From the NCBI GenBank assembly GCA_024276495.1, contig JAJRXC010000059.1:62001-126000 (forward strand): a stretch of DNA of 64,000 nt, written 5' to 3'. The stretch comes from Actinomycetes bacterium. Its GTDB lineage: Bacteria > Actinomycetota > Acidimicrobiia > Acidimicrobiales > Aldehydirespiratoraceae. Below the pieces are notes generated by a model that worked only from the letters and a program-made list of their open reading frames with translations, ran no database searches and was not told the DNA's origin. Both the position numbers and the translations under genes were made by a program. Position 1 is the first letter of the stretch, and each line of letters starts with the position of its first letter. Of this stretch, positions 1 to 64,000 are shown in pieces.

Positions 1-292
1 AGACGAACGAGTCGTACCGCTCGCAGAACCAGGCGTAGTTGGCCGACTCGTAGGCGACGCCCGGGCCGTGGAGGCCGATCAGGAAGCCGGCGATGCCGGT
101 GCCCTTGCCCGTCGCACCGGTGCCGTCGACGACGAGGAAGCTCCGGGCCTGCTCGGCGAACCGGTCCAGATCGGCGCGGGCGAGCCGATTGACCGCGGGG
201 ACGGCGTCGTTGTTCAAAGTCAGGATCTCGTCGAGGTCGGCCTCGACGACCTCCCGAGGCGAGATGCGGTCGTTCTCTCCCGGCGTCGTCAT
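1..292 (-). CDS. GNAT-family N-acetyltransferase, N-terminal part, cut by the window edge
   Basis: The reverse strand from 292 reads into the left edge of the window and gives about 97 residues without a stop. The early segment EADLDEILTLNNDAVPAVN followed by FAEQARSFLVVDG and IAGFLIGL is typical of the first strands of GNAT acetyltransferases, which transfer an acetyl group from acetyl-CoA to an amine. The acetyl-CoA-binding motif would lie beyond the window. The ATG at 290-292 overlaps the TGA of the Rieske-thiamine diphosphate gene (ATGA), so the two are translationally coupled. The substrate is unknown. Confidence 0.75.
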   Translation of the reverse strand, partial: MTTPGENDRISPREVVEADLDEILTLNNDAVPAVNRLARADLDRFAEQARSFLVVDGTGATGKGTGIAGFLIGLHGPGVAYESANYAWFCERYDSFV

Positions 293-2298
293 ACGAGGAG
301 CGCGTCGGTGACGATGTCGACGAGCGCGGGTCCGTCGTGGGCCAGCGCGGCCGCGAGCGCGTCGTCGAGCTCGTCGAGCGAGGTGACACGGATCCCCCGG
401 GCCCCGCAGAGCGTCGCGAACGCGGCGAAGTCGGGATTGTGCAACGAGGTCTGCCAGACGTCGAAGTCGGCGGCCCGTTGCTCCTTGGAGATCTTGGCGA
501 GCTCGCGGTTGTTCAAGAGGACGTGGGTGATGTCCATCCGGTACTTGACGGCCGTGGTCATCTCCATCGCGTACTGTCCGAATCCGCCATCGCCGGAGAT
601 CGAGACCACCTTGCGGCCGGCGAGCTCGGGCCGACTCCGGGTCGCGGCCCAACATCCCATCGCGGCCGGAAGGGCGAAACCGATCGATCCCAGGTATCCC
701 GACATGAGAACGGACTGCTGCGCCACCTCGAAGTAGCGACCGAACGAGTAGGTGTTGTTGCCCACGTCGACGGGCATGATCGCGTCGGCCGGCACGAGCC
801 GACCGAGCGCGTCGAACAGGGCCGCGGCGTTGATGCCTTCGCCTCGATCGTCCGCCCGTCGGCTCGCTTTCTCGTCGCGCCAGATCGCCCAACGTGACGC
901 GACCTCGGCTTCCATGTCCGCTCGCCGCGCCACGGATGTCGTAACCGATTCGGCCAGGTCGTGTGCGGCGACGCCCACATGGGCCTGCACGGGGATCGTC
1001 ACCGCGTGGAACCGCCCGAGGGCCATCGGATCGAAGTCGACCTGGACGATCGGTTTGTACTCGGCGATGCCCGTGTGGTTGGAGAACGACACGCCGAAGG
1101 CGAGCAGCAGGTCGGCCTCGTTCATGAACCAGCTGGCGATGGGAGTGCCGCTACGGCCGAGCACCCCACCGGCCAGCGGGTGGTGATCCGAGATCAGCCC
1201 CTTCGCCTTGAACGTGGTGACGACCGGCGCGCCGATCCGCTCGGCGAGGGCGACGATCTCGCCGATGCCGTCGCGGGCACCGTTCCCCAACACGATGACC
1301 GGGCGTTCGGCTTCCGAGATCGCGGCGACCGCGGCAGCGGCGGCCTCGGCCGGCGGCGCGATCCGTCGATCTCCGGACCGCCCGTCGGGAGAACCGACCC
1401 GGGCGGACTCGGGGGCCGGCAACTCCTGGACCTCGTCGGGGAGGACCAGATGGGCGACATCGCGTTCGACCAGGGCGGTCTTGCAGGCCAGCGTCATGAG
1501 CTCGCCGTGGTCGGAGCCGGCCTGCACCGTCTGTGAGTAGCGGGCAACGTCGGCGAACGCGGCAGCGAGGTCGGTGTCCTGGAACGCGCCGCGGCCCCGG
1601 ACCCGGGACGGAACCTGTCCGGACAGGGCGAGCACCGGGGCCCGATCGGTCTTGGCGTCGTAGAGGCCGGTCAACAGGTTGGTCGATCCGGGACCGGCGA
1701 TCGCGAAGCAACCGGCCAACGAACCGGTGAGCTTGCCGTAGGCGGCCGCGGCGAACGAGGCCGCACCTTCGTGGCGAATCCCGATGTAGGTCAGGTCACC
1801 CCGTTCTTCGGCGACCCGCATCGCGTCGGCGAACCCGAGGTTGGAATGACCGACCATGCCGAACACGTGGGTCACTCCCCAGTTGATCATCGTCTCGACC
1901 AGGACATCGCTCACACTGCGGGGCCGGGGCGTCTCGACCGGGAGAGCCACGTACACGCCGTCGGCTCTCACCTCGGTACGAAACGCCGCCGGCGCGTCGG
2001 CGAACGCCCCCGGCGGCACACCGTTCTTGGGCGAGTAGTCGTAGCCGTGCCACGGGCAGCGCAGCCAACCACCTTCGATGGATCCCTCCCCGAGCGGTCC
2101 TCCCTGGTGGGGGCAGGCGTTGCCGAGACAACCGAACCCGGCCGAGGCCGTGTGGGTGACACACAGGTTCAGGTGCCCGATCGTGACCGCGCCGACCCGA
2201 CCCTCGGGCAGCTCGTCGACCCCGATCAGTCGATGCCAGGCGAACTCTCCTTCCGGCAGGGCCGGCTCGGTCGTGGATGGGGTCTCCTCGGTGCTCAT
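289..2298 (-). CDS. Rieske [2Fe-2S] domain fused to a thiamine-diphosphate enzyme (acetolactate synthase/pyruvate oxidase fold)
   Basis: The protein has 669 residues. Residues about 20-120 form a Rieske domain with ligands C62, H64, C81 and H84 (CPH and CPWH). From about residue 127 a complete three-domain thiamine-diphosphate enzyme follows: a PYR domain with the conserved glutamate in GIRHEGAAS, a central domain with RPVIVLGNGARDG, and a PP domain with the GDGGFGQYA...LLNN cofactor motif. Members of this family decarboxylate 2-keto acids. The added iron-sulfur domain suggests that electrons leave the reaction through the cluster, but this is inference. I chose the ATG at 2298 because a good GGAG ribosome site precedes it; an in-frame extension to 2349 lacks one. 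The gene is divergent from the aldo/keto reductase. Confidence 0.85.
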   Translation of the reverse strand: MSTEETPSTTEPALPEGEFAWHRLIGVDELPEGRVGAVTIGHLNLCVTHTASAGFGCLGNACPHQGGPLGEGSIEGGWLRCPWHGYDYSPKNGVPPGAFADAPAAFRTEVRADGVYVALPVETPRPRSVSDVLVETMINWGVTHVFGMVGHSNLGFADAMRVAEERGDLTYIGIRHEGAASFAAAAYGKLTGSLAGCFAIAGPGSTNLLTGLYDAKTDRAPVLALSGQVPSRVRGRGAFQDTDLAAAFADVARYSQTVQAGSDHGELMTLACKTALVERDVAHLVLPDEVQELPAPESARVGSPDGRSGDRRIAPPAEAAAAAVAAISEAERPVIVLGNGARDGIGEIVALAERIGAPVVTTFKAKGLISDHHPLAGGVLGRSGTPIASWFMNEADLLLAFGVSFSNHTGIAEYKPIVQVDFDPMALGRFHAVTIPVQAHVGVAAHDLAESVTTSVARRADMEAEVASRWAIWRDEKASRRADDRGEGINAAALFDALGRLVPADAIMPVDVGNNTYSFGRYFEVAQQSVLMSGYLGSIGFALPAAMGCWAATRSRPELAGRKVVSISGDGGFGQYAMEMTTAVKYRMDITHVLLNNRELAKISKEQRAADFDVWQTSLHNPDFAAFATLCGARGIRVTSLDELDDALAAALAHDGPALVDIVTDALLV

Positions 2299-2319
2299 CT
2301 CACTCCTCGGTAGGCGACG

Positions 2320-2350
2320 CCGGACAACACTCACTCGACCGGGCAACACT
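2320..2350. repeat. Direct repeat CCGGRCAACACT, two copies
   Basis: CCGGACAACACT (2320-2331) and CCGGGCAACACT (2339-2350) match at 11 of 12 bases and start 19 bases apart, about two helical turns. They lie just upstream of the Rieske-thiamine diphosphate start, in the divergent intergenic space, and could bind a regulator. Confidence 0.4.
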
Positions 2351-2365
2351 GTGCCGCATCGGCGG

Positions 2366-2379
2366 CCACTGTGCAGTGG
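2366..2379. promoter_or_regulatory. Inverted repeat CCACTG-TG-CAGTGG, operator-like
   Basis: Perfect six-base arms flank a two-base spacer in the middle of the 204-base divergent region between the Rieske-thiamine diphosphate gene and the aldo/keto reductase gene. The geometry suits a dimeric regulator, for example of the GntR type. No regulator gene is adjacent, so the factor is unknown. Confidence 0.4.
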
Positions 2380-2502
2380 GAACTGTCCGGACGCTGCCGG
2401 GCCGGGTTCGTCCGCCTACGGTCGTTGGTGGACGGGCCGACAGGATGCGACGATGCTCGTGTCCCGCGACACCCCGGTGAGCCGCCGACGAGGAGAACAC
2501 TG

Positions 2503-3471
2503 ATGGCCGAGATGACCTATCGACGACTCGGGCGGTCCGGCCTCCAGGTCAGTGTCTTGTCGTTCGGATCGTGGGTGACGTTCGACCATCAACTCGACGA
2601 CACGCTCGCGATCGACTGCATGCAGGCCGCCCGCGACGCGGGCGTGAACTTCTTCGACAACGCCGAGATCTACGCCAACGGGATGTCGGAGACGATCATG
2701 GGAAACGTGTTCGCCGCCCTCGAGTGGCCGCGCTGGTCCTATGTCGTCTCGACGAAGTTCTTCATGGGCCTCCACGACGACGTGAACATGCGCCAGACCC
2801 TCAATCGCAAGTACCTGATGGACGCGATCGACGGCTCGCTCGAGCGTTTGCAGATGGACCATGTCGATCTCGTCTTCTGCCACCGGGCCGATCCCGTCAC
2901 TCCCATCGAGGAGACGGTGCGGGCCCTGTCCGACATCATCGACTCCGGCCGGGCCCTCTACTGGGGAACGTCGGAGTGGACCGCCGACGAGATCCGCGCC
3001 GCTTGGGAGATCGCCGAACGTCACCACCTCCACAAGCCGGTGATGGAACAGCCGCAGTACAACATCTTCGAGCGCCGCCGGGTCGAGCGGGAGTACGCCC
3101 GCCTCTACGACGACATCGGGCTGGGCCTCACCACCTGGAGCCCCCTCGCCTCCGGCCTGCTGACCGGAAAGTATCTCGACGGGATCCCCGACGGGTCAAG
3201 GGCGACCGTCGACGGCTACGAGTGGCTCGCACCGTTGATCACCGACGAGGCCCGCAACGCCAAGGTCCGAGCCCTCGTCCCGATCGCGGCCGACCTCGGT
3301 TGCAGCCTCGCCCAGCTCGCCATCGCGTGGTGCGTGAAGAACCCCCACGTCTCGACGGTCATCACGGGCGCATCCCGGGTCGACCAGGTCACCGACAACA
3401 TGGGTGCCCTCGACGTGGTCGACGCGCTCGACGACGAGGTCATGGCCCGCATCGCCGACGCCGTGAAATGA
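2503..3471 (+). CDS. Aldo/keto reductase, potassium-channel beta-subunit-like
   Basis: The protein has 322 residues and a complete aldo/keto reductase barrel that uses NADPH to reduce aldehydes or ketones. The start [19 protein letters not shown] and the later [14 protein letters not shown] (catalytic Asp and Tyr), VSTKFF (catalytic Lys) and FCHRAD (His position) are all present. The C-terminal [20 protein letters not shown] is the usual cofactor-proximal helix. The style resembles the KCNAB/YghZ subgroup. The ATG at 2503 follows AGGAGAAC. The stop overlaps the next start (ATGA), so the gene is coupled to the L-2-hydroxyglutarate oxidase. The physiological substrate cannot be read from sequence. 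Confidence 0.85.
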
Positions 3472-4676
3472 GCGATCGGGTCGACATCGCGGTCATCGGG
3501 GCGGGCATCGTCGGACTCGCCACCGCCCGCGCCCTGCTTCTTCGGGACCCGACGCGGCGCATCACGGTCATCGACAAGGAAGCCACGCCCGCGCACCACC
3601 AAACCGGACGCAACTCCGGGGTGATCCACTCGGGGATCTACTACAAACCGGAGTCCGGGAAGGCGGCCATGGTCGCGGCCGGCCGCAACGACCTCCTCGC
3701 CTTCCTCGACCACCACGGCCTCACCTACGACATGTGCGGCAAGGTCGTCGTCGCCGTGTCCGCCGACGAGATCGGCCGGCTCGACGCGCTCGAGCAGCGG
3801 GCGACCGACAACGATGTACCCGTCGAGCGACTCGACCGCGCCGCGCTGAAGGCCCGCGAACCACACATCGAGGGGGTCGCCGCGTTGTTGGTGCCGAGCG
3901 CGGGCATCGTCGACTATCGCACGGTGTGTGCCGCCCTGGTCGAGGAGCTCACCGCGGCCGGTGTCGAGCTCCGTCTCGGGGTCACCGTGACCGGCGCCAA
4001 AGTCGGTGACGCGACCGTGACGCTCGCCACCGATCGAGGAAGGCTGCGCGTCGGCTCCATCGTGAACTGCGGCGGGCTGCACTGCGACCGGGTCGCCGCA
4101 GCGGCCGGGGCCGACACGGACGGGATCCGGATCATGCCGTTTCGAGGGGAGTACCACGAGCTCGCCCCCCATGCCCGACATCTCGTCAACCATCTCGTGT
4201 ACCCGCTCCCCGATCCCGACTTCCCGTTCCTCGGAGTGCATCTCACCCGCATGATCGACGGCAGCATCCACGCCGGACCCAACGCGGTGCCGGCGCTGAA
4301 GCGCGAGGGCTACCGCTGGCGCGACATCTCCGCACGCGACACATCCGAGATCGCGTTCTCCCGCCGCACCTGGGTCCTGGCCCGAAAGTACTGGCGCAAG
4401 GAGATCGGTGAGATCCACCGGTCGCTGAGCAGCCGGGCGTTCCTGAAGGCGCTTCGCCGCCTCTGCCCCGAGCTGACCCGGGCTGATCTGGAACCGTCGG
4501 CGTCGGGGGTCCGGGCCCAGGCCATCGCCCCCGACGGCACCCTGCTCGACGACTTCGCGTTCGCCGACAGCCCCCGGGCCGTCCACGTGATCAACGCGCC
4601 GTCGCCGGCCGCCACCGCGTCGTTCGCGATCGCCGCCACCGTCGCCGAACGCCACGACCGAGCCCTCGGTCTCTGA
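3468..4676 (+). CDS. lhgO: L-2-hydroxyglutarate oxidase (FAD-dependent, DadA/DAO fold)
   Basis: The protein has 402 residues. It oxidises L-2-hydroxyglutarate to 2-oxoglutarate with FAD, passing electrons to oxygen or the respiratory chain. The N-terminal [18 protein letters not shown] is the FAD dinucleotide fold. [17 protein letters not shown] is a hallmark of the LhgO family, and RPGKxA-like and [14 protein letters not shown] segments follow in order. The length fits the family (about 400). It overlaps the aldo/keto reductase by four bases, which suggests the two act on the same hydroxy-acid or aldehyde metabolism. Distinction from other DAO-fold hydroxyacid oxidases rests on the [13 protein letters not shown] signature. 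Confidence 0.8.
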
Positions 4677-4701
4677 GCGCGTCGCTCCCACCGACCCGGG
4701 A

Positions 4702-7700
4702 TCAGGCGGGCTGGAGATCGCCGCACGCGGCGGCGAAGGCCGTCCGCCACCCGGTGGTGTCGAGACCGAGCGCCGCCGCCGCCTTGTCGGCGCGGATCTC
4801 GGCCCCCGCGGCGTCGTCGGTGTCGAGCACGGCGAGACAGCGCGCTTCGGCCAGGGAGACGATGGTCGGATGGATCCGATCGCCGCCGGCAGGTACCGCC
4901 TCGTAGGCGCGGGTGAGCGCGACCCGGGCGCCGGTCTCGTCGCCGCGGCGCGCCGCCGCGCAGGCCGCCGCGCAGCGGGCGAGAACCCGATCGCCGTAGG
5001 TCGCCCGGGCCGACGTGTCGACGATGGAGACACAATGGTCGGTGTCCTTGTCGACCGCGCCGGCGATCAGGGCCAGAACCGCCCACCCCCACAGCGATCC
5101 GTCGCCGGCGTCGGCGGCGGGCATGAGCTCGAACAGCTTGGCGGCCTCGTCGAGGTCGCCGAGCTGCAGGGCGAGCAGCGCCATCGCGACGGCCAGGTCG
5201 GACTCGCCGATCCGATCGAGGTCGTACTCGGCGACCTCCCGAACGACCCGACGGGCGATGGCCAGGTCGCCCACGGTGGCTGCGGCGGCGACGAGCGACG
5301 CTTCGAGCATCTGCTGGTGCGGCTGTTCGCGACCGGCATCGACTTCGCGGACGAGGAGCCGGAACCCTTCGGAGATGCGGCCCGACCGCACCAGCGCCCG
5401 GGCCTCGATGGCCAGCGCGAGCGTGGGCCCCATCGGATCCGATCCGGCAGGGAACACCGACTGGGCCTTCTTCGCTTTGGCGATCGCTTCATCGATGCGG
5501 CCGGTCCACAACGCACAGTTGGCCAGCGCCGCATGCATCATTCCCTGTGACCACCGGTCGCCGCTCTCTCGAGCCTCAGCCAGCGTGAGCAGAGCCAGTT
5601 CCTCGGCCTCCGCGAACCGGCCGGCATAGAGCCGGACATAGGCGAGTAGTCCGCGGGTCCACGCCATCCCGGACAGGTCGCCCATCGCCTCGAACGCGTC
5701 GATCGCCTGGCTGATCCGCCGCTCGGCCTCCGGCATCCGGCCCGAGACGAACGCGAGCCACGCGAGGTTCTGACGGGCCCAGGCCATCCCGGTGCGATCC
5801 TCGGCCTCCGCGTAGGCGTCGTACGCCGCGTTGATCGACGACTCCGCCTTGTCGTGCTCACCTCGGAACAGGCGCACCATCCCGGCCCGGCGCAGACCGT
5901 CGCCCTGCAGGACACGGTCGTCGAACTCGAGGGCGAGCTCGAGCGCCTTCTCCGCCAACGACAGCGCTTCGTCCTGATCCCCCGACCATTGACAGAGCTC
6001 GCTGCGCAGCAGCGCTTCTCGCACCTTCAGGACCGGGTCGTCGATCGCGTCGAGAAGCGGGACCGCAGCATCGAGGTCGCGGCGAACCATCTCGGTCTCG
6101 AGCCGACCCATGGCCGCCGCCGCCCGTTCGAGCAGCACGTCGACATAGCGAGGGTCGTCGTCTCCCATCAGGTCGAGCACCTCACCGAAGAGCCGTTCTG
6201 CCTGTTCGACGGCACTCGCGCCGGACGTGGCCCGCGCCGCGACGAGGGTCCACTCGATCGCCTTCTCGGTGACGTCGTCGGGAAGACCCTCGATGCCTCC
6301 CAGCTCCGCGGCGTGAGTCGCGGCCCGCCGGTAGTGGTAGGCGATGGTCTCGCTCTCGCCGCCGCGTTCGTTGTCCTCGATCCATGCCGCGATCCCGGCG
6401 TGGCGCCAGGCCCGATCGGTCTTCGTCAGGCGGCCGTAGACCACCTCGCGCACGAGATTCGAGCGGAACGACCACATCGGACCCACGATCTCGAGCAGAT
6501 CGAGCCGCTCGAGGACCTGCATCGCCTCACCGATGTCGTCTTCGCCCCGCTGATAGGCGGCCATGACCTTCAGGGCCACCAGATCGCCCCGCAACCCGAG
6601 GACGGCGGCATCCTCGATGACGTGGAGGGCCCCGTCGACGAGCGCGTCGAGACGGGCGCCGATCACACTTCTCACGTTGGCGGGCAGCGGCCCGATGTCG
6701 TCGCCCTCGGCGCTCTCGACCATCCGGGCCATCTCCTCGAGGAACAGCGGATTGCCGCCGGCCCGTTCGACCAGCCGGGCGCGCAGCTCCGCACTGGCCC
6801 CCGGCAGCATCTCCCTCACCAGCAGCTCACCGGCGACGTCGTCGAGCGGTTCGATGGACAAGGTGACGGCGTTGAACCGGCCGGGCCGCGGACGCCAGCG
6901 TTCGAACATCTCGGCTCGGCCCGTGACGAGGACGACCACGGTGCGGCGGCCGAGACGATCGAGCAGATCGTCGAGCAATCGGAGGACCGCGTCGTCGGCC
7001 CAGTCGAGATCGCTCAACCACAACAGCACCGGGGAGCGCTCGGAGAGGGCGTGGATCAGCGCCCGCGCCGCCCGGGTGCCCTCGTCGGTCGCCCGCTCCG
7101 CGTCGAGACGGGCCAGGCCGGTCTCGAACCCGAGGAGGTGGCGGAGCCCTTCCGCGGTGCGGGAGAGATCGGACGGGTCGAGGTCGGGGCCGAAGGCATC
7201 GGCCACCGCGTCGGCGACGAGACCGGGAACCAGGCTCGGCTCGGTCGTCGAGTCGATCCCGATGACGCCGCGCAGCGCCTCGGCGATCGGCCACCACACG
7301 TTGGCCTCACCATAGGGAAGGCATCGACCGTGGAGAACGAGGGCGTCGTGGTCGTGTTTGGCGATCTCGGCCACCTCGGCGGCAAGGCGGGTCTTGCCGA
7401 GTCCGCTCTCACCGGCGATCGCGATCAGCTGCACCCGGCTGCGCCGGTAGGCCGCGTCGAGCGTCGTGCGCAGCACGGAGAGCTCGGGGTCGCGGCCGAT
7501 GAGGGGAAGTTCGGGACCGGCTCGTCGCTCGCCGGGGCGACCGACCGGCTCGAGCGCCCGGTACGCGGTGACCGGTTCTTCGCGACCCCGGGCGTGGAGT
7601 TGGCCGACCGAGCGGTAGTGGATCACCTCGGTTGTGGCGACGTGGGTCTCCGCGCCGACGAGAACGGTGCCCGGCTCGGCCGCGGTCTGCAACCGGGACG

Positions 7701-8169
7701 CCGTGTTGACCACGTCGCCCATCGCGGTGTAGTCGTCGCCGGCGGAGATCGCCCCGACGAGCACCTCGCCGGTGTTGACTCCGATGCGCAGCCGGATGCC
7801 CATTCCCGTGTCGGAGTCGAAACGTTGCACCGTCTCCTGCATGCGCAGCGCGGCGCGCACGGCCCGTTCGGCGTCGTCGTCGTGAGCGATCGGGGCACCG
7901 AACAAGGCGACGATGGCGTCGCCGATCACCTTGTCGACCCGGCCCCCGAACGCGGTGATGTCGTCGGCCAGTTGGGCGAAACAGCGGTCGACGAGGTTCT
8001 TGACCTGTTCGGGGTCGCGCGACTCCGACAGGCCGGTGAACCCCACGATGTCGGCGAAGAGGACGGTCACGACACGGCGTTCGTCGTGGCGGGGCGTCAT
8101 CTCGTGACCGCAGTTGCTGCAGAAACGGGCGTTGTCGGCGACGTCGTGGTGACAGTTCGGACACTCCAC
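4702..8169 (-). CDS. Zinc ribbon, class III nucleotide cyclase, AAA ATPase and TPR repeat sensor protein
   Basis: The protein has 1155 residues. It starts with a zinc ribbon (CPNCHHDV and CSNCGHEM). A class III adenylate/guanylate cyclase domain follows at about 30-200, with [14 protein letters not shown] and [13 protein letters not shown] holding both metal aspartates. Next comes an ATPase of the LuxR/MalT STAND type ([13 protein letters not shown] Walker [13 protein letters not shown] Walker B). The last 500 residues are TPR-like helical pairs. No DNA-binding helix-turn-helix is visible. This architecture is common in actinobacteria, and the signal is unknown. I place the start at GTG 8169 because TACGCT lies exactly six bases upstream; an in-frame ATG at 8211 would span that promoter. 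Confidence 0.85.
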
Positions 8170-8175
8170 GCCATC

Positions 8176-8181
8176 AGCGTA
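8176..8181 (-). promoter_or_regulatory. -10 element TACGCT for the cyclase/ATPase/TPR gene (leaderless)
   Basis: TACGCT on the reverse strand ends six bases before GTG 8169. This places the predicted transcription start on the start codon and supports GTG 8169 over ATG 8211. Confidence 0.5.
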
Positions 8182-8183
8182 CG

Positions 8184-8196
8184 GGGGATCGTCCCC
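8184..8196. promoter_or_regulatory. Inverted repeat GGGGA-TCG-TCCCC in a divergent promoter region
   Basis: The five-base arms sit immediately upstream of the cyclase gene's -10 element and about 55 bases before the histidine kinase -10 element. It could be an operator or a small hairpin; I cannot tell which. Confidence 0.3.
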
Positions 8197-8250
8197 GCGG
8201 ATGACCCCCATTCGTCAACGTGGATGATGATCTGCACCCGTCGCGGTCCC

Positions 8251-8256
8251 TACGGT
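8251..8256 (+). promoter_or_regulatory. -10 element TACGGT for the NarL-type kinase gene (leaderless)
   Basis: TACGGT ends six bases before ATG 8263. The intervening GGAGCC could also act as a weak ribosome site. Confidence 0.45.
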
Positions 8257-8262
8257 GGAGCC

Positions 8263-9444
8263 ATGACCGTGCCGCGTCACCCGATCGAGTGGCTCCGCCG
8301 CAACCCGGTCGCGGCCGACGCGCTGCTGTTCGTGCTGATCACCTCGATCATGATCGGGTTCGGTCTCGTCGCCGATGTCGAACCCGGCCAGCGTCGGATC
8401 GGCGGCCTCGGGTGGGGGTTGATCGTCGCCGCCCATGCCCCGATCGTCTGGCGTCGGGTCCGCCCCATCGGGGCGCTGTGGGTGTCGGTGCTGCTCACCA
8501 TGCCCTATTGGGTCCTCGATTATCCCGACCAGCCGATCGGCTCGAACCTGCTGATCCTGCTCTACTCGTTGGCCGCCCACTCCGGTCGGCCCAAGTCGGT
8601 CGTCCACTTCTGGGGGACGTTCGCCGTTCTCATGTCCGTCCTCGTCGCCGGGGTGCTGTCCCACAACGACGACGTTCCCTGGCTGGCGGTTCCGGCCAAC
8701 ATCGTCGTCATCGCCACGGTGTGGATCCTCGGCGACAACCTGCGAACCCGACGCGAGTATCTCGAGGAGCTGGAGCAGAAGGCGGCGAGGGCCGAGGAAG
8801 GCCAGGCGGCGGAAGCGCAACGAGCCGTCAACGAGGAACGTACGCGCATCGCCCGCGAGCTCCACGATGTCGTCGCGCACTCGATGAGTGTGATGGTGGT
8901 CCAGGCCGCGGCGGCCCGTCGTGTCGTCGAGCGCAACCCGGGCGATGCGGCGGCCGCGCTCGAGGCGATCGAGACGACCGGCCGCGAGTCGCTCACCGAG
9001 ATGCGCCGCGTCTTGGGGGTCCTCCGCGGCGACGACGACACGACCGACCTGGCGCCGGCACCGGGCCTCGACGACTTCGGCCGGCTGTTGCAACAGTGCG
9101 AAGACGCGGGCCTTCCGGTCGACCTGGAGGTGACGGGTGAACCTCGGCGCCTCACCCCGGGGCTCGAGCTGTCCGCCTATCGGATCGTGCAGGAATCACT
9201 GACGAACTCGCTGAAGCACGCAGGGCCGGCACGGGCAACGGTTCGCCTGCACTACCGTCCCGACATGCTCGAGCTCGAGGTCACCGACGACGGCCGTGGC
9301 GCGGCCACCGGCAGCGGAAGCGGCCAGGGCCTCATCGGGATGCGCGAGCGGGTCGACGCGTTCGGCGGCACCCTGGCCGTCGGGCCCCGGCCCGGGGGCG
9401 GGTTCCGGGTCAGCGCGAGCCTGCCGTCGGGAAGTTCCCGGTGA
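8263..9444 (+). CDS. NarL/DesK-type sensor histidine kinase
   Basis: The protein has 393 residues. Five or six hydrophobic segments between residues 17 and 158 form a membrane sensor without a large extracellular loop, followed by a short coiled linker. The dimerisation domain of HisKA_3 type holds the phospho-acceptor H201 in RIARELHDVVAHSMS. The ATPase domain shows QESLTNSLKHAG (N box) and VTDDGRG plus GLIGMRERV (G boxes). It should autophosphorylate and pass phosphate to the regulator encoded next, whose GTG start overlaps its TGA. Kinases of this class often sit beside ABC exporters they control, as here. Confidence 0.9.
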   Translation: MTVPRHPIEWLRRNPVAADALLFVLITSIMIGFGLVADVEPGQRRIGGLGWGLIVAAHAPIVWRRVRPIGALWVSVLLTMPYWVLDYPDQPIGSNLLILLYSLAAHSGRPKSVVHFWGTFAVLMSVLVAGVLSHNDDVPWLAVPANIVVIATVWILGDNLRTRREYLEELEQKAARAEEGQAAEAQRAVNEERTRIARELHDVVAHSMSVMVVQAAAARRVVERNPGDAAAALEAIETTGRESLTEMRRVLGVLRGDDDTTDLAPAPGLDDFGRLLQQCEDAGLPVDLEVTGEPRRLTPGLELSAYRIVQESLTNSLKHAGPARATVRLHYRPDMLELEVTDDGRGAATGSGSGQGLIGMRERVDAFGGTLAVGPRPGGGFRVSASLPSGSSR

Positions 9445-10112
9445 CGGCGTCGATCCGGGTCGCGGTTGTCGACGATCAGGCGCTGATGCGAACCGGCTTT
9501 CGCATGATCCTCGATTCGGCCGACGGTGTCGAGGTCGTCGGCGAGGCCGGCGACGGCCGCGGCGCCACCGAACTGGTCGATCGGCTCGAACCCGATGTCG
9601 TGCTGATGGACATCCGCATGCCCGAGGTCGACGGCATCGAGGCGACCCGACGGATCACGGCCGCCGGCCGTGCCACCCGCGTTCTGATCCTGACCACCTT
9701 CGATCTCGACGAATACGTCTACGACGCGCTCCGCGCCGGCGCCGCCGGCTTTCTGCTCAAGGACACCCCGCCCGAACAGCTCATCGACGCGGTTCGGATC
9801 ATCGCGTCGGGAGACGCGCTCCTGTCCCCGTCGGTGACCCGACGACTCGTGGAGGAGTTCGCCCGGTCCACCCCCACCCGCACCGAGACACCCGGGCTTC
9901 GCGATCTGACCGACCGCGAGACCGAGGTTCTTCACGCCATGGCCGCCGGGCTCTCGAACGCAGAGATCGCCGACAAGCTCTATGTCGGAGAGACGACGGT
10001 GAAAACCCATGTCGGCCGCGTCCTGATGAAGCTCGGGGTGCGCGATCGGGTCCAGGCCGTCGTCGCCGCGTACGAGTCCGGCCTCGTCGTCCCGGGGCAG
10101 ACCTCACCCTGA
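9441..10112 (+). CDS. NarL/LuxR-family response regulator
   Basis: The protein has 223 residues. The receiver domain has the acidic pair D11-D12, the phospho-acceptor D57 in VVLMDIRMPEVDG and the switch lysine in GFLLKD. The C-terminal helix-turn-helix reads LTDRETEVLHAMAAGLSNAEIA...TVKTHVGRVLMKLG. It starts with GTG overlapping the kinase stop. It probably controls the downstream exporter modules, but no binding site can be proven from sequence. The intergenic region after it contains two copies of CGGGACGAC (10160 and 10187). Confidence 0.9.
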   Translation: MTASIRVAVVDDQALMRTGFRMILDSADGVEVVGEAGDGRGATELVDRLEPDVVLMDIRMPEVDGIEATRRITAAGRATRVLILTTFDLDEYVYDALRAGAAGFLLKDTPPEQLIDAVRIIASGDALLSPSVTRRLVEEFARSTPTRTETPGLRDLTDRETEVLHAMAAGLSNAEIADKLYVGETTVKTHVGRVLMKLGVRDRVQAVVAAYESGLVVPGQTSP

Positions 10113-10260
10113 GTCGACCCTGAGTCGACCCCGAGCCCGCAACGGACCGGATCATCCTCCGGGACGACACCGATATCCGCATCGCGCGGGACGACTCGTC
10201 GGCCGGGAGTTCGTACCGTCGGGAGCACCGATCCCCCTTCCGGCTCGAAAGGCCTTTCCG

Positions 10261-11034
10261 ATGACGGTTCTCGATCCCCCGATCAACCCCCATCCTCCGA
10301 CCCGCCCGGTCAACATCGCCGCGAGCGCGGTCGGTGTCTCGAAGATCTACGGCGCCGGCGACACGGCCGTGCGGGCCCTCGACGGTGTCGATGTCGACTT
10401 CGTCAGCGGCCACTTCACCGCGATCATGGGGCCGTCGGGTTCCGGCAAGTCCACCCTGATGCATTGTCTCGCCGGCCTCGACTCGGTGACGAGCGGCCAG
10501 GTCTTCGTCGGCGACACCGATGTGTCGCGGCTGCGCGAACGCGACCTCACCCTCTTGCGCCGGGACCACGTCGGTTTCGTGTTCCAGGCGTACAACCTCG
10601 TTCCGACGCTCTCCGCGATCGAGAACATCACCTTGCCGATGGACCTCGCCGGGGTGAAGCCCGACACGGAGTGGCTCGATCAGGTCATCGACACCGTGGG
10701 GCTCGCCGATCGCGTCGATCACCGCCCCAACGAGCTTTCGGGTGGTCAGCAGCAGCGGGTTGCGGTGAGTCGGGCCCTGGCCAGTCGGCCCCGGATCGTG
10801 TTCGCCGACGAACCGACCGGCAACCTCGACTCCACCACCGGTGCGGAGATCCTCGACTTCATGCGACGGGCCGTCCGCGAGATGGGCCAGACGATCGTCA
10901 TGGTCACGCACGACCCGGTTGCCGCGTCCTACGCCGACCGCGTCGTGTTCCTCGCCGACGGCCGGATCGTCGACGAGATCCACGCCCCGACGCCGGCCAC
11001 TGTGCTCGATGCCATGAAGACGCTGCGGAGCTGA
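10261..11034 (+). CDS. MacB/LolD-type ABC transporter ATP-binding protein (module 1)
   Basis: The protein has 257 residues with Walker A GPSGSGKST, signature LSGGQQQRVAVSRALASRP, Walker B IVFADEPTGNLDS and H-loop VMVTHDP. The LNLVPTLSA-type Q-loop region and overall form match the ATPases that drive FtsX-like permeases. A GAAAGG stretch 15-20 bases upstream of ATG 10261 may be the ribosome site. Three bases separate it from its permease. It is a close paralogue of the ATPase at 13636-14382. Confidence 0.9.
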   Translation: MTVLDPPINPHPPTRPVNIAASAVGVSKIYGAGDTAVRALDGVDVDFVSGHFTAIMGPSGSGKSTLMHCLAGLDSVTSGQVFVGDTDVSRLRERDLTLLRRDHVGFVFQAYNLVPTLSAIENITLPMDLAGVKPDTEWLDQVIDTVGLADRVDHRPNELSGGQQQRVAVSRALASRPRIVFADEPTGNLDSTTGAEILDFMRRAVREMGQTIVMVTHDPVAASYADRVVFLADGRIVDEIHAPTPATVLDAMKTLRS

Positions 11035-11037
11035 CCG

Positions 11038-13581
11038 ATGCTTCGCCTGACGCTTCGCAACCTCGAGGCCAACAAGGCCCGCTTCGCGATGACCACGTTC
11101 GCCGTGATCCTCGGTGTCGGCTTCGTCGTCGCCAGCTTCGTCATGTCCGACGGTTTGCGTTCGACGTTCGACGACCTGTCCGAGGACATCACCTCCGGCA
11201 CCGATCTTCTCGTCCGCCCGGTCAGCGAGTTCGGTGAGCCACCGCCGCTCGACGAATCGCTCGTCGAGCAGGTGGCGGCGGTCGACGGCGTCGCCAACGC
11301 GGTTGCCCTGGTCGAGTCCGGCGCCAACGCGATCCAACCGATCAAGGCCAACGGCACGACGATCACGACCAACGGGCCGCCTCAGCTGACGTTCGCGTGG
11401 ACCGATGACACCGAGCTCGGTGCGTTCAGCATCGTGGTCGGCCGGGCCCCCGACGGACCGAACGAGTTCTCGATGGACTTCGACGCGGCCGCGAGGAACG
11501 ACTTCGTCGTCGGGAACACGTACGACCTCGTCACCCCGGCCGGGATCTGGCCCGATGTCGAGCTCGTCGCGACCACCAGCTTCGGCGCGGACAACGAGAC
11601 CGTCGGCGCCACGCTGATGCACGTCTCGCTCGATGAGGCCCAGCGATGGTTCGGTGCCGAGGGTCGGGTCGACCAGATCCCGATCCGGCTCGACCCGGGT
11701 GCCGACGCCGACGCGGTGGCCGCGGAGATCACGGCGCTGCTCGGCACCACCTCCGCGGAGATCGTCGACAACGCGACCGTCACCGCCGAGCAACAAGAGG
11801 AGTTCGACCAGGGCATCACCATCATCGGCAACGTGCTGTTGGGGTTCGCGATCGTGTCGCTGTTCGTGTCGATCTTCATCATCTACAACACGTTCGCGAT
11901 CGTCCTCGGCCAGCGAATCCGTGAGATGGGCCTGCTCCGGGCGATCGGCGCCGACCCGACCCAACTGCGGCGTTCGGTGATCGCCGAGGCGGTGATCGTC
12001 GGGCTCGTCGCGAGCGTGATCGGCCTGGGCGCCGGGATCGGCATCGCCGCCGGGCTCACCGCACTGTTCGAGGCGATCGGCGCCGGTCTCCCCGACTACC
12101 CGACGATTCTCTCCCCACGGACCGTGATGCTCGCCTTGACCCTCGGGGTTGGGGTGACGGTCGTGTCCTCGATCGGCCCGGCCCGGTCGGCCTCGACCGT
12201 CACACCGATCGAGGCGCTGCGCGACGGGGCCACCATCAGCGACGAGAACGGCCGCCGTCGCCTCGTCGCCGGTGGCGTCACCCTCGTCGGCGGGCTCGGT
12301 CTCGGGGCGTTCGGCCTGTTCGGCCCCGGTCTGGCGACCCTCGCCCTCGTCTTGGTGCTCGGCGTCGCCGCCGTCGCGGTGTTCCTCGGGCTGACGCTCG
12401 CCGGTCCGGCCGTCGCCCGGCCGCTCACCTCCGGGTTGGGCTGGCCCTTGACCAAGGTGATGGGCACCGCAGGTGCTCTCGCCCGCGGCAACGCCAGCCG
12501 CAATCCCCGACGCACCGCCACCACCGCCGCCGCGCTGATGATCGGGCTCGCCCTCGTCACCACCGGCTACGTCGTCGGCGCGTCGGTGAAGGCGAGTCTC
12601 GGCAACCTGATCGAGCAGTCGGTCACCGCCGACTACGTGATCGGCGGCAACGACGAGACCGGCATCTCGGCCGCCGTGGCCGATGACCTCGAGGCGTCCG
12701 GTCGGTTCCGCGCCGTGACCGGCGTGCGCGACGACGCCGCCCGGCTGGGCCCCGACGTGCGGGAGGTGACCGCCCTCGATCTCGGCGTCGTCGGTGATCT
12801 GTTCGACATCGACGTGCGATCCGGGGCGCTTCCGTCGACCGACGCGACCGACGTGATCGTCGTCCACGAGGACCTCGCCGCCGATCTCGGAGTGGAAGTG
12901 GGCGACTCGGTTCCCATCGAGTTCGCCACCGGCTTCACCGCCGAGCTCGAGGTCGCGGCGATCTACGCCGACACGACGATCTTCGAAGACCCGCTGGTTC
13001 CCGACCAGCTCTTCGACGCGGCCGGCGCCACGACCGTCGACAGTTGGATCGCGGCGCGCCTTCCCGACGGTGTCGACACCACGGAGGTCGCGCCGTTCAT
13101 CGAGGGGATCCAAGACCGCTACCCGCAGGTGTCGATCGACACGGCGTCGGAGTTCCAGGAACAGTTCGAGTCGACGATCGACAGTGCCCTGCTGATCATC
13201 AACGCCCTGCTGGCCCTGGCTGTGCTGATCGCGCTGATCGGGATCGCCAACACGTTGGCCCTGAGCGTGTATGAACGCACCCGCGAGCTCGGCCTGCTTC
13301 GCGCCGTCGGCATGACCCGACGTCAGACCCGCCGCATGGTCCGATGGGAAGCGGTGCTCGTCGCCTTGTTCGGCGCGGTCCTCGGCGTCGCCGCCGGCAC
13401 CGTGTTCGGCTGGGGCGTCGTCAACGCCCTCCCCGACGACACCTTCGGCGGCACGCTCCGGATCCCGATCGGTCAGATCGTCCAGGTCGTCGTGCTCGCC
13501 GCGATCGCGACCCTCGTGGCGGCGTGGCTCCCGGCCCGCCGGGCCGGGAGGCTCGATGTCCTCGACGCGATCGGCCAGTGA
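11038..13581 (+). CDS. FtsX-like ABC transporter permease (module 1)
   Basis: The protein has 847 residues. An N-terminal membrane segment (RFAMTTFAVILGVGFVVASF) is followed by an extracytoplasmic MacB-like domain to about residue 260. A first FtsX block of three membrane helices has the IREMGLLRAIGADPTQLRRSV motif. A two-helix spacer, a second extracytoplasmic domain and a final FtsX block with RTRELGLLRAVGMTRRQTRRMV complete the protein. FtsX-like permeases of this type use cytoplasmic ATP hydrolysis for mechanical work on lipids, peptides or lipoproteins outside the membrane. The substrate is unknown. Confidence 0.88.
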   Translation: MLRLTLRNLEANKARFAMTTFAVILGVGFVVASFVMSDGLRSTFDDLSEDITSGTDLLVRPVSEFGEPPPLDESLVEQVAAVDGVANAVALVESGANAIQPIKANGTTITTNGPPQLTFAWTDDTELGAFSIVVGRAPDGPNEFSMDFDAAARNDFVVGNTYDLVTPAGIWPDVELVATTSFGADNETVGATLMHVSLDEAQRWFGAEGRVDQIPIRLDPGADADAVAAEITALLGTTSAEIVDNATVTAEQQEEFDQGITIIGNVLLGFAIVSLFVSIFIIYNTFAIVLGQRIREMGLLRAIGADPTQLRRSVIAEAVIVGLVASVIGLGAGIGIAAGLTALFEAIGAGLPDYPTILSPRTVMLALTLGVGVTVVSSIGPARSASTVTPIEALRDGATISDENGRRRLVAGGVTLVGGLGLGAFGLFGPGLATLALVLVLGVAAVAVFLGLTLAGPAVARPLTSGLGWPLTKVMGTAGALARGNASRNPRRTATTAAALMIGLALVTTGYVVGASVKASLGNLIEQSVTADYVIGGNDETGISAAVADDLEASGRFRAVTGVRDDAARLGPDVREVTALDLGVVGDLFDIDVRSGALPSTDATDVIVVHEDLAADLGVEVGDSVPIEFATGFTAELEVAAIYADTTIFEDPLVPDQLFDAAGATTVDSWIAARLPDGVDTTEVAPFIEGIQDRYPQVSIDTASEFQEQFESTIDSALLIINALLALAVLIALIGIANTLALSVYERTRELGLLRAVGMTRRQTRRMVRWEAVLVALFGAVLGVAAGTVFGWGVVNALPDDTFGGTLRIPIGQIVQVVVLAAIATLVAAWLPARRAGRLDVLDAIGQ

Positions 13582-13635
13582 CCCCCGTCTCCGTCCCGTA
13601 GCCTTCACCCCAGCTCGCCCCCCATCGGAGTTCCC

Positions 13636-14382
13636 ATGGCACAGACCACTGTCACGACCCAACCGGCTGCCCGGGCCGTGGGCGCAACGAAGATCTACGG
13701 CGTGGGCGACACCGAGGTCCGTGCGCTCGACGGGATCGATGTCGAGTTCGAACGGGGACGGTTCACCGCGATCATGGGCCCGTCGGGATCGGGCAAGTCG
13801 ACGCTGATGCACTGCCAGGCCGGCCTCGACACCCTGACCGCGGGCAAGGTCTTCATCGGCGACACCGATCTGTCGTCGTTGGGCGAACGCGAGCTGACCC
13901 TCCTGCGCCGCGACAACGTTGGTTTCGTGTTCCAGGCGTTCAACCTCGTCCCGACCCTGTCCGCCCTCGAGAACATCACCCTGCCGATGGACCTCGCCGG
14001 GGTGAAACCCGACGAGGAGTGGCTCGACCTCGTGATCGACACCGTCGGCCTCCGCGACCGTCTGACCCACCGACCCAACGAGCTGTCGGGCGGCCAGCAA
14101 CAGCGGGTCGCGGTCAGTCGGGCCCTCGCCGGCCGACCCGAGATCATCTTCGCCGACGAACCAACCGGCAACGTCGACTCCACCACCGGCGCCGAGATCC
14201 TCCAGTTCATGAAGCACGCGGTCGACACCCTCGGGCAGACGATCGTGATGGTCACTCACGATCCGGTCGCCGCGTCGTACGCCGACCGGGTGGTCTTCCT
14301 CGCCGACGGCAAGGTCGTCGGCGAATTGCACGACCCCGACGCCGAGCGGGTGATCGACCACATGAAGCAGCTGCGCGGATGA
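13636..14382 (+). CDS. MacB/LolD-type ABC transporter ATP-binding protein (module 2)
   Basis: The protein has 248 residues with Walker A GPSGSGKST, signature LSGGQQQRVAVSRALAGRP and Walker B IIFADEPTGNVDS. It is so close to the ATPase of module 1 (nearly colinear, same ATGAPS-like spacing throughout) that the two arose by tandem duplication. ATG 13636 follows a CGGAG ribosome site. The stop overlaps the permease start (ATGA). Confidence 0.9.
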   Translation: MAQTTVTTQPAARAVGATKIYGVGDTEVRALDGIDVEFERGRFTAIMGPSGSGKSTLMHCQAGLDTLTAGKVFIGDTDLSSLGERELTLLRRDNVGFVFQAFNLVPTLSALENITLPMDLAGVKPDEEWLDLVIDTVGLRDRLTHRPNELSGGQQQRVAVSRALAGRPEIIFADEPTGNVDSTTGAEILQFMKHAVDTLGQTIVMVTHDPVAASYADRVVFLADGKVVGELHDPDAERVIDHMKQLRG

Positions 14383-17300
14383 TCTGGAAGCTCATCCGGC
14401 GCAATGTCACGAGCAAACCCTTTCGCTTTCTGCTGACCTGCTCGGCGGTGACCGCCGGGGTCATGTTCACCGTCGGCGTCTTCGTCTTCACCGACGGCGC
14501 CCGCCAGGTATTCGCCGACCTCGCCGAGAACATCGAGGGAGACGTCGATCTGGAGGTCCGCACCGCGATCGAGTTCGGGGAGGACCACAACCGCCCCCAG
14601 CTCGCTCCCGAGGTGGCCGAGACGATGCGTCGGGTCCCCGGGGTGACCGGGATCCAACCCCGGGTGCTCAAGTTGGGCGTCATCCCGATCGACGGCGACG
14701 GCGAGCTCCAAAATGCCGGCTTCGGTGTCAACATCGGTCTCAACTGGGAGGACGAGACGCCCAGCCCGCGCCTGTTCATCCAGGACGGCCGACCCCCGTC
14801 GGGCGACGAGTTCGCGCTCGACACCGACGCGTTCGCCGCCGGCGACTTCGAGATCGGCGGCACGTACACGATCCAGACACCGACCGGGCCGCACGACTTC
14901 ACGCTCGTCGGGACCTTCTTCTTCGGATCCGAGAGCGACAACCTGCTGCTCGGCGGCAGCAAGCAGGTGGCGTTCGACACCCCGACGGCGCTGGAGGTCC
15001 TCAACGACGGGGCCGGCTACGACGGGATCAGCGCGAGCGTCGAGCCCGGCGCCGATCGCGAGACGGTCATCGCGAACCTGCAGGCGGTGCTCCCGTCCGG
15101 GCTCGAGGTCGTCGACGGCGAGTTGCTGGTCGCCGAGCAGAGCGACAACTTCGGCCAGTTCGTCAACGTGTTCCGCGGCATCCTTTTGGCGTTCGCGATC
15201 ATCATCCTCGCCGTCTCGGCGTTCGTGATCTTCAACGTCTTCACCATCCTCATCGGCCAGCGGGTCCGGGAGCTCGGACTGCTCCGGGCCGTCGGGGCGA
15301 CCGGCAATCAGGTGACCGCCACCCTGCTCGGAGAGGCGGCGATGGTCGGGATCGTCTCGACGGTGCTCGGCATCGCGCTCGGTGTGGCGCTCGGCGTCGG
15401 GCTGGGATGGCTGCTGGTGGTCCTCGAGCTCGGACCGGGCGAGACCGCGCTCGTGCTGAAGCCGGCGACCTTCATCGTCGGCACCGCGATCGGCATGCTG
15501 GTCACGGTGGCGAGCGCGGTCGTGCCCGCGGTCCGGGCCCGCCACCTCAGCCCCATGGCCGCGTTGCGCGACGATGCCCGCCTGGTGCGAGTCGTTCCCC
15601 TCCGGAGCTTCGTGCTCGGCGTCCCGATCCTGGTTGTCTCGTGGGCGGTGCTGGCGTTCGGTCTGGCGAACGGCGAGTGGTTGATGATCCCGGTGTTCGG
15701 TGCCATCGCCGCCTTCGGCAACGCGTTCGGCCTCCGCCGCATCCACCATCAGGCCGGACGATTCGCGACCCTCGCGTTCGGCACGATCACCATCGGCTTG
15801 TCGGTGGTGCTCGACCTGGGCACCCTCGAGCTCCTGATGCTGCTGGCCGTCGCCGCCGTCACCTTGTTTCTCGGTGTCAACTCGCTCAGCCCGGCGCTCG
15901 CCCGCCCGGTGAGCGACTTCATCGGCCGTTGGCCGCTGGCGATCATGCTGGGAATCGGCGGTGTCCTGATCGTCCTGCTCGGCGTCGGGATCATCGGCGG
16001 TTCGGTCTACTTCCTGGCGTTGGCCGTCTTCGATGTGGTCACCGACTTCGACGGCGCCGGCCTTCTGGCCGTCCCGGGATCACTTCTGTTGACCGCGATC
16101 GGCGCCCTGGTGCTCGTCATGGGCATCCGGTCGATCGACGCATCGTTCATCATGGGTTGGTCGTTTCGGCACGTCGTCACCGGCATCGGTGTCTTCGGGC
16201 TCGGCGCGGCCGGCGCGATCGCCGGGCTCAGCGGCATCGCCGCCATCCTGACCGCCGAGTGGTCCCGGGTCCCGCTCGTCGCGATCGGAGGGCTCGTGCT
16301 GGCCGGGGCCATCTGGCTGCGCCGGCGATTCCTGCCCGCGGCGCTGAAGGCCAACGCCCGAATGGCGCGTGAGAACGCGGGTCGCAGCCCCCGGCGAACC
16401 GCGTCGGCCGCCGCCGCGCTGATGATCGGCGTGGCCCTGGTGAGCACCGCGAGTGTCGTGACCGAGTCGTTCAAGGCGACGTTCGCCGACATCCTCGAGG
16501 AGCGGGTCATCTCCGACTGGTTCATCGCCCCGCAGAACAGCTTCGATCCCACCGGATCGTTCAGCTCCGATCTCGCGGCACGGCTCGACGAGCTTCCCGA
16601 GGTCGACTCCGTCATCAGCTTCCGGTTCAGCTTCGAGGCGTTCAAGACGGTGTTCGACGACGAGGTGCGCGACGCATCGGCCGTCGACCTCGCCGAGTCG
16701 CTCGACCATCTCGATCCCGGATTCGTGGCGTTCGACCCCACCATCCTCGGCCCGGAGACGATCTGGGTCCACGAGAACGTCGCCGCCGACGAGTGGCTCA
16801 ACATCGGCGACGCCTTCGCCATCGAGTTCAACGACGGCACGATCGAACCGGTCCGCCTCGGGGGAATCTACGAGGACCTGTCGATCTACGGCCCTGTCGT
16901 CATCGACATCTCGTTGTGGGAACGACACTTCCCGACCGGTCAGGACCAGTTCGTCTCCGTGATCATGGACGACGGCATCAGCGAGGACGCGGCCCGTACC
17001 GCGATCACCGCGGTCACCGACGATTTCCCGGAGGTGAAGGCGCAGACGAAGACCGAGTTCCAAAAGGAGCAGGAAGGTCAGATCGACAACATCTTGCAGA
17101 CGTTCACGGTGTTGCTGTTGATCGCCATCGCCGTCGCCCTGCTCGGCATCTCGATCACCCTCGCCCTGTCGGTGTTCGAACGCACTCGGGAGCTGGGTCT
17201 TGTCCGGGCGGTCGGCATGACCTCACGCCAGATGATGCGAATGGTGTTGTTCGAGGGCGCGATCATCGCCGCGTTCGGAGGGTTCCTCGGTGTGGCACTC

Positions 17301-17486
17301 GGGACCGTGTTCGGCGCCGCAGCGGTGCTCGTCATTCCCGACACCTTCATCAGCAGCCTCTCGATTCCCGTCGGCCGGCTGGTCCAGTACATGGCGTTGG
17401 CATCGGTGTTCGGCATCGGCGCGGCGATCATCCCGGCTCGTCGCGCCGCCCGGCTCGATGTGCTCGATGCCATCTCCCGAAGCTGA
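14379..17486 (+). CDS. FtsX-like ABC transporter permease with enlarged central membrane domain (module 2)
   Basis: The protein has 1035 residues, 188 more than its paralogue in module 1. The N-terminal membrane helix, extracytoplasmic domain and FtsX block (RVRELGLLRAVGATGNQVTATLL) match. The middle (about residues 405-660) holds roughly eight predicted membrane helices where module 1 has two. A second extracytoplasmic domain and a final FtsX block (RTRELGLVRAVGMTSRQMMRMV) follow. The start at ATG 14379 overlaps the ATPase stop. The extra helices may give this pump a different client or partner. Confidence 0.88.
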   Translation: MIWKLIRRNVTSKPFRFLLTCSAVTAGVMFTVGVFVFTDGARQVFADLAENIEGDVDLEVRTAIEFGEDHNRPQLAPEVAETMRRVPGVTGIQPRVLKLGVIPIDGDGELQNAGFGVNIGLNWEDETPSPRLFIQDGRPPSGDEFALDTDAFAAGDFEIGGTYTIQTPTGPHDFTLVGTFFFGSESDNLLLGGSKQVAFDTPTALEVLNDGAGYDGISASVEPGADRETVIANLQAVLPSGLEVVDGELLVAEQSDNFGQFVNVFRGILLAFAIIILAVSAFVIFNVFTILIGQRVRELGLLRAVGATGNQVTATLLGEAAMVGIVSTVLGIALGVALGVGLGWLLVVLELGPGETALVLKPATFIVGTAIGMLVTVASAVVPAVRARHLSPMAALRDDARLVRVVPLRSFVLGVPILVVSWAVLAFGLANGEWLMIPVFGAIAAFGNAFGLRRIHHQAGRFATLAFGTITIGLSVVLDLGTLELLMLLAVAAVTLFLGVNSLSPALARPVSDFIGRWPLAIMLGIGGVLIVLLGVGIIGGSVYFLALAVFDVVTDFDGAGLLAVPGSLLLTAIGALVLVMGIRSIDASFIMGWSFRHVVTGIGVFGLGAAGAIAGLSGIAAILTAEWSRVPLVAIGGLVLAGAIWLRRRFLPAALKANARMARENAGRSPRRTASAAAALMIGVALVSTASVVTESFKATFADILEERVISDWFIAPQNSFDPTGSFSSDLAARLDELPEVDSVISFRFSFEAFKTVFDDEVRDASAVDLAESLDHLDPGFVAFDPTILGPETIWVHENVAADEWLNIGDAFAIEFNDGTIEPVRLGGIYEDLSIYGPVVIDISLWERHFPTGQDQFVSVIMDDGISEDAARTAITAVTDDFPEVKAQTKTEFQKEQEGQIDNILQTFTVLLLIAIAVALLGISITLALSVFERTRELGLVRAVGMTSRQMMRMVLFEGAIIAAFGGFLGVALGTVFGAAAVLVIPDTFISSLSIPVGRLVQYMALASVFGIGAAIIPARRAARLDVLDAISRS

Positions 17487-17595
17487 TCTTCGCCCCTCGA
17501 CACCCGCCGGCTGCTCAGTTTTTCGCAGAATCGGCCGACAGAACCTCGATGCAGCGGTTTCTCCCCACGGCCCGACCGATCATCGGCGCGCCCCT

Positions 17596-18234
17596 GTGAC
17601 CCCAGATCGGGTGACCGTGCTGATCGCCGGCGATCCGGGCATCGGGGCGCCGCCGGCGATCCCTGCGGGAGCCGAGATCGACGTCGTCGGCCAGGTCGAC
17701 ACCGGAAACGAGGCCATCTCGATGGTCTTGACCGAGCTCCCCGACGTGCTCCTGCTCGACACCCGGATCCTGGAGACCGACGCCCGCGCCGTGTGTCGAC
17801 GCATCCGCGAGTGGGCGCCGGCCACCCGGGTTCTCGCCGCGACCGAGCACGACGACGAGCAGGCCTACACGACGGTGGTCGCCGGTGCCGCCGGTGCGGT
17901 GCGCCGCGACGTCGACAACGCGACGATCGTCGCCGCGTTGAGCGAGGTCGCCCGCGGCGAATCGGTGCTTCTGCCGCGAATGGCATCGCGCCTGCTGCAC
18001 GACCTCGACGCCTGGGCCGAACGCTCGGCCGATCCGCTCCATCCCCCACCGACGCTCACCGCAACCGAGCGCGAGGTGCTCACCCGCATCGGTCAAGGCG
18101 TGGATCCGGCCATGATCGCGGTCACCCACGCGGTCACGTCGCATCTCGTGAACCTCCACGCCGGTTTCGCCGTGGCGAAGCTCCACCGCTACGTGCTCGG
18201 CAGCGAACGCATCGCGGCCGACCGCCGACGCTGA
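17596..18234 (+). CDS. Atypical LuxR-family response regulator with degenerate receiver domain
   Basis: The protein has 212 residues. The receiver-like half keeps an aspartate at the phosphorylation position (D55 in VLLLDTRI). The usual acidic pair is reduced to AGDP, and the switch lysine is replaced (GAVRRD where the regulator at 9441 has GFLLKD). The C-terminal half keeps LTATEREVLTRIGQGVDPAMIAV and a recognisable HTH frame, although the recognition helix is poor. It may act without phosphorylation. The start is uncertain: GTG 17596 or GTG 17611, neither with a strong ribosome site. It lies 109 bases behind the second permease, on the same strand. Confidence 0.7.
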   Translation: MTPDRVTVLIAGDPGIGAPPAIPAGAEIDVVGQVDTGNEAISMVLTELPDVLLLDTRILETDARAVCRRIREWAPATRVLAATEHDDEQAYTTVVAGAAGAVRRDVDNATIVAALSEVARGESVLLPRMASRLLHDLDAWAERSADPLHPPPTLTATEREVLTRIGQGVDPAMIAVTHAVTSHLVNLHAGFAVAKLHRYVLGSERIAADRRR

Positions 18235-18252
18235 CGGGGCGAACGCCCGGGG

Positions 18253-19287
18253 TCAGTCGTCGACGCCGAGCACCGTGGCGACATCGTCGGCCAGCCGGTC
18301 GACCCCATCGCGGGCGGCCCTGCTGATCCCTCCGAACACGGTGAACGAGTGGGTGAGCGCTCGCTCGGTGCGATGGATCACGGCGACGCCGGCTGCGTCG
18401 AGTGCCGCCGCGTAGCGATCGCCTTCGTCGCGGAGCGGATCGAACCCGGCCGTGACCACCACCGCGGGGGCGAGTCCCCACAGTTCGGTGGCAAGGCCGG
18501 GACTGGCCCGAAGGTCCGACGCGGCACCGGGGTCGGGGAGCGACTGGTGAAGGAAGAACGCGAGGGTGGTGGCCGACAGCGGGAAGGTCTCCGCGCACGA
18601 GTCGCGGCTTCCTCCCGACGCGGTTTGGTCGATGCCGGGATAGACGAGGATCTGCGCGGCCGGTTGGGGCACCCCCCGGTGACGGGCCTCCTGGCAGACG
18701 ACGGCCGAGAGCATCCCTCCCGCCGAGGTGCCGGCGACGGCGACCCGGGCCGGGTCGACGCCAAGTCCTTCGGCCTGGTCGACGACCCATTGGTGGGCTG
18801 CCACCCCGTCGTCGATCCATGCGGGGAACGGGTGCTCGGGGGCCAGCCGGTAGTCGACCGACACGACGACGGCGCCGCAACGATCGGCGAGGGTGGTGCA
18901 CAGGGCGTGGTCGCTGTCGAGGTCGCCTATCACGAAGCCGCCCTGGTGGTACCAGACGATCGCGGGGGCGGCGCCGGTCGCGGTCGCGGGGTGGTAGATG
19001 CGGACTCCGAGCTCCCCGGCCGGACCGGGAATCGTCCGGTCGTGGGTCGCGACGGACGCGACCGGGTTGTGTTGGGTGGCGGCGACCATCTCGCGAAACG
19101 CGGCGCGGACGGTGTCGACGGTCGGCGGGCCGTCACCGGCTCGTTTCATGGCGAGCGTGGCGAAGGCCTGCATCTGGAGATCGAGGGTGTTGCCGTCGAT
19201 GACCAGAGGCGCTCCGGCGATTCGCCGCAGCAGTCGTTTCGGAAGGCGGCTGGTCGTGCGGGCCGTGGTGCGGGCGATGTTGACCAT
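18253..19287 (-). CDS. Alpha/beta hydrolase of the hormone-sensitive lipase family
   Basis: The protein has 344 residues. The HSL oxyanion motif reads HQGGF (H114-G117) where HGGG is usual. The nucleophile S188 lies in GTSAGG, D283 in TAGFDPLRDEG and H313 in LTHSF, so the catalytic triad is complete. These enzymes hydrolyse short or medium acyl esters. The N-terminal 60 residues form a basic cap-like region. It follows guaB by three bases and is probably co-transcribed with it, though no metabolic link is obvious. Confidence 0.85.
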   Translation of the reverse strand: MVNIARTTARTTSRLPKRLLRRIAGAPLVIDGNTLDLQMQAFATLAMKRAGDGPPTVDTVRAAFREMVAATQHNPVASVATHDRTIPGPAGELGVRIYHPATATGAAPAIVWYHQGGFVIGDLDSDHALCTTLADRCGAVVVSVDYRLAPEHPFPAWIDDGVAAHQWVVDQAEGLGVDPARVAVAGTSAGGMLSAVVCQEARHRGVPQPAAQILVYPGIDQTASGGSRDSCAETFPLSATTLAFFLHQSLPDPGAASDLRASPGLATELWGLAPAVVVTAGFDPLRDEGDRYAAALDAAGVAVIHRTERALTHSFTVFGGISRAARDGVDRLADDVATVLGVDD

Positions 19288-19290
19288 GGT

Positions 19291-20739
19291 CTACTCGTCG
19301 CGCAGCACGGCGACGTCGTGGGGGTGGCTCTCGCGGAGCCCCGCGCCGGTGATGCGGACGAGTCGGGTGCGATGGCGCAGGTCGTCGAGGTCGGCCGCTC
19401 CTGCGTAGCCCATTCCCGACCGCAGCCCTCCCACCAGTTGGGCCATGAGCTCTGTCATCGGTCCGGCGTAGCGAACCCGGGCCTCCACCCCTTCGGCGAC
19501 GTGCTTGCCGGTGGACTGGCCGGTTCCGTAGCGATCGGTGGCCCGGCCTCGCATGGCGCCGGCCGATCCCATGCCCCGATAGGTCTTCCACATCGCCCCG
19601 TCGACCAGCTCGAGCTCACCGGGGGCCTCGTCGACACCGGCGAGGAGGTTGCCGAGCATGACGCAGTCGGCGCCGGCGACGAACGCCTTCACGATGTCGC
19701 CGGAGGTGACCACGCCACCGTCGGCGATGAGCGGGACGCCGAGGTCGCGAGCGGCGACGGCACACTCGTGGATCGCGGTCATCTGTGGCATTCCCGCGCC
19801 GGCGACGATCCGCGTGGTGCAGATGCTGCCCGCGCCGACGCCGACCTTGACGACGTCGGCGCCGGCTTCGACGAGCGCATCGACGCCGGCGCGGGTGACG
19901 ACGTTGCCGCCGACGACGGGAAGGTCGGGCCATCCCTTCTTGATGGTCCGCACCGCGTCGACCACCCCCTGGGTGTGACCGTGGGCGGTGTCGATCACCA
20001 ACATGTCGACGCCCGCGGCTTCGAGGGCCTCGGTGCGTTCGGCGGTGTCGGTCACACCGATCGCCGCCGCGACACGGAGGCGGCCGTCGCGGTCGAGGGT
20101 CGAGTCGGGGTGCTCGATCCGCTTCATGATGTCTTTCACCGTGATGAGCCCGGCGAGACGGCCGTCGTCGTCGACCAGGGGGAGCTTCTCGATGCGGTGA
20201 CGGTGAAGAATCGCGACCGCGGCGTCGAGCTCGGTCCCGACGGGCGCGGTGACGAGGGGGGCAGCCGTCATGAACTCGGTGACCGGCTTCGCGTATTCGT
20301 CGACGGTGCAGAAGCGGATGTCGCGATTGGTGAGGATGCCGACGAGCCGACCGTCGGGGTCGCAGATCGGGACGCCACTGATCTTGTGGCGGGCCATGAG
20401 GGCTTCGGCGTCGTCGAGGGTCGCGTCGGGGGGCAGGCTGATCGGCGCGGAGATCATCCCCGCCTGCGCCCGTTTGACCCGGTCGACCTCGTCGGCCTGC
20501 GCGCGGATCGACAGGTTGCGGTGGAGCACACCGATGCCACCGGCGCGGGCGATCGCGATCGCCAAAGGTGCCTCGGTGACGGTGTCCATCGCGGCCGACA
20601 TCAACGGGACCCGCAGCTCGATCCCGGCCAACGAGGTCGCGGTGTCGACCTCGGAGGGCAGCACCTCGCTCCACCCGGGGACCACGAGCAGATCATCGAA
20701 GGTGAGCGCCTCGGCGCCCGCGAAGATCTCGTCGTTCAT
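19291..20739 (-). CDS. guaB: Inosine-5'-monophosphate dehydrogenase
   Basis: The protein has 482 residues. It oxidises IMP to XMP with NAD, the committed step of GMP synthesis. The N-terminal ALTFDDLLVVPGWSEVLPSEVD is diagnostic. Two CBS domains (about residues 90-200) interrupt the barrel with MTAAPLVTAPVGTELDAAV. The catalytic cysteine lies in GAGSICTTRIVAGAG, and the mobile flap shows YRGMGSAGAM. The length matches the usual 480-490. Its promoter gives a leaderless message: TATCGT ends six bases before the ATG. Confidence 0.95.
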   Translation of the reverse strand: MNDEIFAGAEALTFDDLLVVPGWSEVLPSEVDTATSLAGIELRVPLMSAAMDTVTEAPLAIAIARAGGIGVLHRNLSIRAQADEVDRVKRAQAGMISAPISLPPDATLDDAEALMARHKISGVPICDPDGRLVGILTNRDIRFCTVDEYAKPVTEFMTAAPLVTAPVGTELDAAVAILHRHRIEKLPLVDDDGRLAGLITVKDIMKRIEHPDSTLDRDGRLRVAAAIGVTDTAERTEALEAAGVDMLVIDTAHGHTQGVVDAVRTIKKGWPDLPVVGGNVVTRAGVDALVEAGADVVKVGVGAGSICTTRIVAGAGMPQMTAIHECAVAARDLGVPLIADGGVVTSGDIVKAFVAGADCVMLGNLLAGVDEAPGELELVDGAMWKTYRGMGSAGAMRGRATDRYGTGQSTGKHVAEGVEARVRYAGPMTELMAQLVGGLRSGMGYAGAADLDDLRHRTRLVRITGAGLRESHPHDVAVLRDE

Positions 20740-20745
20740 CGCGTC

Positions 20746-20751
20746 ACGATA
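20746..20751 (-). promoter_or_regulatory. -10 element TATCGT for guaB (leaderless)
   Basis: TATCGT on the reverse strand ends six bases before ATG 20739, which predicts a transcript starting at the initiation codon. Confidence 0.55.
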
Positions 20752-20798
20752 CTCGCTGCGACCACTTCAAACGGGCCCGGTCCCGCCGATTGGTGACC

Positions 20799-21833
20799 AT
20801 GAACAGGTGGCTCTGGCCGGTGTGCGCGCTCGTGGTCGCGTTGATCGCCGCATCGTGCGCCGCGCCCGAGCCGCCCGATGCCTGGGCCGTGCAGCGGCTC
20901 ACCCCGACCGAGGAGGTCGTGGCCGACCCCGGGGTCTGCGACGACGTGCAAACGCTCGCCCTCGGGTCCCGGGCCGACGACACCGACATCGGTCCGACGC
21001 TCGACGAGCTGGCCCGAATCAGCGCGATCGTCGGCGCCACTGCCGCCCTTCCCGACCTCAACGCGTTTCGGGACCTCGACGATGAGACGGATCTCTCCGA
21101 TCTCGAGTTGGGGGCCCGCCGTCACGACCTCCTGGCGGCCGCCGCTGAGATCATCGACGACGCGACCAGCCGTGTCTGTGAGATCCCCGCCTTCTCGGCC
21201 CTCTACGCCACCACGGGATTCGCCGACTGCTACTTCCCGATGGAGATCGCCGTCGGGGCGTACACCCTGGCCGACGATCCCGGCACCTGCTCCTCGGCGG
21301 GGCGGCCGACCTTCCTGCCGTGTTGGACCATCGACGGCAGTCACCTCCCCGTCGATTGTGTTTCCGGCGAGGTCGTGCAGGTCGTGAACGGCCGTTGGGA
21401 GGAGGCGGGCCCACCTCGGGCGGTCGTCATCGACCGTCCGGTCCCCGTGGCGCCCGACGAACCACCGCCGATCGTCCCGACCGGCACCGCGGCATGTGAC
21501 GGCCTGACCGGTCTCTTCCTCGCGGGCGACGCCCCCAACGGATCGGCCCCGGAATTCGATCGACTCGCCGCGGCCGCGGCCGGGATGGGCCCCGCCATCG
21601 AGGCACTCGTGATCCGCTTCATCGAGGCCAACGACATCGGACCCGACGAGTCGGCGCCGAGCTTCGCCGAGTTCGAGGCGCTGGTGGCCGAACTGGATCG
21701 GGCAACCGCCGATCTGTGCGGGTTCCCGCTCGTGAGCGCGTGGGCGTCGTTGACCGGGCCGCTCGATCAGCTCCCGTGCTGGACACGGACGGGCGGCTCG
21801 TATCCGGCCTTCATCCCGGCCGAGTGCGTCTGA
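20799..21833 (+). CDS. Secreted lipoprotein of unknown function with two related halves
   Basis: The protein has 344 residues. The signal peptide MNRWLWPVCALVVALIAASC ends in a lipobox (IAASC), so it is probably a membrane-anchored lipoprotein. I do not recognise the mature domain. Two halves resemble each other: both have a cysteine in a helical region (RVCEIPAFSALYA; DLCGFPLVSAWAS) followed by a LPCWT-x2-G-x2-xP-x-C block (LPCWTIDGSHLPVDC; LPCWTRTGGSYPAFIPAEC). The paired cysteines probably form disulfides. The 3' end overlaps the convergent GT2 gene by 23 bases. In-frame TTG and GTG codons just upstream are possible starts but less likely. Confidence 0.7.
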   Translation: MNRWLWPVCALVVALIAASCAAPEPPDAWAVQRLTPTEEVVADPGVCDDVQTLALGSRADDTDIGPTLDELARISAIVGATAALPDLNAFRDLDDETDLSDLELGARRHDLLAAAAEIIDDATSRVCEIPAFSALYATTGFADCYFPMEIAVGAYTLADDPGTCSSAGRPTFLPCWTIDGSHLPVDCVSGEVVQVVNGRWEEAGPPRAVVIDRPVPVAPDEPPPIVPTGTAACDGLTGLFLAGDAPNGSAPEFDRLAAAAAGMGPAIEALVIRFIEANDIGPDESAPSFAEFEALVAELDRATADLCGFPLVSAWASLTGPLDQLPCWTRTGGSYPAFIPAECV

Positions 21834-23298
21834 CGTCTTCCTGCAGGGCCGAGAAGAAACGTTCGGCGTCGGCGACGACATCGCTCGGGTGTCGCAGACC
21901 GTCGCGTCGGCCGATCTGTCGGTTTCGTTCGATGAAGTCGACCAACGATCGCCCGCCGAACAGCGGTTCGGGAACCTCGGCGAAGTCCTCGACGGTGAGC
22001 GTCGAGCGGTCGATGACCCGTTGCAGCAGGGCCGCCAGCGTCTCGCCGAACCAGCGGCCGTCGCGCTCGTCGCCACCTCCCATGAAACCGGCCTCCCGGC
22101 GACCGACGCTTCCCGCCACCTTCTCCGCCCGCGTCGGCGTGCGGTGGTAGACGGCGGGTGTGCAGTTCAGCAACAACGATTCGGTCCCGCAGGTCTCGAG
22201 CAGCATGCCCACCTGCGGGTACATCGTGAGCCCCAGGTAGGGCTTTCCCTCCGCCGAGAGGTAGCGGATGCGGCGCACGAGGAGCGTGGAGACGAATCCG
22301 AGACCGCTCAACACGCCCGTTTCCGACGCGAAGTCGATGACGCTGCGGTAGGAGCGTCGCTCTCCGGCCACGACACCATCGGGAACGTGCCCCGGGATGC
22401 GGTCGAGCTCCCGGCCCTGGTTGTCGATGCGGACCTTCTCGTAGAGCAGCACTTCGTGGTCCCCGGCGGCAGCGTCGGCGAGGATCGCGGCGAGCCCGTC
22501 GGGATGGAGGAGGTCGTCGTTGCCGAGGATCCAGAGGTATTCGCCACGGCAGGGGCCGCAGCTCTCGATCAGGTTCCGTTCGAGCCCCAGATTCTCGGGA
22601 TTGGCCCGGAACCCGATGAAGGAGTGGCGGCGCGCGAACGAGTGGGCGATCTCGGCGGCCCGATCGATGGTCGACCGGTCGTCGGTGATCCAGACCTCGA
22701 CCCGGTCGGTTCCGATGTCCTCGATCCCACGCACGATCGAGTCGAGGCATCCCTCGAGCTCGTCGGGGCGGTTGAAGGCCGGGACGGCAATGCTCACGAG
22801 CGGGTCCGTCACGTTCGCGTCGACCGGTCCCCGACTGCTCGGCGGCATCCGCCGGGCGACATCGTCGAGCTCTTGGCGGATCAGGTGCAAGCCCTCGCGG
22901 GTCAGCTCGCCGAACTGTTCGACGCGGCGCCACGTCCCCGACTCCAACTGTCCGAGCCGGCGGGTCGTCTCGGCCACGTCATCAGTGACCTCGTCGAGTC
23001 GGTCGGGTAGCCCCTCGAGCCCGGTCACTCGACGTTCGAGCATCGTCAACGCGTGTCGAAGCCGCCGCGACTCGGCGCGTTGACAAGCGAGCTGCTCACG
23101 GATGCGGCGCTCGGCTGCCTGATGGTGAGCGAACTTCGCGAGCAGCACGGCACACGACGCGACGACCGCCGCCACCCCCGCCCACCGGGCCCCGGCGCGG
23201 CCCGTGACCGCCCACGCGGCGGCAGCCGCGGCGACGAGCAGTGTCGCGCCGGTACGGGTGAGCGCGGTGCGGACCAGCCGCTCGGGATCTGCTGCCAT
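21811..23298 (-). CDS. Membrane-anchored GT2-like glycosyltransferase with coiled coil
   Basis: The protein has 495 residues. Two hydrophobic stretches (about 17-52) are followed by a charged helical region, probably a coiled coil (about 55-130). A family 2 glycosyltransferase domain then shows VSIAVPAFNRPDELEGCL, WITDDRS and GEYLWILGNDDLLHPDG; the last is the DXD-like nucleotide-sugar motif. It probably adds a sugar to a lipid-linked or surface glycan at the membrane. AAGGGGGTGA precedes ATG 23298. It stands alone at the edge of the glycan region. Confidence 0.78.
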   Translation of the reverse strand: MAADPERLVRTALTRTGATLLVAAAAAAWAVTGRAGARWAGVAAVVASCAVLLAKFAHHQAAERRIREQLACQRAESRRLRHALTMLERRVTGLEGLPDRLDEVTDDVAETTRRLGQLESGTWRRVEQFGELTREGLHLIRQELDDVARRMPPSSRGPVDANVTDPLVSIAVPAFNRPDELEGCLDSIVRGIEDIGTDRVEVWITDDRSTIDRAAEIAHSFARRHSFIGFRANPENLGLERNLIESCGPCRGEYLWILGNDDLLHPDGLAAILADAAAGDHEVLLYEKVRIDNQGRELDRIPGHVPDGVVAGERRSYRSVIDFASETGVLSGLGFVSTLLVRRIRYLSAEGKPYLGLTMYPQVGMLLETCGTESLLLNCTPAVYHRTPTRAEKVAGSVGRREAGFMGGGDERDGRWFGETLAALLQRVIDRSTLTVEDFAEVPEPLFGGRSLVDFIERNRQIGRRDGLRHPSDVVADAERFFSALQEDVRRTRPG

Positions 23299-23356
23299 CG
23301 TGTCTCACCCCCTTCGGATGGGTCCGGGTGGACCATGATCGCCCACACGGTACTCG

Positions 23357-24394
23357 TCAGTTCGCCAACGACTCCTCGATCGTGTCGGCGGCGATCTCGG
23401 CCGGGGACGGACCGTCCTCGAGGCGAAGATGATGGTGCAAGAACTCGGCGGCCGCCGCCCGGATCCCCTCGGCCGACCGGGCCGGTTCCTGCAGTTGCCG
23501 GGTGAGCTCTTCGGTGGATGCGGTCCGGGCGAACGCCCCCATGGGATCGGAGAAGGTCGGCTCCTTCTCGCCGTGCGGGTTGTGGTAGACGAACTCGACG
23601 CCGCGGATGAGCGCCTCGTAGCCGACGGTGCTGAACCGACCGACGAGATGGGTCGAAGCGGCCAACAGCTCGCCGATCGAACGATCGCTCGCCCGGTAGG
23701 GGAGGACGAGGCCGCGCTCGGCCGCGTGGCGCGACAGCACCCGGGGCATCCCGGCCACGCGACACGCGGTCATCACCGACGCCACCCAGGATCGCCGGTG
23801 TTCGGTGAGGACGCCATAGGTGAAGTTGCTGTTGATCGTCGCCATCGGGGCCGCGGGTCGAGCGCATGGCCCGTTCCACAGCGCCCGGAGGCGGGCGCTG
23901 CCCACGACGGTTCGGGCGGTTCCCGGGAGCCGATCGGCGCCGTACCGACCGAGACAGAACACGTGGTCGACATGGGTGTAGGCACCCCGGGATTGCCCGG
24001 TGTCGACGTCGCCGAAGTCCTGCACACCTTCGATCCAGGCGAAGGTCGGCACCTCCCGAGCACGTGACGACTCGACCAGCGCCTTCGGTGTCCCCCAGTC
24101 GTTCATCACCACGAGGGCCGACAGGTCGGCGACGAGCCCGTCGGCGGTGACCGGCGGGCCAAGCCGAAGCGGTGTCGCGCCGAGCAGCTCGCGGAAGCGC
24201 CGCATCCCGGGCCGGAAATGGTTCAACGGTTTCCTGGGCGGAACGGGGACGAGGATGTCCGCGGCGATCCCGCGGGCCCGCAGCTCGTCACGGAGCGGCA
24301 CGAGCTCGTCGAGGTGATACGCCGCCTGCACCACGAGACCGACGCGCCGACCGTCGCGTGGTGTCCGGTCGAGCCAGCCGTAGTCGACGCTCAC
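23357..24394 (-). CDS. Predicted GT-B-like glycosyl- or glycerophosphotransferase (TagF/Kdo-transferase style)
   Basis: The protein has 345 residues. The N-terminal half is Rossmann-like (RRVGLVVQAAYHLDELVPLRDEL, then LVVMNDWGTPKALVESS). The C-terminal half has ASTHLVGRFSTVGYEALIRGVEFVY, which resembles the nucleotide-binding end of CDP-glycerol glycerophosphotransferases and capsule Kdo transferases. The substrate is unknown. It is the last gene of a six-gene operon with a CMP-sugar-acid cytidylyltransferase, so a CMP-activated donor is plausible. The GTG start at 24394 overlaps the upstream stop (GTGA). Confidence 0.55.
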   Translation of the reverse strand: MSVDYGWLDRTPRDGRRVGLVVQAAYHLDELVPLRDELRARGIAADILVPVPPRKPLNHFRPGMRRFRELLGATPLRLGPPVTADGLVADLSALVVMNDWGTPKALVESSRAREVPTFAWIEGVQDFGDVDTGQSRGAYTHVDHVFCLGRYGADRLPGTARTVVGSARLRALWNGPCARPAAPMATINSNFTYGVLTEHRRSWVASVMTACRVAGMPRVLSRHAAERGLVLPYRASDRSIGELLAASTHLVGRFSTVGYEALIRGVEFVYHNPHGEKEPTFSDPMGAFARTASTEELTRQLQEPARSAEGIRAAAAEFLHHHLRLEDGPSPAEIAADTIEESLAN

Positions 24395-25245
24395 CCGGCC
24401 CACGCTCCGAGCAGCTGCGGGGGGCACCCGTCGACACCGACGTCGGCGAGGTAGAGGTCGCCGGCACCGTCGGGTCGTGACGCGAACTCGATGGCTGCGG
24501 TGGTGATCGCCAGTCGATCCAACCGGTCGCCGACGAAGGCCGGGCAGGTCACGTACGGGGTCGGAACCTCGACGATGTCGACACAATCACCGTCGACATA
24601 GCGACGAACGGTGCCCCCGCCCCACATCGCGACCCAGAGGCCACCCTCGACATCGATGCACATCCCGTCGGGGGCACCCAGCGACGGATCGATCTCGATG
24701 TGGGGTCGGCGGTTCGCGACCGTTCCGGTCGCCACGTCGTAGTCGAAGACATCGATTCGTCCGGTGGGTGTGTCGATCCAGTAGAGCCGCGTTCCGTCGG
24801 CGCTCCAGGCCAACCCGTTCGGGATCGTCACCCGGTCCACCAGCCGCGCCGCCGCGCCGGCGACCAGGGACCACAGCGTGCCCGCCTCGGCCCGAGCGGC
24901 ACCGGTCGTCATCGTGCCGCCGACGAACCGGCCGGCGGGGTCGGGCTTCCCGTCGTTCATTCGTAGGTCGTCGGCATCGCGGGGAAGCGCCGAGACGACC
25001 TCCCCGTCGGCCCGGCAGAGCCCTCGCGGTGTCGCCGCGAGCACATCACCCGACGCGGTCAACGCCACCGCACCGACCGGTTCGGGATGGGTTTGCAGCA
25101 CCCGGTCGGTGCCCTCCAAGTCGCAGGCGTGCACTTCGCCGCGAAGAATGTCGACCCACAGGATCTCCCAGTGTCGGGCGTGCCAGGTCGGCCCTTCACC
25201 CAGCTCTGCGCCGACCTCGGCCAACCGTGACGCGACCCGCACCAT
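24391..25245 (-). CDS. SMP-30/gluconolactonase/LRE-family sugar lactonase
   Basis: The protein has 284 residues and is a six-bladed propeller. Metal ligands are in place: GEGPTWH (Glu), NDGK (Asn), PNGLAWSADGTRLYWIDTPTG (Asn) and GAPDGMCIDVEGGLWVA (Asp). Family members hydrolyse aldonolactones to aldonic acids. The start abuts the SDR stop directly, and the stop overlaps the next gene. Together with the SDR this suggests sugar to sugar lactone to sugar acid, feeding the cytidylyltransferase pathway. That is inference. Confidence 0.82.
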   Translation of the reverse strand: MVRVASRLAEVGAELGEGPTWHARHWEILWVDILRGEVHACDLEGTDRVLQTHPEPVGAVALTASGDVLAATPRGLCRADGEVVSALPRDADDLRMNDGKPDPAGRFVGGTMTTGAARAEAGTLWSLVAGAAARLVDRVTIPNGLAWSADGTRLYWIDTPTGRIDVFDYDVATGTVANRRPHIEIDPSLGAPDGMCIDVEGGLWVAMWGGGTVRRYVDGDCVDIVEVPTPYVTCPAFVGDRLDRLAITTAAIEFASRPDGAGDLYLADVGVDGCPPQLLGAWAG

Positions 25246-25989
25246 CTACTCGGTCCCGAGCCGGGTCGTCGCGCCGCCGTCGACCACCAGCATCTGTCCG
25301 GTCGTGTACGGCGAGAGGTCTCCATCGGCCAGGAACCGCACCGACGGGGCGATCTGCTCGGGCGTCGCGACGAAGCCGAGCGGGGTCCGGGCGGCGAGGT
25401 CGGCGAGGTTTCCGTCGGGCCCGTCGGGGTGGGGACGACGGTCGAGACCATCGCGCAACATGGGGGTGTCGACGGCTCCCGGGAGCAGCGAGTTGCACCG
25501 GATCCCGTCGGCGGCCAACTCGATCGCGGCCGAGCGGGTCAACGCGGCGAGCGCGCCCTTGGAGATCGCGTAGACCGCCACGTTCATCGACGTCGCGATC
25601 GCGTGCACCGAGCTGATGTTGACGACCGATCCCCGGACCGCGGCCAGGAGGGGCTGGGCGTCACGGATGCACTGGAACGCGCTGCGCACGTTGGTGTTGA
25701 TGACGACGTTCCAGTCGTCGTCGGTGGTCTCCGCGATCGGCTTGTTCACCTGAACGGCGGCGTTGTTGACGAGCGCATCGAGCGAACGAAGATCCGAGAG
25801 CCGTTCGAACAGGTCGGCAACCTCGCCGTCGCGCCCCACGTCGGCGAGCTCGAAGCGGTCGAGCTCCACATCGTCGTCGGGTTCCCGTCGGTCGACGCCG
25901 ATCACCGTCCACCCGGCACGACGGAAGTTCGAGGCGACGGCTCGACCGATGCCACCGCAGGCCCCCGTGACGACAACCGAGCGGCTCAC
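25246..25989 (-). CDS. Short-chain dehydrogenase/reductase (SDR)
   Basis: The protein has 247 residues. The cofactor motif is TGACGGIGRA (TGxxxGxG). D at DRREPDD favours NAD, and LVNNAAV follows. The catalytic Ser lies in VNISSVHA and the YxxxK motif is YAISK. The family oxidises or reduces a hydroxyl/keto group on sugars, among many substrates. It overlaps the upstream dehydrogenase gene by ATGA and abuts the lactonase gene, so it probably acts on a sugar intermediate of this operon. Confidence 0.85.
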   Translation of the reverse strand: MSRSVVVTGACGGIGRAVASNFRRAGWTVIGVDRREPDDDVELDRFELADVGRDGEVADLFERLSDLRSLDALVNNAAVQVNKPIAETTDDDWNVVINTNVRSAFQCIRDAQPLLAAVRGSVVNISSVHAIATSMNVAVYAISKGALAALTRSAAIELAADGIRCNSLLPGAVDTPMLRDGLDRRPHPDGPDGNLADLAARTPLGFVATPEQIAPSVRFLADGDLSPYTTGQMLVVDGGATTRLGTE

Positions 25990-26933
25990 GGCAGGTCGAT
26001 CTCGACACCGAGCGCACGGGCGAGGTTCTCGATCGCCCGCCGATGGACGCGCGCCGACGCCTCGAACGTGTTCGAGGCGTTGTGACTCCCGAAGATCACG
26101 GTGTCGATCCCGCGAATCGGGTTGTCCGGCGCCGGCGGTTCCTCCTCGAGCACATCGAGAGCGGCCCCGGCGAGGTGACCGGCGCGCAACGCCGCGGCGA
26201 GGGCGACCGTGTCGACCACGTCGCCCCGGCCGGTGTTGACCAGATAGCCACCGGGCCGCATCGCCGCGAGCCGGGCGTCGTCGACCAGATGGTGCGTCTC
26301 GGGAGTCAGCGGGCAGTTCACCGACACGACGTCGCTCGTCGCCATGAGCTCGTCGATGTCGACGATGGCCGCCCCGTCGGCCTCCGCCGCCGCTCGGCTC
26401 TCCGGTGAGGGGTCAGAGCCGACGACGTCCATGCCGGCCACGACCGCGCGACGAACGACGGCCCGGCCGATCCCGCCGAGCCCGATGATGCCCATCCGGA
26501 GCCCACCGAGGGAACGACCGGCCGGTTTGGGCCAACCCCCGTCGCGCACCCCTTCGTGGATCACGTGCAGTTGGCGCAGCAACATGATCGTGTACGCCAT
26601 GGTGATGTCGGCGACCTCGTCGTCGAACGCCCCCGGCGTGTTCGTGACCACGGTGCCGCGGCTCGCCGCGTGGGGCCGATCGATCCCGTCGACCCCGATC
26701 CCCCACTTCGAGATGACGCGCAGATCCGCCAGGCGATCCTGGACCTCCGCGGTGAACTTGTCGTCGCCGGCCACCACACCGACACAACCGTCGAGGGCGG
26801 TGACGAGCGCATCGCCTTCGAGATGCTGTCCGGGAATGTCGGGAACAACGACGTCGAATCCGGCCTGCTCGAGGGCCGGTCGCCACTGCTCGATGTCACG
26901 GATCAGCTGGATGCAGGTGACGGCGATCTTCAC
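25986..26933 (-). CDS. D-2-hydroxyacid dehydrogenase (phosphoglycerate dehydrogenase-like)
   Basis: The protein has 315 residues. The NAD fold reads GIIGLGGIGRAVVRRAV. The catalytic Arg lies in VNTGRGDVVD, the Glu in LDVLEEEPP and the His in GSHNASNT, so the active site is complete. It lacks the ACT domains of many SerA enzymes. It converts a 2-hydroxy acid to a 2-keto acid or the reverse. Position directly after the cytidylyltransferase (ATGA overlap) suggests it makes or resets the 2-keto-acid carbon of a sugar acid. Serine biosynthesis is less likely in this context. Confidence 0.82.
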   Translation of the reverse strand: MKIAVTCIQLIRDIEQWRPALEQAGFDVVVPDIPGQHLEGDALVTALDGCVGVVAGDDKFTAEVQDRLADLRVISKWGIGVDGIDRPHAASRGTVVTNTPGAFDDEVADITMAYTIMLLRQLHVIHEGVRDGGWPKPAGRSLGGLRMGIIGLGGIGRAVVRRAVVAGMDVVGSDPSPESRAAAEADGAAIVDIDELMATSDVVSVNCPLTPETHHLVDDARLAAMRPGGYLVNTGRGDVVDTVALAAALRAGHLAGAALDVLEEEPPAPDNPIRGIDTVIFGSHNASNTFEASARVHRRAIENLARALGVEIDLP

Positions 26934-27604
26934 AACAGTCCCTCTCGTTGAAGTCGATGCAGGGCTTCGGCCAGCACGAAGTCGGGTTCTTCGTCGATGT
27001 CGGTCGCTTCGAGCGGGTCGATCTCAAACAGCAACGGCCGATCACCGAACCGGCGTCCCGCCGCGATCTGCTCTCGGGAAAAGACGTACATGCCCGAGTT
27101 CTCCTCGTAGAGCGGAGGGAGATCCTGGGTGCGCAACAAGACCGCGGGGTCGTGGTTGACCGGCGCGAACTCGGCGTCGTACAGGCGGGTCTGGAGCCGG
27201 GTCACCGAGAAGAGTGAATCGTGGGCGTCGAGCGCCGCCTCCAGCGCGGCGAGCCCGGCCGAGATCGTCGACGATCTCAGCAGCGGGCTTGTCGAGTGGG
27301 TCTGCAGATACCAGTCGCTGTCGACGACGGAGGCGTCGTGGCGCAGGATCTCCGTCATCGGGACGTCCCCACCGAGCAGGTGCTCAGGGCGATCGATCAC
27401 CTCCACGTCGGGAAAGTGCTCGGCACACTGGGCGGCAACCGTGGGGCTGTCGGTGTCGATCGCCACCCGGCGCACCTCGGGACATGCCGACAGGGTCCGC
27501 ACCATGTGGTGGAACAGGGGCGCGCCATCGAGGTCCCGGTAGTTCTTCCCGGGTACTCGTTCGCTGGAATGGCGGATGGGCATGAACGCCACGACGTCGA
27601 TCAC
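26930..27604 (-). CDS. CMP-sugar-acid synthetase, NeuA-like acylneuraminate cytidylyltransferase
   Basis: The protein has 224 residues. It should transfer CMP from CTP to a 2-keto sugar acid such as a sialic-acid-like nonulosonate or Kdo. Evidence is the P-loop MPIRHSSERVPGKN, the QTHSTSPLL substrate loop, YEENSGMYVF and the C-terminal DPLEATDIDEEPDF with the metal aspartates. The length matches short single-domain NeuA proteins. No NeuB/NeuC-type synthase or epimerase is in the window. The exact acid is therefore open, and the neighbouring dehydrogenases and lactonase hint at an unusual one. Confidence 0.82.
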   Translation of the reverse strand: MIDVVAFMPIRHSSERVPGKNYRDLDGAPLFHHMVRTLSACPEVRRVAIDTDSPTVAAQCAEHFPDVEVIDRPEHLLGGDVPMTEILRHDASVVDSDWYLQTHSTSPLLRSSTISAGLAALEAALDAHDSLFSVTRLQTRLYDAEFAPVNHDPAVLLRTQDLPPLYEENSGMYVFSREQIAAGRRFGDRPLLFEIDPLEATDIDEEPDFVLAEALHRLQREGLL

Positions 27605-27634
27605 TTCTGGTCCGTTCTCTCGGCGGTGAGGAGG

Positions 27635-28552
27635 TCAGTTCTGGTAGCGGTCGGCCTTCGGGGTGAAGCCCTTGGGATAGTAGAACCGCCGCTTCAGCGT
27701 GGTCGTCGGATCGCCATCCTGACGGAATCCCTTCCATGTCCCCCAGAACTGGGCCGCCCGGAAGCGGGGGATCGCGAGGAGGTTCGCCAACAGCTTCCGC
27801 CGGGGAACGGCGGCGAGATAGTCGCGCCCGCAGTTGGCGGCGAACAGGCCGATCGCCTCGAACGTTCCCATCTTCTGGTGACCGAAGATCCGCTTGTGGG
27901 CGATGGCCTCGCGGCGGTAGCGATTGACCGTCTGGGCGAAGTTCTCCTCGTGGACATGGGCGATCGATGCGTCGGCGACGTAGCAGATCCGGTGTCCTTC
28001 GTTGCGCGCGCGCCGCGCCCAATCCATGTCCTCGAGGCCGGTGAGGTATTCGTCGTAGGGAAGTGTCTTCCAGACCGATGCCCGCACGGCACAGTTCGCG
28101 TTGTTGCAGAACGGATGGTCCTGGTCGGGATCGGAGCGGTCGGGAAACCACCGCCGGAGGATCTCCATCTCGGAGAACGCGGTTCGGTCCTCGTCGCCGG
28201 TCTGTCGGCCGTAGACCAACGCGACGTCGTCGTGTTCCTCGAACGGGGCGATCAGCCGCTCCAGCCAGAACTCATCGATCGGGAACACGTGGGCGCTCAC
28301 GAACACGAGGATGTCACCGCTCGCGGCCGCGCAGCCGACGTTGAGAGCCCGGCCGAACGAGAACTCCTCCGCCGCGATGTGCACGATCGACGCACCGGCG
28401 GCCCGGCTGATCGCGACGGTGTCGTCGGTCGAACCGGAATCGACGAGGATGACCTCGTCGGCGGGCCGCGTCTGGCGGGCCAACCCCTCGTAGAGGGCCG
28501 GCAGGTCCGCCGCTTCGTTGAGCGCACGGATGACGATCGAGACCCGGGACAC
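27635..28552 (-). CDS. Family 2 glycosyltransferase
   Basis: The protein has 305 residues from GTG 28552. The GT-A fold shows VSIVIRALNEAADLPALYEGL, VDSGSTDDTV and ILVFVSAHVFP at the DXD position, followed by NCAVRASVW and EYLTGLEDMDWARRARNEG, where ED is the usual catalytic base region. It resembles rhamnosyltransferase-type GT2 enzymes of O-antigen and capsule loci. It is first in the operon that continues to 23357, with 30 bases before the cytidylyltransferase. Upstream extension to 28795 would run across the divergent promoter and is not supported. Confidence 0.85.
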   Translation of the reverse strand: MSRVSIVIRALNEAADLPALYEGLARQTRPADEVILVDSGSTDDTVAISRAAGASIVHIAAEEFSFGRALNVGCAAASGDILVFVSAHVFPIDEFWLERLIAPFEEHDDVALVYGRQTGDEDRTAFSEMEILRRWFPDRSDPDQDHPFCNNANCAVRASVWKTLPYDEYLTGLEDMDWARRARNEGHRICYVADASIAHVHEENFAQTVNRYRREAIAHKRIFGHQKMGTFEAIGLFAANCGRDYLAAVPRRKLLANLLAIPRFRAAQFWGTWKGFRQDGDPTTTLKRRFYYPKGFTPKADRYQN

Positions 28553-28560
28553 CGCCGCGG

Positions 28561-28566
28561 AGCCTA
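28561..28566 (-). promoter_or_regulatory. -10 element TAGGCT for the GT2/cytidylyltransferase operon
   Basis: TAGGCT lies eight bases before GTG 28552, so the leader is zero to two bases. It is back to back with the divergent TAGCAT element. Confidence 0.4.
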
Positions 28567-28585
28567 CCGGCCCCACGCCGCTCGG

Positions 28586-28591
28586 TAGCAT
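28586..28591 (+). promoter_or_regulatory. -10 element TAGCAT for the divergent GT2 gene
   Basis: TAGCAT ends seven bases before ATG 28599. It overlaps an alternative ATG at 28590, which argues that 28599 is the real start. Confidence 0.4.
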
Positions 28592-28598
28592 GCTCGCC

Positions 28599-29453
28599 AT
28601 GGTCGCCGTCTCCGTCGTCGTGTTGACGATGGGCGAACGGGCGGCCGAGCTCGCGTGCGCCGTCGACTCGGCCCGGCAACAAGTCGGCGTCGACACCGAG
28701 ATCATCATGGTGGTCAACGGCGGCGACCCGGACCGTTCGCTCGCCGACACGGTCGTGGAACCGGGTGAGAACCTCGGAATCCCCGGCGGCCGCAACGCGG
28801 GCGCCGCGGTCGCGACCCACGACCTGGTGGCCTTTCTCGACGACGACGGCCGCTATGTCGGCGACGACCTTCTGGCCCGGGCCGGTGAGGCGTTCTCGGC
28901 CGACCAACGGCTCGGCGCCATCGGGCTTCGGATCGTCGATGAGCACGGGGAGACGGCCCGCCGTCATCTTCCGGGGCTACGGGCCCGAGCCGAGCGATCA
29001 GGACCGGCGACGTCGTTTCCCGGTGGGGGGGTCATCGTGCGCCGCGCCGCGTTCGACGAGGTCGGCGGTCTCTGTGCCCCGTTCTTCTACGGACTCGAGG
29101 AGACCGACCTGGCATGGCGGCTCATCGACCGCGACTGGTCGATCCGCTACGACGCCGAGCTCGTGATGCGCCACCCACGAACCGACCCGGTGCGCCACCC
29201 GTCGTTCTTCACACACACCGCACGGAACCGGGTCTGGCTCGCACACCGGGCCCTTCCCGCCCCGCTCGCCGCGGCCTATGTGGCGAACTGGACGCTTGTG
29301 ACCTGCGTACGCAACTGGCGCGACCCCGCCGCGATCCGCGCCCACTTCGCCGGTCTTCGCGACGGCCGCCGCGACCGGGTCGGACCTCGCCGACCGATCG
29401 GCTGGCGCACGGTGTGCACACTCACCCGACTCGGGCGACCACCGATCATCTGA
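28599..29453 (+). CDS. Family 2 glycosyltransferase, rhamnosyltransferase-like
   Basis: The protein has 284 residues. VAVSVVVLTMGERAAEL opens the GT-A fold. NLGIPGGRNAGAAV, LVAFLDDDGRYVGDD (DXD) and FPGGGVIVRRAAFDEVGGLCAPFFYGLEETDLAWRL follow, as in WbbL-type rhamnosyltransferases. The C-terminal 70 residues are basic with an amphipathic stretch that may contact the membrane. It stands alone on the plus strand between two minus-strand glycan operons. Confidence 0.85.
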   Translation: MVAVSVVVLTMGERAAELACAVDSARQQVGVDTEIIMVVNGGDPDRSLADTVVEPGENLGIPGGRNAGAAVATHDLVAFLDDDGRYVGDDLLARAGEAFSADQRLGAIGLRIVDEHGETARRHLPGLRARAERSGPATSFPGGGVIVRRAAFDEVGGLCAPFFYGLEETDLAWRLIDRDWSIRYDAELVMRHPRTDPVRHPSFFTHTARNRVWLAHRALPAPLAAAYVANWTLVTCVRNWRDPAAIRAHFAGLRDGRRDRVGPRRPIGWRTVCTLTRLGRPPII

Positions 29454-29462
29454 ACACAGAGC

Positions 29463-30557
29463 TCAGAGCTCAGCGTTGAATCCCCGCTGGGCACCAAGCC
29501 AGTCTGCGGCCTCCCGCAGCTCTTCCGCGTCCGCTCTCGGAGCTGCGCGCTCTTCGACGAGACGTGAGAAGCCATCGGCTGACGCCCGTATCCGGGCAAC
29601 GAGCCGTCTGCCTCCGGCCGTGCCGCGAGTCCGGCGGATCGCGAGCGCGGTTGCGGTCGCTGCCGCCGCCTCCGGCGGAGTCAGACGGACGACCACCGGA
29701 TCAAGTTCCGCCAAGACCTCTCGAGCTTCGCCGACTCTGTTCTCGGCGAACGCGACCGCTGCAGCGAGACCGGCCCTGCTCACGGCCGCGGAGCTGAATC
29801 GATAGGTCGAGTCCGTCGCCGACAGGACCCCTCCTGGGGATCCCGGCATGGCACGATCAAAGGACGAGAACGCGTGTTGATTCGCTCGAAAGTGACCCGC
29901 CAGGTCCCGCCGCGTCATGGAGCCTGCCCGCCGGCGATACGCGACACACAATGTGGGTTGATACACGGTTCGGCCCCGAAGCCGCAGCCACCATCGCCAG
30001 AATTCTGCGTCCTCGGCCGTTTGGACGCTCTCGTCGAATCCTCCGATTCGGGCCACGAGATCACGACGGAGAACCGGTGCGCTCGCGATGAAGGGCACGG
30101 CGCGATCAGCCGACGCCATCCACACGTCCGGTCGCGTAGCCGCCCGCTTCGGCACGGGAAACCGTGGAAACCACTCCGGCACAGAAAGCCAATCGCCATA
30201 GCAGCCGATGACGTCGTCCTCGCCACGAGTCAACCGCTCGACCCGAGCTCGGAGCGCACCCGGGAACAAGAAGTCATCGCCGTCGAGAAAAGTGATCAGA
30301 GAAGCGCCGGCCTGCTGAAGTCCGGAGTTGCGAGCGCCCGCAAGGCCACGCGGCTCGTCGTGACGGATCAACCGGAACCGGTCATCGCGGCGGGTCAGAC
30401 GCTCCGCGATCGCGGTCGTCGCGTCGACTGAGCCGTCGTCGACGATCACGCACTCGAAGTCGACTCCTCGCTGTGATCGGATGCTGCGAAGGCACGCAGG
30501 GAGATGTTTCGCCTCGTCACGGGCGGCAACCACGACAGCGACGACCGGTCGGGTCAT
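29463..30557 (-). CDS. Family 2 glycosyltransferase
   Basis: The protein has 364 residues. VAVVVAARDEAKHLPACLRSI, CVIVDDGSVDATT, GLAGARNSGLQQAGASLITFLDGDDFLFP (DXD) and QTAEDAEFWRWWLR define a GT2 domain in residues 1-220. The remaining 140 residues are helical and not recognised. Its start overlaps the stop of the upstream GT2-DUF115 gene (ATGA), so it is the last gene of the exporter operon. Confidence 0.82.
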   Translation of the reverse strand: MTRPVVAVVVAARDEAKHLPACLRSIRSQRGVDFECVIVDDGSVDATTAIAERLTRRDDRFRLIRHDEPRGLAGARNSGLQQAGASLITFLDGDDFLFPGALRARVERLTRGEDDVIGCYGDWLSVPEWFPRFPVPKRAATRPDVWMASADRAVPFIASAPVLRRDLVARIGGFDESVQTAEDAEFWRWWLRLRGRTVYQPTLCVAYRRRAGSMTRRDLAGHFRANQHAFSSFDRAMPGSPGGVLSATDSTYRFSSAAVSRAGLAAAVAFAENRVGEAREVLAELDPVVVRLTPPEAAAATATALAIRRTRGTAGGRRLVARIRASADGFSRLVEERAAPRADAEELREAADWLGAQRGFNAEL

Positions 30558-33196
30558 GTCGATCGAACGTTCACCGCGTCGAGAAGATCCATCCTTCGGA
30601 AGACATCGAGGTTTCCGCCGATCGTGGAGTTCACGATCTCCCGTCCGGCGGCCTCGAACATCTCACCCGCGAGCCGGTAGTTGACCAGGACACGATCGAG
30701 CTTCGGGTCCTTCCAGCTCTTTCCCTTGCCGAAGTAGTCGGGGTGGAAGTGGTTGACATCGTCGCTTCGCGATGTGATGAGATCGCCCTTGCGCTCCACA
30801 TCGTCCGGGATCGTGTAGCTGAAGTCCATGCCGACGAGCACGACCCGCGAGAACCCCATCCAGAACGCGAGCTGGAGGTTGATGATGGTGACCGACTGGC
30901 CACAAAAGAGACGTTGCCCGGCATCGACCGAGAACCGGGGATGGCAGACGGTCCCGGTGTCACGGCCATAGAAGCCGCCGTTCATTCGAAAGAACCCTAT
31001 CCGGTCCGTGACCTCGTCATCGGAGAACGCACCGCGATAGTCGGTCGGGAAGAGCTTGAACTCGGTCTCGAAGTCTTTGATCGCCTGGGTGTTCTCGCGA
31101 AACACCGACGTGTCCTCGACGACGTAGTAGGTGATCGGATCCGGGAACCGCTCTGCCGCGTAGAAGATGCCGTTGACCGCGAACGTCGGCACACCACCGA
31201 GCTTCTCCAGTGGCGTCTCGTTCAAGGAAGGCCCGTTGCCCACGACGACAACCGTCTCCCCGAGATGCCGATTCTTCAAGGACGCGATCAATTCCCGGCT
31301 GGCCGGATCAATCGACCCCTCTTCTTTCGGCAGGAGGCGGCCGTAGTTGGTCTGGAGGCTCTTCACCGGATACGAGATTCCCGCCGAGTCCGGCACGTCT
31401 CCCGGTCCGACCACACGATCGGTCGCGAACTGCGATCGCTCGTTGCATTCGAGTTCGAGCGCACGACCACTCGCTTCGAGTTCGATGACCGGACAGGCCA
31501 GCTGCTCGACGAGCTCCCTCGTCACCGGCCCGATCGGCCGGCGGACGACCACCGACCCGACACCGATGCGACCGAACGCGACATGGTTGAAGGGGTGAAC
31601 CGCGACGCCGCGACGCTGCCACTCATCCGCGGCGCCCTCGTCGCCCTTCACGACATCGAGGTCCACGGCCGCGATTCTCCGTCCTCGCGCCCTTCCCTCC
31701 TCGACCAGTTGCTCGTAGGCGGCCACGTCGGCTGCCGTCTCGGCAACGAACAAGAGGTCGACTTCGTCTTCGTGCACCGACACGTCGACACCCATCGCGT
31801 CGCCACCAGGTTGCGCCGCCATGTCGACGGCGAGGGCAACGAGCCTCCGTTCGATGCCTCGCCCGATGGCGGCAATCCTCTCCCGATCGGTCTCGTCCAC
31901 GCGTGACGAGGAGATGCCGAGACCCAATCCCCGGTGCAGACCGGCTCGGGCTGCCTTGGCGAAGTCGACGCGCTCTCCCTGGGCTCGGGTGATCGGCTCG
32001 AGGAACTCGGCGAAGGAAGGATGGTCGAACGCGTGGGAGTCTCCCGATGACGCGAGATGTATCCCTGCGTAGGTCGCCGCTCGGGCGACGGCCCGCTCAC
32101 CTCGGGCGAGCACGGCCAGGGGTGCCGCTGCGTTCGGGTCGACGACGAAGTCCGGTGACGTTCTCGCCCAGCGATCGGCACGGTCCAGGAGGCGGCGCGC
32201 CTCGGCGAGATGGCCGCTCGGATCGGCGCGCACCATGCTGGCGCGACGCTGGCGGTAGACGCCGGCGACCCCGCCTGCGGGAACGAAGATGTAGCCGTGT
32301 CGAAGAATCCGTTGCCACAGATCCCAGTCTTCTGCGCCACGTCGCATTCGTTCGTCGAACCCGCCCATGGACCGGACGACTTCGGTTCGCAGGACCGGCC
32401 CGTGGGCATTGAACGGACACTCCCCTTGCGATGACGCGAAGTCGACCACCAGGCTGGACCCCACCAACCGCAGCCGCTCCGCCGCCTCGGGGGTCGTCTC
32501 CTCGGGAACCTGCGGAGTGATGGCCCATGACCCCACAACGTGGCGTTCGCCCCACCGGTTCTCGAGCGCACGAACCCGGCGCTCCAGAGACTGGGGAACG
32601 AGCATGTCATCGGCGTCCAGAAACGTCACGATCGGTTCGATCGCCTCTCGAAGCCCAGTGTTGCGTGCCGCTGACAGGCCCCCGTTCTTTCCGTGCCGGA
32701 GGAGTCTGAAACGAGAATCGAGACGTTCGAAGGAGGCGACGATGGCCGAGGTGTCGTCACAAGAAGCGTCGTCGACGACATAGCAACGCCAGTTGGCGTA
32801 TGTCTGGCGTCGCACAGAATCCAGGCAGGCTCCGAGCCAGTCGGCGGCATCGAACGCAGGCACCACGATGGCGATCGCCATCGTGGCGGACTGCTCATCC
32901 ACCTTCGGCGTCTTGTCGACACTCAGCGATTCGAGTCCGTCGAGAGCCATGCTCACTCGCTGCAATGTCTCCCGGCCGAGGTTGGCACGAGCCCGGCGGC
33001 CCCGCACCGTCCGTCGGATTCGCGAGAACCGACGTCGAATCGAGGCCAACGCCGGCACTCGAGCCGATGTCGTCCACCACAGTCGTCGCGAGCGATAGGC
33101 GAGCCCGTGGCGGACCCGGTGCGCCGTCACGACGAGCCCGTCACGGCGCACCATGACCCATACGCGTCTCGGCCATGACCTCACACCAGATGCCAC
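30554..33196 (-). CDS. Fusion of a family 2 glycosyltransferase and a DUF115/Maf-like CMP-sugar transferase domain
   Basis: The protein has 880 residues. A basic N-terminal tail (1-100) is followed by a GT2 domain (about 107-330; VVPAF 111-115, VDDAS 141-145, DAD 194-196). A middle region of unknown fold spans about 330-640. The C-terminal domain (about 639-880) has VVVVGNGPSLNETP (GNGPSL at 653-658), FAVNGIFYAAERFPDPITYYV, MGFSRVVLVGMDFSY and NHFHPDYFG (815-823). This matches the DUF115 (MptE-like/Maf) family and resembles Cst-II sialyltransferases, which use CMP-activated nonulosonic acids. Two transferase activities in one chain suggest consecutive sugar additions. GTG 33196 follows a GGGGATC site. 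Confidence 0.72.
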   Translation of the reverse strand: MASGVRSWPRRVWVMVRRDGLVVTAHRVRHGLAYRSRRLWWTTSARVPALASIRRRFSRIRRTVRGRRARANLGRETLQRVSMALDGLESLSVDKTPKVDEQSATMAIAIVVPAFDAADWLGACLDSVRRQTYANWRCYVVDDASCDDTSAIVASFERLDSRFRLLRHGKNGGLSAARNTGLREAIEPIVTFLDADDMLVPQSLERRVRALENRWGERHVVGSWAITPQVPEETTPEAAERLRLVGSSLVVDFASSQGECPFNAHGPVLRTEVVRSMGGFDERMRRGAEDWDLWQRILRHGYIFVPAGGVAGVYRQRRASMVRADPSGHLAEARRLLDRADRWARTSPDFVVDPNAAAPLAVLARGERAVARAATYAGIHLASSGDSHAFDHPSFAEFLEPITRAQGERVDFAKAARAGLHRGLGLGISSSRVDETDRERIAAIGRGIERRLVALAVDMAAQPGGDAMGVDVSVHEDEVDLLFVAETAADVAAYEQLVEEGRARGRRIAAVDLDVVKGDEGAADEWQRRGVAVHPFNHVAFGRIGVGSVVVRRPIGPVTRELVEQLACPVIELEASGRALELECNERSQFATDRVVGPGDVPDSAGISYPVKSLQTNYGRLLPKEEGSIDPASRELIASLKNRHLGETVVVVGNGPSLNETPLEKLGGVPTFAVNGIFYAAERFPDPITYYVVEDTSVFRENTQAIKDFETEFKLFPTDYRGAFSDDEVTDRIGFFRMNGGFYGRDTGTVCHPRFSVDAGQRLFCGQSVTIINLQLAFWMGFSRVVLVGMDFSYTIPDDVERKGDLITSRSDDVNHFHPDYFGKGKSWKDPKLDRVLVNYRLAGEMFEAAGREIVNSTIGGNLDVFRRMDLLDAVNVRST

Positions 33197-33253
33197 ACTG
33201 ATCCCCGTTCCGGTCTGTTCTCGTTCCGCCGAGCGCTCATCGGATCAACACCG

Positions 33254-35056
33254 TCATCGCATCTGAGGAACGACAAAGGCGAACAAGGCGGCAGCATATT
33301 CGAGATCCGACTCTCGTACGGACTCCGGAGCCCGTGGCGGTCGCTCCAGATACGCGGCGGCGGCCGCGTCCATCCGCTCGGCAATCCTGCGGTTCGCGTC
33401 GGCGAAGTGGCGCATCAAGCTCGATGCCTCCGCCTCCGTCATCGGAAGTTCGTCCGATGACCGCCGGGCGAGTACGGTCAGCGCGACCCGCACTGCTCGG
33501 AGATCGAGTGCCCCGCTTCGGCGCATCTCGCGCCCGAGACGCCGCACGTAGTCGAAGGTGTGAAGATCCACCCCGGGAAGCTGGTCGAGAAGCAGAGAGC
33601 GTTCCGTCAACGGGATCTTGACGTCGAGGAGATCGAAAACATGATCGGCAGCGGTCGGGGCATCGAGGGAGTCGGGGAACTGCCGAAGCTCGACCTCGTC
33701 GACCATCTCGGCTCCGGCCCACACGTCGTGGACGACCGAGAGGTCATAGCCCGGCTCGTCGAAGAACCTCTCGATCGGAAGGTCGGTCAGATCACCGGAA
33801 CGAAGTCGCTCGATCAGCCGCTGGGCCGCGCGCTCGTCCTGACGCCGCACGATCAGAACCGGGGTCAACGCCTCGAACCCCGCGCGCTCGAGAAGTTGGC
33901 ACAGCTCACCGACACCTTCTTCGTCGAGATACGACGCCGCGTGCTGGGTCGAGGCCACCGCGTTTCCCTGCGTCGGGGCCGCCGCGACGAACCGGTCGGC
34001 GAATGTGGCCCGCCAATCTTCCCAATCCTCCGGCTCGATGCCGACGAGACCGCACGCCTGTCGTGAGGCGTACGCCACGAGCGGGTACTGGTTCACCTTC
34101 CCGGCAACGGTCGGATACCAGTAGCCGGCATCTCGAAGGTCTGCCCGGGCGTCGGCGAGAGTCTGTTGAACACCCTGCGTGCCCGCCATCGACACACCGA
34201 TGTGCAGGATGAACCGACGAGGGCCGCGAACCTTTGCGACCGACTCCCGGTCAGGGAGGACCTCAGCCGGCGCGGCCGTGGCAGTCAGGTTCGCCGAACG
34301 CCCCCTTTCGGTCTCCCTCCGAGTCTCATCCTCGACGACGTTTTGCTGGTACGCGGCGATGACATCTTCGGTCGGGCCGTCGGCACGGATGAGACCCGAG
34401 TCGATCCAGATCACGCGATCACAACTCGCGGCGACCTCTTCCATGTTGTGCGAGACGAGGGCAACTGTCCCGGCGTTGCGTCGGATCTCATCGATCCGCT
34501 GGGCCGACCGCCGGCTGAATGCGGCATCTCCCACCGCCAATGCCTCGTCGACCAACAAGATGTCGGGAATCGATGCCGTCGCGATGGAGAACGCGAGCCG
34601 TGCCCTCATCCCCGAGGAGTACGACGAGAGCGGGAGATCGATGAAATCGCGGAGCTCGGCAAACTCGATGATGGACTCCGTCTGCGCTCGCACCTCATCG
34701 ACGGTCAGGCCCAGGGCCAGGCCTCCCAGTTCGATGTTGCGCCTCCCCGAAAGTGTGCCCTGGAGGGCGGCACCGACACCGAGAAGCGTCGGCCGCTTCT
34801 GTACCCGGATCAGACCCGACCGGAGCGGTTGCAGCCCGGTGAGCGCGTTGAGCAGGGTCGACTTCCCCGAGCCGTTCCGGCCCACGATGCCGACAGACTC
34901 CCCTTCGTGAAGAGTGAAGCTGACCCCGCGCAACGCGTGAATCTCGCGGCGTCGACGCAGCATCCGAGGGCGATCCCGGCGGCGTATGTCCTCGAAAACG
35001 CGATAGACGACGTGGGCATCTTCGACGACGACCGATCGTGGACCGAGGTCGCTCAC
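33254..35056 (-). CDS. Polysaccharide ABC exporter ATPase (Wzt/TagH type) fused to a sulfotransferase-like domain
   Basis: The protein has 600 residues. Residues 1-240 are a Wzt/TagH ATPase: Walker A GRNGSGKST (59-67), signature SSYSSGM (144-150), Walker B DILLVDE (165-171) and H-loop H203. Residues about 280-600 start with RFILHIGVSMAGTQGVQQTL and continue with GYWYPTVAG, STQHAASYLDEE and LIVRRQDE. This order follows bacterial sulfotransferase-like proteins whose P-loop reads HIGxxKTGTTxxQ, here changed to MAGTQ. Wzt proteins often carry a C-terminal glycan-binding domain, so this domain may recognise or modify the glycan end. The GTG start overlaps the permease stop. Confidence 0.75.
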   Translation of the reverse strand: MSDLGPRSVVVEDAHVVYRVFEDIRRRDRPRMLRRRREIHALRGVSFTLHEGESVGIVGRNGSGKSTLLNALTGLQPLRSGLIRVQKRPTLLGVGAALQGTLSGRRNIELGGLALGLTVDEVRAQTESIIEFAELRDFIDLPLSSYSSGMRARLAFSIATASIPDILLVDEALAVGDAAFSRRSAQRIDEIRRNAGTVALVSHNMEEVAASCDRVIWIDSGLIRADGPTEDVIAAYQQNVVEDETRRETERGRSANLTATAAPAEVLPDRESVAKVRGPRRFILHIGVSMAGTQGVQQTLADARADLRDAGYWYPTVAGKVNQYPLVAYASRQACGLVGIEPEDWEDWRATFADRFVAAAPTQGNAVASTQHAASYLDEEGVGELCQLLERAGFEALTPVLIVRRQDERAAQRLIERLRSGDLTDLPIERFFDEPGYDLSVVHDVWAGAEMVDEVELRQFPDSLDAPTAADHVFDLLDVKIPLTERSLLLDQLPGVDLHTFDYVRRLGREMRRSGALDLRAVRVALTVLARRSSDELPMTEAEASSLMRHFADANRRIAERMDAAAAAYLERPPRAPESVRESDLEYAAALFAFVVPQMR

Positions 35057-35895
35057 GAACCGAACCTCGGCTCGGCGCGGCGGAACGTGACGAAGCCGAG
35101 CACCATGATGCCCACCGCCCACGCGAACATGCCGATCAGTTCGGGCCAGCCGGCATCCTCGCCCATCATCGACCAACGAGCGAGTGTCACCAGGTCGTAC
35201 ATCGGGTTGGCCGCGAAGAGCAGCCGAGTTCGCTCGCCGGTGATCCAACGGTCGACGCTGAAGATGACACCAGAGCCGTAGAGCAGGACTCGAAAGAGAT
35301 GAGGGAGCACCTGCGATGTGTCGCGGAGCCGATCACCGAGCTGGGAGGTGATCAACGCTGCCCCCGTGTTGAAGGTCGTCTGGACCATGAAGATCGGCAC
35401 GATCGCGAGCCAGCGAGCGTCTGGGGTCTCTCCGGTCAACAACAAGGTGACCACCAAGACGACCGTGGCCTGACCGAACGCGATCGTCTCCTTCACGACG
35501 ACAGCAACGGGAAGCAGGATCCTGGGGAACTGAAGCGATCGCACCAGACCGAGGTTGCGCGAGACGGCCGATGCCGCGTCCGTCGCGATCCTCTGCGTCA
35601 GTTGGTAGAAGAGAATGCCGATGACGAGGAATCCGAGGAAGTTGTCGACACCGCGGTTGACCTGGAGCAAACGTTCGAAGACCAGGTAGTAGATGGCGAC
35701 GAGAAGAGCCGGATTGAGGAGCAGCCACAGCTGACCGAGCGCGGCGTCGGAGGACTGGCGGTGCAGGTCACCCCGAGCCAGCGACAACGCGAAGGCCCGA
35801 CGCTGCCAGATGTCACGTAGATATTCGCCAACGGGCGGAGCCTGCCCGAGCACCCGCAGGCCATCGTCGGATTCCGGCCAGCGTGCTCTGCTCAC
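35053..35895 (-). CDS. Polysaccharide ABC exporter permease (Wzm/TagG type)
   Basis: The protein has 280 residues and is an ABC-2 permease with about six membrane helices (for example LLNPALLVAIYYLVFERLL, FLGFLVIGILFYQL, ATVVLVVTLLLTG). The amphipathic N-terminus and the LARGDLHRQSSDAALGQLW segment match exporters of O-antigens and teichoic acids. It moves lipid-linked glycan across the membrane with the ATPase encoded next. GTG 35895 lies seven bases behind TAGCGT. It is first in a four-gene operon (35895 to 29463). Confidence 0.88.
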   Translation of the reverse strand: MSRARWPESDDGLRVLGQAPPVGEYLRDIWQRRAFALSLARGDLHRQSSDAALGQLWLLLNPALLVAIYYLVFERLLQVNRGVDNFLGFLVIGILFYQLTQRIATDAASAVSRNLGLVRSLQFPRILLPVAVVVKETIAFGQATVVLVVTLLLTGETPDARWLAIVPIFMVQTTFNTGAALITSQLGDRLRDTSQVLPHLFRVLLYGSGVIFSVDRWITGERTRLLFAANPMYDLVTLARWSMMGEDAGWPELIGMFAWAVGIMVLGFVTFRRAEPRFGS

Positions 35896-35902
35896 GGCGG
35901 CA

Positions 35903-35908
35903 ACGCTA
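35903..35908 (-). promoter_or_regulatory. -10 element TAGCGT for the exporter operon (leaderless)
   Basis: TAGCGT on the reverse strand ends seven bases before GTG 35895. The rest of the 235-base divergent region up to 36130 shows only a small GGTCT/AGACC inverted repeat (about 35967-35983) and no convincing gene. Confidence 0.45.
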
Positions 35909-36114
35909 GCGTCAGACGATCCCTGTGTAACTCACGGGCCGAGGCCGATGGCGCGTCGGTCTCCAGGGAAGACCGCGCCCAGTGCACAACCACGTCGCTC
36001 GTCCCCGACGTCGTTTCGCCACTCGGCGAACCATCCTCTCCGAGGCGTCCCAACCGGCGTCGCCAAGCGTGTTTCGACCGCCGGCCGGTCGAGTCCATCC
36101 TCGTAGCGAACCCC

Positions 36115-36120
36115 TATAGT
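36115..36120 (+). promoter_or_regulatory. -10 element TATAGT for the MBOAT gene
   Basis: TATAGT is the closest match to consensus TATAAT in the window. It ends ten bases before GTG 36131, leaving a leader of only a few bases. Confidence 0.5.
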
Positions 36121-36130
36121 TGCGACCGCC

Positions 36131-37519
36131 GTGCTGTTCAACTCCTTCGCGTTCGCCGTGTTCGGCACGGTCGTGGTCGCAGCAAACCATCTCATCCGGC
36201 CGCTTCGGGCCCAAAACATCCTGCTGCTCGTCGCGTCGCTCGGCTTCTACGCCTACGGCGACTGGAAACTCCTCTCGCTGATCGTTCTCTGCGCGCTCGA
36301 CGGCTACGTCATCGGTCGACTTCTCCCCCGTAGGGACCGACATTCCCGCTGGCTGTTGTTCGTCGGGGTCGTCGTCCCGCTGATCGTTCTCGGGATCTTC
36401 AAGTACTTCGACTTCTTCGTCGACGAAGTGGGGCGGATCACCCAGGCGATCGGTCTGGGCTCTCCCGACATCGCCTTGTCGCTCGCGTTGCCGATCGGAA
36501 TCTCCTTCTACACCTTCCAGACCATCGGCTATGTCGTCGATGTTCATCGGGGAACGATCGAACCCGAGCGCGACCCGATCGACTTCTTCCTCTTCGTCAC
36601 CTTCTTTCCGCAACTCGTGGCGGGTCCGATCGAACGAGCCACGAACCTTCTCCCGCAGATCAAGAAGCGACGGGAGGTGAGCGGCGAAGACCTTCTTCAG
36701 GGCAGCTACCTCATGGCACAGGGCTACGCGAAGAAGGTGTTGATCGCCGACAACGTGAAACCGGTCGTCGACAGCATCTTCGCGCTGGAGAACCCCTCGG
36801 GTCCTCTCATCGTCGTCGCCACCATCGGCTTCGCGATCCAGATCTACGGCGACTTCAGTGGCTACACCGACATCGCGCGGGGCGTTGCCCGCATCCTCGG
36901 GTTCAAGATCCTCCTCAACTTCCGCCGTCCGTACTGGTCACGCAACCCGGCGGAGTTCTGGAATCGCTGGCACATCACGTTGAGCAACTGGTTTCGGGAC
37001 TACGTCTACATCCCGCTCGGAGGGAATCGACGGGGAGCCGGCCGAACCCGGGCGAACCTCCTCGCGACGATGACACTGTCGGGGCTGTGGCACGGGGCGT
37101 CGGCGAACTTCGTGCTCTGGGGGGCCTTTCACGGCGCCGCGCTTCTCATCCACCGGGTGTGGTCGGAGCGACGACCCGCCCCGGCACCGAAGCTCATCGG
37201 ATGGGCGGCGACGATGACCGTCGTGCTGTTCGGATGGTTGTTGTTCCGGGTCACCGACGGTGAGCAGCTGATGACCAACATCGGCTCACTGGTCAACGAC
37301 ACCCGATTCGGCGGACTCGCGATCGTGACGCTGGCGACCATCCTTCCCTACTTGGTTCTGATGGTCGTGATCGACCTCGCCGAGGCGCTGTTCATCGATT
37401 CACGAACCGACGTCATGCGCCCCAACTGGCTCATCGCCCCGGCCCTGACCGCCCTGATCACGTTGACGATCGTCTTCGGGTCAGAATCGGGTGGCGAGTT
37501 CATCTACTTCCAATTCTGA
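36131..37519 (+). CDS. MBOAT-family membrane O-acyltransferase (AlgI/DltB-like)
   Basis: The protein has 462 residues with ten or more membrane helices. Hallmarks are SFYTFQTIGYVVDVHRG, VAGPIERATNLLPQI, GYAKKVLIADN, YGDFSGYTDIARGVARILGF and the catalytic histidine in LSGLWHGASANFVLWG. AlgI-type enzymes acylate extracellular polysaccharides, taking the acyl group from the cytoplasmic side. The start is GTG 36131. The stop overlaps the next start by one base (TGATG), so the pair is translated together. Such MBOATs usually need an SGNH partner, and the next gene fits. Confidence 0.9.
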   Translation: MLFNSFAFAVFGTVVVAANHLIRPLRAQNILLLVASLGFYAYGDWKLLSLIVLCALDGYVIGRLLPRRDRHSRWLLFVGVVVPLIVLGIFKYFDFFVDEVGRITQAIGLGSPDIALSLALPIGISFYTFQTIGYVVDVHRGTIEPERDPIDFFLFVTFFPQLVAGPIERATNLLPQIKKRREVSGEDLLQGSYLMAQGYAKKVLIADNVKPVVDSIFALENPSGPLIVVATIGFAIQIYGDFSGYTDIARGVARILGFKILLNFRRPYWSRNPAEFWNRWHITLSNWFRDYVYIPLGGNRRGAGRTRANLLATMTLSGLWHGASANFVLWGAFHGAALLIHRVWSERRPAPAPKLIGWAATMTVVLFGWLLFRVTDGEQLMTNIGSLVNDTRFGGLAIVTLATILPYLVLMVVIDLAEALFIDSRTDVMRPNWLIAPALTALITLTIVFGSESGGEFIYFQF

Positions 37520-38580
37520 TGTCGACCTTCTCTTCTCCCACCAGCAAGAAATCCCTCGCCATCCTCGCGATGGGCCTGCTCGCCGTGATCCCGATCAGCG
37601 TGATCGCGGCCCGAGTCGAGGACGACACCACGAACTCGGTCGCCGACCAACTTCTCGAGCCGCCGCAGGACGGAGAGATCTGGCTCCTCGGGAACTCGAT
37701 CTTCAAGACCGGTGTTGACCCTGAGGTGCTCGAACGCACCCTCGGCGGACCGTCGGTGAGCTTCGAGTACCACGGCGGCCACTACACCAGCCTCTGGTAC
37801 CTGATCGCCAACAACGCGCTCCCCGAGCTCGAGGAAACTCCCGCGATGGTCGTCTGGGGGTTCCGCCCTGCGTACGGAGCGTTGCCGGCCTTTCGCCAAA
37901 ATGTGGTCAACGACACCGAGAAGTTTCTGGTCCCCGACGATCCGGTGTACGAACGGCTGGCCCAGGGAATCGCCCCGCCGGACCTGAACCCGCTCGACAG
38001 CCTCGCCGAGGACGTCGACGACGCGTTGCGTCGCACCGGCATCTTCTCGATCCGATCGACGGCCGCCGACGAACTGTCCGCCCGAAGCCTGCGCTTCGGC
38101 GTGCAGGTCGCCGACGCGCTCGGCGCGTCCGGCGCCGGGCTCGTCGAACGCGAGGTCATCAACGGCGACGCCACCCTCCTCGATCTGCTCAACGAGGCGA
38201 CGACGGGAGGGGAGATCCAGCTCGCAGAGGAACGTATCGTCGACGGCGTCGGTGACTTCGTCAGTGGCGAACCGGCGGCCTTCGTCGACTCTTTCGTTCC
38301 CGTCATCGCCGACCGCCTGGACGCGCTCGGCCTCCGGCAGCTCATCATCATCTGGCCTCCTCGTTCGGTTGCCGAAGGCACACCACCTCCCGAAGAACAG
38401 AGATTCGTCGCCGACGCGGTCCAAGGCCTGGCCGACGCCGGATACCCCGTCCTCAACCTGTACGACGACCGTGACATCGGCCTCGACTTGTACGCCAGTG
38501 GGGACCACTTCAACCCTGATGGACGAGCCGTGATAACCCAGCGAGTCGCCGATGCCATCCTCGAGCTCGGTTTCGACTGA
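37519..38580 (+). CDS. Membrane-anchored SGNH-like acyltransfer partner of the MBOAT
   Basis: The protein has 353 residues. One N-terminal membrane helix (SLAILAMGLLAVIPISVIAA) is followed by an extracytoplasmic domain. The nucleophile block reads WLLGNSIFKTG (Ser in the GxS position). The C-terminal block GDHFNPDGRAVITQRV contains the Asp-x-x-His pair typical of SGNH hydrolases and of AlgX/DltD-type partners. It probably receives the acyl chain from the MBOAT and places it on the glycan. Overall identity is low, so the call rests on the two motifs and the context. Confidence 0.65.
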   Translation: MSTFSSPTSKKSLAILAMGLLAVIPISVIAARVEDDTTNSVADQLLEPPQDGEIWLLGNSIFKTGVDPEVLERTLGGPSVSFEYHGGHYTSLWYLIANNALPELEETPAMVVWGFRPAYGALPAFRQNVVNDTEKFLVPDDPVYERLAQGIAPPDLNPLDSLAEDVDDALRRTGIFSIRSTAADELSARSLRFGVQVADALGASGAGLVEREVINGDATLLDLLNEATTGGEIQLAEERIVDGVGDFVSGEPAAFVDSFVPVIADRLDALGLRQLIIIWPPRSVAEGTPPPEEQRFVADAVQGLADAGYPVLNLYDDRDIGLDLYASGDHFNPDGRAVITQRVADAILELGFD

Positions 38581-38631
38581 CCGTGATCCTCGACAACGGT
38601 TCGGTGAGACCCGATCGGGAAACGGGCGCGA

Positions 38632-40245
38632 TCAGGACTCCGGAGATCTGTCCGCGTCTTGACGCTCGAGCACGACATAGGAGTCATTCTCCAGTCGCGG
38701 GCAGTACCGCTCACCGCCCAGCTCCTCCAGCGCTCGTCGACACCAGCCATCATCCACGAGCAAGGGCATCACGAAAGAAGGAAATGGCGTTTGCGAGCGG
38801 CGCCACACCAGCCAGTCGTCGTACCGACGATCGCTGAAGTAAACGATGTGACGCGGTCTCTCGTCGCGAAGGAACGCAGCTGCCGCGACAAGGCGATCCT
38901 GTGCCTCGCTGTCCAGTCCATCGGTATCGAGGACACCACGAAGCCCCGGATCGGAGGCCGTCGGGCATTCGCTGTAGTTGCAGTAACCACCGGGGAGTCC
39001 CGGCTCGCTGGCGTAGACCGCGACTCGCCACTCCTGCCACCACATCCAATCCAACAACACGGCATCGTCCCTGTCCGACCGATCGTTCAGCAGCGCCGCA
39101 ACCTCTCTCGCGTCCTCCGGTACCCGTGACTCCCATCGCGGATACATCGTGGCCCACACCGTCCAGCCGTTGAACAACACGACACCGGCCACGAAGGCCG
39201 AGAGAAGCCGGACCCGTTGATGGCCGGACCAGTCCACATGCTCGAGGAGAGCTCCGGCAGCAACGACCCCCAAGAGAGCAGGAAAGACATAGGCGCGCTC
39301 TTGCCGGTGAACCGCTCCGACAGAGATCTGCTGGGTGAAGAGCGCCGCGAAGACAACCCACGCGGCAGCGAGGAGAACTCCCACGGTCACCCGCCCACGA
39401 ACCAGTTGAACGATCGCGCCGACGATGACCACCAACCCGAGGTACGGAAACACGCCGAGTCCCCAGATGATCTCACGCATGCGAGCATCGGTCACCACGT
39501 CGACGATGCCGACGGTCGGGAAGCGACGTATCGACGCATACGACTCTTCGTTCGATGTCAACTCGATCAGCCCGGTCGCGAGAACGACCGGGCTGACACT
39601 GACCGCGAGCAAGGCCGCCGAGGCCCTCCAGTGCCGCTCGACCAGCGGGACGATGGCCAGGGCGGAAAAGACAACGGCTGCCTCTGGGCGCACTATTCCC
39701 GCCGCGGCGAACGGCAAGGCGACGAGCGCCGCGGCTCCGACGGTCCACTGCCTCCGGGTCAACACGAGGAACGAACCGACACCGACCAGCAGCACAGCGA
39801 AGGCTTCGCCGACCGCGTGATGAGCAACGTAGGCGATCGGCGATCCCGCGATCGCCAGGCCGGCAACGAGGACGCCTGGCTGAGGACCCCATCGTCGACA
39901 GGCACCGGCCGCAAGGAAAGAGACCCCACCGACCGTGCTGGCCCACGCCCCGATCTGATGCAGTAGGACGAAGCTGCTGGGACGGTCGAGAAGCGGCTGC
40001 GCAAGCAGGTTCAGCACGCCCTTGAACACGGTGTCGCCCGGCGGGTGTATCGAGGTCCAAGACTCGCGAGACGTCAGCACGCCGAAGAGATCGCGAGGGT
40101 TCGATGCCTCGTACGAGAAGAGCAGTCGCGCGGCCTCGTCTCCGAGATAGTCGAGCGGGACTCTCCCCAGGAACAGGCCGACACTCCACGAGACGACGAC
40201 GCCGACGATCACGAGGGCGGACGCACCGACTGGCCGAAGACGCAC
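38632..40245 (-). CDS. GT-C-fold membrane glycosyltransferase (PMT/ArnT-like)
   Basis: The protein has 537 residues with about ten membrane helices and a soluble C-terminal domain of about 150 residues. The first extracytoplasmic loop has LDYLGDEAARL, the acidic catalytic pair, and SWTSIHPPGDTVFKG, the HPPG element seen in GT39/GT83-type enzymes that use polyprenyl-phosphate sugars. Substrate and acceptor are unknown. GTG 40245 lies exactly six bases behind TAGGGT. It is transcribed towards the MBOAT pair (convergent) and closes the glycan region. Confidence 0.7.
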   Translation of the reverse strand: MRLRPVGASALVIVGVVVSWSVGLFLGRVPLDYLGDEAARLLFSYEASNPRDLFGVLTSRESWTSIHPPGDTVFKGVLNLLAQPLLDRPSSFVLLHQIGAWASTVGGVSFLAAGACRRWGPQPGVLVAGLAIAGSPIAYVAHHAVGEAFAVLLVGVGSFLVLTRRQWTVGAAALVALPFAAAGIVRPEAAVVFSALAIVPLVERHWRASAALLAVSVSPVVLATGLIELTSNEESYASIRRFPTVGIVDVVTDARMREIIWGLGVFPYLGLVVIVGAIVQLVRGRVTVGVLLAAAWVVFAALFTQQISVGAVHRQERAYVFPALLGVVAAGALLEHVDWSGHQRVRLLSAFVAGVVLFNGWTVWATMYPRWESRVPEDAREVAALLNDRSDRDDAVLLDWMWWQEWRVAVYASEPGLPGGYCNYSECPTASDPGLRGVLDTDGLDSEAQDRLVAAAAFLRDERPRHIVYFSDRRYDDWLVWRRSQTPFPSFVMPLLVDDGWCRRALEELGGERYCPRLENDSYVVLERQDADRSPES

Positions 40246-40251
40246 GCTGGG

Positions 40252-40257
40252 ACCCTA
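40252..40257 (-). promoter_or_regulatory. -10 element TAGGGT for the GT-C gene (leaderless GTG)
   Basis: TAGGGT on the reverse strand ends six bases before GTG 40245. The same arrangement occurs at several other genes here. Confidence 0.5.
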
Positions 40258-40283
40258 GTTCCGCATGCCGTTCATGCTCTCTG

Positions 40284-43200
40284 TCAGCCCCGAAAGGTCA
40301 TGCCGCGATAGCCGGGGGAGAAACCGGCCGACTCAAGCCGGGCCGCCCACGGTGTCTCGCGGATGGGTCGCCCGTCGACCTTGCTGATCTCGAGCTTGCG
40401 CATCCGACCGTTCTTCACGAGCTCCATCAGCGCCGTCGTCCAGACCGTCGACTCGTCGGCCCCGGGGAACGTGATCAGGGATCGGCCGCCCCGCTCCAGC
40501 TCGACGAGTGGCACGCCGTCGTGCAACACGACGTGGGCCCCGGCGGCCCGGACGGGTCGCCCGGCCGTCTCGGGCCAGGGCAGCGCCGCGCCGTAGGGCT
40601 GGGCCGGGTCGGTCGCGGCGAGCACGACCGGCTCGGCATCGGGGTCACCCTCGCGGACGCCCCGGAGCCGGTCGACCGCGCCGGGCAGGGCGAACTGGGC
40701 GGCGCCGAGGCCGGCCACGAAGTATCCCCGCCGCACCTCGCCGCGCTCCTCGAGCGCCTTGAGCAGCGGGTACACGCCGGCGAAGCCTCCCTCGTGGCGT
40801 TCGCCGAGCGCCGCCTCACGGGTCAGCACGCCGTAGCGGTCGAGAAGTTGGTGGGCCCGGGCGTGGGCCGTCTCGGTGGCGTTGGCGGGGGGGAGACGAA
40901 GCGGGGCGACGAGCGACCAGCGGCCGGCCGCGCTCGGGGGGCCGAGGCGATCGAGTCGACCGGGTCGGGGGCGCCGACGGCCGCCGGATGAGCCCGACGG
41001 GCCCGCGCCACCGGAGACGAGCGCTCGAAGCGGCGCGAGGGTGTCGTTGGTGACCTCTCCGGCCCACACCAGGTCCCACAGGGCGGTGAGCACCGTCGTT
41101 TCGTCGTAGGGCAGGTCGGCCTCGGCGACCGCGCCGATCAGGTCCGGCCAGAACGACGCCCCCCGAGCGGACAAGTGGGTGCGCAGGGTCTCGTGGATCG
41201 GTTCGTCGGGCGGTTCGTCGGCCGGCGGCGCCAACACCCCCACCTGGTCGCGGAACAACAACCGGATCCGCCCGTCGGACGATCCGATCGCACCGGCGCC
41301 GACCCAGACGACCTCGCCGGTCGTGCACAGCGTGTCGAGATCACCCCGCTGGTAGCCGTTGACCCGGGCCGCCAACACGTCGACTTCGAGGACCGATGCC
41401 GCGACGGGCGCACCCTGGAGTTGACCGAGCACCTCGGCCACGCCGTCGATGCCCCGACGACGACTTCCGACCCCCTGCCACGCGGGGAGGAACCGGGCCA
41501 GGGCGGGCCCGTCGACCGGTTCGATCTCGTGACGCAACTCCGCGAGCGAGCGACGGCGGAGCCGGCGAAGCACGTCGTCGTCGCAGAACTCCCGTTCGAT
41601 GCCGTCGGGCCGGAACTCGCCCCGCACGAGGCGGCCCGAGTCGAGCATCCGATCGAGGGCGGCCGTGACCCGATCGCCGGTGATGCCGAGCCAGCGGGCG
41701 ATGGCACGGGCCAGGAACGGGCCGTGGGTGCGGGCGTAGCGCCCGCACAGATCACCGAGCGGATCGTCGACCGGATCGGTGAAGACCGCCGGAAGCCCGA
41801 CCGGCAGCGCCACCCCCAGGGCGTCGCGGAGGCGGGCGGCGTCGTCGGACGCGGCGATGCGCTCGTCGTCGGCGATCCGGACCTCGATGGCACGGCGTTC
41901 GTCGAGCAGGCGCCGAACCCAGGCGACGACATCGGCCCCGTCGACGGCCCTCGCCTCGAGATCGACGATCGACAACGGGCCGAGACGGCGCAGGAGATCG
42001 TGGAGCTCGTCGGCGTCACGAGCCCGGCGTCCATCGACGAGACACTGGAGTTCCAACTCGAGATCGGCGAGCACCCCCGGCGACAGGAGCTCCCGCAACT
42101 CCTCCGCTCCGAGGAGATCGCGGAGCAGGTCGCGGTCGAGGGCCAGCGCGGCCGCGCGTCGTTCCGCGATCGGTGCGTCGCCTTCGTACATGTAGACCGC
42201 GATCCACGAGAACAACAACGACTGGGCGAACGGCGACGCCTTCGTGGTCTCCACCGGCACGACCCGGATCCGACGACTGCGCAGATCGGTCATCACCTGG
42301 CGCAGGGCGGGAAGGTCGAACACGTCGTTGACGCACTCCCGGGTCGCCTCGAGCAGCATCGGGAACGACGGGTACTTCGCGGCGACCGACAAGAGGTCGG
42401 CCGCCCGTTGACGCTGCTGCCACAACGGCGTGCGCTGATCGGGGCGGCGGCGCGGCAGGAGCAGGGCCCGAGCCGAGCACTCACGGAACCGGGCCGCGAA
42501 CATCGACGTGTCGGGAAGACGGCTGACGATGATGTCGTCGATCTCGTCGGGATCGAACAACAACTCCTCGACGGGAAGCCGATCGAGCGCCTCGGGCAGC
42601 CGCATCACGATGCCGTCGTCGCTCCACATGAGCTCGACGTCGGACCCCCACTCCTCGCCGAGTCGGGCCTGCATCGCCATGCCCCACGGGGCATGCACCT
42701 GGGATCCGAACGGGGTGAGGATGCAGACCCGCCAGTCGCCGATCTCGTCACGGAACCGCTCGACCACGATCGTGCGGTCGTCGGGCACGACCCCGCTCAC
42801 CTCGAACTGCTCGTCGAGATAGCCGATGAGGTTCCGCGCCGCGAGCTCGTCGAGCCCGTGGCGCGCCCGCAGCCGCGGCAACGGGTCGGGGTCGTCTCGG
42901 ATCTCCCGTACGAACGCCCCGATGGCCCGCCCGAGCTCCAGTGGGCGGCCGGGCCCGTCGCCGTGCCAGAACGGCATCTTCCCGGGTTGTCCGGGGGCGG
43001 GGGTGACGACGACCCGTTCGAAGGTGATGTCCTCGATGTGCCACGTCGACGCCCCCAGCAGGAAGTTCTCCCCCACCCGGCTCTCGTAGACCATCTCCTC
43101 GTCGAGCTCGCCGACCCGGGTGCCGTCGGGAAGGAAGACCCCGAAGAGGCCACGGTCGGGAATCGTGCCGGCGTTGGTGACCGCGAGCCGTTGCGAACCG

Positions 43201-44855
43201 GCCCGACCCCGGACGACCCCGGCCACCCGGTCGTAGACGATGCGGGACCGCAGCTCGGAGAACTCCTCGGAGGGATACGTGCCCGAGAGGAGATCGAGGA
43301 CGTTGCCGAGCACCTCTTCGGACAGCGCCGCGAAGTTGGCGCAGCGCCGGACCACCGCGGCGAGCTCGGCCACGTCCCAGTCGTCCATCGCGCACATCGC
43401 CACGATCTGCTGGGCGAGCACGTCGAGGGGGTTGCGGGGGTACCGGGTCTCCTCGATGAGCCCCTGATGCATCCGGTCGACGACCACGGCGGCCTCGAGC
43501 AGATCAGCACGGTGTTTCGGGAAGATCTTGCCGCGGCTCGGCTCGCCGACCTGATGACCGGCCCGCCCGATGCGCTGCATCCCCGACGCGACCGAACCCG
43601 GCGACGCGACCTGGATGACGAGATCGACCGCCCCCATGTCGATCCCCAGCTCGAGTGAGGAGGTGGCCACGAGCCCTTTGAGGTCGCCCCGCTTGAGCTC
43701 GTCCTCGATCTGGAGACGACGTTCGCGCGACAACGACCCGTGGTGAGCCTTGACCAGTTCCTCCCCCTCACCGGCGCCCCGACCGGTCTGTTCGTCGCCG
43801 GCGCCGACAACGGTCGGTGGCGGCGGGAGAGATCCGTCGTCGGTGCGGGCCCTCGCCTCGATCGCCAGCTCGTTGAGCCGTGTCGCGAGCCGTTCGCTCA
43901 GCCGTCGCGCGTTGGAGAAGATCAGCGTGGAGTGGTGGGACTCGACGAGCTCGAGAAGGCGGGGATGCATCGACGGCCAGATGCTTCGCCGTCCCGGCGT
44001 GGCGGTGGCCGGCGCGTCGATCGGCGGCTCGACCCGTTCGCCGAGCGCGCCCATGTCGTCGATCGGGACGATCACCTCGATGTCGAGCGCCTTCTTCGCC
44101 CCGGCATCGACCACGGTGACGGGTCGGGGCACGAGGGTGCCGTCGGCATCGACCGTCGACCCGCCGAGAAAGCGGGCGATCTCGTCGAGCGGCCGTTGGG
44201 TGGCCGACAAGGCGATGCGTTGGGGGGACACGGCCGTCAGCTCCTCGAGCCGTTCCAGCGAGAGCATCAGGTGAGCGCCGCGCTTTGTCCCCGCCATCGC
44301 GTGGATCTCGTCGATGATCACGTGCTGCACGTTGGCCAGGGTCTCCCGGGCCTTCGAGGTCAGCATCAAATAGAGCGACTCGGGCGTCGTGATCAAGATG
44401 TCGGGCGGGTGCCGGATGAGTTGGCGCCGTTCGTTGGTCGGCGTATCGCCGCTGCGGATTCCGACCGTCGGCGTGTGGACGGCGTCGCCGGACCGGGCCG
44501 CGGCGAACCCGATCCCCTGCAGCGGAGCCCGCAGGTTCTTCTCGACGTCCACGGCCAGCGCCCGCAACGGCGACAGGTAGACGACCCGGGTCCGGGCCTG
44601 TTCGTCCTCGGGCACCGGCTCGACGGCCAACCGATCGAGCGCCCACAGGAAAGCCGACAGCGTCTTGCCGGTTCCGGTCGGTGCCAGGATCAGGGTGTGG
44701 TCACCGTCGGCGATCGCCGGCCACCCCTGCACCTGGGGCGGCGTGGGAGCCCGGAAGGTCGACGTGAACCACTCCCGCACCGGCGCCGAGAACCGCGCCA
44801 ACGCCGCAGCCGCTGCCGCGTCGTCTCCGGCATCGCCTCCCGCGTCGTCTCCCAT
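40284..44855 (-). CDS. lhr: Lhr-type ATP-dependent superfamily 2 DNA helicase
   Basis: The protein has 1523 residues, close to mycobacterial Lhr (about 1510). The helicase core (1-450) has LAPTGTGKTLSAFLWALD, VVYLSPLRALAVDVEKN, LITTPESLYLML, VIIDEIHAMAGTKRG, ALSATQRPLDEIARFLGG and SSLELGIDMGAVDLVIQVASPGSV...QRIGRAGH. A winged-helix and Lhr-specific domain follow, then a long C-terminal domain. Lhr is a 3'-to-5' translocase linked to DNA repair. The ATG at 44855 is preferred because TAGCGT lies seven bases upstream; an extension to 44909 would cover the promoter and overlap the DtxR-gene leader. Confidence 0.92.
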   Translation of the reverse strand: MGDDAGGDAGDDAAAAAALARFSAPVREWFTSTFRAPTPPQVQGWPAIADGDHTLILAPTGTGKTLSAFLWALDRLAVEPVPEDEQARTRVVYLSPLRALAVDVEKNLRAPLQGIGFAAARSGDAVHTPTVGIRSGDTPTNERRQLIRHPPDILITTPESLYLMLTSKARETLANVQHVIIDEIHAMAGTKRGAHLMLSLERLEELTAVSPQRIALSATQRPLDEIARFLGGSTVDADGTLVPRPVTVVDAGAKKALDIEVIVPIDDMGALGERVEPPIDAPATATPGRRSIWPSMHPRLLELVESHHSTLIFSNARRLSERLATRLNELAIEARARTDDGSLPPPPTVVGAGDEQTGRGAGEGEELVKAHHGSLSRERRLQIEDELKRGDLKGLVATSSLELGIDMGAVDLVIQVASPGSVASGMQRIGRAGHQVGEPSRGKIFPKHRADLLEAAVVVDRMHQGLIEETRYPRNPLDVLAQQIVAMCAMDDWDVAELAAVVRRCANFAALSEEVLGNVLDLLSGTYPSEEFSELRSRIVYDRVAGVVRGRAGSQRLAVTNAGTIPDRGLFGVFLPDGTRVGELDEEMVYESRVGENFLLGASTWHIEDITFERVVVTPAPGQPGKMPFWHGDGPGRPLELGRAIGAFVREIRDDPDPLPRLRARHGLDELAARNLIGYLDEQFEVSGVVPDDRTIVVERFRDEIGDWRVCILTPFGSQVHAPWGMAMQARLGEEWGSDVELMWSDDGIVMRLPEALDRLPVEELLFDPDEIDDIIVSRLPDTSMFAARFRECSARALLLPRRRPDQRTPLWQQRQRAADLLSVAAKYPSFPMLLEATRECVNDVFDLPALRQVMTDLRSRRIRVVPVETTKASPFAQSLLFSWIAVYMYEGDAPIAERRAAALALDRDLLRDLLGAEELRELLSPGVLADLELELQCLVDGRRARDADELHDLLRRLGPLSIVDLEARAVDGADVVAWVRRLLDERRAIEVRIADDERIAASDDAARLRDALGVALPVGLPAVFTDPVDDPLGDLCGRYARTHGPFLARAIARWLGITGDRVTAALDRMLDSGRLVRGEFRPDGIEREFCDDDVLRRLRRRSLAELRHEIEPVDGPALARFLPAWQGVGSRRRGIDGVAEVLGQLQGAPVAASVLEVDVLAARVNGYQRGDLDTLCTTGEVVWVGAGAIGSSDGRIRLLFRDQVGVLAPPADEPPDEPIHETLRTHLSARGASFWPDLIGAVAEADLPYDETTVLTALWDLVWAGEVTNDTLAPLRALVSGGAGPSGSSGGRRRPRPGRLDRLGPPSAAGRWSLVAPLRLPPANATETAHARAHQLLDRYGVLTREAALGERHEGGFAGVYPLLKALEERGEVRRGYFVAGLGAAQFALPGAVDRLRGVREGDPDAEPVVLAATDPAQPYGAALPWPETAGRPVRAAGAHVVLHDGVPLVELERGGRSLITFPGADESTVWTTALMELVKNGRMRKLEISKVDGRPIRETPWAARLESAGFSPGYRGMTFRG

Positions 44856-44862
44856 TCCGGCC

Positions 44863-44868
44863 ACGCTA
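44863..44868 (-). promoter_or_regulatory. -10 element TAGCGT for lhr (leaderless)
   Basis: TAGCGT on the reverse strand ends seven bases before ATG 44855. Confidence 0.45.
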
Positions 44869-44903
44869 CCCACCCGCTTGTCCCCCCGTCGTCGCCCCCG
44901 CCG

Positions 44904-44930
44904 CCCCATCCCGGGAGTTGTAGGATGGGG
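44904..44930. promoter_or_regulatory. Inverted repeat CCCCATCC-N11-GGATGGGG over the DtxR-gene promoter
   Basis: Perfect eight-base arms (44904-44911 and 44923-44930) flank eleven bases. The right arm covers most of the -10 element and reaches two bases from ATG 44933. It could be an autoregulatory operator or a structure at the start of the message. Confidence 0.45.
44921..44926 (+). promoter_or_regulatory. -10 element TAGGAT for the DtxR-family gene (leaderless)
   Basis: TAGGAT ends six bases before ATG 44933. The same hexamer and spacing recur at 61165-61170. Confidence 0.55.
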
Positions 44931-44932
44931 AG

Positions 44933-45601
44933 ATGCCGGAGTACGAGACGCCCGAATGGCATCCCGCGTTCGAGGAATACTGCGAGACGATCTACGGGCT
45001 CGACGAAGACGAGCTCGAGGTCATCCAGGCCCGCATCGCGGACCGGCTCGACGTCTCACGCCCGTCGGTGTCGGAGATGGTCAAGCGCATGCAGGCCGAG
45101 GGGCTGATCGAACCGGGCCGCCGGATCAAGCTCACCGCCGAAGGCCAGGAGCTCGCCGAGACCGTCGTGCGTCGCCACCGCCTGGCCGAGTGCTTCCTCA
45201 CCGACCTGCTCGGCTTGTCATGGGCCGATGCCCATCAGGAGGCGGGCAAGTGGGAACACGTGATCTCCCCCACCGTCGAGCGAGCGATGATGGCCCGGCT
45301 CGACGACCCGACGACCTGCCCCCACGGCAACCCGATTCCGGGTTCGGCCTACGAGGCTCCCGACGTGATCACCCTCGACACCGTCGCGGTCGGCGCCGAC
45401 TTCACCGTCGAACGCATCACCGAGGAGCTCGAGTTCATCGACGGCATGCTCGACTTCCTCGAGCAGTCCTCGATCGTCCCCGGTTCCCGCGGTGAGATCC
45501 GCGCCAAGTCCGCCGATGGCACCTCGACCGTCGCGATCGCCGACAACGAGGTCGACGTCGACTCCTTTGCCGCGACCCGCATCCTGGTGAGCACCCCCTG
45601 A
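44933..45601 (+). CDS. DtxR/MntR-family metal-dependent transcriptional repressor
   Basis: The protein has 222 residues. The N-terminal winged helix reads YCETIYGLDEDELEVIQARIADRLDVSRPSVSEMVKRMQAEGLI, the DtxR recognition helix. The dimerisation domain has VVRRHRLAECFLTDLLG and WEHVISPTVERAMMARLDDPTTCPHGNPIPG, with the usual metal-ligand Cys, His and Glu. The last 70 residues look like the SH3/FeoA-like third domain. It should repress uptake genes when Fe(II) or Mn(II) is abundant. The ferric-uptake operon 3.6 kb away carries TTAGG-N4-CCTAA sites, so iron (IdeR-like) is the better guess. Confidence 0.88.
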   Translation: MPEYETPEWHPAFEEYCETIYGLDEDELEVIQARIADRLDVSRPSVSEMVKRMQAEGLIEPGRRIKLTAEGQELAETVVRRHRLAECFLTDLLGLSWADAHQEAGKWEHVISPTVERAMMARLDDPTTCPHGNPIPGSAYEAPDVITLDTVAVGADFTVERITEELEFIDGMLDFLEQSSIVPGSRGEIRAKSADGTSTVAIADNEVDVDSFAATRILVSTP

Positions 45602-45628
45602 GCGGGAGCGCACGGTCCCGACGGGAAA

Positions 45629-46534
45629 CTAGGTCGCCGAGGGCGCCTCGGTCACGAAGCGCAGACTCCCGGCCGCGGATTCGACGCGACCCAACGGCGC
45701 GATCGGGAAGTGGGTGCCGGCCAGCAACGTGCCCGCCCGGGCGTGCTCGGCGAAGAAGTCTCGGCGAGTCCGCTCGGCGGTCGCCGGGTCGGTGTCGCCG
45801 ATCTCCGCCAGATGAGGATGGGCGAACTGAAACGGGTGATGGAGCAGGTCGCCGGTGATGACCAGCGGCTCGGCGGTCGTCGCCACCAGCAGCGACGCAT
45901 GGCCGGGCGTGTGCCCGGGCGTCGACACGAGCCGCAGGCCGTCGCCGAGATCGGCATCGGCCGAGACATCGGTGCCGAGACCGGCGTCGAGCACCGGCTC
46001 GATCGAGTCGGCGAACGCGTCCTGGTCGGCCCGGCGGTCCTCGGACGCGGCCCAGTCGAGCTCGTCGCCGACGTAGACGTGGCGGGCGTTGACGAACGTC
46101 GGCACCCACACCCCGTCGACGAGCTGGGTGTCCCAGCCGAGGTGGTCCTCGTGGAGGTGGGTGTGGACGACGAGATCGACGTCGCCGGGCGCGAAGCCAG
46201 CTGCCGAGAAGCGATCCATCCACGGCGCCCGGAGGTCGTTCCAGAACGGCAGCGTGCGGCGCTTGCAGTTGCCGACGCACGGGTCGACCACGACGACCCG
46301 GCCCCGGTGTTCGAGCACGAACGACTGCACCCGGAACGCGATGGTGCCGTCGGTGCCGGCCGCGCCGGCGGGGAGCGGACCCGCCGAGCGCACATCGGCC
46401 GGGGTGGCGTCGGGAAAGAACAGCCCGACGGGAATGCCGGGGGTCTCGGCCTCCACCACCGCCGTCAACGTCGTGTCACCGATCCCCCAGCGCGACGACC
46501 GGTTCTCCTCACCGTCCATCGCCCACTTTGCCAC
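45629..46534 (-). CDS. MBL-fold metallo-hydrolase
   Basis: The protein has 301 residues, or 296 if the ATG at 46519 is used instead of GTG 46534. The dinuclear zinc site is complete: HTHLHEDHLGW, a His in STPGHTPGHAS, an Asp in VITGDLLHH and a late His in AGTHFPIAP. The fold resembles N-acyl-homoserine-lactonase-like and other broad hydrolases. It starts four bases after the iron permease stop and is probably in the same transcript. A role in iron use (for example siderophore ester hydrolysis) is possible but unproven. Confidence 0.8.
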   Translation of the reverse strand: MAKWAMDGEENRSSRWGIGDTTLTAVVEAETPGIPVGLFFPDATPADVRSAGPLPAGAAGTDGTIAFRVQSFVLEHRGRVVVVDPCVGNCKRRTLPFWNDLRAPWMDRFSAAGFAPGDVDLVVHTHLHEDHLGWDTQLVDGVWVPTFVNARHVYVGDELDWAASEDRRADQDAFADSIEPVLDAGLGTDVSADADLGDGLRLVSTPGHTPGHASLLVATTAEPLVITGDLLHHPFQFAHPHLAEIGDTDPATAERTRRDFFAEHARAGTLLAGTHFPIAPLGRVESAAGSLRFVTEAPSAT

Positions 46535-46538
46535 AGGG

Positions 46539-48194
46539 TCAGTAGTGGTCCAGCCGCCGGATCACGAGCAGCCAGGTGAGCACGGCGCTCAACGCCACGA
46601 GCACCAGCGAGGCCAACGCGCTCTGGGCCAGGGCGCCACGGTCGTCGGCGCCCCAGATCTCGGTGGCGAGCGTGTCGAACCCGATCGGGGCGAGCAGCAA
46701 GGTCGCCGGCAGCTCCTTCATCGTCGACAGCATCACCAGACCGGCTCCGGCGAATAGGCCCGGGGCCATGAGCGGGAGCTCGACGCTGAAGAGCCGCCGA
46801 ACGCGCCGGGCGCCGAGGGTCGCGGCGGCATCACCGAGCCGCTCGGGGACGGCCGCGACGGCGACCTGGGCCGCCCGCGTCGCCTGGGCCCCCAGGTGCA
46901 GCACGTAGGCGAGGATCAACAGCGGCAGCGTCTGGTACCACCGTTGCAGGACCGGGGCGTCGATCGCCCAGAACACCAGTGACAGCGCAGTCACGACACC
47001 GGGTAGCGCGAAGCCGGCGACGACCATCGAGTTGGCCGCACCCCCGACACGACTTCGATACCGGGCGGTCAACCAGGCGACGGGCAACACCACCGCGATG
47101 GCAACCGCCGCGGTCAACAGTCCGGCCTGGGCCGAGTTGATCGTCGGCCAGAGAAGGCCACCGAAGTCGGTGCCGAGCCCGACCGAGTCGACGTCGGCGG
47201 TCAGCCCCCGCCACGCCCAGAAGCCGAGAACCGCGACCGGACCGATCAAGGCGTTGCCGAGGAACCCTCCCACGAACACGAGCGCCGGCCACTTCCACCG
47301 CCCGAGCGGCACCGTGAGCGGGTCGCGGATCCGCACGACCTCGATCCGCTGGCGGCGCCGGTCGGCGGCCCGTTCGGCGACGACGACCAGGAGCGCCACC
47401 CCGCCGAGGATGAGCGCCAACCCCATCGCCCGGGGCTGATCGAACAGCTTGTCGGCGTAGATCTGTTCGGTGAGAGTGTCGTAGCCCAGCAGGGTGACCG
47501 CACCGAAATCGCTGATCGTGTAGAGGAAGACGAGCAGGGTGCCGGCCCAGATCGAACCGGAGATCTGGGGCATCACGACGGTGCGAAAGACGGTCCAGGG
47601 CGAACGGCCGAGAAGCCGAGCCGACTCCTCGAGCGACGGCGACAACGAGCCCATCCGGGCCGCGACCGGGAGATAGACGTAGGGGAACGTGAACAGCGTC
47701 AGCACGAACCAGGCCCCGCGAAACCCGCGCATGTCGGGCAGCGAATCGATCCCGATCGGCGCGACGATCTCCTCGATCAGTCCACCGGGCGCCAGCGCGG
47801 CGATCAGCGCGGTCGCGCCGACGAAGCTCGGGAACACGAGGGGAAGCGGCGACAGCACCCGCCAGATCCGCCGCCCGGGGAGATCGGTGCGGATCGTCAG
47901 CCACGCGAGGCCGGTGCCGACCAGTGCCGTCGAGGCCGACACGGTCACCGCGAGACGAAGGGAACGACTCAGCGGCTCCCACGTGGAGCGGGACCAGATC
48001 AACGAGCCGACGTCGGTGCCGAGGTCGATGTTGCGCCAGGCGACATAGGCGAACGGGCCGAGGAACACCACCCCGACCACGAGGGCGACGATCACCAGCC
48101 CGGTCGGCGGACGATGTCGGGACGCGGCGGCGCCGGGGGACGGGCCCCCGGCGTTCACCTCGAGCGGCGCGGCCGCGCTACTGCTCGATGCCAC
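46539..48194 (-). CDS. Ferric iron ABC transporter permease (FbpB-like, two fused permease halves)
   Basis: The protein has 551 residues with about twelve membrane helices. Each half carries a binding-protein-dependent transport loop: ESARLLGRSPWTVFRTVVMPQISGS in the first and DAAATLGARRVRRLFSVELPLMAPG in the second. These are the EAA contacts with the ATPase. The size and duplication match FbpB/SfuB permeases that import Fe(III) released from the binding protein. GTG 48194 overlaps the binding-protein gene by 17 bases. Confidence 0.88.
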   Translation of the reverse strand: MASSSSAAAPLEVNAGGPSPGAAASRHRPPTGLVIVALVVGVVFLGPFAYVAWRNIDLGTDVGSLIWSRSTWEPLSRSLRLAVTVSASTALVGTGLAWLTIRTDLPGRRIWRVLSPLPLVFPSFVGATALIAALAPGGLIEEIVAPIGIDSLPDMRGFRGAWFVLTLFTFPYVYLPVAARMGSLSPSLEESARLLGRSPWTVFRTVVMPQISGSIWAGTLLVFLYTISDFGAVTLLGYDTLTEQIYADKLFDQPRAMGLALILGGVALLVVVAERAADRRRQRIEVVRIRDPLTVPLGRWKWPALVFVGGFLGNALIGPVAVLGFWAWRGLTADVDSVGLGTDFGGLLWPTINSAQAGLLTAAVAIAVVLPVAWLTARYRSRVGGAANSMVVAGFALPGVVTALSLVFWAIDAPVLQRWYQTLPLLILAYVLHLGAQATRAAQVAVAAVPERLGDAAATLGARRVRRLFSVELPLMAPGLFAGAGLVMLSTMKELPATLLLAPIGFDTLATEIWGADDRGALAQSALASLVLVALSAVLTWLLVIRRLDHY

Positions 48195-49209
48195 TCTCGC
48201 GAATCAGTTCGATCGTGCCGGTGAGGCCGTCGCCGAGCAGGTCGTAGTCGATCGTGTCGGCCGCGTATCCCTCCAGCGGCGGCAGACCCGGGGGCGGGGC
48301 CACACCGGGACGGAGCGGATACTCCTGCGTCTGGGCCGCGAACGTCTCCTGGGCCCGTTCGCTCAGCAGGAACTCGAGAAGCTGCTCGCCCTCGCGAGGC
48401 GCGTCGGAGGAGGCCAGCACCGCGCCGCCGGTCACGATCACGAGGGAGCCGAGATCATCGGCCGGAAGGAAGTAGTTGGCGCTCGGCACCGACGGGTCGG
48501 CTTCGAGAGCCCGGAGGTTGTAGTAGTGGTTCACGAGCCCCATCGGGATCTCACCTCGGCCGACCGCCTCCACGATCGGCGAGTTCTTCTGATAGTTGGG
48601 CGAGTCGTTGGCTGCCATGCCCTCGAGCCACTCGAGGGTGGCCTCGTCGCCGATCTCGGCTCGCATGGCGGTGACGAAGTCCTGGAACGATCCGTTGGTC
48701 GGCGCCACGCCGACCTTGCCGGCGTACTTCGGATCGGTCAGGTCCAGCACGGAGTCGGGCAGATCGGCCTCGTCGACCATCTCCGAGTTGTAGACGATGA
48801 CGCGGACTCGTCCGGTGAGTCCCACCCAGGTGCCGTCGCTGGCGGCGAACGCCGGATCGACGAGCGAGACGAGGTCGGGGTCGAGGGGCCGCAGTCGGTC
48901 TTCGCCGGCGAGCAGGCCCAGGGCGCCGGGGCTTTGCGAGATGAAGACGTCGGCCGGTGAGCTCTCGCCCTCGGTCTGGACGAGAAGGGCGAGCTCGGCC
49001 GAGTCGCCGAAGCGGACCTGTACGGCGATGCCCGTCTGCGCGGTGAAGGCGTCGAGCAGGGGTTTGATGAGCTCCTCGCTGCGGCCGGAGTAGACCGTGA
49101 TCGAGGCGGTGCCCGTGTCGGACCCCGATGCGTCGGCGTCGTTGCCACAGGCCGCGGCGATCACGGAGACGGCCAGGAGGACGGGAAGAAGCTTCTTGGT
49201 CAGCATCAT
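48178..49209 (-). CDS. Ferric iron-binding lipoprotein of an ABC importer (FbpA-like)
   Basis: The protein has 343 residues. The signal peptide ends in a lipobox (VIAAAC), as expected for a Gram-positive binding protein. ITVYSGRSEELIKPLLDAF opens the type 2 periplasmic-binding fold. GLVNHYYNLRAL holds the tandem tyrosines that coordinate Fe(III) in FbpA proteins, and NGSFQDFVTAMR precedes it. It delivers iron to the permease encoded next. Two adjacent ATG codons are possible; TATCCT lies six bases before the first. A perfect inverted repeat covers the upstream promoter region. Confidence 0.9.
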   Translation of the reverse strand: MMLTKKLLPVLLAVSVIAAACGNDADASGSDTGTASITVYSGRSEELIKPLLDAFTAQTGIAVQVRFGDSAELALLVQTEGESSPADVFISQSPGALGLLAGEDRLRPLDPDLVSLVDPAFAASDGTWVGLTGRVRVIVYNSEMVDEADLPDSVLDLTDPKYAGKVGVAPTNGSFQDFVTAMRAEIGDEATLEWLEGMAANDSPNYQKNSPIVEAVGRGEIPMGLVNHYYNLRALEADPSVPSANYFLPADDLGSLVIVTGGAVLASSDAPREGEQLLEFLLSERAQETFAAQTQEYPLRPGVAPPPGLPPLEGYAADTIDYDLLGDGLTGTIELIRESGIEQ

Positions 49210-49215
49210 GTTCGC

Positions 49216-49221
49216 AGGATA
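49216..49221 (-). promoter_or_regulatory. -10 element TATCCT for the iron-binding lipoprotein gene (leaderless)
   Basis: TATCCT on the reverse strand ends six bases before ATG 49209. The iron-box-like inverted repeat starts 14 bases upstream, over the expected -35 position. Confidence 0.55.
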
Positions 49222-49235
49222 GGCAGGTCCCTCGC

Positions 49236-49257
49236 CGTGTTAGGTAATCCTAACACG
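49236..49257. promoter_or_regulatory. Iron-box-like operator: TTAGG-N4-CCTAA inverted repeat with nine-base arms
   Basis: The core GTGTTAGGTAATCCTAACAC (49237-49256) is extended by one more C-G pair on the outside, giving nine-base perfect arms around TAAT. It is AT-rich against a very GC-rich background and sits over the -35 region of the iron-binding lipoprotein gene. The half-sites TTAGG/CCTAA are those of DtxR/IdeR boxes, although the classical 19-base box has wider spacing. Repression by the DtxR-family protein encoded at 44933 is the natural hypothesis. Confidence 0.65.
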
Positions 49258-49266
49258 TGACATGGG

Positions 49267-50382
49267 TCACGCCACATCCGATGTCGTCGGCGCCATCGGA
49301 ACCGAGCCATCGACCGGATACGCCCGCGCCGGGCTGCCGCTGTGGCCCACCCGCACCTCGTCGCCGACGCCGAAGCGCGGCGCGCCGGTCGAACGGCTCC
49401 GGAGCACGACACCATCCGCGAGCGCCACCCAGGTCAACGTGTCGTGACCGTGATACTCGACTTCGACCACCGACGCGCCCGAACCGGACGCCAAGACGAT
49501 CTCCTCGGGACGAACGAGCACCCGAACCGCACCATGGGTCGTGTCGGCCAAGGGCACCCGCCCGATCGAAGTGGCCGCGACGTCGCCCGAGGCGTCGCCA
49601 GGGATCAACTCGGCGTCGCCGACGAACTCGGCCAACCAGGAGTCGACCGGCCGGGAGTAGAGATCGGCCGGCGATGCCTGTTGCACGATCACCCCCTCCC
49701 GCATGACCGCCACCTCGTCGCCGAGCACGAACGCTTCGTCTTGATCGTGGGTCACGAAGATCGACGTGATCTTCAGCTCCCGCAACAGCAACGCCACCTC
49801 GGTGCGGACCCCGGCCCGCAGATGGGTGTCGAGGCTCGAGAACGGTTCGTCGAACAGCAACACCGACGGGCGCGGGGCCAACGCCCGAGCCAGCGCGACC
49901 CGCTGCTGTTGGCCACCCGACAGCGAACCCGGCAGGCGATCGGCCAACTCGGCAACCCCCACCATCTCGAGCAGGCCGGCCACGGCCTCGCGGGCCCGGG
50001 TGTTGCCGCGCCCGAACCGGCGCCATCGTTGCGCCCGGGGCAGGCCGTAGGCGACATTGGCCGCGACCGTCAGGTGGGGGAACAGCGCCCAATCCTGAAA
50101 GACGAGCCCGACCCGCCGCTCCTCGGGGGCGACATGGAGGCCCGGACCGGCGACCGGATCGTCGCCCAATCGGATCTCGCCCGAATCGATCACCTGAAGA
50201 CCGGCGATCGCCCGCAGGAGCGTCGTCTTGCCGCACCCGCTCGGGCCGAGGATCGCGAGATGCGATCCGGGTTCGGCTCGGAGATCGACACCTCGCAGCA
50301 CCGGAACCGAAAGGGTCACCCGCAGATCCCGCACGGTCACGCCACGCGCGACCGGCGCGGCGCTGGGTGGTTCGTCAGGCAT
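49267..50382 (-). CDS. Ferric iron ABC transporter ATP-binding protein (FbpC-like)
   Basis: The protein has 371 residues. The ATPase domain has Walker A GPSGCGKTTLLRAIAGL, Q-loop VFQDWALFPHLTV, signature LSGGQQQRVALARALAPRP, Walker B VLLFDEPFSSLD and switch FVTHDQDEAF. The last 130 residues are a TOBE-like regulatory domain (VRVLVRPEEIVLASGSG) as in FbpC/PotA proteins. It powers import through the FbpB-like permease. It is first in gene order, but 57 bases and a separate promoter lie between it and the binding-protein gene. Confidence 0.9.
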   Translation of the reverse strand: MPDEPPSAAPVARGVTVRDLRVTLSVPVLRGVDLRAEPGSHLAILGPSGCGKTTLLRAIAGLQVIDSGEIRLGDDPVAGPGLHVAPEERRVGLVFQDWALFPHLTVAANVAYGLPRAQRWRRFGRGNTRAREAVAGLLEMVGVAELADRLPGSLSGGQQQRVALARALAPRPSVLLFDEPFSSLDTHLRAGVRTEVALLLRELKITSIFVTHDQDEAFVLGDEVAVMREGVIVQQASPADLYSRPVDSWLAEFVGDAELIPGDASGDVAATSIGRVPLADTTHGAVRVLVRPEEIVLASGSGASVVEVEYHGHDTLTWVALADGVVLRSRSTGAPRFGVGDEVRVGHSGSPARAYPVDGSVPMAPTTSDVA

Positions 50383-50391
50383 GCCTTACAC
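50372..50391. promoter_or_regulatory. Second, degenerate iron-box-like site over the start codon of the FbpC-like gene
   Basis: On the reverse strand GTGTAAGGCATGCCTGACGA aligns without gaps to the operator core at 49237-49256, matching 13 of 20 positions including GTGT, AGG, CCT and AC. Its centre AGGCATGCCT is a perfect ten-base palindrome that contains the ATG. Binding here would block a leaderless start. Confidence 0.4.
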
Positions 50392-50395
50392 GGTA
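50390..50395 (-). promoter_or_regulatory. -10 element TACCGT for the FbpC-like gene (leaderless)
   Basis: TACCGT on the reverse strand ends seven bases before ATG 50382. Confidence 0.45.
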
Positions 50396-50470
50396 CCGGG
50401 GCATAACAATCCGACGAAACCCGGCACCAGCGGCGGAACCGGGAGAGACTCCGGCGGGTCAGCCGACGAC

Positions 50471-51802
50471 TCAGCCGGCGGCCGACGGGATCGTCGCCAC
50501 GGCACTCGCCCCGCCCCACGACGACTCCCCGATCGTCGTCGTTCCCCCGTGATCCGACACCAGCTCGCCCACGATCGCCAGACCGAGACCCGAACCGCCC
50601 GTGTGACGGGAACGAGAACCGTCGAGACGGGCGAACCGTTCGAACACGCGCGCACGCTCGGCGACCGGAATGCCCGGGCCGTCGTCGTCGACCTGCAACC
50701 GGGCGACGCCGCCGACCGCCGAGACGCGGACCCCGACCCGGCGGTCACCGTGGAAGCACGCGTTGTCGAGGAGGTTCGCCACGACCCGCCGCAGCCCATC
50801 GGGGTCTCCACCCAGACGAACCGGCACGATCGACGAGGTGATCTCCACCTCGGGGAACCGCGTGGCGGCCGTCGCGACCTGCTCCCGCACGACGTCGTCG
50901 AGGTCCACGTCGATGATCCGCCGACCACGCCCCTGGCGACGGGCCAACACGAGAAGATCGTCGATCAGGCAGGAGGCCCGTTCCAGCTCACGGGCGCCGT
51001 CCTCGAGGAGACCGCCGGGAGAACGACCGGCTTCGAGGTCGAGCACGGCCCGCACCCCGGTGATCGGGCTACGCAGCTCATGCGCCGCATCGGCGACGAA
51101 CCGCTCGTTGGCCGCGACCGCGGCACCGAGCCGGTCGAGGGTGTCGTTGAACGTCGTTCCGAGCCGCTCCAGCTCGTCGCCGGTCGACGGCACCGGCACC
51201 CGCCGTTCGAGGTCCGACGCGGTGATCGAGGCGAGATCCCGACGCATCGCGTCGACGGGCCGCAGTGATCGCCCGACCAGCCAGACCGCGGCCGCCGCCG
51301 CGCCGAGACCGGCCGGCAACGCCGGACCGGTCAACCACATCCACCGGGCCACCAGATAGGACGACAGCTTCCCCGCGCTCGCGACGACGATCACCGAGTC
51401 GCACACCGACGAGTCGATGCACGGCACCGCGGCCGCGGTCGCCGACCGCCCGTCGGAACCGCCGAACTCGTAGGTGACGACGGTGTCCTGGTCGACGGCG
51501 TCGCTCCAGGGCCCGTCGATCAGCTCGTCGAGGCCGACGAACGAGCTTCCGCTCGAATCGATGACCTCGGCGCGGTCGTCGAGGAGGAGCACGAGCACAT
51601 CGGTGCCGCCCCGCACCGCGATGTCGCCGATCCGCGGCGTGCGGGTCTCGGAGAGGTCGAACGCCGCGAGCTCGAGGGTGTCGACCAGCGACGCCGTCTC
51701 CTCCTGCCACCGTTCGATCGCGATCACGACCGCCGACGCCGAAACGATCACCAACACACCGACCCCGACCAGCGTGCCCATCCGGCGCCGCAACGATGCC
51801 AT
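50471..51802 (-). CDS. OmpR-type sensor histidine kinase
   Basis: The protein has 443 residues. A first membrane helix (TLVGVGVLVIVSASAVVIAI), an extracytoplasmic domain with a cysteine pair (PCIDSSVC) and a second helix near residue 165 precede a HAMP linker. The HisKA phospho-acceptor lies in DAAHELRSPITGVRA. The ATPase domain shows NLLDNACFHG, VDDDGPGIP and GSGLGLAIV. The cysteine pair could make the sensor redox-sensitive. ATG 51802 starts one base before the end of the response regulator gene spacing (TGACATG), so the two are coupled. Confidence 0.9.
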   Translation of the reverse strand: MASLRRRMGTLVGVGVLVIVSASAVVIAIERWQEETASLVDTLELAAFDLSETRTPRIGDIAVRGGTDVLVLLLDDRAEVIDSSGSSFVGLDELIDGPWSDAVDQDTVVTYEFGGSDGRSATAAAVPCIDSSVCDSVIVVASAGKLSSYLVARWMWLTGPALPAGLGAAAAAVWLVGRSLRPVDAMRRDLASITASDLERRVPVPSTGDELERLGTTFNDTLDRLGAAVAANERFVADAAHELRSPITGVRAVLDLEAGRSPGGLLEDGARELERASCLIDDLLVLARRQGRGRRIIDVDLDDVVREQVATAATRFPEVEITSSIVPVRLGGDPDGLRRVVANLLDNACFHGDRRVGVRVSAVGGVARLQVDDDGPGIPVAERARVFERFARLDGSRSRHTGGSGLGLAIVGELVSDHGGTTTIGESSWGGASAVATIPSAAG

Positions 51803-51803
51803 G

Positions 51804-52478
51804 TCAACCGCCGTCGGCCGCGAGCCGGTAGCCGTGACCCCGCACCGTCTCGATCGCCGCCCGGCCGAAGGGCTCGTCGATCTTGCGGCGCAGATAGCCG
51901 ACATAGACCTGCACCACGTTGGCCTCCATCTCCTGGTCGGCCCACACGTGGTCGATCAGGTCCCGCTTCGACACCGGCTCACCGAGCCGATGCATCAGGT
52001 AGCGCAGCAGACTGAACTCACGAGGCGTCAACTCGACAACGGTGTCGCCCCGACGACAGGTGCGCTCGGCCGGATCGAGGACGAGATCACCGGCCACGAG
52101 AGTCGCCGGGCGTTCGGTCGGACCGCGGCGGATGAGGGCACGCAGACGGGCGAGGACGACGACCAGCGAGAACGGCTTCGTCACATAGTCGTCGGCCCCG
52201 GTGTCGAGCCCCTCGGCCTCGTCGAACTCACCGTCCTTCGCCGTCAGCATCATCACCGGAGTCGTGATCCCCCGGGACCGCATCTCGCGACACACGACGA
52301 AGCCGTTCATCCCCGGCAACATCAGGTCCAAGATGATCGCGTCGTAGGCGACCTCGGTCGCCCGCCACAGTCCGTCGTCGCCCCGATCGCTGGTGTCGAC
52401 CGCGTACCCCTCGGCCTCGAGGCCCTCCCGCAGGGCCTGCGCGATCAGCGGTTCATCCTCGACGACCAGAACTCTCAT
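51804..52478 (-). CDS. OmpR-family response regulator
   Basis: The protein has 224 residues. The receiver has VEDEP, the phospho-acceptor D51 in IILDLMLPGMNG and TKPFSL with the switch lysine. The C-terminal winged helix reads VELTPREFSLLRYLMHRLGEPVSKRDLIDHVW and VYVGYLRRKID. It is encoded upstream of its kinase. CTCA repeats phased at 21 and 11 bases lie between it and the divergent zinc peptidase gene and are candidate binding sites. Confidence 0.92.
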   Translation of the reverse strand: MRVLVVEDEPLIAQALREGLEAEGYAVDTSDRGDDGLWRATEVAYDAIILDLMLPGMNGFVVCREMRSRGITTPVMMLTAKDGEFDEAEGLDTGADDYVTKPFSLVVVLARLRALIRRGPTERPATLVAGDLVLDPAERTCRRGDTVVELTPREFSLLRYLMHRLGEPVSKRDLIDHVWADQEMEANVVQVYVGYLRRKIDEPFGRAAIETVRGHGYRLAADGG

Positions 52479-52484
52479 CGCCCA

Positions 52485-52490
52485 ATGGTC
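52485..52490 (-). promoter_or_regulatory. Weak -10-like element GACCAT for the OmpR-family regulator gene
   Basis: GACCAT keeps the A and final T of the -10 consensus and ends six bases before ATG 52478. It is weak on its own but fits the spacing seen elsewhere. Confidence 0.25.
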
Positions 52491-52522
52491 GCACCCGGGG
52501 CCACGAATCGCACCGGATGGTT

Positions 52523-52559
52523 CTCAGCGTTCTCTTGGGATCGCTCAGCACTCTCTCAA
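52523..52559. promoter_or_regulatory. Helically phased CTCA direct repeats between the two-component system and the zinc peptidase gene
   Basis: CTCAG occurs at 52523 and 52544 and CTCAA at 52555, spaced 21 and 11 bases. A related CTCTT lies at 52532. OmpR-family regulators bind direct repeats on one face of the helix with this period, so autoregulation and control of the divergent peptidase gene are plausible. Confidence 0.4.
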
Positions 52560-52606
52560 ACCCTCTCCCGCAGTGTCGCCATCACCAACCCGACGAGAGG
52601 ACCACG

Positions 52607-53746
52607 ATGACCCACCCATCCGAACCCCACCCGAATCCCCGTCGAAAGAGGATCGCCGCCGCCGTCGCGATGGTCGCGACGGTCGCGATCGGCACCCCAC
52701 TCGCCGCGGCGGCGCGCAGCGACGCGCCGACGATCGTGCGGGGCAGCGGCGCCGACCTGTCGCCGAGGCTGGGGACCGTGACCCTCGGCGACCTGGCCGA
52801 CCAGCTCGCCGAGCTCGACCTCGAGCTGACGATCGGCCCGGCCGGCGACAACGACGACGATCCCTCCCCCGACGAATCCGACCCGGGCACCGGCGACCAT
52901 GACCCCGCCACGTCCGATGGTACGAGCGGTGACCCGTTCGCCGGGATGACCGACGACGAGATCGATGCCCTCAGCGACGAGGAGTTCTTCGCGCTGCTCG
53001 ACGAGGCCGAGTCGTACTGGGACGACGAGCTCGGTGAGTTCGACGATGCGTTCGACGGCGAGCTCGGCGACGTCGGCGACGAGACGCCGACGGCGTCGTT
53101 CGCGGTCAGCGGCAACACCATCGAGCCCGGGGCCGCGGCCGCGCGGGACGTCGCGGCGGCCCGCACGATCTGGGACCGGTTCACCACGTTGATCCCGGCC
53201 GATCAGCGCCGGATGGTCGTGGGCTTCGAGCTGATGCCGGCGGCCTACGACGGTGCGCACGTCTATCCGAGCGACGACGACCCGACCACCTGGGTGCTCG
53301 GTGTCAGCGAGGGCCTCGGCGCCGACCTCGATTTCGTGCTGATCCACGAGTTCGGCCATCTCCTCACCCTCCAGGCCCGGGAGGTCCCACCCGGCGACGA
53401 CGAGGCGCGGTGCCCGACCTACTTCACCGGCGAGGGATGTGCCCTGCGCGGCAGCACCTTCGCCACGTTCGTCGCCCGCTTCTGGCCGACCAGCCTGCAA
53501 GCCGAGCTCCAGGACTGGCAGGCGGCCGAGGCGATCTACGATCGTGAACCCAACTCGTTCGTCAACGACTACGCCGCGACCAACCCGGGCGAAGATCTCG
53601 CCGAGACATTCGCCGTCTTCGTCACGACCGAACGTCCGACCGGTTCGACCATCGCCGACCAGAAGATCCGCTTCCTGTGGGACGACGCCGACATGGTCGA
53701 GCTACGGGCCCGGATCAGGTCGGCGCAGCCGGCCGGGGTGAGCTGA
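52607..53746 (+). CDS. Secreted zinc metallopeptidase-like protein with an acidic linker
   Basis: The protein has 379 residues. The signal peptide spans about residues 14-36 (RIAAAVAMVATVAIGTPLAAA). An acidic, low-complexity stretch rich in Asp, Gly and Ser occupies about 80-160 and may bind calcium or act as a linker. The catalytic motif HEFGH (247-251) in FVLIHEFGHLLTLQ gives two zinc ligands and the base. E333 in GEDLAETFAVFV is in the right place for the third ligand. Two cysteines near 269 and 278 may form a disulfide. The start is ATG 52607 after GAGAGG. Its 3' end overlaps the convergent gene by 32 bases. Confidence 0.75.
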   Translation: MTHPSEPHPNPRRKRIAAAVAMVATVAIGTPLAAAARSDAPTIVRGSGADLSPRLGTVTLGDLADQLAELDLELTIGPAGDNDDDPSPDESDPGTGDHDPATSDGTSGDPFAGMTDDEIDALSDEEFFALLDEAESYWDDELGEFDDAFDGELGDVGDETPTASFAVSGNTIEPGAAAARDVAAARTIWDRFTTLIPADQRRMVVGFELMPAAYDGAHVYPSDDDPTTWVLGVSEGLGADLDFVLIHEFGHLLTLQAREVPPGDDEARCPTYFTGEGCALRGSTFATFVARFWPTSLQAELQDWQAAEAIYDREPNSFVNDYAATNPGEDLAETFAVFVTTERPTGSTIADQKIRFLWDDADMVELRARIRSAQPAGVS

Positions 53747-54710
53747 GCCCGTCGCCGCGGCGAACCGTGCCGACAACCCACTCCGTGGCCGGCTTGGCCG
53801 GGAGCCCGCCCGCTTCCCCGCAGGCGATCGTCGGCACGGTTCGCCGGGGCGACACATCGACACGCCACCTCGCCTCGGCAGACGTCACCTCGACCACGGT
53901 GACATCGCCGTGCTCGATCACCGAGGTGGTGCGGGGGCCGCCATCGAAGGCCCAGTCGTCGAGCGCGGCGAACACCGCCCGCTCCGCCATCTGCTCGACA
54001 CCGGCGGCGGCGCCCAGCCAGCCCCGCGACCGATGAGCGACCGCCGACGGCGCCACCGAACGTTCGAGGATGCCGATCATCTCGCCGGCATCGACCCGCC
54101 CCCACATCCGGCCGTCGGGAAAGGTGACGCCGGTGGGGGCCATCCGGTGACCGCCGGTGTGGCTGACCCGCCGGAGCGTCACATCGAGGTCGCGCACCAC
54201 CGGCGACTCCTCGAGCTCGATGACCAGCGACGCCCCACGCGAACCACAGCACAGGTCATGGCTCCCTTGTGTGCACACCAGCAGCTCCCGGCGCGGTTCG
54301 CGAGACACGACCGTGGCCGAGTCGGCGTCGAGCCCCTCGCGCAACAATCGGACGACCAGTTCCGCGGCCGAGTCGCGCCCCGGATGGTGTTCGGTGCGCC
54401 GGAACCGGGCCCGGTCCCGCAACTCGTGGGTGACAACCCGGGTGATGCCGTCGTCGAGCGGCACCGCGGCGAGCACCCGCACCCGTCGGCCCCGCTCCCC
54501 GGCGTCCATCACGAGCTCCGGGACGGCGGTGAACCCGTCCTTCGCCCACACCGGCTTCGGCCACGGCAGCGCCATGTCGACCACGATCAGCTCATCGACC
54601 CACAAGGCGGTACCTCCCGGATCGACGTCGAGGCGCTCGGTGTGCGCGGCGCAGCGTTCGGTCGCGTCGACCGCCGGAAGCAGCGTCGCGTCGTAGGGCG
54701 GCGCGGTCAT
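53715..54710 (-). CDS. Sucrase/ferredoxin-like family protein (thioredoxin-fold ferredoxin)
   Basis: The protein has 331 residues. CTQGSHDLCCGSRG supplies three of the cysteines and HTGGHRMAPTGVTFPDGRMWGR is the second family hallmark; CAAHTERL near the N-terminus adds another cysteine. Family members are annotated sucrase/ferredoxin-like and probably bind a [2Fe-2S] cluster in a thioredoxin fold; the true role is not established. The start overlaps the stop of the HelD-like gene (ATGA). The C-terminal 30 residues lie beyond the conserved part. Confidence 0.82.
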   Translation of the reverse strand: MTAPPYDATLLPAVDATERCAAHTERLDVDPGGTALWVDELIVVDMALPWPKPVWAKDGFTAVPELVMDAGERGRRVRVLAAVPLDDGITRVVTHELRDRARFRRTEHHPGRDSAAELVVRLLREGLDADSATVVSREPRRELLVCTQGSHDLCCGSRGASLVIELEESPVVRDLDVTLRRVSHTGGHRMAPTGVTFPDGRMWGRVDAGEMIGILERSVAPSAVAHRSRGWLGAAAGVEQMAERAVFAALDDWAFDGGPRTTSVIEHGDVTVVEVTSAEARWRVDVSPRRTVPTIACGEAGGLPAKPATEWVVGTVRRGDGLSSPRPAAPT

Positions 54711-56776
54711 GTCGCGGCGAACATCTCGGGGAGCGGTTCACGATGGGCAACCGTGACCCTCTTCGTCGCGCGGGTGAGCGCGACATAGAGCGAGCGAACG
54801 CCCTGACGTTCCTCCGCCACGATGCGGGCCGGCTCGACGACGACGACCGCGTCGACCTCGAGCCCCTTGACCAGCCGCACCGGCACCACCGTCACCTGCT
54901 GATCCAGTCCGTGGCGGGTCGGTCCGCCGACCGCCATCTCGTGGGCCGCGAACGCGGCGTGGACCTCGTCGACCAACGAGTCGGGGACGACGACGGCCAC
55001 GTTGCCCTCGGCGACCGCGTCGAGCTCGGTCCGCACGATGTCGACGAGCTCGTCCTGGAATCGGTTCCCGATGGCGACGACGCGAGGGGACTCGCCGTCC
55101 TCCCGGACCGGTTGGGGTGGACGCAGACCGGGCGCCGCGAACGGCAGGACCTTGTTCGCGAGCGTCATCGCCGGCCCGGGGATGCGATAGCCGATGGTCA
55201 GTTGTCGCATCCGGGGCTCCTGCTTGTGGGGCAGGGCAGAGATGATGTCGTCCCAGTCGTCGGTGGCCCATGCACCGGTCGCCTGGGCGATGTCACCGAC
55301 GATCGTCATCGACCCGTTGAGCGATCGACGGGCGATCATGCGCAGCTCCATCGGCGAGAGGTCCTGGGCCTCGTCGATGCAGATGTGTCCGTAGGTGCGC
55401 ACCGCGTCCTGGTCCCGCTTGCCGGGCCGGTACCCGAGGACCGCCCGGGCTTCGTCGAGCAGGGGCACGTCCTGGAAGCGCCAGACGACATCGTCGGCGT
55501 GATCGGTCCGGGGCCGATGAAGCCGAAGGATCTCGTCGTCGGTGAACGCGCCCCGATTGGCCGAGCGCAACAGGGCACGCGACCCGTAGAGGTCGTGCAG
55601 CAGATGGGCCGGGGTCAGCACCGGCCACATCCAGTCGAGCGCCTCGCGCACCGCGAGATCGTGACGGAGCCGTTCCCGCACCGTCTTCGGGTCGACGTGG
55701 TTGCGGGCACTGGCCGCGAGGACCGAGAAGAAGAGCTCCTCCACGATCTTGCGGCCCGAGTTGTGACCACGCGACCGGCGCCGCGCCTCCGCGATGATCT
55801 GCGTCGACTCGGCCACCGAGATCCGGAGCCGTTGAAGACCGAACCCGATGACGAGCTCCTCGCGCAGCGCCCGCTCACGATCCCGGGCGGCCCGGGCGAT
55901 CACGCCGATCATGCGACGGTCGCCCTTGATCCGCGCCGCCGACTCGTCGTCGAGCTTGTCGACACGGACCTTCGGGCGGAGAAGGTCGGCCAACACGGCG
56001 ATCGTGACCCCGGCTTCACCGAGCGACGGCAGCACCTGCTCGATGTAGGCGACGAAGAGGCGATTGGGGCCGACCACCAACACGCCCTGCCCCTCCAGCG
56101 GAAACCGGTGGGTGTAGAGCAGATACGCGGCCCGGTGGAGGGCAACGACCGTCTTTCCGGTGCCGGGCCCGCCCTGGACGACCAACATCCCGCCCATGTC
56201 GGCCCGGATGATCTCGTCCTGTTCTTCCTGGATGGTCGCCACGATGTCGCCGAGACGGCCGGTGCGCGACGCCTCCAGGGCGGCGATCAGCGCCCCCTGG
56301 CCGCGGGTGCCGAGCGCATCGGGGTCGACGTCGCCCAGGTCGCCGAACAGCTCGTCGTCGATGCCGAGCAACACCCGTCCCCGGGTCGCGAAGTGGCGGC
56401 GACGCTCGATGCCCATCGGCTCACGACCCGTCGCCCGGTAGAACGGCTCGGCGATCGGCGCCCTCCAGTCGACGACGACGGGATCCTGTTCCCGATCCCA
56501 CACCCCCAACCGGCCGATGTAGAAACGCTCGCCGGTGTCCTCCAGATCGATCCGTCCGAACACCAGCGACCGGTCGCCGAGATTGAGCCGGCCGAGCCGG
56601 ACCACCGCGACCTCGATCATCGACTCCCGCTCGTGGCGATGCTGCGTGGTTCCGCCCTTCTGCGGCGCGTGCCCACCGGTGATGCGGTGGGCCCGCTCGC
56701 GGGCTTCGTCGAGACACGCGTAGGCGTGGTCGAGGTACGCCTGTTCGGCATCGAGTTCAGGATGACGGTCCGACAC
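54707..56776 (-). CDS. HelD-like superfamily 1 helicase/ATPase (RNA polymerase-associated type)
   Basis: The protein has 689 residues from GTG 56776. The N-terminal ELDAEQAYLDHAYACLDEARERAH is the coiled-coil arm typical of HelD. The IGRLGVWD and VVDWRAPIAEPFYRAT segments are family-specific. The ATPase has Walker A GGPGTGKTVVALHRAAYLL, Walker B HICIDEAQDLSPMEL, motif III GDIAQATGAW and the C-terminal VRSLYVALTRATKRV. HelD proteins free stalled RNA polymerase; some actinobacterial members (HelR) give rifamycin tolerance. Upstream extension to 57055 is not supported because it would cover the divergent promoter. Confidence 0.85.
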   Translation of the reverse strand: MSDRHPELDAEQAYLDHAYACLDEARERAHRITGGHAPQKGGTTQHRHERESMIEVAVVRLGRLNLGDRSLVFGRIDLEDTGERFYIGRLGVWDREQDPVVVDWRAPIAEPFYRATGREPMGIERRRHFATRGRVLLGIDDELFGDLGDVDPDALGTRGQGALIAALEASRTGRLGDIVATIQEEQDEIIRADMGGMLVVQGGPGTGKTVVALHRAAYLLYTHRFPLEGQGVLVVGPNRLFVAYIEQVLPSLGEAGVTIAVLADLLRPKVRVDKLDDESAARIKGDRRMIGVIARAARDRERALREELVIGFGLQRLRISVAESTQIIAEARRRSRGHNSGRKIVEELFFSVLAASARNHVDPKTVRERLRHDLAVREALDWMWPVLTPAHLLHDLYGSRALLRSANRGAFTDDEILRLHRPRTDHADDVVWRFQDVPLLDEARAVLGYRPGKRDQDAVRTYGHICIDEAQDLSPMELRMIARRSLNGSMTIVGDIAQATGAWATDDWDDIISALPHKQEPRMRQLTIGYRIPGPAMTLANKVLPFAAPGLRPPQPVREDGESPRVVAIGNRFQDELVDIVRTELDAVAEGNVAVVVPDSLVDEVHAAFAAHEMAVGGPTRHGLDQQVTVVPVRLVKGLEVDAVVVVEPARIVAEERQGVRSLYVALTRATKRVTVAHREPLPEMFAAT

Positions 56777-56812
56777 GTCGAGTGTGCACTCCCGGGGGAT
56801 GGGAAACGGACC

Positions 56813-56818
56813 AGTGTA
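56813..56818 (-). promoter_or_regulatory. -10 element TACACT for the HelD-like gene
   Basis: TACACT on the reverse strand lies 36 bases before GTG 56776, followed by a GGGAG ribosome site. This gene therefore seems to have a normal short leader, unlike its neighbours. Confidence 0.4.
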
Positions 56819-56846
56819 CCGGTGCCCGAACACCCCCCGACAGTCG

Positions 56847-56852
56847 TACCCT
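56847..56852 (+). promoter_or_regulatory. -10 element TACCCT for the patatin gene
   Basis: TACCCT ends eight bases before ATG 56861, giving a transcript starting at or next to the start codon. Confidence 0.35.
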
Positions 56853-56860
56853 TTGTCGAG

Positions 56861-57808
56861 ATGTTCTCCATCGGACTCGTCCTCAGCGCCGGCGGCCCCC
56901 TGGGCGACCCCTGGCATTCCGGCGTCCTCGGTCGTCTCCAGGAGACGACCGGATGGGACCCCCGTCGAGCCGATCTGGTGATCGGCACGTCGGCCGGGTC
57001 GATCACCGCGTCGATCCTGCGGGCCGGGGTCTCCTCGGTCGACCGGGCCCTGCACTTCAAGGGCGGCCCGATCAGCCCCGAGGCGGAGGCGATCTACGCG
57101 CGGATCACCACCCCCTACGACGAACCGGAGATCGAACGCGACCGCGGCCCGCTCTCCCCGAAGATGGCGCTAAGGGCCGCCTGGCCGCCCTGGCGGGCCG
57201 ATCCGGTGCGGCTCGCCACCGCGAACCTCCCGCGCGGCAAGAAGTCGGGCGAATCGCTCGCCGCCCGCATGAACGAGCTGCACGACGGTCGCTGGCCCGA
57301 CGACCCGATCTGGATCGTGGCGGTCCGCGCCAACGACGGCCGGCGGATCGTGTTCGGCCGCGACGACGTGCGCGGCACCATCGGTCAGGCCATCCAGTCG
57401 TCGGCCGCCGTGCCCGCCGTCTATGTTCCGTCTCGCATCGGTGAACGGGAGTACGTCGACGGAGGGGTGCACTCGTCGACCAACGCCGATCTCGCCGGCC
57501 CCCCCGGCTTCGATCTGGTCATCGTGTCCTCGGTGATGACCGCGACCTCCGACCAACGCAGCTGGCTCGGCGATCCCAGCCGGGCCTGGTTCAGCGCGAA
57601 GCTCGACGACGAGGTGGCGTCCGTGCGCCGAACCGGCACCCCGGTCCTCGTCGTCGAGCCCGACGGCGAGGCGCTCGCGAAGCTCGACAAGGACCGTGAC
57701 GGCTTCCGGGCCGATGCCGTCGCCGCCGGCGCCGACTCGCTCGACCGAGCGTTGGCCGGCCCCGATGCCGACGGTCTCCGCGAGCTCCTCTCCCGGGCCG
57801 TCGACTGA
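56861..57808 (+). CDS. Patatin-like phospholipase
   Basis: The protein has 315 residues. The oxyanion hole is LVLSAGGPLGD, the nucleophile serine lies in IGTSAGSITAS (GxSxG) and the catalytic aspartate in YVDGGVHSSTNADL (DGG). The Ser-Asp dyad is complete, so it should hydrolyse phospholipids or other acyl esters in the cytoplasm or at the membrane. No signal peptide is visible. It is divergent from the HelD-like gene. Confidence 0.88.
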   Translation: MFSIGLVLSAGGPLGDPWHSGVLGRLQETTGWDPRRADLVIGTSAGSITASILRAGVSSVDRALHFKGGPISPEAEAIYARITTPYDEPEIERDRGPLSPKMALRAAWPPWRADPVRLATANLPRGKKSGESLAARMNELHDGRWPDDPIWIVAVRANDGRRIVFGRDDVRGTIGQAIQSSAAVPAVYVPSRIGEREYVDGGVHSSTNADLAGPPGFDLVIVSSVMTATSDQRSWLGDPSRAWFSAKLDDEVASVRRTGTPVLVVEPDGEALAKLDKDRDGFRADAVAAGADSLDRALAGPDADGLRELLSRAVD

Positions 57809-57838
57809 CGGGTCCGCCGTCGCGTCGGTTCAGACCCG
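57809..57838. terminator. Possible bidirectional hairpin between convergent genes
   Basis: CGGGTC (57809-57814) and GACCCG (57833-57838) can pair across 18 bases between two converging genes. There is no T tract, so this is a weak terminator candidate. Confidence 0.2.
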
Positions 57839-57851
57839 ATCTCGGCCTTTG

Positions 57852-58616
57852 TCAGCAGCCACCGCCGGTCCGGGTGTCGGGTATCGACGGATCGACCACT
57901 TCGACATGGACATGCGGGTTCGCGGGCTCGGCCAGGAACTCGTTGACCTGCGACTCGAACGGAAGGGGTGTGGCGTGCAGACCCACGACCGTGACGCCGG
58001 CCTCGACCCGATCCCCGACCCCGACCTGCAGACCGGAGAAGTGGAACATCTTCACCTCCCAGCCCGGCGCCGCATCGGGCTCGATCACCACGAAGTCGTC
58101 GGAGTACTGGCAGTAGAGGACGTAGGTGCCACCGCGGATCACCGTGCCCGTCGCCGGCGACCGGATCTCCGCTTCGGCGGCCACCGCGATGTCGGCCGCC
58201 GTTCGTGACCCGGTGCCCCGGTCGCGTGAGTCCATCGTCGTCCACGGCGCGATGTCGTCCAACGGGTCCTGTTGGCGGGCACCGTCGTGGCCGGCCTCGT
58301 GGAAACCGATGAACTCGACCCGCGCGGCCGGATGGAACAAGGCGACCGGTCCGACGGTCGCGTACTGCGAGTACGACTGCGCGAAGTAGGCCGCCCCGCG
58401 GGGCACCGTCGTGGTGGTGCTCGTCGTGGTCGTGGTGGTGGTGCTCGTCGTGGTCGTGGTGGTCGTCGTGGGCGAGACGGTCGTGGACGACGGGAGCGTC
58501 TCGGGCGTGGCGACCGCGGGTTCGGGCGCGATCGTCAGGTCCCCACCGGAGGTCACCCCGCAGGCCGTGGCCACGACCGCGAGCACGATCATCACGACGA
58601 CGCGTCCCTTCGCCAT
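57852..58616 (-). CDS. Lipoprotein with poly-threonine linker and M23/LytM-like C-terminal domain
   Basis: The protein has 254 residues. The signal peptide MAKGRVVVMIVLAVVATAC ends in a lipobox. A linker of about 30 residues is almost only threonine with some serine. The C-terminal half has EIRSPATGTVIRGG, WEVKMFHFSGLQVGVGDRVEAG and NPHVHVEVVDP, the strand order of M23/LytM domains with the HxH pair. The first zinc ligands (HxGxD) are not clear, so it may bind peptidoglycan rather than cut it. TACTGT lies six bases before ATG 58616. Confidence 0.68.
   Translation of the reverse strand: MAKGRVVVMIVLAVVATACGVTSGGDLTIAPEPAVATPETLPSSTTVSPTTTTTTTTSTTTTTTTSTTTTVPRGAAYFAQSYSQYATVGPVALFHPAARVEFIGFHEAGHDGARQQDPLDDIAPWTTMDSRDRGTGSRTAADIAVAAEAEIRSPATGTVIRGGTYVLYCQYSDDFVVIEPDAAPGWEVKMFHFSGLQVGVGDRVEAGVTVVGLHATPLPFESQVNEFLAEPANPHVHVEVVDPSIPDTRTGGGC
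58407..58472. repeat. Low-complexity GTGGTC-type repeat encoding the poly-threonine linker
   Basis: Two near copies of GTGGTGCTCGTCGTGGTCGT lie in tandem within runs of GTC/GTG triplets. Read on the minus strand they encode the Thr/Ser linker of the lipoprotein. The tract could change length by slippage. Confidence 0.7.
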
Positions 58617-58622
58617 GACCGC

Positions 58623-58628
58623 ACAGTA
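58623..58628 (-). promoter_or_regulatory. -10 element TACTGT for the M23-like lipoprotein gene (leaderless)
   Basis: TACTGT on the reverse strand ends six bases before ATG 58616. It faces away from the hemE element 37 bases off. Confidence 0.5.
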
Positions 58629-58664
58629 CCGGAGCCCGCTGGGGCCGAGCGTTGCCGGGATCGG

Positions 58665-58670
58665 TAGCCT
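58665..58670 (+). promoter_or_regulatory. -10 element TAGCCT for hemE (leaderless)
   Basis: TAGCCT ends three bases before ATG 58674 and six bases before ATG 58677. The recurring six-base spacing selects the second ATG as the real start. Confidence 0.5.
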
Positions 58671-58676
58671 CCGATG

Positions 58677-59729
58677 ATGACCGATCCTGGCCGCTTCCAC
58701 GATCATGCGTTCATCCGGGCGTGCCGCGGCCTGCCCCACGATCGGGTCCCGGTCTGGTTCATGCGCCAGGCCGGTCGATCACTTCCGGAGTACCGGGCGA
58801 TCCGGGGTGAGGGCACCATCCTCGAGGCGATCGCCGACCCCGACCTCTCCACCGAGATCTCGCTCCAACCGGTCCGCCGCTACGGCGTCGACGCCGCGAT
58901 CCTCTATTCCGACATCGTCGTCCCGGCCCACGCCGTCGGTTTCGGGGTCACCGTCACTCCCGGCATCGGACCGGAGGTCGAACATCCCTTTCGCACGGCC
59001 GCCGACCTCGACCGGCTCCGCCCGCTCGACCCCGACGCCGACACGCCCTATGTGCTCGACACGGTTCGGCAATTGGTGGCCGAGCTCGACGTGCCCCTGA
59101 TCGGGTTCGCGGGTGGGCCGTTCACCGTCGCGTCGTATCTCATCGAGGGCCGGCCGTCTCGTGACTACGTCCACACCAAGCGCCTGATGTTCAACGACGA
59201 GGCCCTGTGGCACTCGCTCATGGACCGGCTGGCCGACATGGCCATCGCGTCGCTGCGGTCGCAGATCGACGCGGGTGCGTCGGCCATCCAGCTCTTCGAC
59301 TCGTGGGCCGGGGCGCTGTCACCCCCTCAATACGAGCGCTACGTGCTCCCCCACTCGCAGAAGGTCCTGTCGGGGGTGGCCGACACCGGGGTTCCGAAGA
59401 TCCATTTCGGGGTGACCACCGGTGAGCTGCTCGAACTGATCCGCGATGCCGGCGCCGACGTGGTGGGCGTCGACTGGCGGGTGCCGCTCGACCGGGCCCG
59501 CGCCCGGCTCGGCGACGTCAGCCTCCAGGGCAACCTCGATCCGACCATGGTGATGGCCGGGGTCGACGCCGCGATCGCCGGCACCCGCGACGTGTTGGCC
59601 CGCAACGCCGGTCATCCGGGCCACGTGTTCAACCTGGGCCACGGCGTCATGCCCGCCTCCGATCCCGACGTGCTGGCCGAGGTCGTCCGGGTCGTCCACG
59701 CCGAGGGCCGGGTCGAGGTCCGGCCGTGA
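58677..59729 (+). CDS. hemE: Uroporphyrinogen III decarboxylase
   Basis: The protein has 350 residues. It removes four carboxyl groups from uroporphyrinogen III to give coproporphyrinogen III in haem synthesis. All signature blocks are present: [15 protein letters not shown] with the substrate-binding arginines, [16 protein letters not shown] with the catalytic Asp, [38 protein letters not shown] and FNLGHGVMP with the C-terminal His. The length is standard. The second of two tandem ATG codons fits the leaderless promoter. The stop overlaps the hemY start (GTGA). Confidence 0.95.
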
Positions 59730-61087
59730 CCGACCGGGTCGTGATCATCGGCGGCGGCATCACGGGCCTCGCCGCGGCCCATGAGCTGCGACGCCTCGGT
59801 CGCGACTTCGTCGTGCTCGAGGAGTCGGCCCGGGTCGGCGGCAAGATCGCCGGCGGCCCGATCGCCGGATCCGGGCTCCCGTTCGACGTCGACATGGCCG
59901 CCGACGGCTTCTTGTTGCGCGAGCCCGAGATGGTCGAGCTCTGTCGCGAGCTCGGGCTGCACGACGATCTCGTCGCCCCGGCGGGCAGCGGCGCCTACCT
60001 CTGGGTCGACGGCGCACTGCGGCGAATCCCGCCGAGCGTGCTCGGCGCGCCGATCGACCCCGATGCGGTCGCCGGCAGCGGCATCGTCTCGCCGGCCGGT
60101 GTCGCCGAGTTCGCCGAACGTTCGACCACCGGGCTCCCCGCCCTCGAGGGCGACGACGCGGTGGGGGCCGTCCTGCGTCCCCGAGTGGGCGACGAGGTCT
60201 TCGAACGCCTCGTCGATCCGCTGCTCGGTGGGATCAACGCGGGCAACGCCGATGACATGAGCATCCGGGCCGGCGCCGCCGCCCTGGCCACCGCGGCGTC
60301 GAGGGGTGGCCCGTTCGTCGAGGCGCTCCGATCCCACGTGGCCGCGGCCACCCCCGGCGTTCCGGTGTTCAACGGCGTGCGCGGCGGCAGTCAGCGGATC
60401 ATCGACGCGCTCGTCGACGAGCTGGGCGACCACATCCGCACCGGTGCCGCCGCCTTCGATCTCGAACGGGACGGCACCGGATGGGTCGTGCGAACCGACG
60501 ACGAGGCGATCACCGCGAGCGAGGTCATCCTCACCACGCCGGCGTGGGTGTCGGCGGGTCTTCTCGCCTCCCATGCGCCCGAGGCCGCGGCCGTGCTCGC
60601 CGGGATCACCTACGCCGATGCCGTGCTCGTCACCTTCGTGGCCGAATCGGATGCCGTCGATCACCCACTCGACGGCGCCGGCTTCCTCGTCCCACGCGAC
60701 CAGGGCCTGTTGATGACCGCCTGCTCCTGGTCGTCGTCGAAATGGGCCCACTACGACGACGGCCGCCACGTCGTCTTGCGAGTGTCCGCCGGACGCACCG
60801 ACGACCGGCGTTGGCTCGATCTCGAACCCGACGCCCTCGTCGATCGGCTCCGACGCGAGCTGACCACCACGATCGGACTCCACGGCGACGCCGCCACTCG
60901 CATCAGCCCGTGGCGTCGGAGCCTCCCCCAGTACCGTCCCGGCCACCTCGATCGGTGCGACCGGATCGACGAGTGGCTCGAACGCGACACGCCCGGGCTC
61001 CGTCTGGCCGGCGCATCGATGCGGGGGCTCGGCCTTCCCGCCTGCGTGCGCCAGGGTCGCGCCGCGGCTGCGGTCGCCGCTCGCTGA
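59726..61087 (+). CDS. hemY: HemY-type FAD-dependent coproporphyrinogen/protoporphyrinogen oxidase
   Basis: The protein has 453 residues. The FAD fold is [37 protein letters not shown], followed by [20 protein letters not shown]. The family-specific [21 protein letters not shown] and the C-terminal [15 protein letters not shown] close the cofactor site. In actinobacteria such enzymes act as coproporphyrinogen III oxidase (CgoX) in the coproporphyrin-dependent pathway, which is likely here but not shown. GTG 59726 overlaps the hemE stop. No other haem gene follows in the window. Confidence 0.88.
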
Positions 61088-61127
61088 CGCCGGGAACGGC
61101 GGCCGGCCGACGCGGCGCTCGCAAGGC

Positions 61128-61153
61128 TGACATGCGAGTACCACACGATGTCA
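61128..61153. promoter_or_regulatory. Inverted repeat TGACAT-N14-ATGTCA upstream of the TetR-like gene
   Basis: Perfect six-base arms lie 24-49 bases before ATG 61177, upstream of the -10 element TAGGAT. This is where an autorepressing TetR-type protein would bind. Confidence 0.4.
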
Positions 61154-61164
61154 CCGTTGTGCTC

Positions 61165-61170
61165 TAGGAT
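61165..61170 (+). promoter_or_regulatory. -10 element TAGGAT for the TetR-like gene (leaderless)
   Basis: TAGGAT ends six bases before ATG 61177, identical in sequence and spacing to the element of the DtxR-family gene. Confidence 0.55.
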
Positions 61171-61176
61171 GGCCCC

Positions 61177-61800
61177 ATGGGGGAACTCACCGACACGACA
61201 CCGAAGATGCGACGCTCACGAGCCGAGCTCGAAGAACTGATGATCGAGGGCGGCGTCGCCGTGCTCGACGCCCACGGGCTCGAGGTCCAGATCTCGTCGC
61301 TGACCTATGCCCGGGTGTTCGAGCACCTCGAACGCACCGCCGGCATCAAGGTCACCTACGGTTCCGTCCACGAACGCATCTGGGACAGCATCCAGGCGTT
61401 CCAACTCGCGGTGATCGAACGATCCGCGCTGTGGGAGTCGTCACCCGACGACACCGACGACTGGACATCCTGGTTGCGCACCGCGGTCGCGCTCACCTCG
61501 CAGCCCGACGGGCCCGTTGTCGATGCCGCCGTCACCGGCGCCCGGGAACGCTACGCCCGAATCGATGCCCTGGCCGAGGAGAGCACGGCCGACTCACTGC
61601 CCGCCGAGAGCCGCGCCGCTCTGGCCCACCTGTCGACCGCGGTGCGAGACGGCGTCAACCTCCGCGAGGCCGTCACCGGCGAGGCGGAGGCACCGATTCT
61701 CCTGCCCACGGGTCCCGGCGGCGAGCTCGAGGAGTGGACCACCCACGCCCTGGCCATGTGGGGCGTGGCCGCCGCCCTGTCCGGCCTCGACGGCGACTGA
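61177..61800 (+). CDS. Putative TetR-like transcriptional regulator
   Basis: The protein has 207 residues. Residues about 12-70 (SRAELEELMIEGGVAVLDAHGLE...VTYGSVHERIWDSIQAFQLAVI) have the length and pattern of a TetR helix-turn-helix, with GSVHERI at the recognition helix. The rest is helical, as in TetR ligand domains, but not recognised. Its own promoter has an inverted repeat that could serve as operator. The ligand is unknown; proximity to hemE-hemY is not proof of a role in haem control. Confidence 0.5.
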   Translation: MGELTDTTPKMRRSRAELEELMIEGGVAVLDAHGLEVQISSLTYARVFEHLERTAGIKVTYGSVHERIWDSIQAFQLAVIERSALWESSPDDTDDWTSWLRTAVALTSQPDGPVVDAAVTGARERYARIDALAEESTADSLPAESRAALAHLSTAVRDGVNLREAVTGEAEAPILLPTGPGGELEEWTTHALAMWGVAAALSGLDGD

Positions 61801-61828
61801 CGACCGAACGCCGGCCGATCCGCCGCGG

Positions 61829-62599
61829 TCAAAGGCTCGGGAAGCGGGGGCCGGCGAACGGGGCGCCCGGCGCCAGCTCGTCGTCCAGACCGTCGAAGGG
61901 CGGCGAGGTTCGCCACGGACGGGGCGTGAACCGCATGTCGTCGCCGATGTAGCGAATCGACAGGACGCGGCGGCGCTCGGTCGATCCCGCCGCGCCGTGC
62001 ACCGCGGCGAAGTGGAAGAACACCGCATCGCCGGGTTCGAGCGCCCAGCCCAGCACCCGCGCCGGTGGCTGACGGTCGTAGTCCGGCAACTCCTCGAGCG
62101 TGCCCTCGGGGAACCATCGGGCATCGTGGTCGAGAAAGCTCCGCGGGACATACCAGGGTCCGAGGTGCGAACCCGGCACGATCTCGAGCGACGACTCGCG
62201 GGGAACGGGATCGACCGGAAGCCACATGCTGATGCCCTGGCGGCCGTCGACGTTGTAGTAGGGCTGATCCTGGTGCCACGGCGTTCGCTGGTTGGTGGCC
62301 GCTTCCTTCACGAGGATGTGGTCGTGGTAGAGCCGGAGGTCACGAGCGGCCAGCAGATCGGCGGCCACCTCGGAACCGGCACAACGACGGATGAACCTCT
62401 CGAGCGCCGGGACGCGGTCCCAGTTGCAGAAGTCCTCGAAGAAGACGCCGTCGTCGTCCGCACTCGCCCGCAGCGCGAGGGGCGAGGGGTCCGCGACCAC
62501 CGCGTCGATCGCCGTTTCGGCCAGCGACAGCAGTTCCGGATCGACCAGCTCGCGCACGCACACCGCGCCGTCGCGTTCGAAGTCGCCGTCGATCCACAT
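61829..62599 (-). CDS. Phytanoyl-CoA dioxygenase (PhyH) family protein
   Basis: The protein has 256 residues. It is an Fe(II)/2-oxoglutarate oxygenase of the double-stranded beta-helix type. WHQDQPYYNVDG gives the HxD iron ligands, FHFAAVHGA the distal His and STERRRVLSIRYIGDD the 2-oxoglutarate-binding Arg. PGSHLGPWYVPR is a family-typical loop. The hydroxylated substrate is unknown; relatives act on lipids, ectoine and natural products. ATG 62599 is supported by a GATCAT element six bases upstream. Confidence 0.87.
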   Translation of the reverse strand: MWIDGDFERDGAVCVRELVDPELLSLAETAIDAVVADPSPLALRASADDDGVFFEDFCNWDRVPALERFIRRCAGSEVAADLLAARDLRLYHDHILVKEAATNQRTPWHQDQPYYNVDGRQGISMWLPVDPVPRESSLEIVPGSHLGPWYVPRSFLDHDARWFPEGTLEELPDYDRQPPARVLGWALEPGDAVFFHFAAVHGAAGSTERRRVLSIRYIGDDMRFTPRPWRTSPPFDGLDDELAPGAPFAGPRFPSL

Positions 62600-62605
62600 C
62601 CGACG

Positions 62606-62611
62606 ATGATC
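62606..62611 (-). promoter_or_regulatory. Weak -10-like element GATCAT for the PhyH gene
   Basis: GATCAT ends six bases before ATG 62599 and keeps the A and last T of the consensus. Confidence 0.25.
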
Positions 62612-62645
62612 GCACCCCTGTCCGTCGGGGTGGGGTGGGACACCG

Positions 62646-62663
62646 TTGTGACATCCGTCGCAA
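62646..62663. promoter_or_regulatory. CRP-like site TTGTGA-N6-TCGCAA
   Basis: TTGTGACATCCGTCGCAA matches the CRP half-site frame TGTGA-N6-TCACA with one mismatch in the right half and symmetric outer T and A. It lies between the PhyH gene and the Rpf-like gene, about 28 bases upstream of a TACCTT element. Mycobacterial CRP controls rpfA, so control of the Rpf-like gene is the obvious idea. Confidence 0.5.
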
Positions 62664-62690
62664 TGTTGCGGTTGTGTGACGAACACCCTC

Positions 62691-62696
62691 TACCTT
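62691..62696 (+). promoter_or_regulatory. Candidate -10 element TACCTT for the Rpf-like gene
   Basis: TACCTT would start a transcript near 62703, giving a leader of about 110 bases. No clear -35 element is seen. Confidence 0.35.
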
Positions 62697-62753
62697 GTCC
62701 GGTGCTGAGGCGTCGTGACCGCCCCGCACCCCTGCCCACGACCAGCGAGTCGT

Positions 62754-62765
62754 GTGACCGGTCAC
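62754..62765. promoter_or_regulatory. Perfect palindrome GTGACCGGTCAC in the Rpf-like leader
   Basis: This 12-base palindrome lies 50-61 bases before ATG 62816, inside the predicted leader. It resembles a CRP-like TGTGA/TCAC pair but with four spacer bases instead of six, so its factor is unclear. Confidence 0.35.
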
Positions 62766-62815
62766 CGACAACACGCCATGACACGGGCGCCACGCCCGAG
62801 GAGGCAGCACCCAAC

Positions 62816-63190
62816 ATGCGCCGTCGAATCCGGATGATCGCGCTCGCGCTCGCCGCACTGATCTTCACCGCCGCCTGCACCCCCGAGGAACTGGTCCGCT
62901 ATCTCGACTCGACCCAGGAGATCCGGGACGTCCTGACCCCCGCCGAGCTGTCGCGGCTCCGCCAGTGCGAATCGACCGACAACTACCAGGCCGTCAGCGC
63001 CAGCGGCCTCTACCGCGGCGCCTATCAGTTCGACCAGACCACCTGGGACGATGTTGCCGGCCGCTTCTTCCCATGGCTCGTCGGCGTCGACCCGATCGAT
63101 GCCGAACCGTGGTGGCAGGACGCGATGACGCGAGCGCTCTGGTCGGAACGAGGTCGTCAACCCTGGCCGATATGCGGGTATCGGGTCTGA
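62816..63190 (+). CDS. Short resuscitation-promoting-factor-like lipoprotein (transglycosylase-like domain)
   Basis: The protein has 124 residues. The signal peptide MRRRIRMIALALAALIFTAAC ends in a lipobox. The mature part has LRQCESTDNYQAVSASGLYRGAYQFDQTTWDDVAG, the transglycosylase-like Rpf domain with the catalytic Glu after Cys and the YQFDQTTW block, plus a final cysteine in WPICGY. Rpf proteins cleave peptidoglycan and stimulate dormant cells. It is short and has no LysM or other binding domain. GAGGAGG lies 13-20 bases before ATG 62816. A long leader with a CRP-like site precedes it. Confidence 0.8.
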   Translation: MRRRIRMIALALAALIFTAACTPEELVRYLDSTQEIRDVLTPAELSRLRQCESTDNYQAVSASGLYRGAYQFDQTTWDDVAGRFFPWLVGVDPIDAEPWWQDAMTRALWSERGRQPWPICGYRV

Positions 63191-63212
63191 GGACCTGCGA
63201 GAGTGTGACGAC

Positions 63213-63902
63213 GTGACGTCGCCACCACCGCCACATCCGAGCCAACGTCGCTTCGCCGAGAGCGCGTTCACCATCAGCACCGACCCGACGGGTGAGCTCC
63301 TGGTGCCCCTTCTCGCCGCCGACACCGGCCCGGCCCGGGACTGGGCCGAGGCGGCCGAGGCGAACCAGGTCGCCCGGCCCGACGAGCTGGCCGAGGGCGA
63401 CACCCACCTGAACGTCACCCGTACCTTCTGCTTCGCCGATCTCAGCGGCTTCACCGCGTTCACTCGCGAGCACGGGCCCCACGCCGCGGTCCGTCATCTC
63501 GGCGAGTTCCGTCGGGTGACCCGCAACGTCGCGGCCAAACGCGGCGTCCGGGTCGCGAAGTGGTTGGGCGACGGGGTGATGCTGGTCGGGACCGACCCGA
63601 CCCCCACGATCGCGCTCGGCGCCCATCTCGTGCACCACTTCTCGGACAGCGGCATCCGGGTCCGCGTCGGATTGGCGACCGGCATCGCGTTGTTGTTCGA
63701 GGGCGACGACTACATCGGTGAACCGGTCAACCTCGCAGCCAAGCTGTGCGCCGCTGCCGCTCCCGGTGAGGTCCTGGCGGTCGCCGACGAGTCCGATCTC
63801 CCCGCATGGGTGTCGACCGACGGGGAGATCTCGGTTCGCATCAAGGGCGTGGGGGCGGTCGGCGGAGTGCACCGATTGCGTGTAGACCTTCTCGAACTGT
63901 GA
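63213..63902 (+). CDS. Class III adenylate/guanylate cyclase-domain protein
   Basis: The protein has 229 residues. An N-terminal region of about 65 residues contains no known domain. The cyclase domain has CFADLSGFTAFTREHG (first metal Asp), KWLGDGVMLVG (second metal Asp), GIRVRVGLATGIALLFEGDDYIGEPVNLAAKL and a C-terminal tail. Some catalytic positions (the transition-state Arg/Asn) are not clear, so activity is unproven. It starts with GTG 63213 and overlaps lnt (GTGA). It lies 22 bases behind the Rpf-like gene, which has a CRP-like site. Confidence 0.78.
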   Translation: MTSPPPPHPSQRRFAESAFTISTDPTGELLVPLLAADTGPARDWAEAAEANQVARPDELAEGDTHLNVTRTFCFADLSGFTAFTREHGPHAAVRHLGEFRRVTRNVAAKRGVRVAKWLGDGVMLVGTDPTPTIALGAHLVHHFSDSGIRVRVGLATGIALLFEGDDYIGEPVNLAAKLCAAAAPGEVLAVADESDLPAWVSTDGEISVRIKGVGAVGGVHRLRVDLLEL

Positions 63903-64000
63903 ACCGCCATCGAGCCCTACCCGCCGCCGCGGGCCTCCTGATCGCCGCCGGGCTGCCCCCGTGGGGATGGTGGCCGTCGACCATCGTCGGGTTGGCGGTC
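63899..64000 (+). CDS. lnt: Apolipoprotein N-acyltransferase, N-terminal fragment cut by the window edge
   Basis: From GTG 63899, 34 residues are visible: a basic start followed by ALPAAAGLLIAAGLPPWGWW and PSTIVGLAV. The LxAxxxPPxGWWP pattern is typical of the first membrane helices of Lnt, which N-acylates lipoproteins at the membrane. The start overlaps the cyclase stop (GTGA). The nitrilase-like catalytic domain would lie beyond the window, so the call rests on the membrane motif alone. Confidence 0.6.
   Translation, partial: MNRHRALPAAAGLLIAAGLPPWGWWPSTIVGLAV

Follow-up and report, generated by a model that had tools for sequence, protein, structure and literature searches.

Gene content and organization of the locus

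The window (the whole stretch of DNA that was analysed, 64,000 nt) contains six genes in one row at 23357-28588, all in one direction, as the first-pass annotation had described, and on the minus strand. From first to last they are predicted to encode a GT2 glycosyltransferase, a NeuA-like cytidylyltransferase (CMPT), a 2-hydroxyacid dehydrogenase (HADH), an SDR oxidoreductase, an SMP-30/gluconolactonase and a GT-B-fold protein (Table 1). There is a 30-base gap between GT2 and CMPT, and the four other junctions are as tight as had been claimed, with 4-base overlaps at CMPT/HADH, HADH/SDR and SMP-30/last gene (the last of these if the start is the GTG at 24394; a longer ORF from 24586 is also listed) and an exact abutment at SDR/SMP-30. 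The start of the first gene is uncertain because its ORF overlaps the divergent GT2 ORF. At four loci in three related genomes the order GT2-CMPT-HADH-SDR is kept, with SMP-30 and the GT-B gene alongside, although SMP-30 is encoded in the reverse direction at three of these loci; the recurrence of this core argues that the arrangement is not due to chance.

Table 1. Genes and domains of the operon and its surroundings, with window coordinates
Feature	Position	Strand	Basis
GT2 glycosyltransferase, first gene of operon	27635-28588	-	Glycos_transf_2, 83.9 bits (Pfam)
CMPT (NeuA-like cytidylyltransferase)	26930-27604	-	CTP_transf_3 (PF02348), 92.2 bits, cut-off 22.6
HADH (D-2-hydroxyacid dehydrogenase, PGDH-like)	25986-26933	-	2-Hacid_dh_C (PF02826), 186.9 bits
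SDR oxidoreductase	25246-25989	-	adh_short_C2, 175.6 bits; TGxxxGxG and YxxxK read in sequence
SMP-30/gluconolactonase	24391-25245	-	SGL (PF08450), 227.5 bits
Last gene, GT-B-fold protein	23357-24394	-	Fold prediction; no Pfam match at E<=0.01
Further GT2, downstream of operon	21811-23298	-	Pfam
Divergent GT2	28518-29453	+	Pfam
Further GT2, upstream of operon	29463-30557	-	Pfam
Whole GT2 + CstII/Maf-like fusion protein	30554-33196	-	Pfam
CstII/Maf-like domain (PF01973), C-terminal in the 880-aa GT2 fusion	30557-31369	-	46.6 bits, cut-off 34.6
ABC ATPase with long C-terminal extension, probable glycan export	33254-35248	-	PF00005; start overlaps next gene
ABC-2 permease, probable glycan export	35053-35895	-	PF01061

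The nearest solved relative of the HADH is the PGDH 1wwk, and the protein also lies near glycerate dehydrogenase/glyoxylate reductases; in alignment its R236, E265 and H284 are common to SerA, GhrA and GhrB, and we take them to be the catalytic Arg/Glu/His set. The SDR is nearest to glucose 1-dehydrogenase (3vtz) and the SMP-30 protein to regucalcin, with which its GEGP, PNGL and PDGMCID segments align, the Glu, Asn and Asp of these segments being presumably metal ligands. The last gene had been called TagF/Kdo-transferase-like, a likeness that holds at the level of the fold and no further. Its AF2 model (pLDDT 79.5, from an alignment of 7 rows) resembles the GT-B fold. The best Foldseek matches are non-hydrolysing UDP-GlcNAc 2-epimerases, followed by glycosyltransferases, and the profile of the protein reaches TarL at E 0.00096; PF04464, which we take to be the TagF/TarL CDP-polyol transferase domain, gave no match at E<=0.01. 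Judging from the model, the protein is probably a transferase, and as an alternative may be an epimerase; it has homologues at 13 of the 93 loci compared below.

The C-terminal domain of the GT2 fusion lies outside the stretch described in the first-pass annotation and was missed there. It matches CstII by profile at 2.9e-7 and includes a GNGPSL motif, and its AF2 model (pLDDT 87.7) superimposes on Maf (Z 14.1) and CstII (Z 12.5), a fold that the pterin enzyme MptE also has (Z 11.8); Maf alone fell below E 0.001 in the Foldseek search. In CstII, His188 is the general base (PMC4202792). The window domain has an invariant His207 in a nearby loop, which the profile alignment does not pair with that residue. 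On the strength of profile and model, the domain is a candidate transferase and a likely user of the CMP-sugar.

The cytidylyltransferase and the search for a synthase

CMPT is the sole CTP_transf_3 gene in the host genome. Its RHSSERVPGKN segment, previously read as the NeuA P-loop, corresponds to the nucleotide-binding motif at the N-terminus of family members, which is not a true P-loop, and the metal aspartates reported as kept are indeed conserved in the alignment (Asp202/Asp204). In the main tree, which has long branches, a midpoint root and a bootstrap that had not settled, CMPT belongs to a 96-row clade that includes neither NeuA nor the enzymes that adjoin NeuB at loci L032, L037, L039 and L063. 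The core residues Ser14, Lys20, Asn21, Asp202 and Asp204 are kept in 94-96 of the 96 clade rows. The position of NeuA Arg165 is occupied by Thr and that of Gln104 by His in all 96, and the position of Phe192 by Arg in 95. Arg165 of NeuA makes a salt bridge to the carboxylate and Phe192 belongs to the N-acetyl pocket (PMC2901514). The NeuA sugar site is nevertheless conserved in part, since Asn175 (96/96) and Tyr179 (94/96) are kept and the Phe193 position is mostly Ile or Leu. Other conserved residues of CMPT, i.e., R140, N150, R185 and H151 (the last also found in N. meningitidis NeuA), could from the alignment act as alternative carboxylate binders. The same His/Thr/Arg residues occur in an E. 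coli plasmid enzyme adjoining a NeuB-family synthase (L125), so this set is not exclusive to NeuB-free gene sets. At another locus (L057) a second CMPT adjoins an HADH, yet falls outside the clade.

NeuB and KdsA were looked for as signs of a neuB/neuC or kdsA set elsewhere in the host, and there was no match in the draft genome (97.4% complete, 111 contigs) to NeuB (PF03102, with 9 of 14 controls positive) or to KdsA (PF00793 and TIGR01362). One genome of the same family, G205, has one NeuB of 198 bits on another contig, and none was matched in G211, G169, G210 or G128. Across the class, 8 of 12 genomes have NeuB matches, above 120 bits in 4 of them, and NeuB exceeds 200 bits in 35 of the 48 genomes of more distant relatives that were searched, a sample to which 50 of the 80 loci lead. 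Weak PF03102 matches in relatives (26-58 bits) are probably DAHP synthases, as several coincide with sub-cut-off matches to TIGR01362.

It is quite improbable, on these data, that CMPT is a conventional activating enzyme, for a nonulosonate or for Kdo, with the synthase missing from the draft or the sugar imported. Family membership, the conserved core, the retained Asn175 and Tyr179, the incompleteness of the draft and the NeuB genes of G205 and of so many relatives are all in keeping with such an enzyme. They are opposed by the finding that 95-96 of 96 rows have other residues in place of the carboxylate Arg and of one N-acetyl contact, by scores far under the equivalog cut-offs for PseF (TIGR03584, 58.5 bits vs 205.7) and KdsB (TIGR00466, 24 bits vs 155.2), by the four NeuB-negative related genomes and by the rarity of NeuB near CMPT (3 of 93 loci), together with four loci where NeuB adjoins another cytidylyltransferase that is outside the clade. 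Two candidates were rejected or ranked low: an ordinary NeuA with a distant NeuB (no host NeuB match, separate clade, changed contacts) and Kdo activation (no KdsA in the host).

Related gene sets in other genomes

A search of other genomes for the gene set, as the first-pass annotation had proposed, found its core conserved in relatives and in distant phyla, the opposite of a set that relatives lack. Related sets are spread over many phyla of bacteria and are also present in archaea, Methanosarcina among them. Counts are not of independent events, the 80 loci being the best 80 of at least 307 confirmed relatives and rich in Anaerolineae, and short contigs truncate some neighbourhoods. At 78 of 93 loci CMPT has a same-strand HADH no more than 5.5 kb away, a count that includes L028, where the enzyme is outside the clade and the HADH groups with SerA (77 of 92, and 52 type I loci, without it). 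It is directly downstream in 42 of 93. The proportion of HADH matches found there, 79 of 84, is flattering, since these very loci were used to iterate the profile and other subfamilies are under-counted.

Two types of set can be distinguished. Type I adds an SDR and in some cases a cyclase-family or SMP-30 hydrolase; one or the other, never both, is present at 16 of 53 type I loci, and neither was seen within the stretch covered at the remaining 37. Type II adds an HpaI aldolase, a HAD phosphatase and an epimerase. An Anaerolineae locus (L060) has a 696-aa ORF between CMPT and HADH that looks by eye like a membrane protein, has relatives at 8 of 93 loci and gave no Pfam match at E<=0.001. Three Rhodobacterales plasmids carry GT2-CMPT-HADH with CstII/Maf-like proteins, the glycosyltransferase directly upstream of CMPT being 41-42% identical to GT2 of the operon, and two of the three have SDR and SMP-30 within about 8 kb. 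On a Thalassovita plasmid kdsA is kept with its own Kdo cytidylyltransferase besides the CMPT set, and the SDR and SMP-30 genes there (30-33% identical to those of the window) adjoin the Kdo genes.

The genes might share an operon and serve separate ends, with HADH, SDR and SMP-30 modifying or recycling sugars unrelated to a CMP-sugar. SMP-30 varies in strand and order among close relatives and is present at 5 of 93 loci, and SDR and HADH both belong to big, diverse families. We nonetheless regard this explanation as improbable, in view of the 78 loci with a nearby same-strand HADH, the 64 of 93 at which CMPT has near it HADH together with an SDR or epimerase, and the grouping of type I HADHs with that of the window (51 rows, support 0.999, by FastTree only). 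At one locus with two HADHs (L068), the nearer groups with GhrB and the farther with type I.

The HpaI aldolase, found at 33 of 93 loci (with HADH in 29 of the 33 and HAD phosphatase in 27), suggests a second way to a 2-keto acid, and at those loci argues for a 3-deoxy acid as product. By extension, the acid made by the window's set could be a 3-deoxy-2-ulosonic acid from an HpaI or KDPG-type aldolase encoded elsewhere; HADH and SDR would tailor this acid or provide the donor keto acid, and CMPT would activate it. The products of NeuB-family synthases are 3-deoxy acids, and the enzyme of L125, with its CMPT-like residues, stands beside such a synthase; the host, moreover, encodes three members of the HpaI family and a single KDPG aldolase. 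We judge this account unlikely, albeit one to be kept in mind. The host HpaI nearest the cassette type (33-40% identity among the 12 best matches listed) sits on another contig in an SDR-amidohydrolase-HADH-HpaI-HADH operon with a LacI regulator nearby, a context that looks catabolic. Among genomes with type I genes, no HpaI was matched in Prochloron (G310) or Oscillochloris (G313), each of which has one KDPG aldolase. Methanosarcina (G316, completeness not given), with the type I order GT2-CYC-CMPT-HADH-SDR at L049, yielded no match to NeuB, KdsA or KDPG aldolase; it has one DHDPS-family gene and a single HpaI match, which lies within a 502-aa frame and, with 25.0 bits, right at the cut-off.

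A possible oxidative route to a CMP-activated sugar acid

The product of the gene set is probably a CMP-activated acid other than a nonulosonate or Kdo. That the acid arises by an oxidative route, with no PEP-condensing synthase, is a tentative proposal that we place somewhat short of probable; both estimates were lowered slightly because NeuA Asn175 and Tyr179 are kept and because a few of the counted loci are not clean cassettes. In this scheme the SDR would turn an aldose into a lactone by oxidation at C1, SMP-30 would open the lactone to an aldonic acid, HADH would oxidise this at C2 to a 2-ulosonic acid, and CMPT would add CMP to the anomeric hydroxyl. The CstII/Maf-like domain, perhaps with the GT-B gene, would then move the sugar onto a surface glycan, to be exported by the neighbouring ABC-2 transporter. 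We infer from the gene content the substrate, the order and direction of oxidation and hydrolysis, and the transferase that uses the product. The CMP-sugar-acid pathway proposed in the first-pass annotation stands as regards the lack of a NeuB or KdsA match in the host, the distinct CMPT clade with changed contacts and the conserved core, and the order SDR, lactonase, HADH, CMP is consistent with the data and goes no further. Counting against the oxidative route are the 37 type I loci with neither hydrolase, the HpaI aldolases at 33 loci, the HpaI-family and KDPG aldolase genes of the host, the strong NeuB of so many relatives and the part of the NeuA sugar site that CMPT keeps. The CMPT-like residues of L125, the second CMPT of L057, the place of the Thalassovita SDR and SMP-30 beside Kdo genes and the HpaI match in G316 weigh on the same side, as does the usual preference of NAD-dependent 2-hydroxyacid dehydrogenases for reduction.

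It is conceivable that HADH works in the reducing direction and that CMPT acts on something other than a 2-keto acid, e.g., an aldonic or glyceric acid. The loss of the NeuA carboxylate Arg from all 96 rows and the kinship of HADH with PGDH and glycerate dehydrogenase/glyoxylate reductases would agree with this. We consider it very improbable, given that the conserved R140, N150, R185 and H151 could bind a carboxylate, that the metal aspartates are unchanged and that a CMP-ulosonate donor would suit the CstII/Maf-like domain.

A broader reading of the oxidative route, doubtful as a whole, is that these sets represent a third, so far unrecognised CMP-ulosonate route that dispenses with PEP or pyruvate condensation, in which type I would oxidise an aldose at C1 and C2 and cap it with CMP, and type II would reach its ulosonate through HADH-made hydroxypyruvate and HpaI aldol addition with the same CMPT, both feeding CstII/Maf-like transferases and surface glycans in ~14 phyla, Methanosarcina included; an entire class of acidic sugars at the cell surface would then have escaped notice. 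To our knowledge, the known CMP-activated sugars (sialic, legionaminic and pseudaminic acids and Kdo) are all built by PEP-dependent synthases, and we found no published account of the gene set in the open-access literature without preprints. Surveys with NeuB as the marker would miss it. If the proposal holds, "acylneuraminate cytidylyltransferase" genes beside "phosphoglycerate dehydrogenase" genes would make a different acid, and annotations would need correction across phyla. Glycan engineering would also gain a new CMP-sugar, and cultivated hosts, Methanosarcina and Thalassovita for instance, would allow the chemistry to be tested.

Comparison with known systems

With the NeuB/NeuA pathway the locus shares the CMPT family, the nucleotide motif, the metal aspartates, Asn175 and Tyr179, and it likewise encodes a CstII/Maf-like domain; it differs in the host's lack of a NeuB match, in the replaced carboxylate Arg, Gln104 and Phe192, in the separate clade, and in having dehydrogenases and a lactonase-like gene instead. 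The CMP-Kdo pathway (KdsA/KdsB) likewise activates a sugar acid with CMP, whereas the host has no KdsA match, CMPT is far under the KdsB cut-off, and one Thalassovita plasmid carries both systems. The SDR and lactonase pair recalls oxidative sugar catabolism, as does the catabolic-looking HADH/HpaI operon on another contig of the host, but in the window the pair is combined with CMPT and glycosyltransferases, and genes for a probable glycan exporter lie next to them. Finally, the window domain resembles GT42 CstI/CstII and Maf (PF01973) in profile and fold (Z 12.5 to CstII, 14.1 to Maf) and departs from them in its fusion to GT2 and in a CstII catalytic His that has no confident counterpart in the alignment.

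The operon and its host genome

The six genes of the operon, as read from the window ORFs, all lie on the minus strand (Table), and three of their junctions are 4-base overlaps, one is an abutment and one is a 30-base gap, which agrees with the six co-directional genes and four tight junctions described in the first-pass annotation. Pfam assigned five of the products to GT2, CTP_transf_3 (the NeuA-like cytidylyltransferase), 2-hydroxyacid dehydrogenase, SDR and SMP-30, and found no match for the last gene. The predicted model of this last product (pLDDT 79.5, from 7 rows) is GT-B-like, with UDP-GlcNAc 2-epimerases as top matches in structure comparison and glycosyltransferases second, and its profile made marginal contact with TarL (E 0.00096). 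Because more GT2 genes and an ABC-2 exporter flank the operon in the window, by Pfam, the operon probably sits in a surface glycan locus. The ABC ATPase has a long C-terminal extension that starts near FILHIGVSMAGTQGVQQ; this region looks by eye like a sulfotransferase nucleotide-binding motif, and Pfam gave the ABC domain only.

Features of the cassette and related loci
Feature	Location	Strand	Basis
Six-gene operon	window 28588-23357	-	window ORFs
Cytidylyltransferase	window 26930-27604	-	Pfam CTP_transf_3
Last operon gene, GT-B-like	window 23357-24394	-	predicted model
880-aa protein (whole) with PF01973 domain at C-terminus	window 30554-33196		Pfam
ABC ATPase	window 33254-35248		Pfam
SDR, amidohydrolase, dehydrogenase, HpaI aldolase and second dehydrogenase operon	L129 (other host contig) 5170-9782		
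E. coli plasmid locus	L125 1-8911		

The host assembly (4.33 Mb, 97.4% complete) has a single CTP_transf_3 gene, that of the operon. The absence of a NeuB-type condensing enzyme, claimed at first from the window, extends to this whole assembly, in which NeuB (PF03102), PF00793 and the KdsA equivalog TIGR01362 gave no matches. The same genome search found three HpaI-family genes, one KDPG aldolase and one DHDPS-family gene. Of these HpaI genes, the one closest to the cassette type (the cassette being the gene set built around cytidylyltransferase and 2-hydroxyacid dehydrogenase) shares an operon with two 2-hydroxyacid dehydrogenases, an SDR and an amidohydrolase; a LacI regulator lies nearby, and this operon looks like a catabolic counterpart of the cassette's enzyme set.

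Conservation of the gene set

Counting the host, the cytidylyltransferase is found at E<=1e-20 in 13 of 296 genomes of the Acidimicrobiia. The order GT2, cytidylyltransferase, dehydrogenase, SDR is kept in four loci of three related genomes at 77-86% identity; an SMP-30 gene and a GT-B gene lie near all four, the SMP-30 strand being flipped in three. The wider survey covered 93 loci, namely the best 80 of 307 confirmed in a scan of GTDB genomes and the 13 of the class, and its counts include one locus (L028) that is not a cassette, since its enzyme falls outside the cytidylyltransferase clade. In 78/93 loci a dehydrogenase is found no more than 5.5 kb from the cytidylyltransferase gene and in the same orientation, and in 42/93 a dehydrogenase follows that gene immediately 3'. 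The dehydrogenase is accompanied by an SDR or epimerase in 64/93; NeuB lies within 5.5 kb in 3/93. The rows of the cytidylyltransferase tree represent 14 phyla, archaea and Patescibacteria included. The search for the same set that had been proposed at the outset recovers the core in distant phyla as well as in close relatives. Among cultivated carriers are Methanosarcina sp. 2.H.T.1A.6, Thalassovita gelatinovora, Thiocystis violacea DSM 207 and, with a type II set, Polaribacter glomeratus.

Two types of set can be distinguished. Type I, with the dehydrogenase and no HpaI aldolase, accounts for 53 loci, 41 of them with an SDR nearby; a cyclase-family hydrolase is present in 11, SMP-30 in 5, both together in none and neither in 37. 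HpaI aldolase occurs at 33 loci, together with the dehydrogenase (29/33), a HAD phosphatase (27/33), an epimerase (24/33) and a cyclase (19/33), as in type II locus L074 (HpcH_HpaI, Cyclase, HAD_2 and Epimerase by Pfam). The GT-B-like family of the last operon gene was seen at 13/93 loci of both types, with conserved segments of the EGVQDF-, NFTYG- and YHNPHGE-type.

The window dehydrogenase keeps the Arg/Glu/His set and joins nearly all type I dehydrogenases in one group of 51 rows (0.999); the exceptions are the L028 dehydrogenase and the second one in L057, both of which group with SerA, the nearer of the two in L068, which joins GhrB, and the L107 one, placed among type II. The nearest solved proteins are PGDH for the dehydrogenase, glucose 1-dehydrogenase for the SDR and regucalcin for SMP-30.

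Occurrence on plasmids

GT2, cytidylyltransferase and dehydrogenase genes recur with PF01973-type proteins on Rhodobacterales plasmids of Thalassovita, Sulfitobacter and Gemmobacter, the best such protein of each having 48-51% identity to the window domain. On the first two, an SDR (30-31% identity) and SMP-30 (33%) lie within about 8 kb, the Sulfitobacter SDR on the opposite strand. The Thalassovita pair adjoins kdsA and a separate Kdo cytidylyltransferase, so that Kdo has an activating enzyme of its own there, and it is not certain that this pair belongs to the cassette. Both types of set are borne on Alphaproteobacteria plasmids (L121, L123, L131 and L132) and are therefore probably mobile between hosts. 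An E. coli record filed as a plasmid (L124) is probably a chromosome, being 4.94 Mb.

A candidate transferase

A profile of the PF01973 domain (28 rows) has the sialyltransferases CstII/CstI as its top PDB match (2.9e-7). With its model (pLDDT 87.7), Maf (5mu5) was the sole Foldseek match at E < 0.001, and a second aligner gave Z scores of 14.1 for Maf, 12.5 for CstII and 11.8 for MptE; because MptE also scores so well, the fold by itself is no proof of CMP-sugar use. We regard the domain as the likely user of the CMP-sugar. Its relatives occur at 43/93 loci, within 5.5 kb in 29/93.

Is a condensing enzyme needed?

The case for a general absence of NeuB is weakened, since among 48 genomes with the cytidylyltransferase (from 50 of the 80 loci) NeuB exceeds 200 bits in 35, is weak only in 9 and is missing in 4, and in the class it is matched in 8/12 genomes (above 120 bits in 4/12). 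HpaI, sought in 20 genomes, reached E<=0.001 in 15 and exceeded the cut-off in 8. A Methanosarcina genome (G316, completeness not stated), whose locus reads GT2, cyclase-family hydrolase, cytidylyltransferase, dehydrogenase, SDR (L049), gave no match to NeuB, KdsA or KDPG aldolase, and has one DHDPS-family gene and one HpaI match, which lies within a 502-aa frame and scores at the cut-off. Searches of Prochloron (G310) and Oscillochloris (G313) genomes gave no HpaI match, strong NeuB or above-cut-off KdsA, and one KDPG aldolase each. It therefore seems that the acid is made without a recognised condensing enzyme in at least one host, which fits an oxidative route.

In such a route the SDR would act first, then the lactonase, then the 2-hydroxyacid dehydrogenase and then the cytidylyltransferase. 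That the gene set yields some CMP-activated acid other than a nonulosonate or Kdo appears probable to us; that it does so by this route is a tentative proposal, somewhat less than an even bet. We infer the identity of the sugar, the order of the steps and the assignment of the transferase. In the open-access literature searched we found no description of the gene set.

Comparison with NeuA

In a tree of 110 cytidylyltransferases, the window enzyme and 95 others form one group of 96 (99/89), which holds the main enzyme of all examined loci but L028. Outside it fall NeuA of V. cholerae and N. meningitidis, E. coli KdsB, several second copies (that of L057 is beside a dehydrogenase yet still outside) and, from four Chloroflexi loci that each have a cassette enzyme too, the enzymes encoded next to NeuB. 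The enzyme of an E. coli plasmid (L125; IncX1, IncY), annotated as hypothetical and encoded next to a gene of the inositol-monophosphatase family and one for a NeuB-family synthase, branches just outside the group and has the same His, Thr and Arg at the positions of Gln104, Arg165 and Phe192 of N. meningitidis NeuA.

In that NeuA, according to the published account, Arg165 forms a carboxylate bridge and its loss abolishes activity, Gln104 binds the sugar, Phe192 and Phe193 accommodate the N-acetyl methyl and Tyr179 touches the glyceryl chain (PMC2901514). By alignment the group of 96 keeps the catalytic core, whereas Arg165 is replaced by Thr (96/96), Gln104 by His (96/96) and Phe192 by Arg (95/96), Phe193 is mostly Ile or Leu, and Lys142 is aligned to a gap; Asn175 (96/96) and Tyr179 (94/96) are kept. 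R140, H151 and R185 are candidates for binding the carboxylate in place of Arg165. Since Arg165, Gln104 and Phe192 are replaced and Asn175 and Tyr179 retained, it is probable, taking the residue roles from that account, that enzymes of types I and II alike hold their acid otherwise than NeuA does, in a site that NeuA partly shares.
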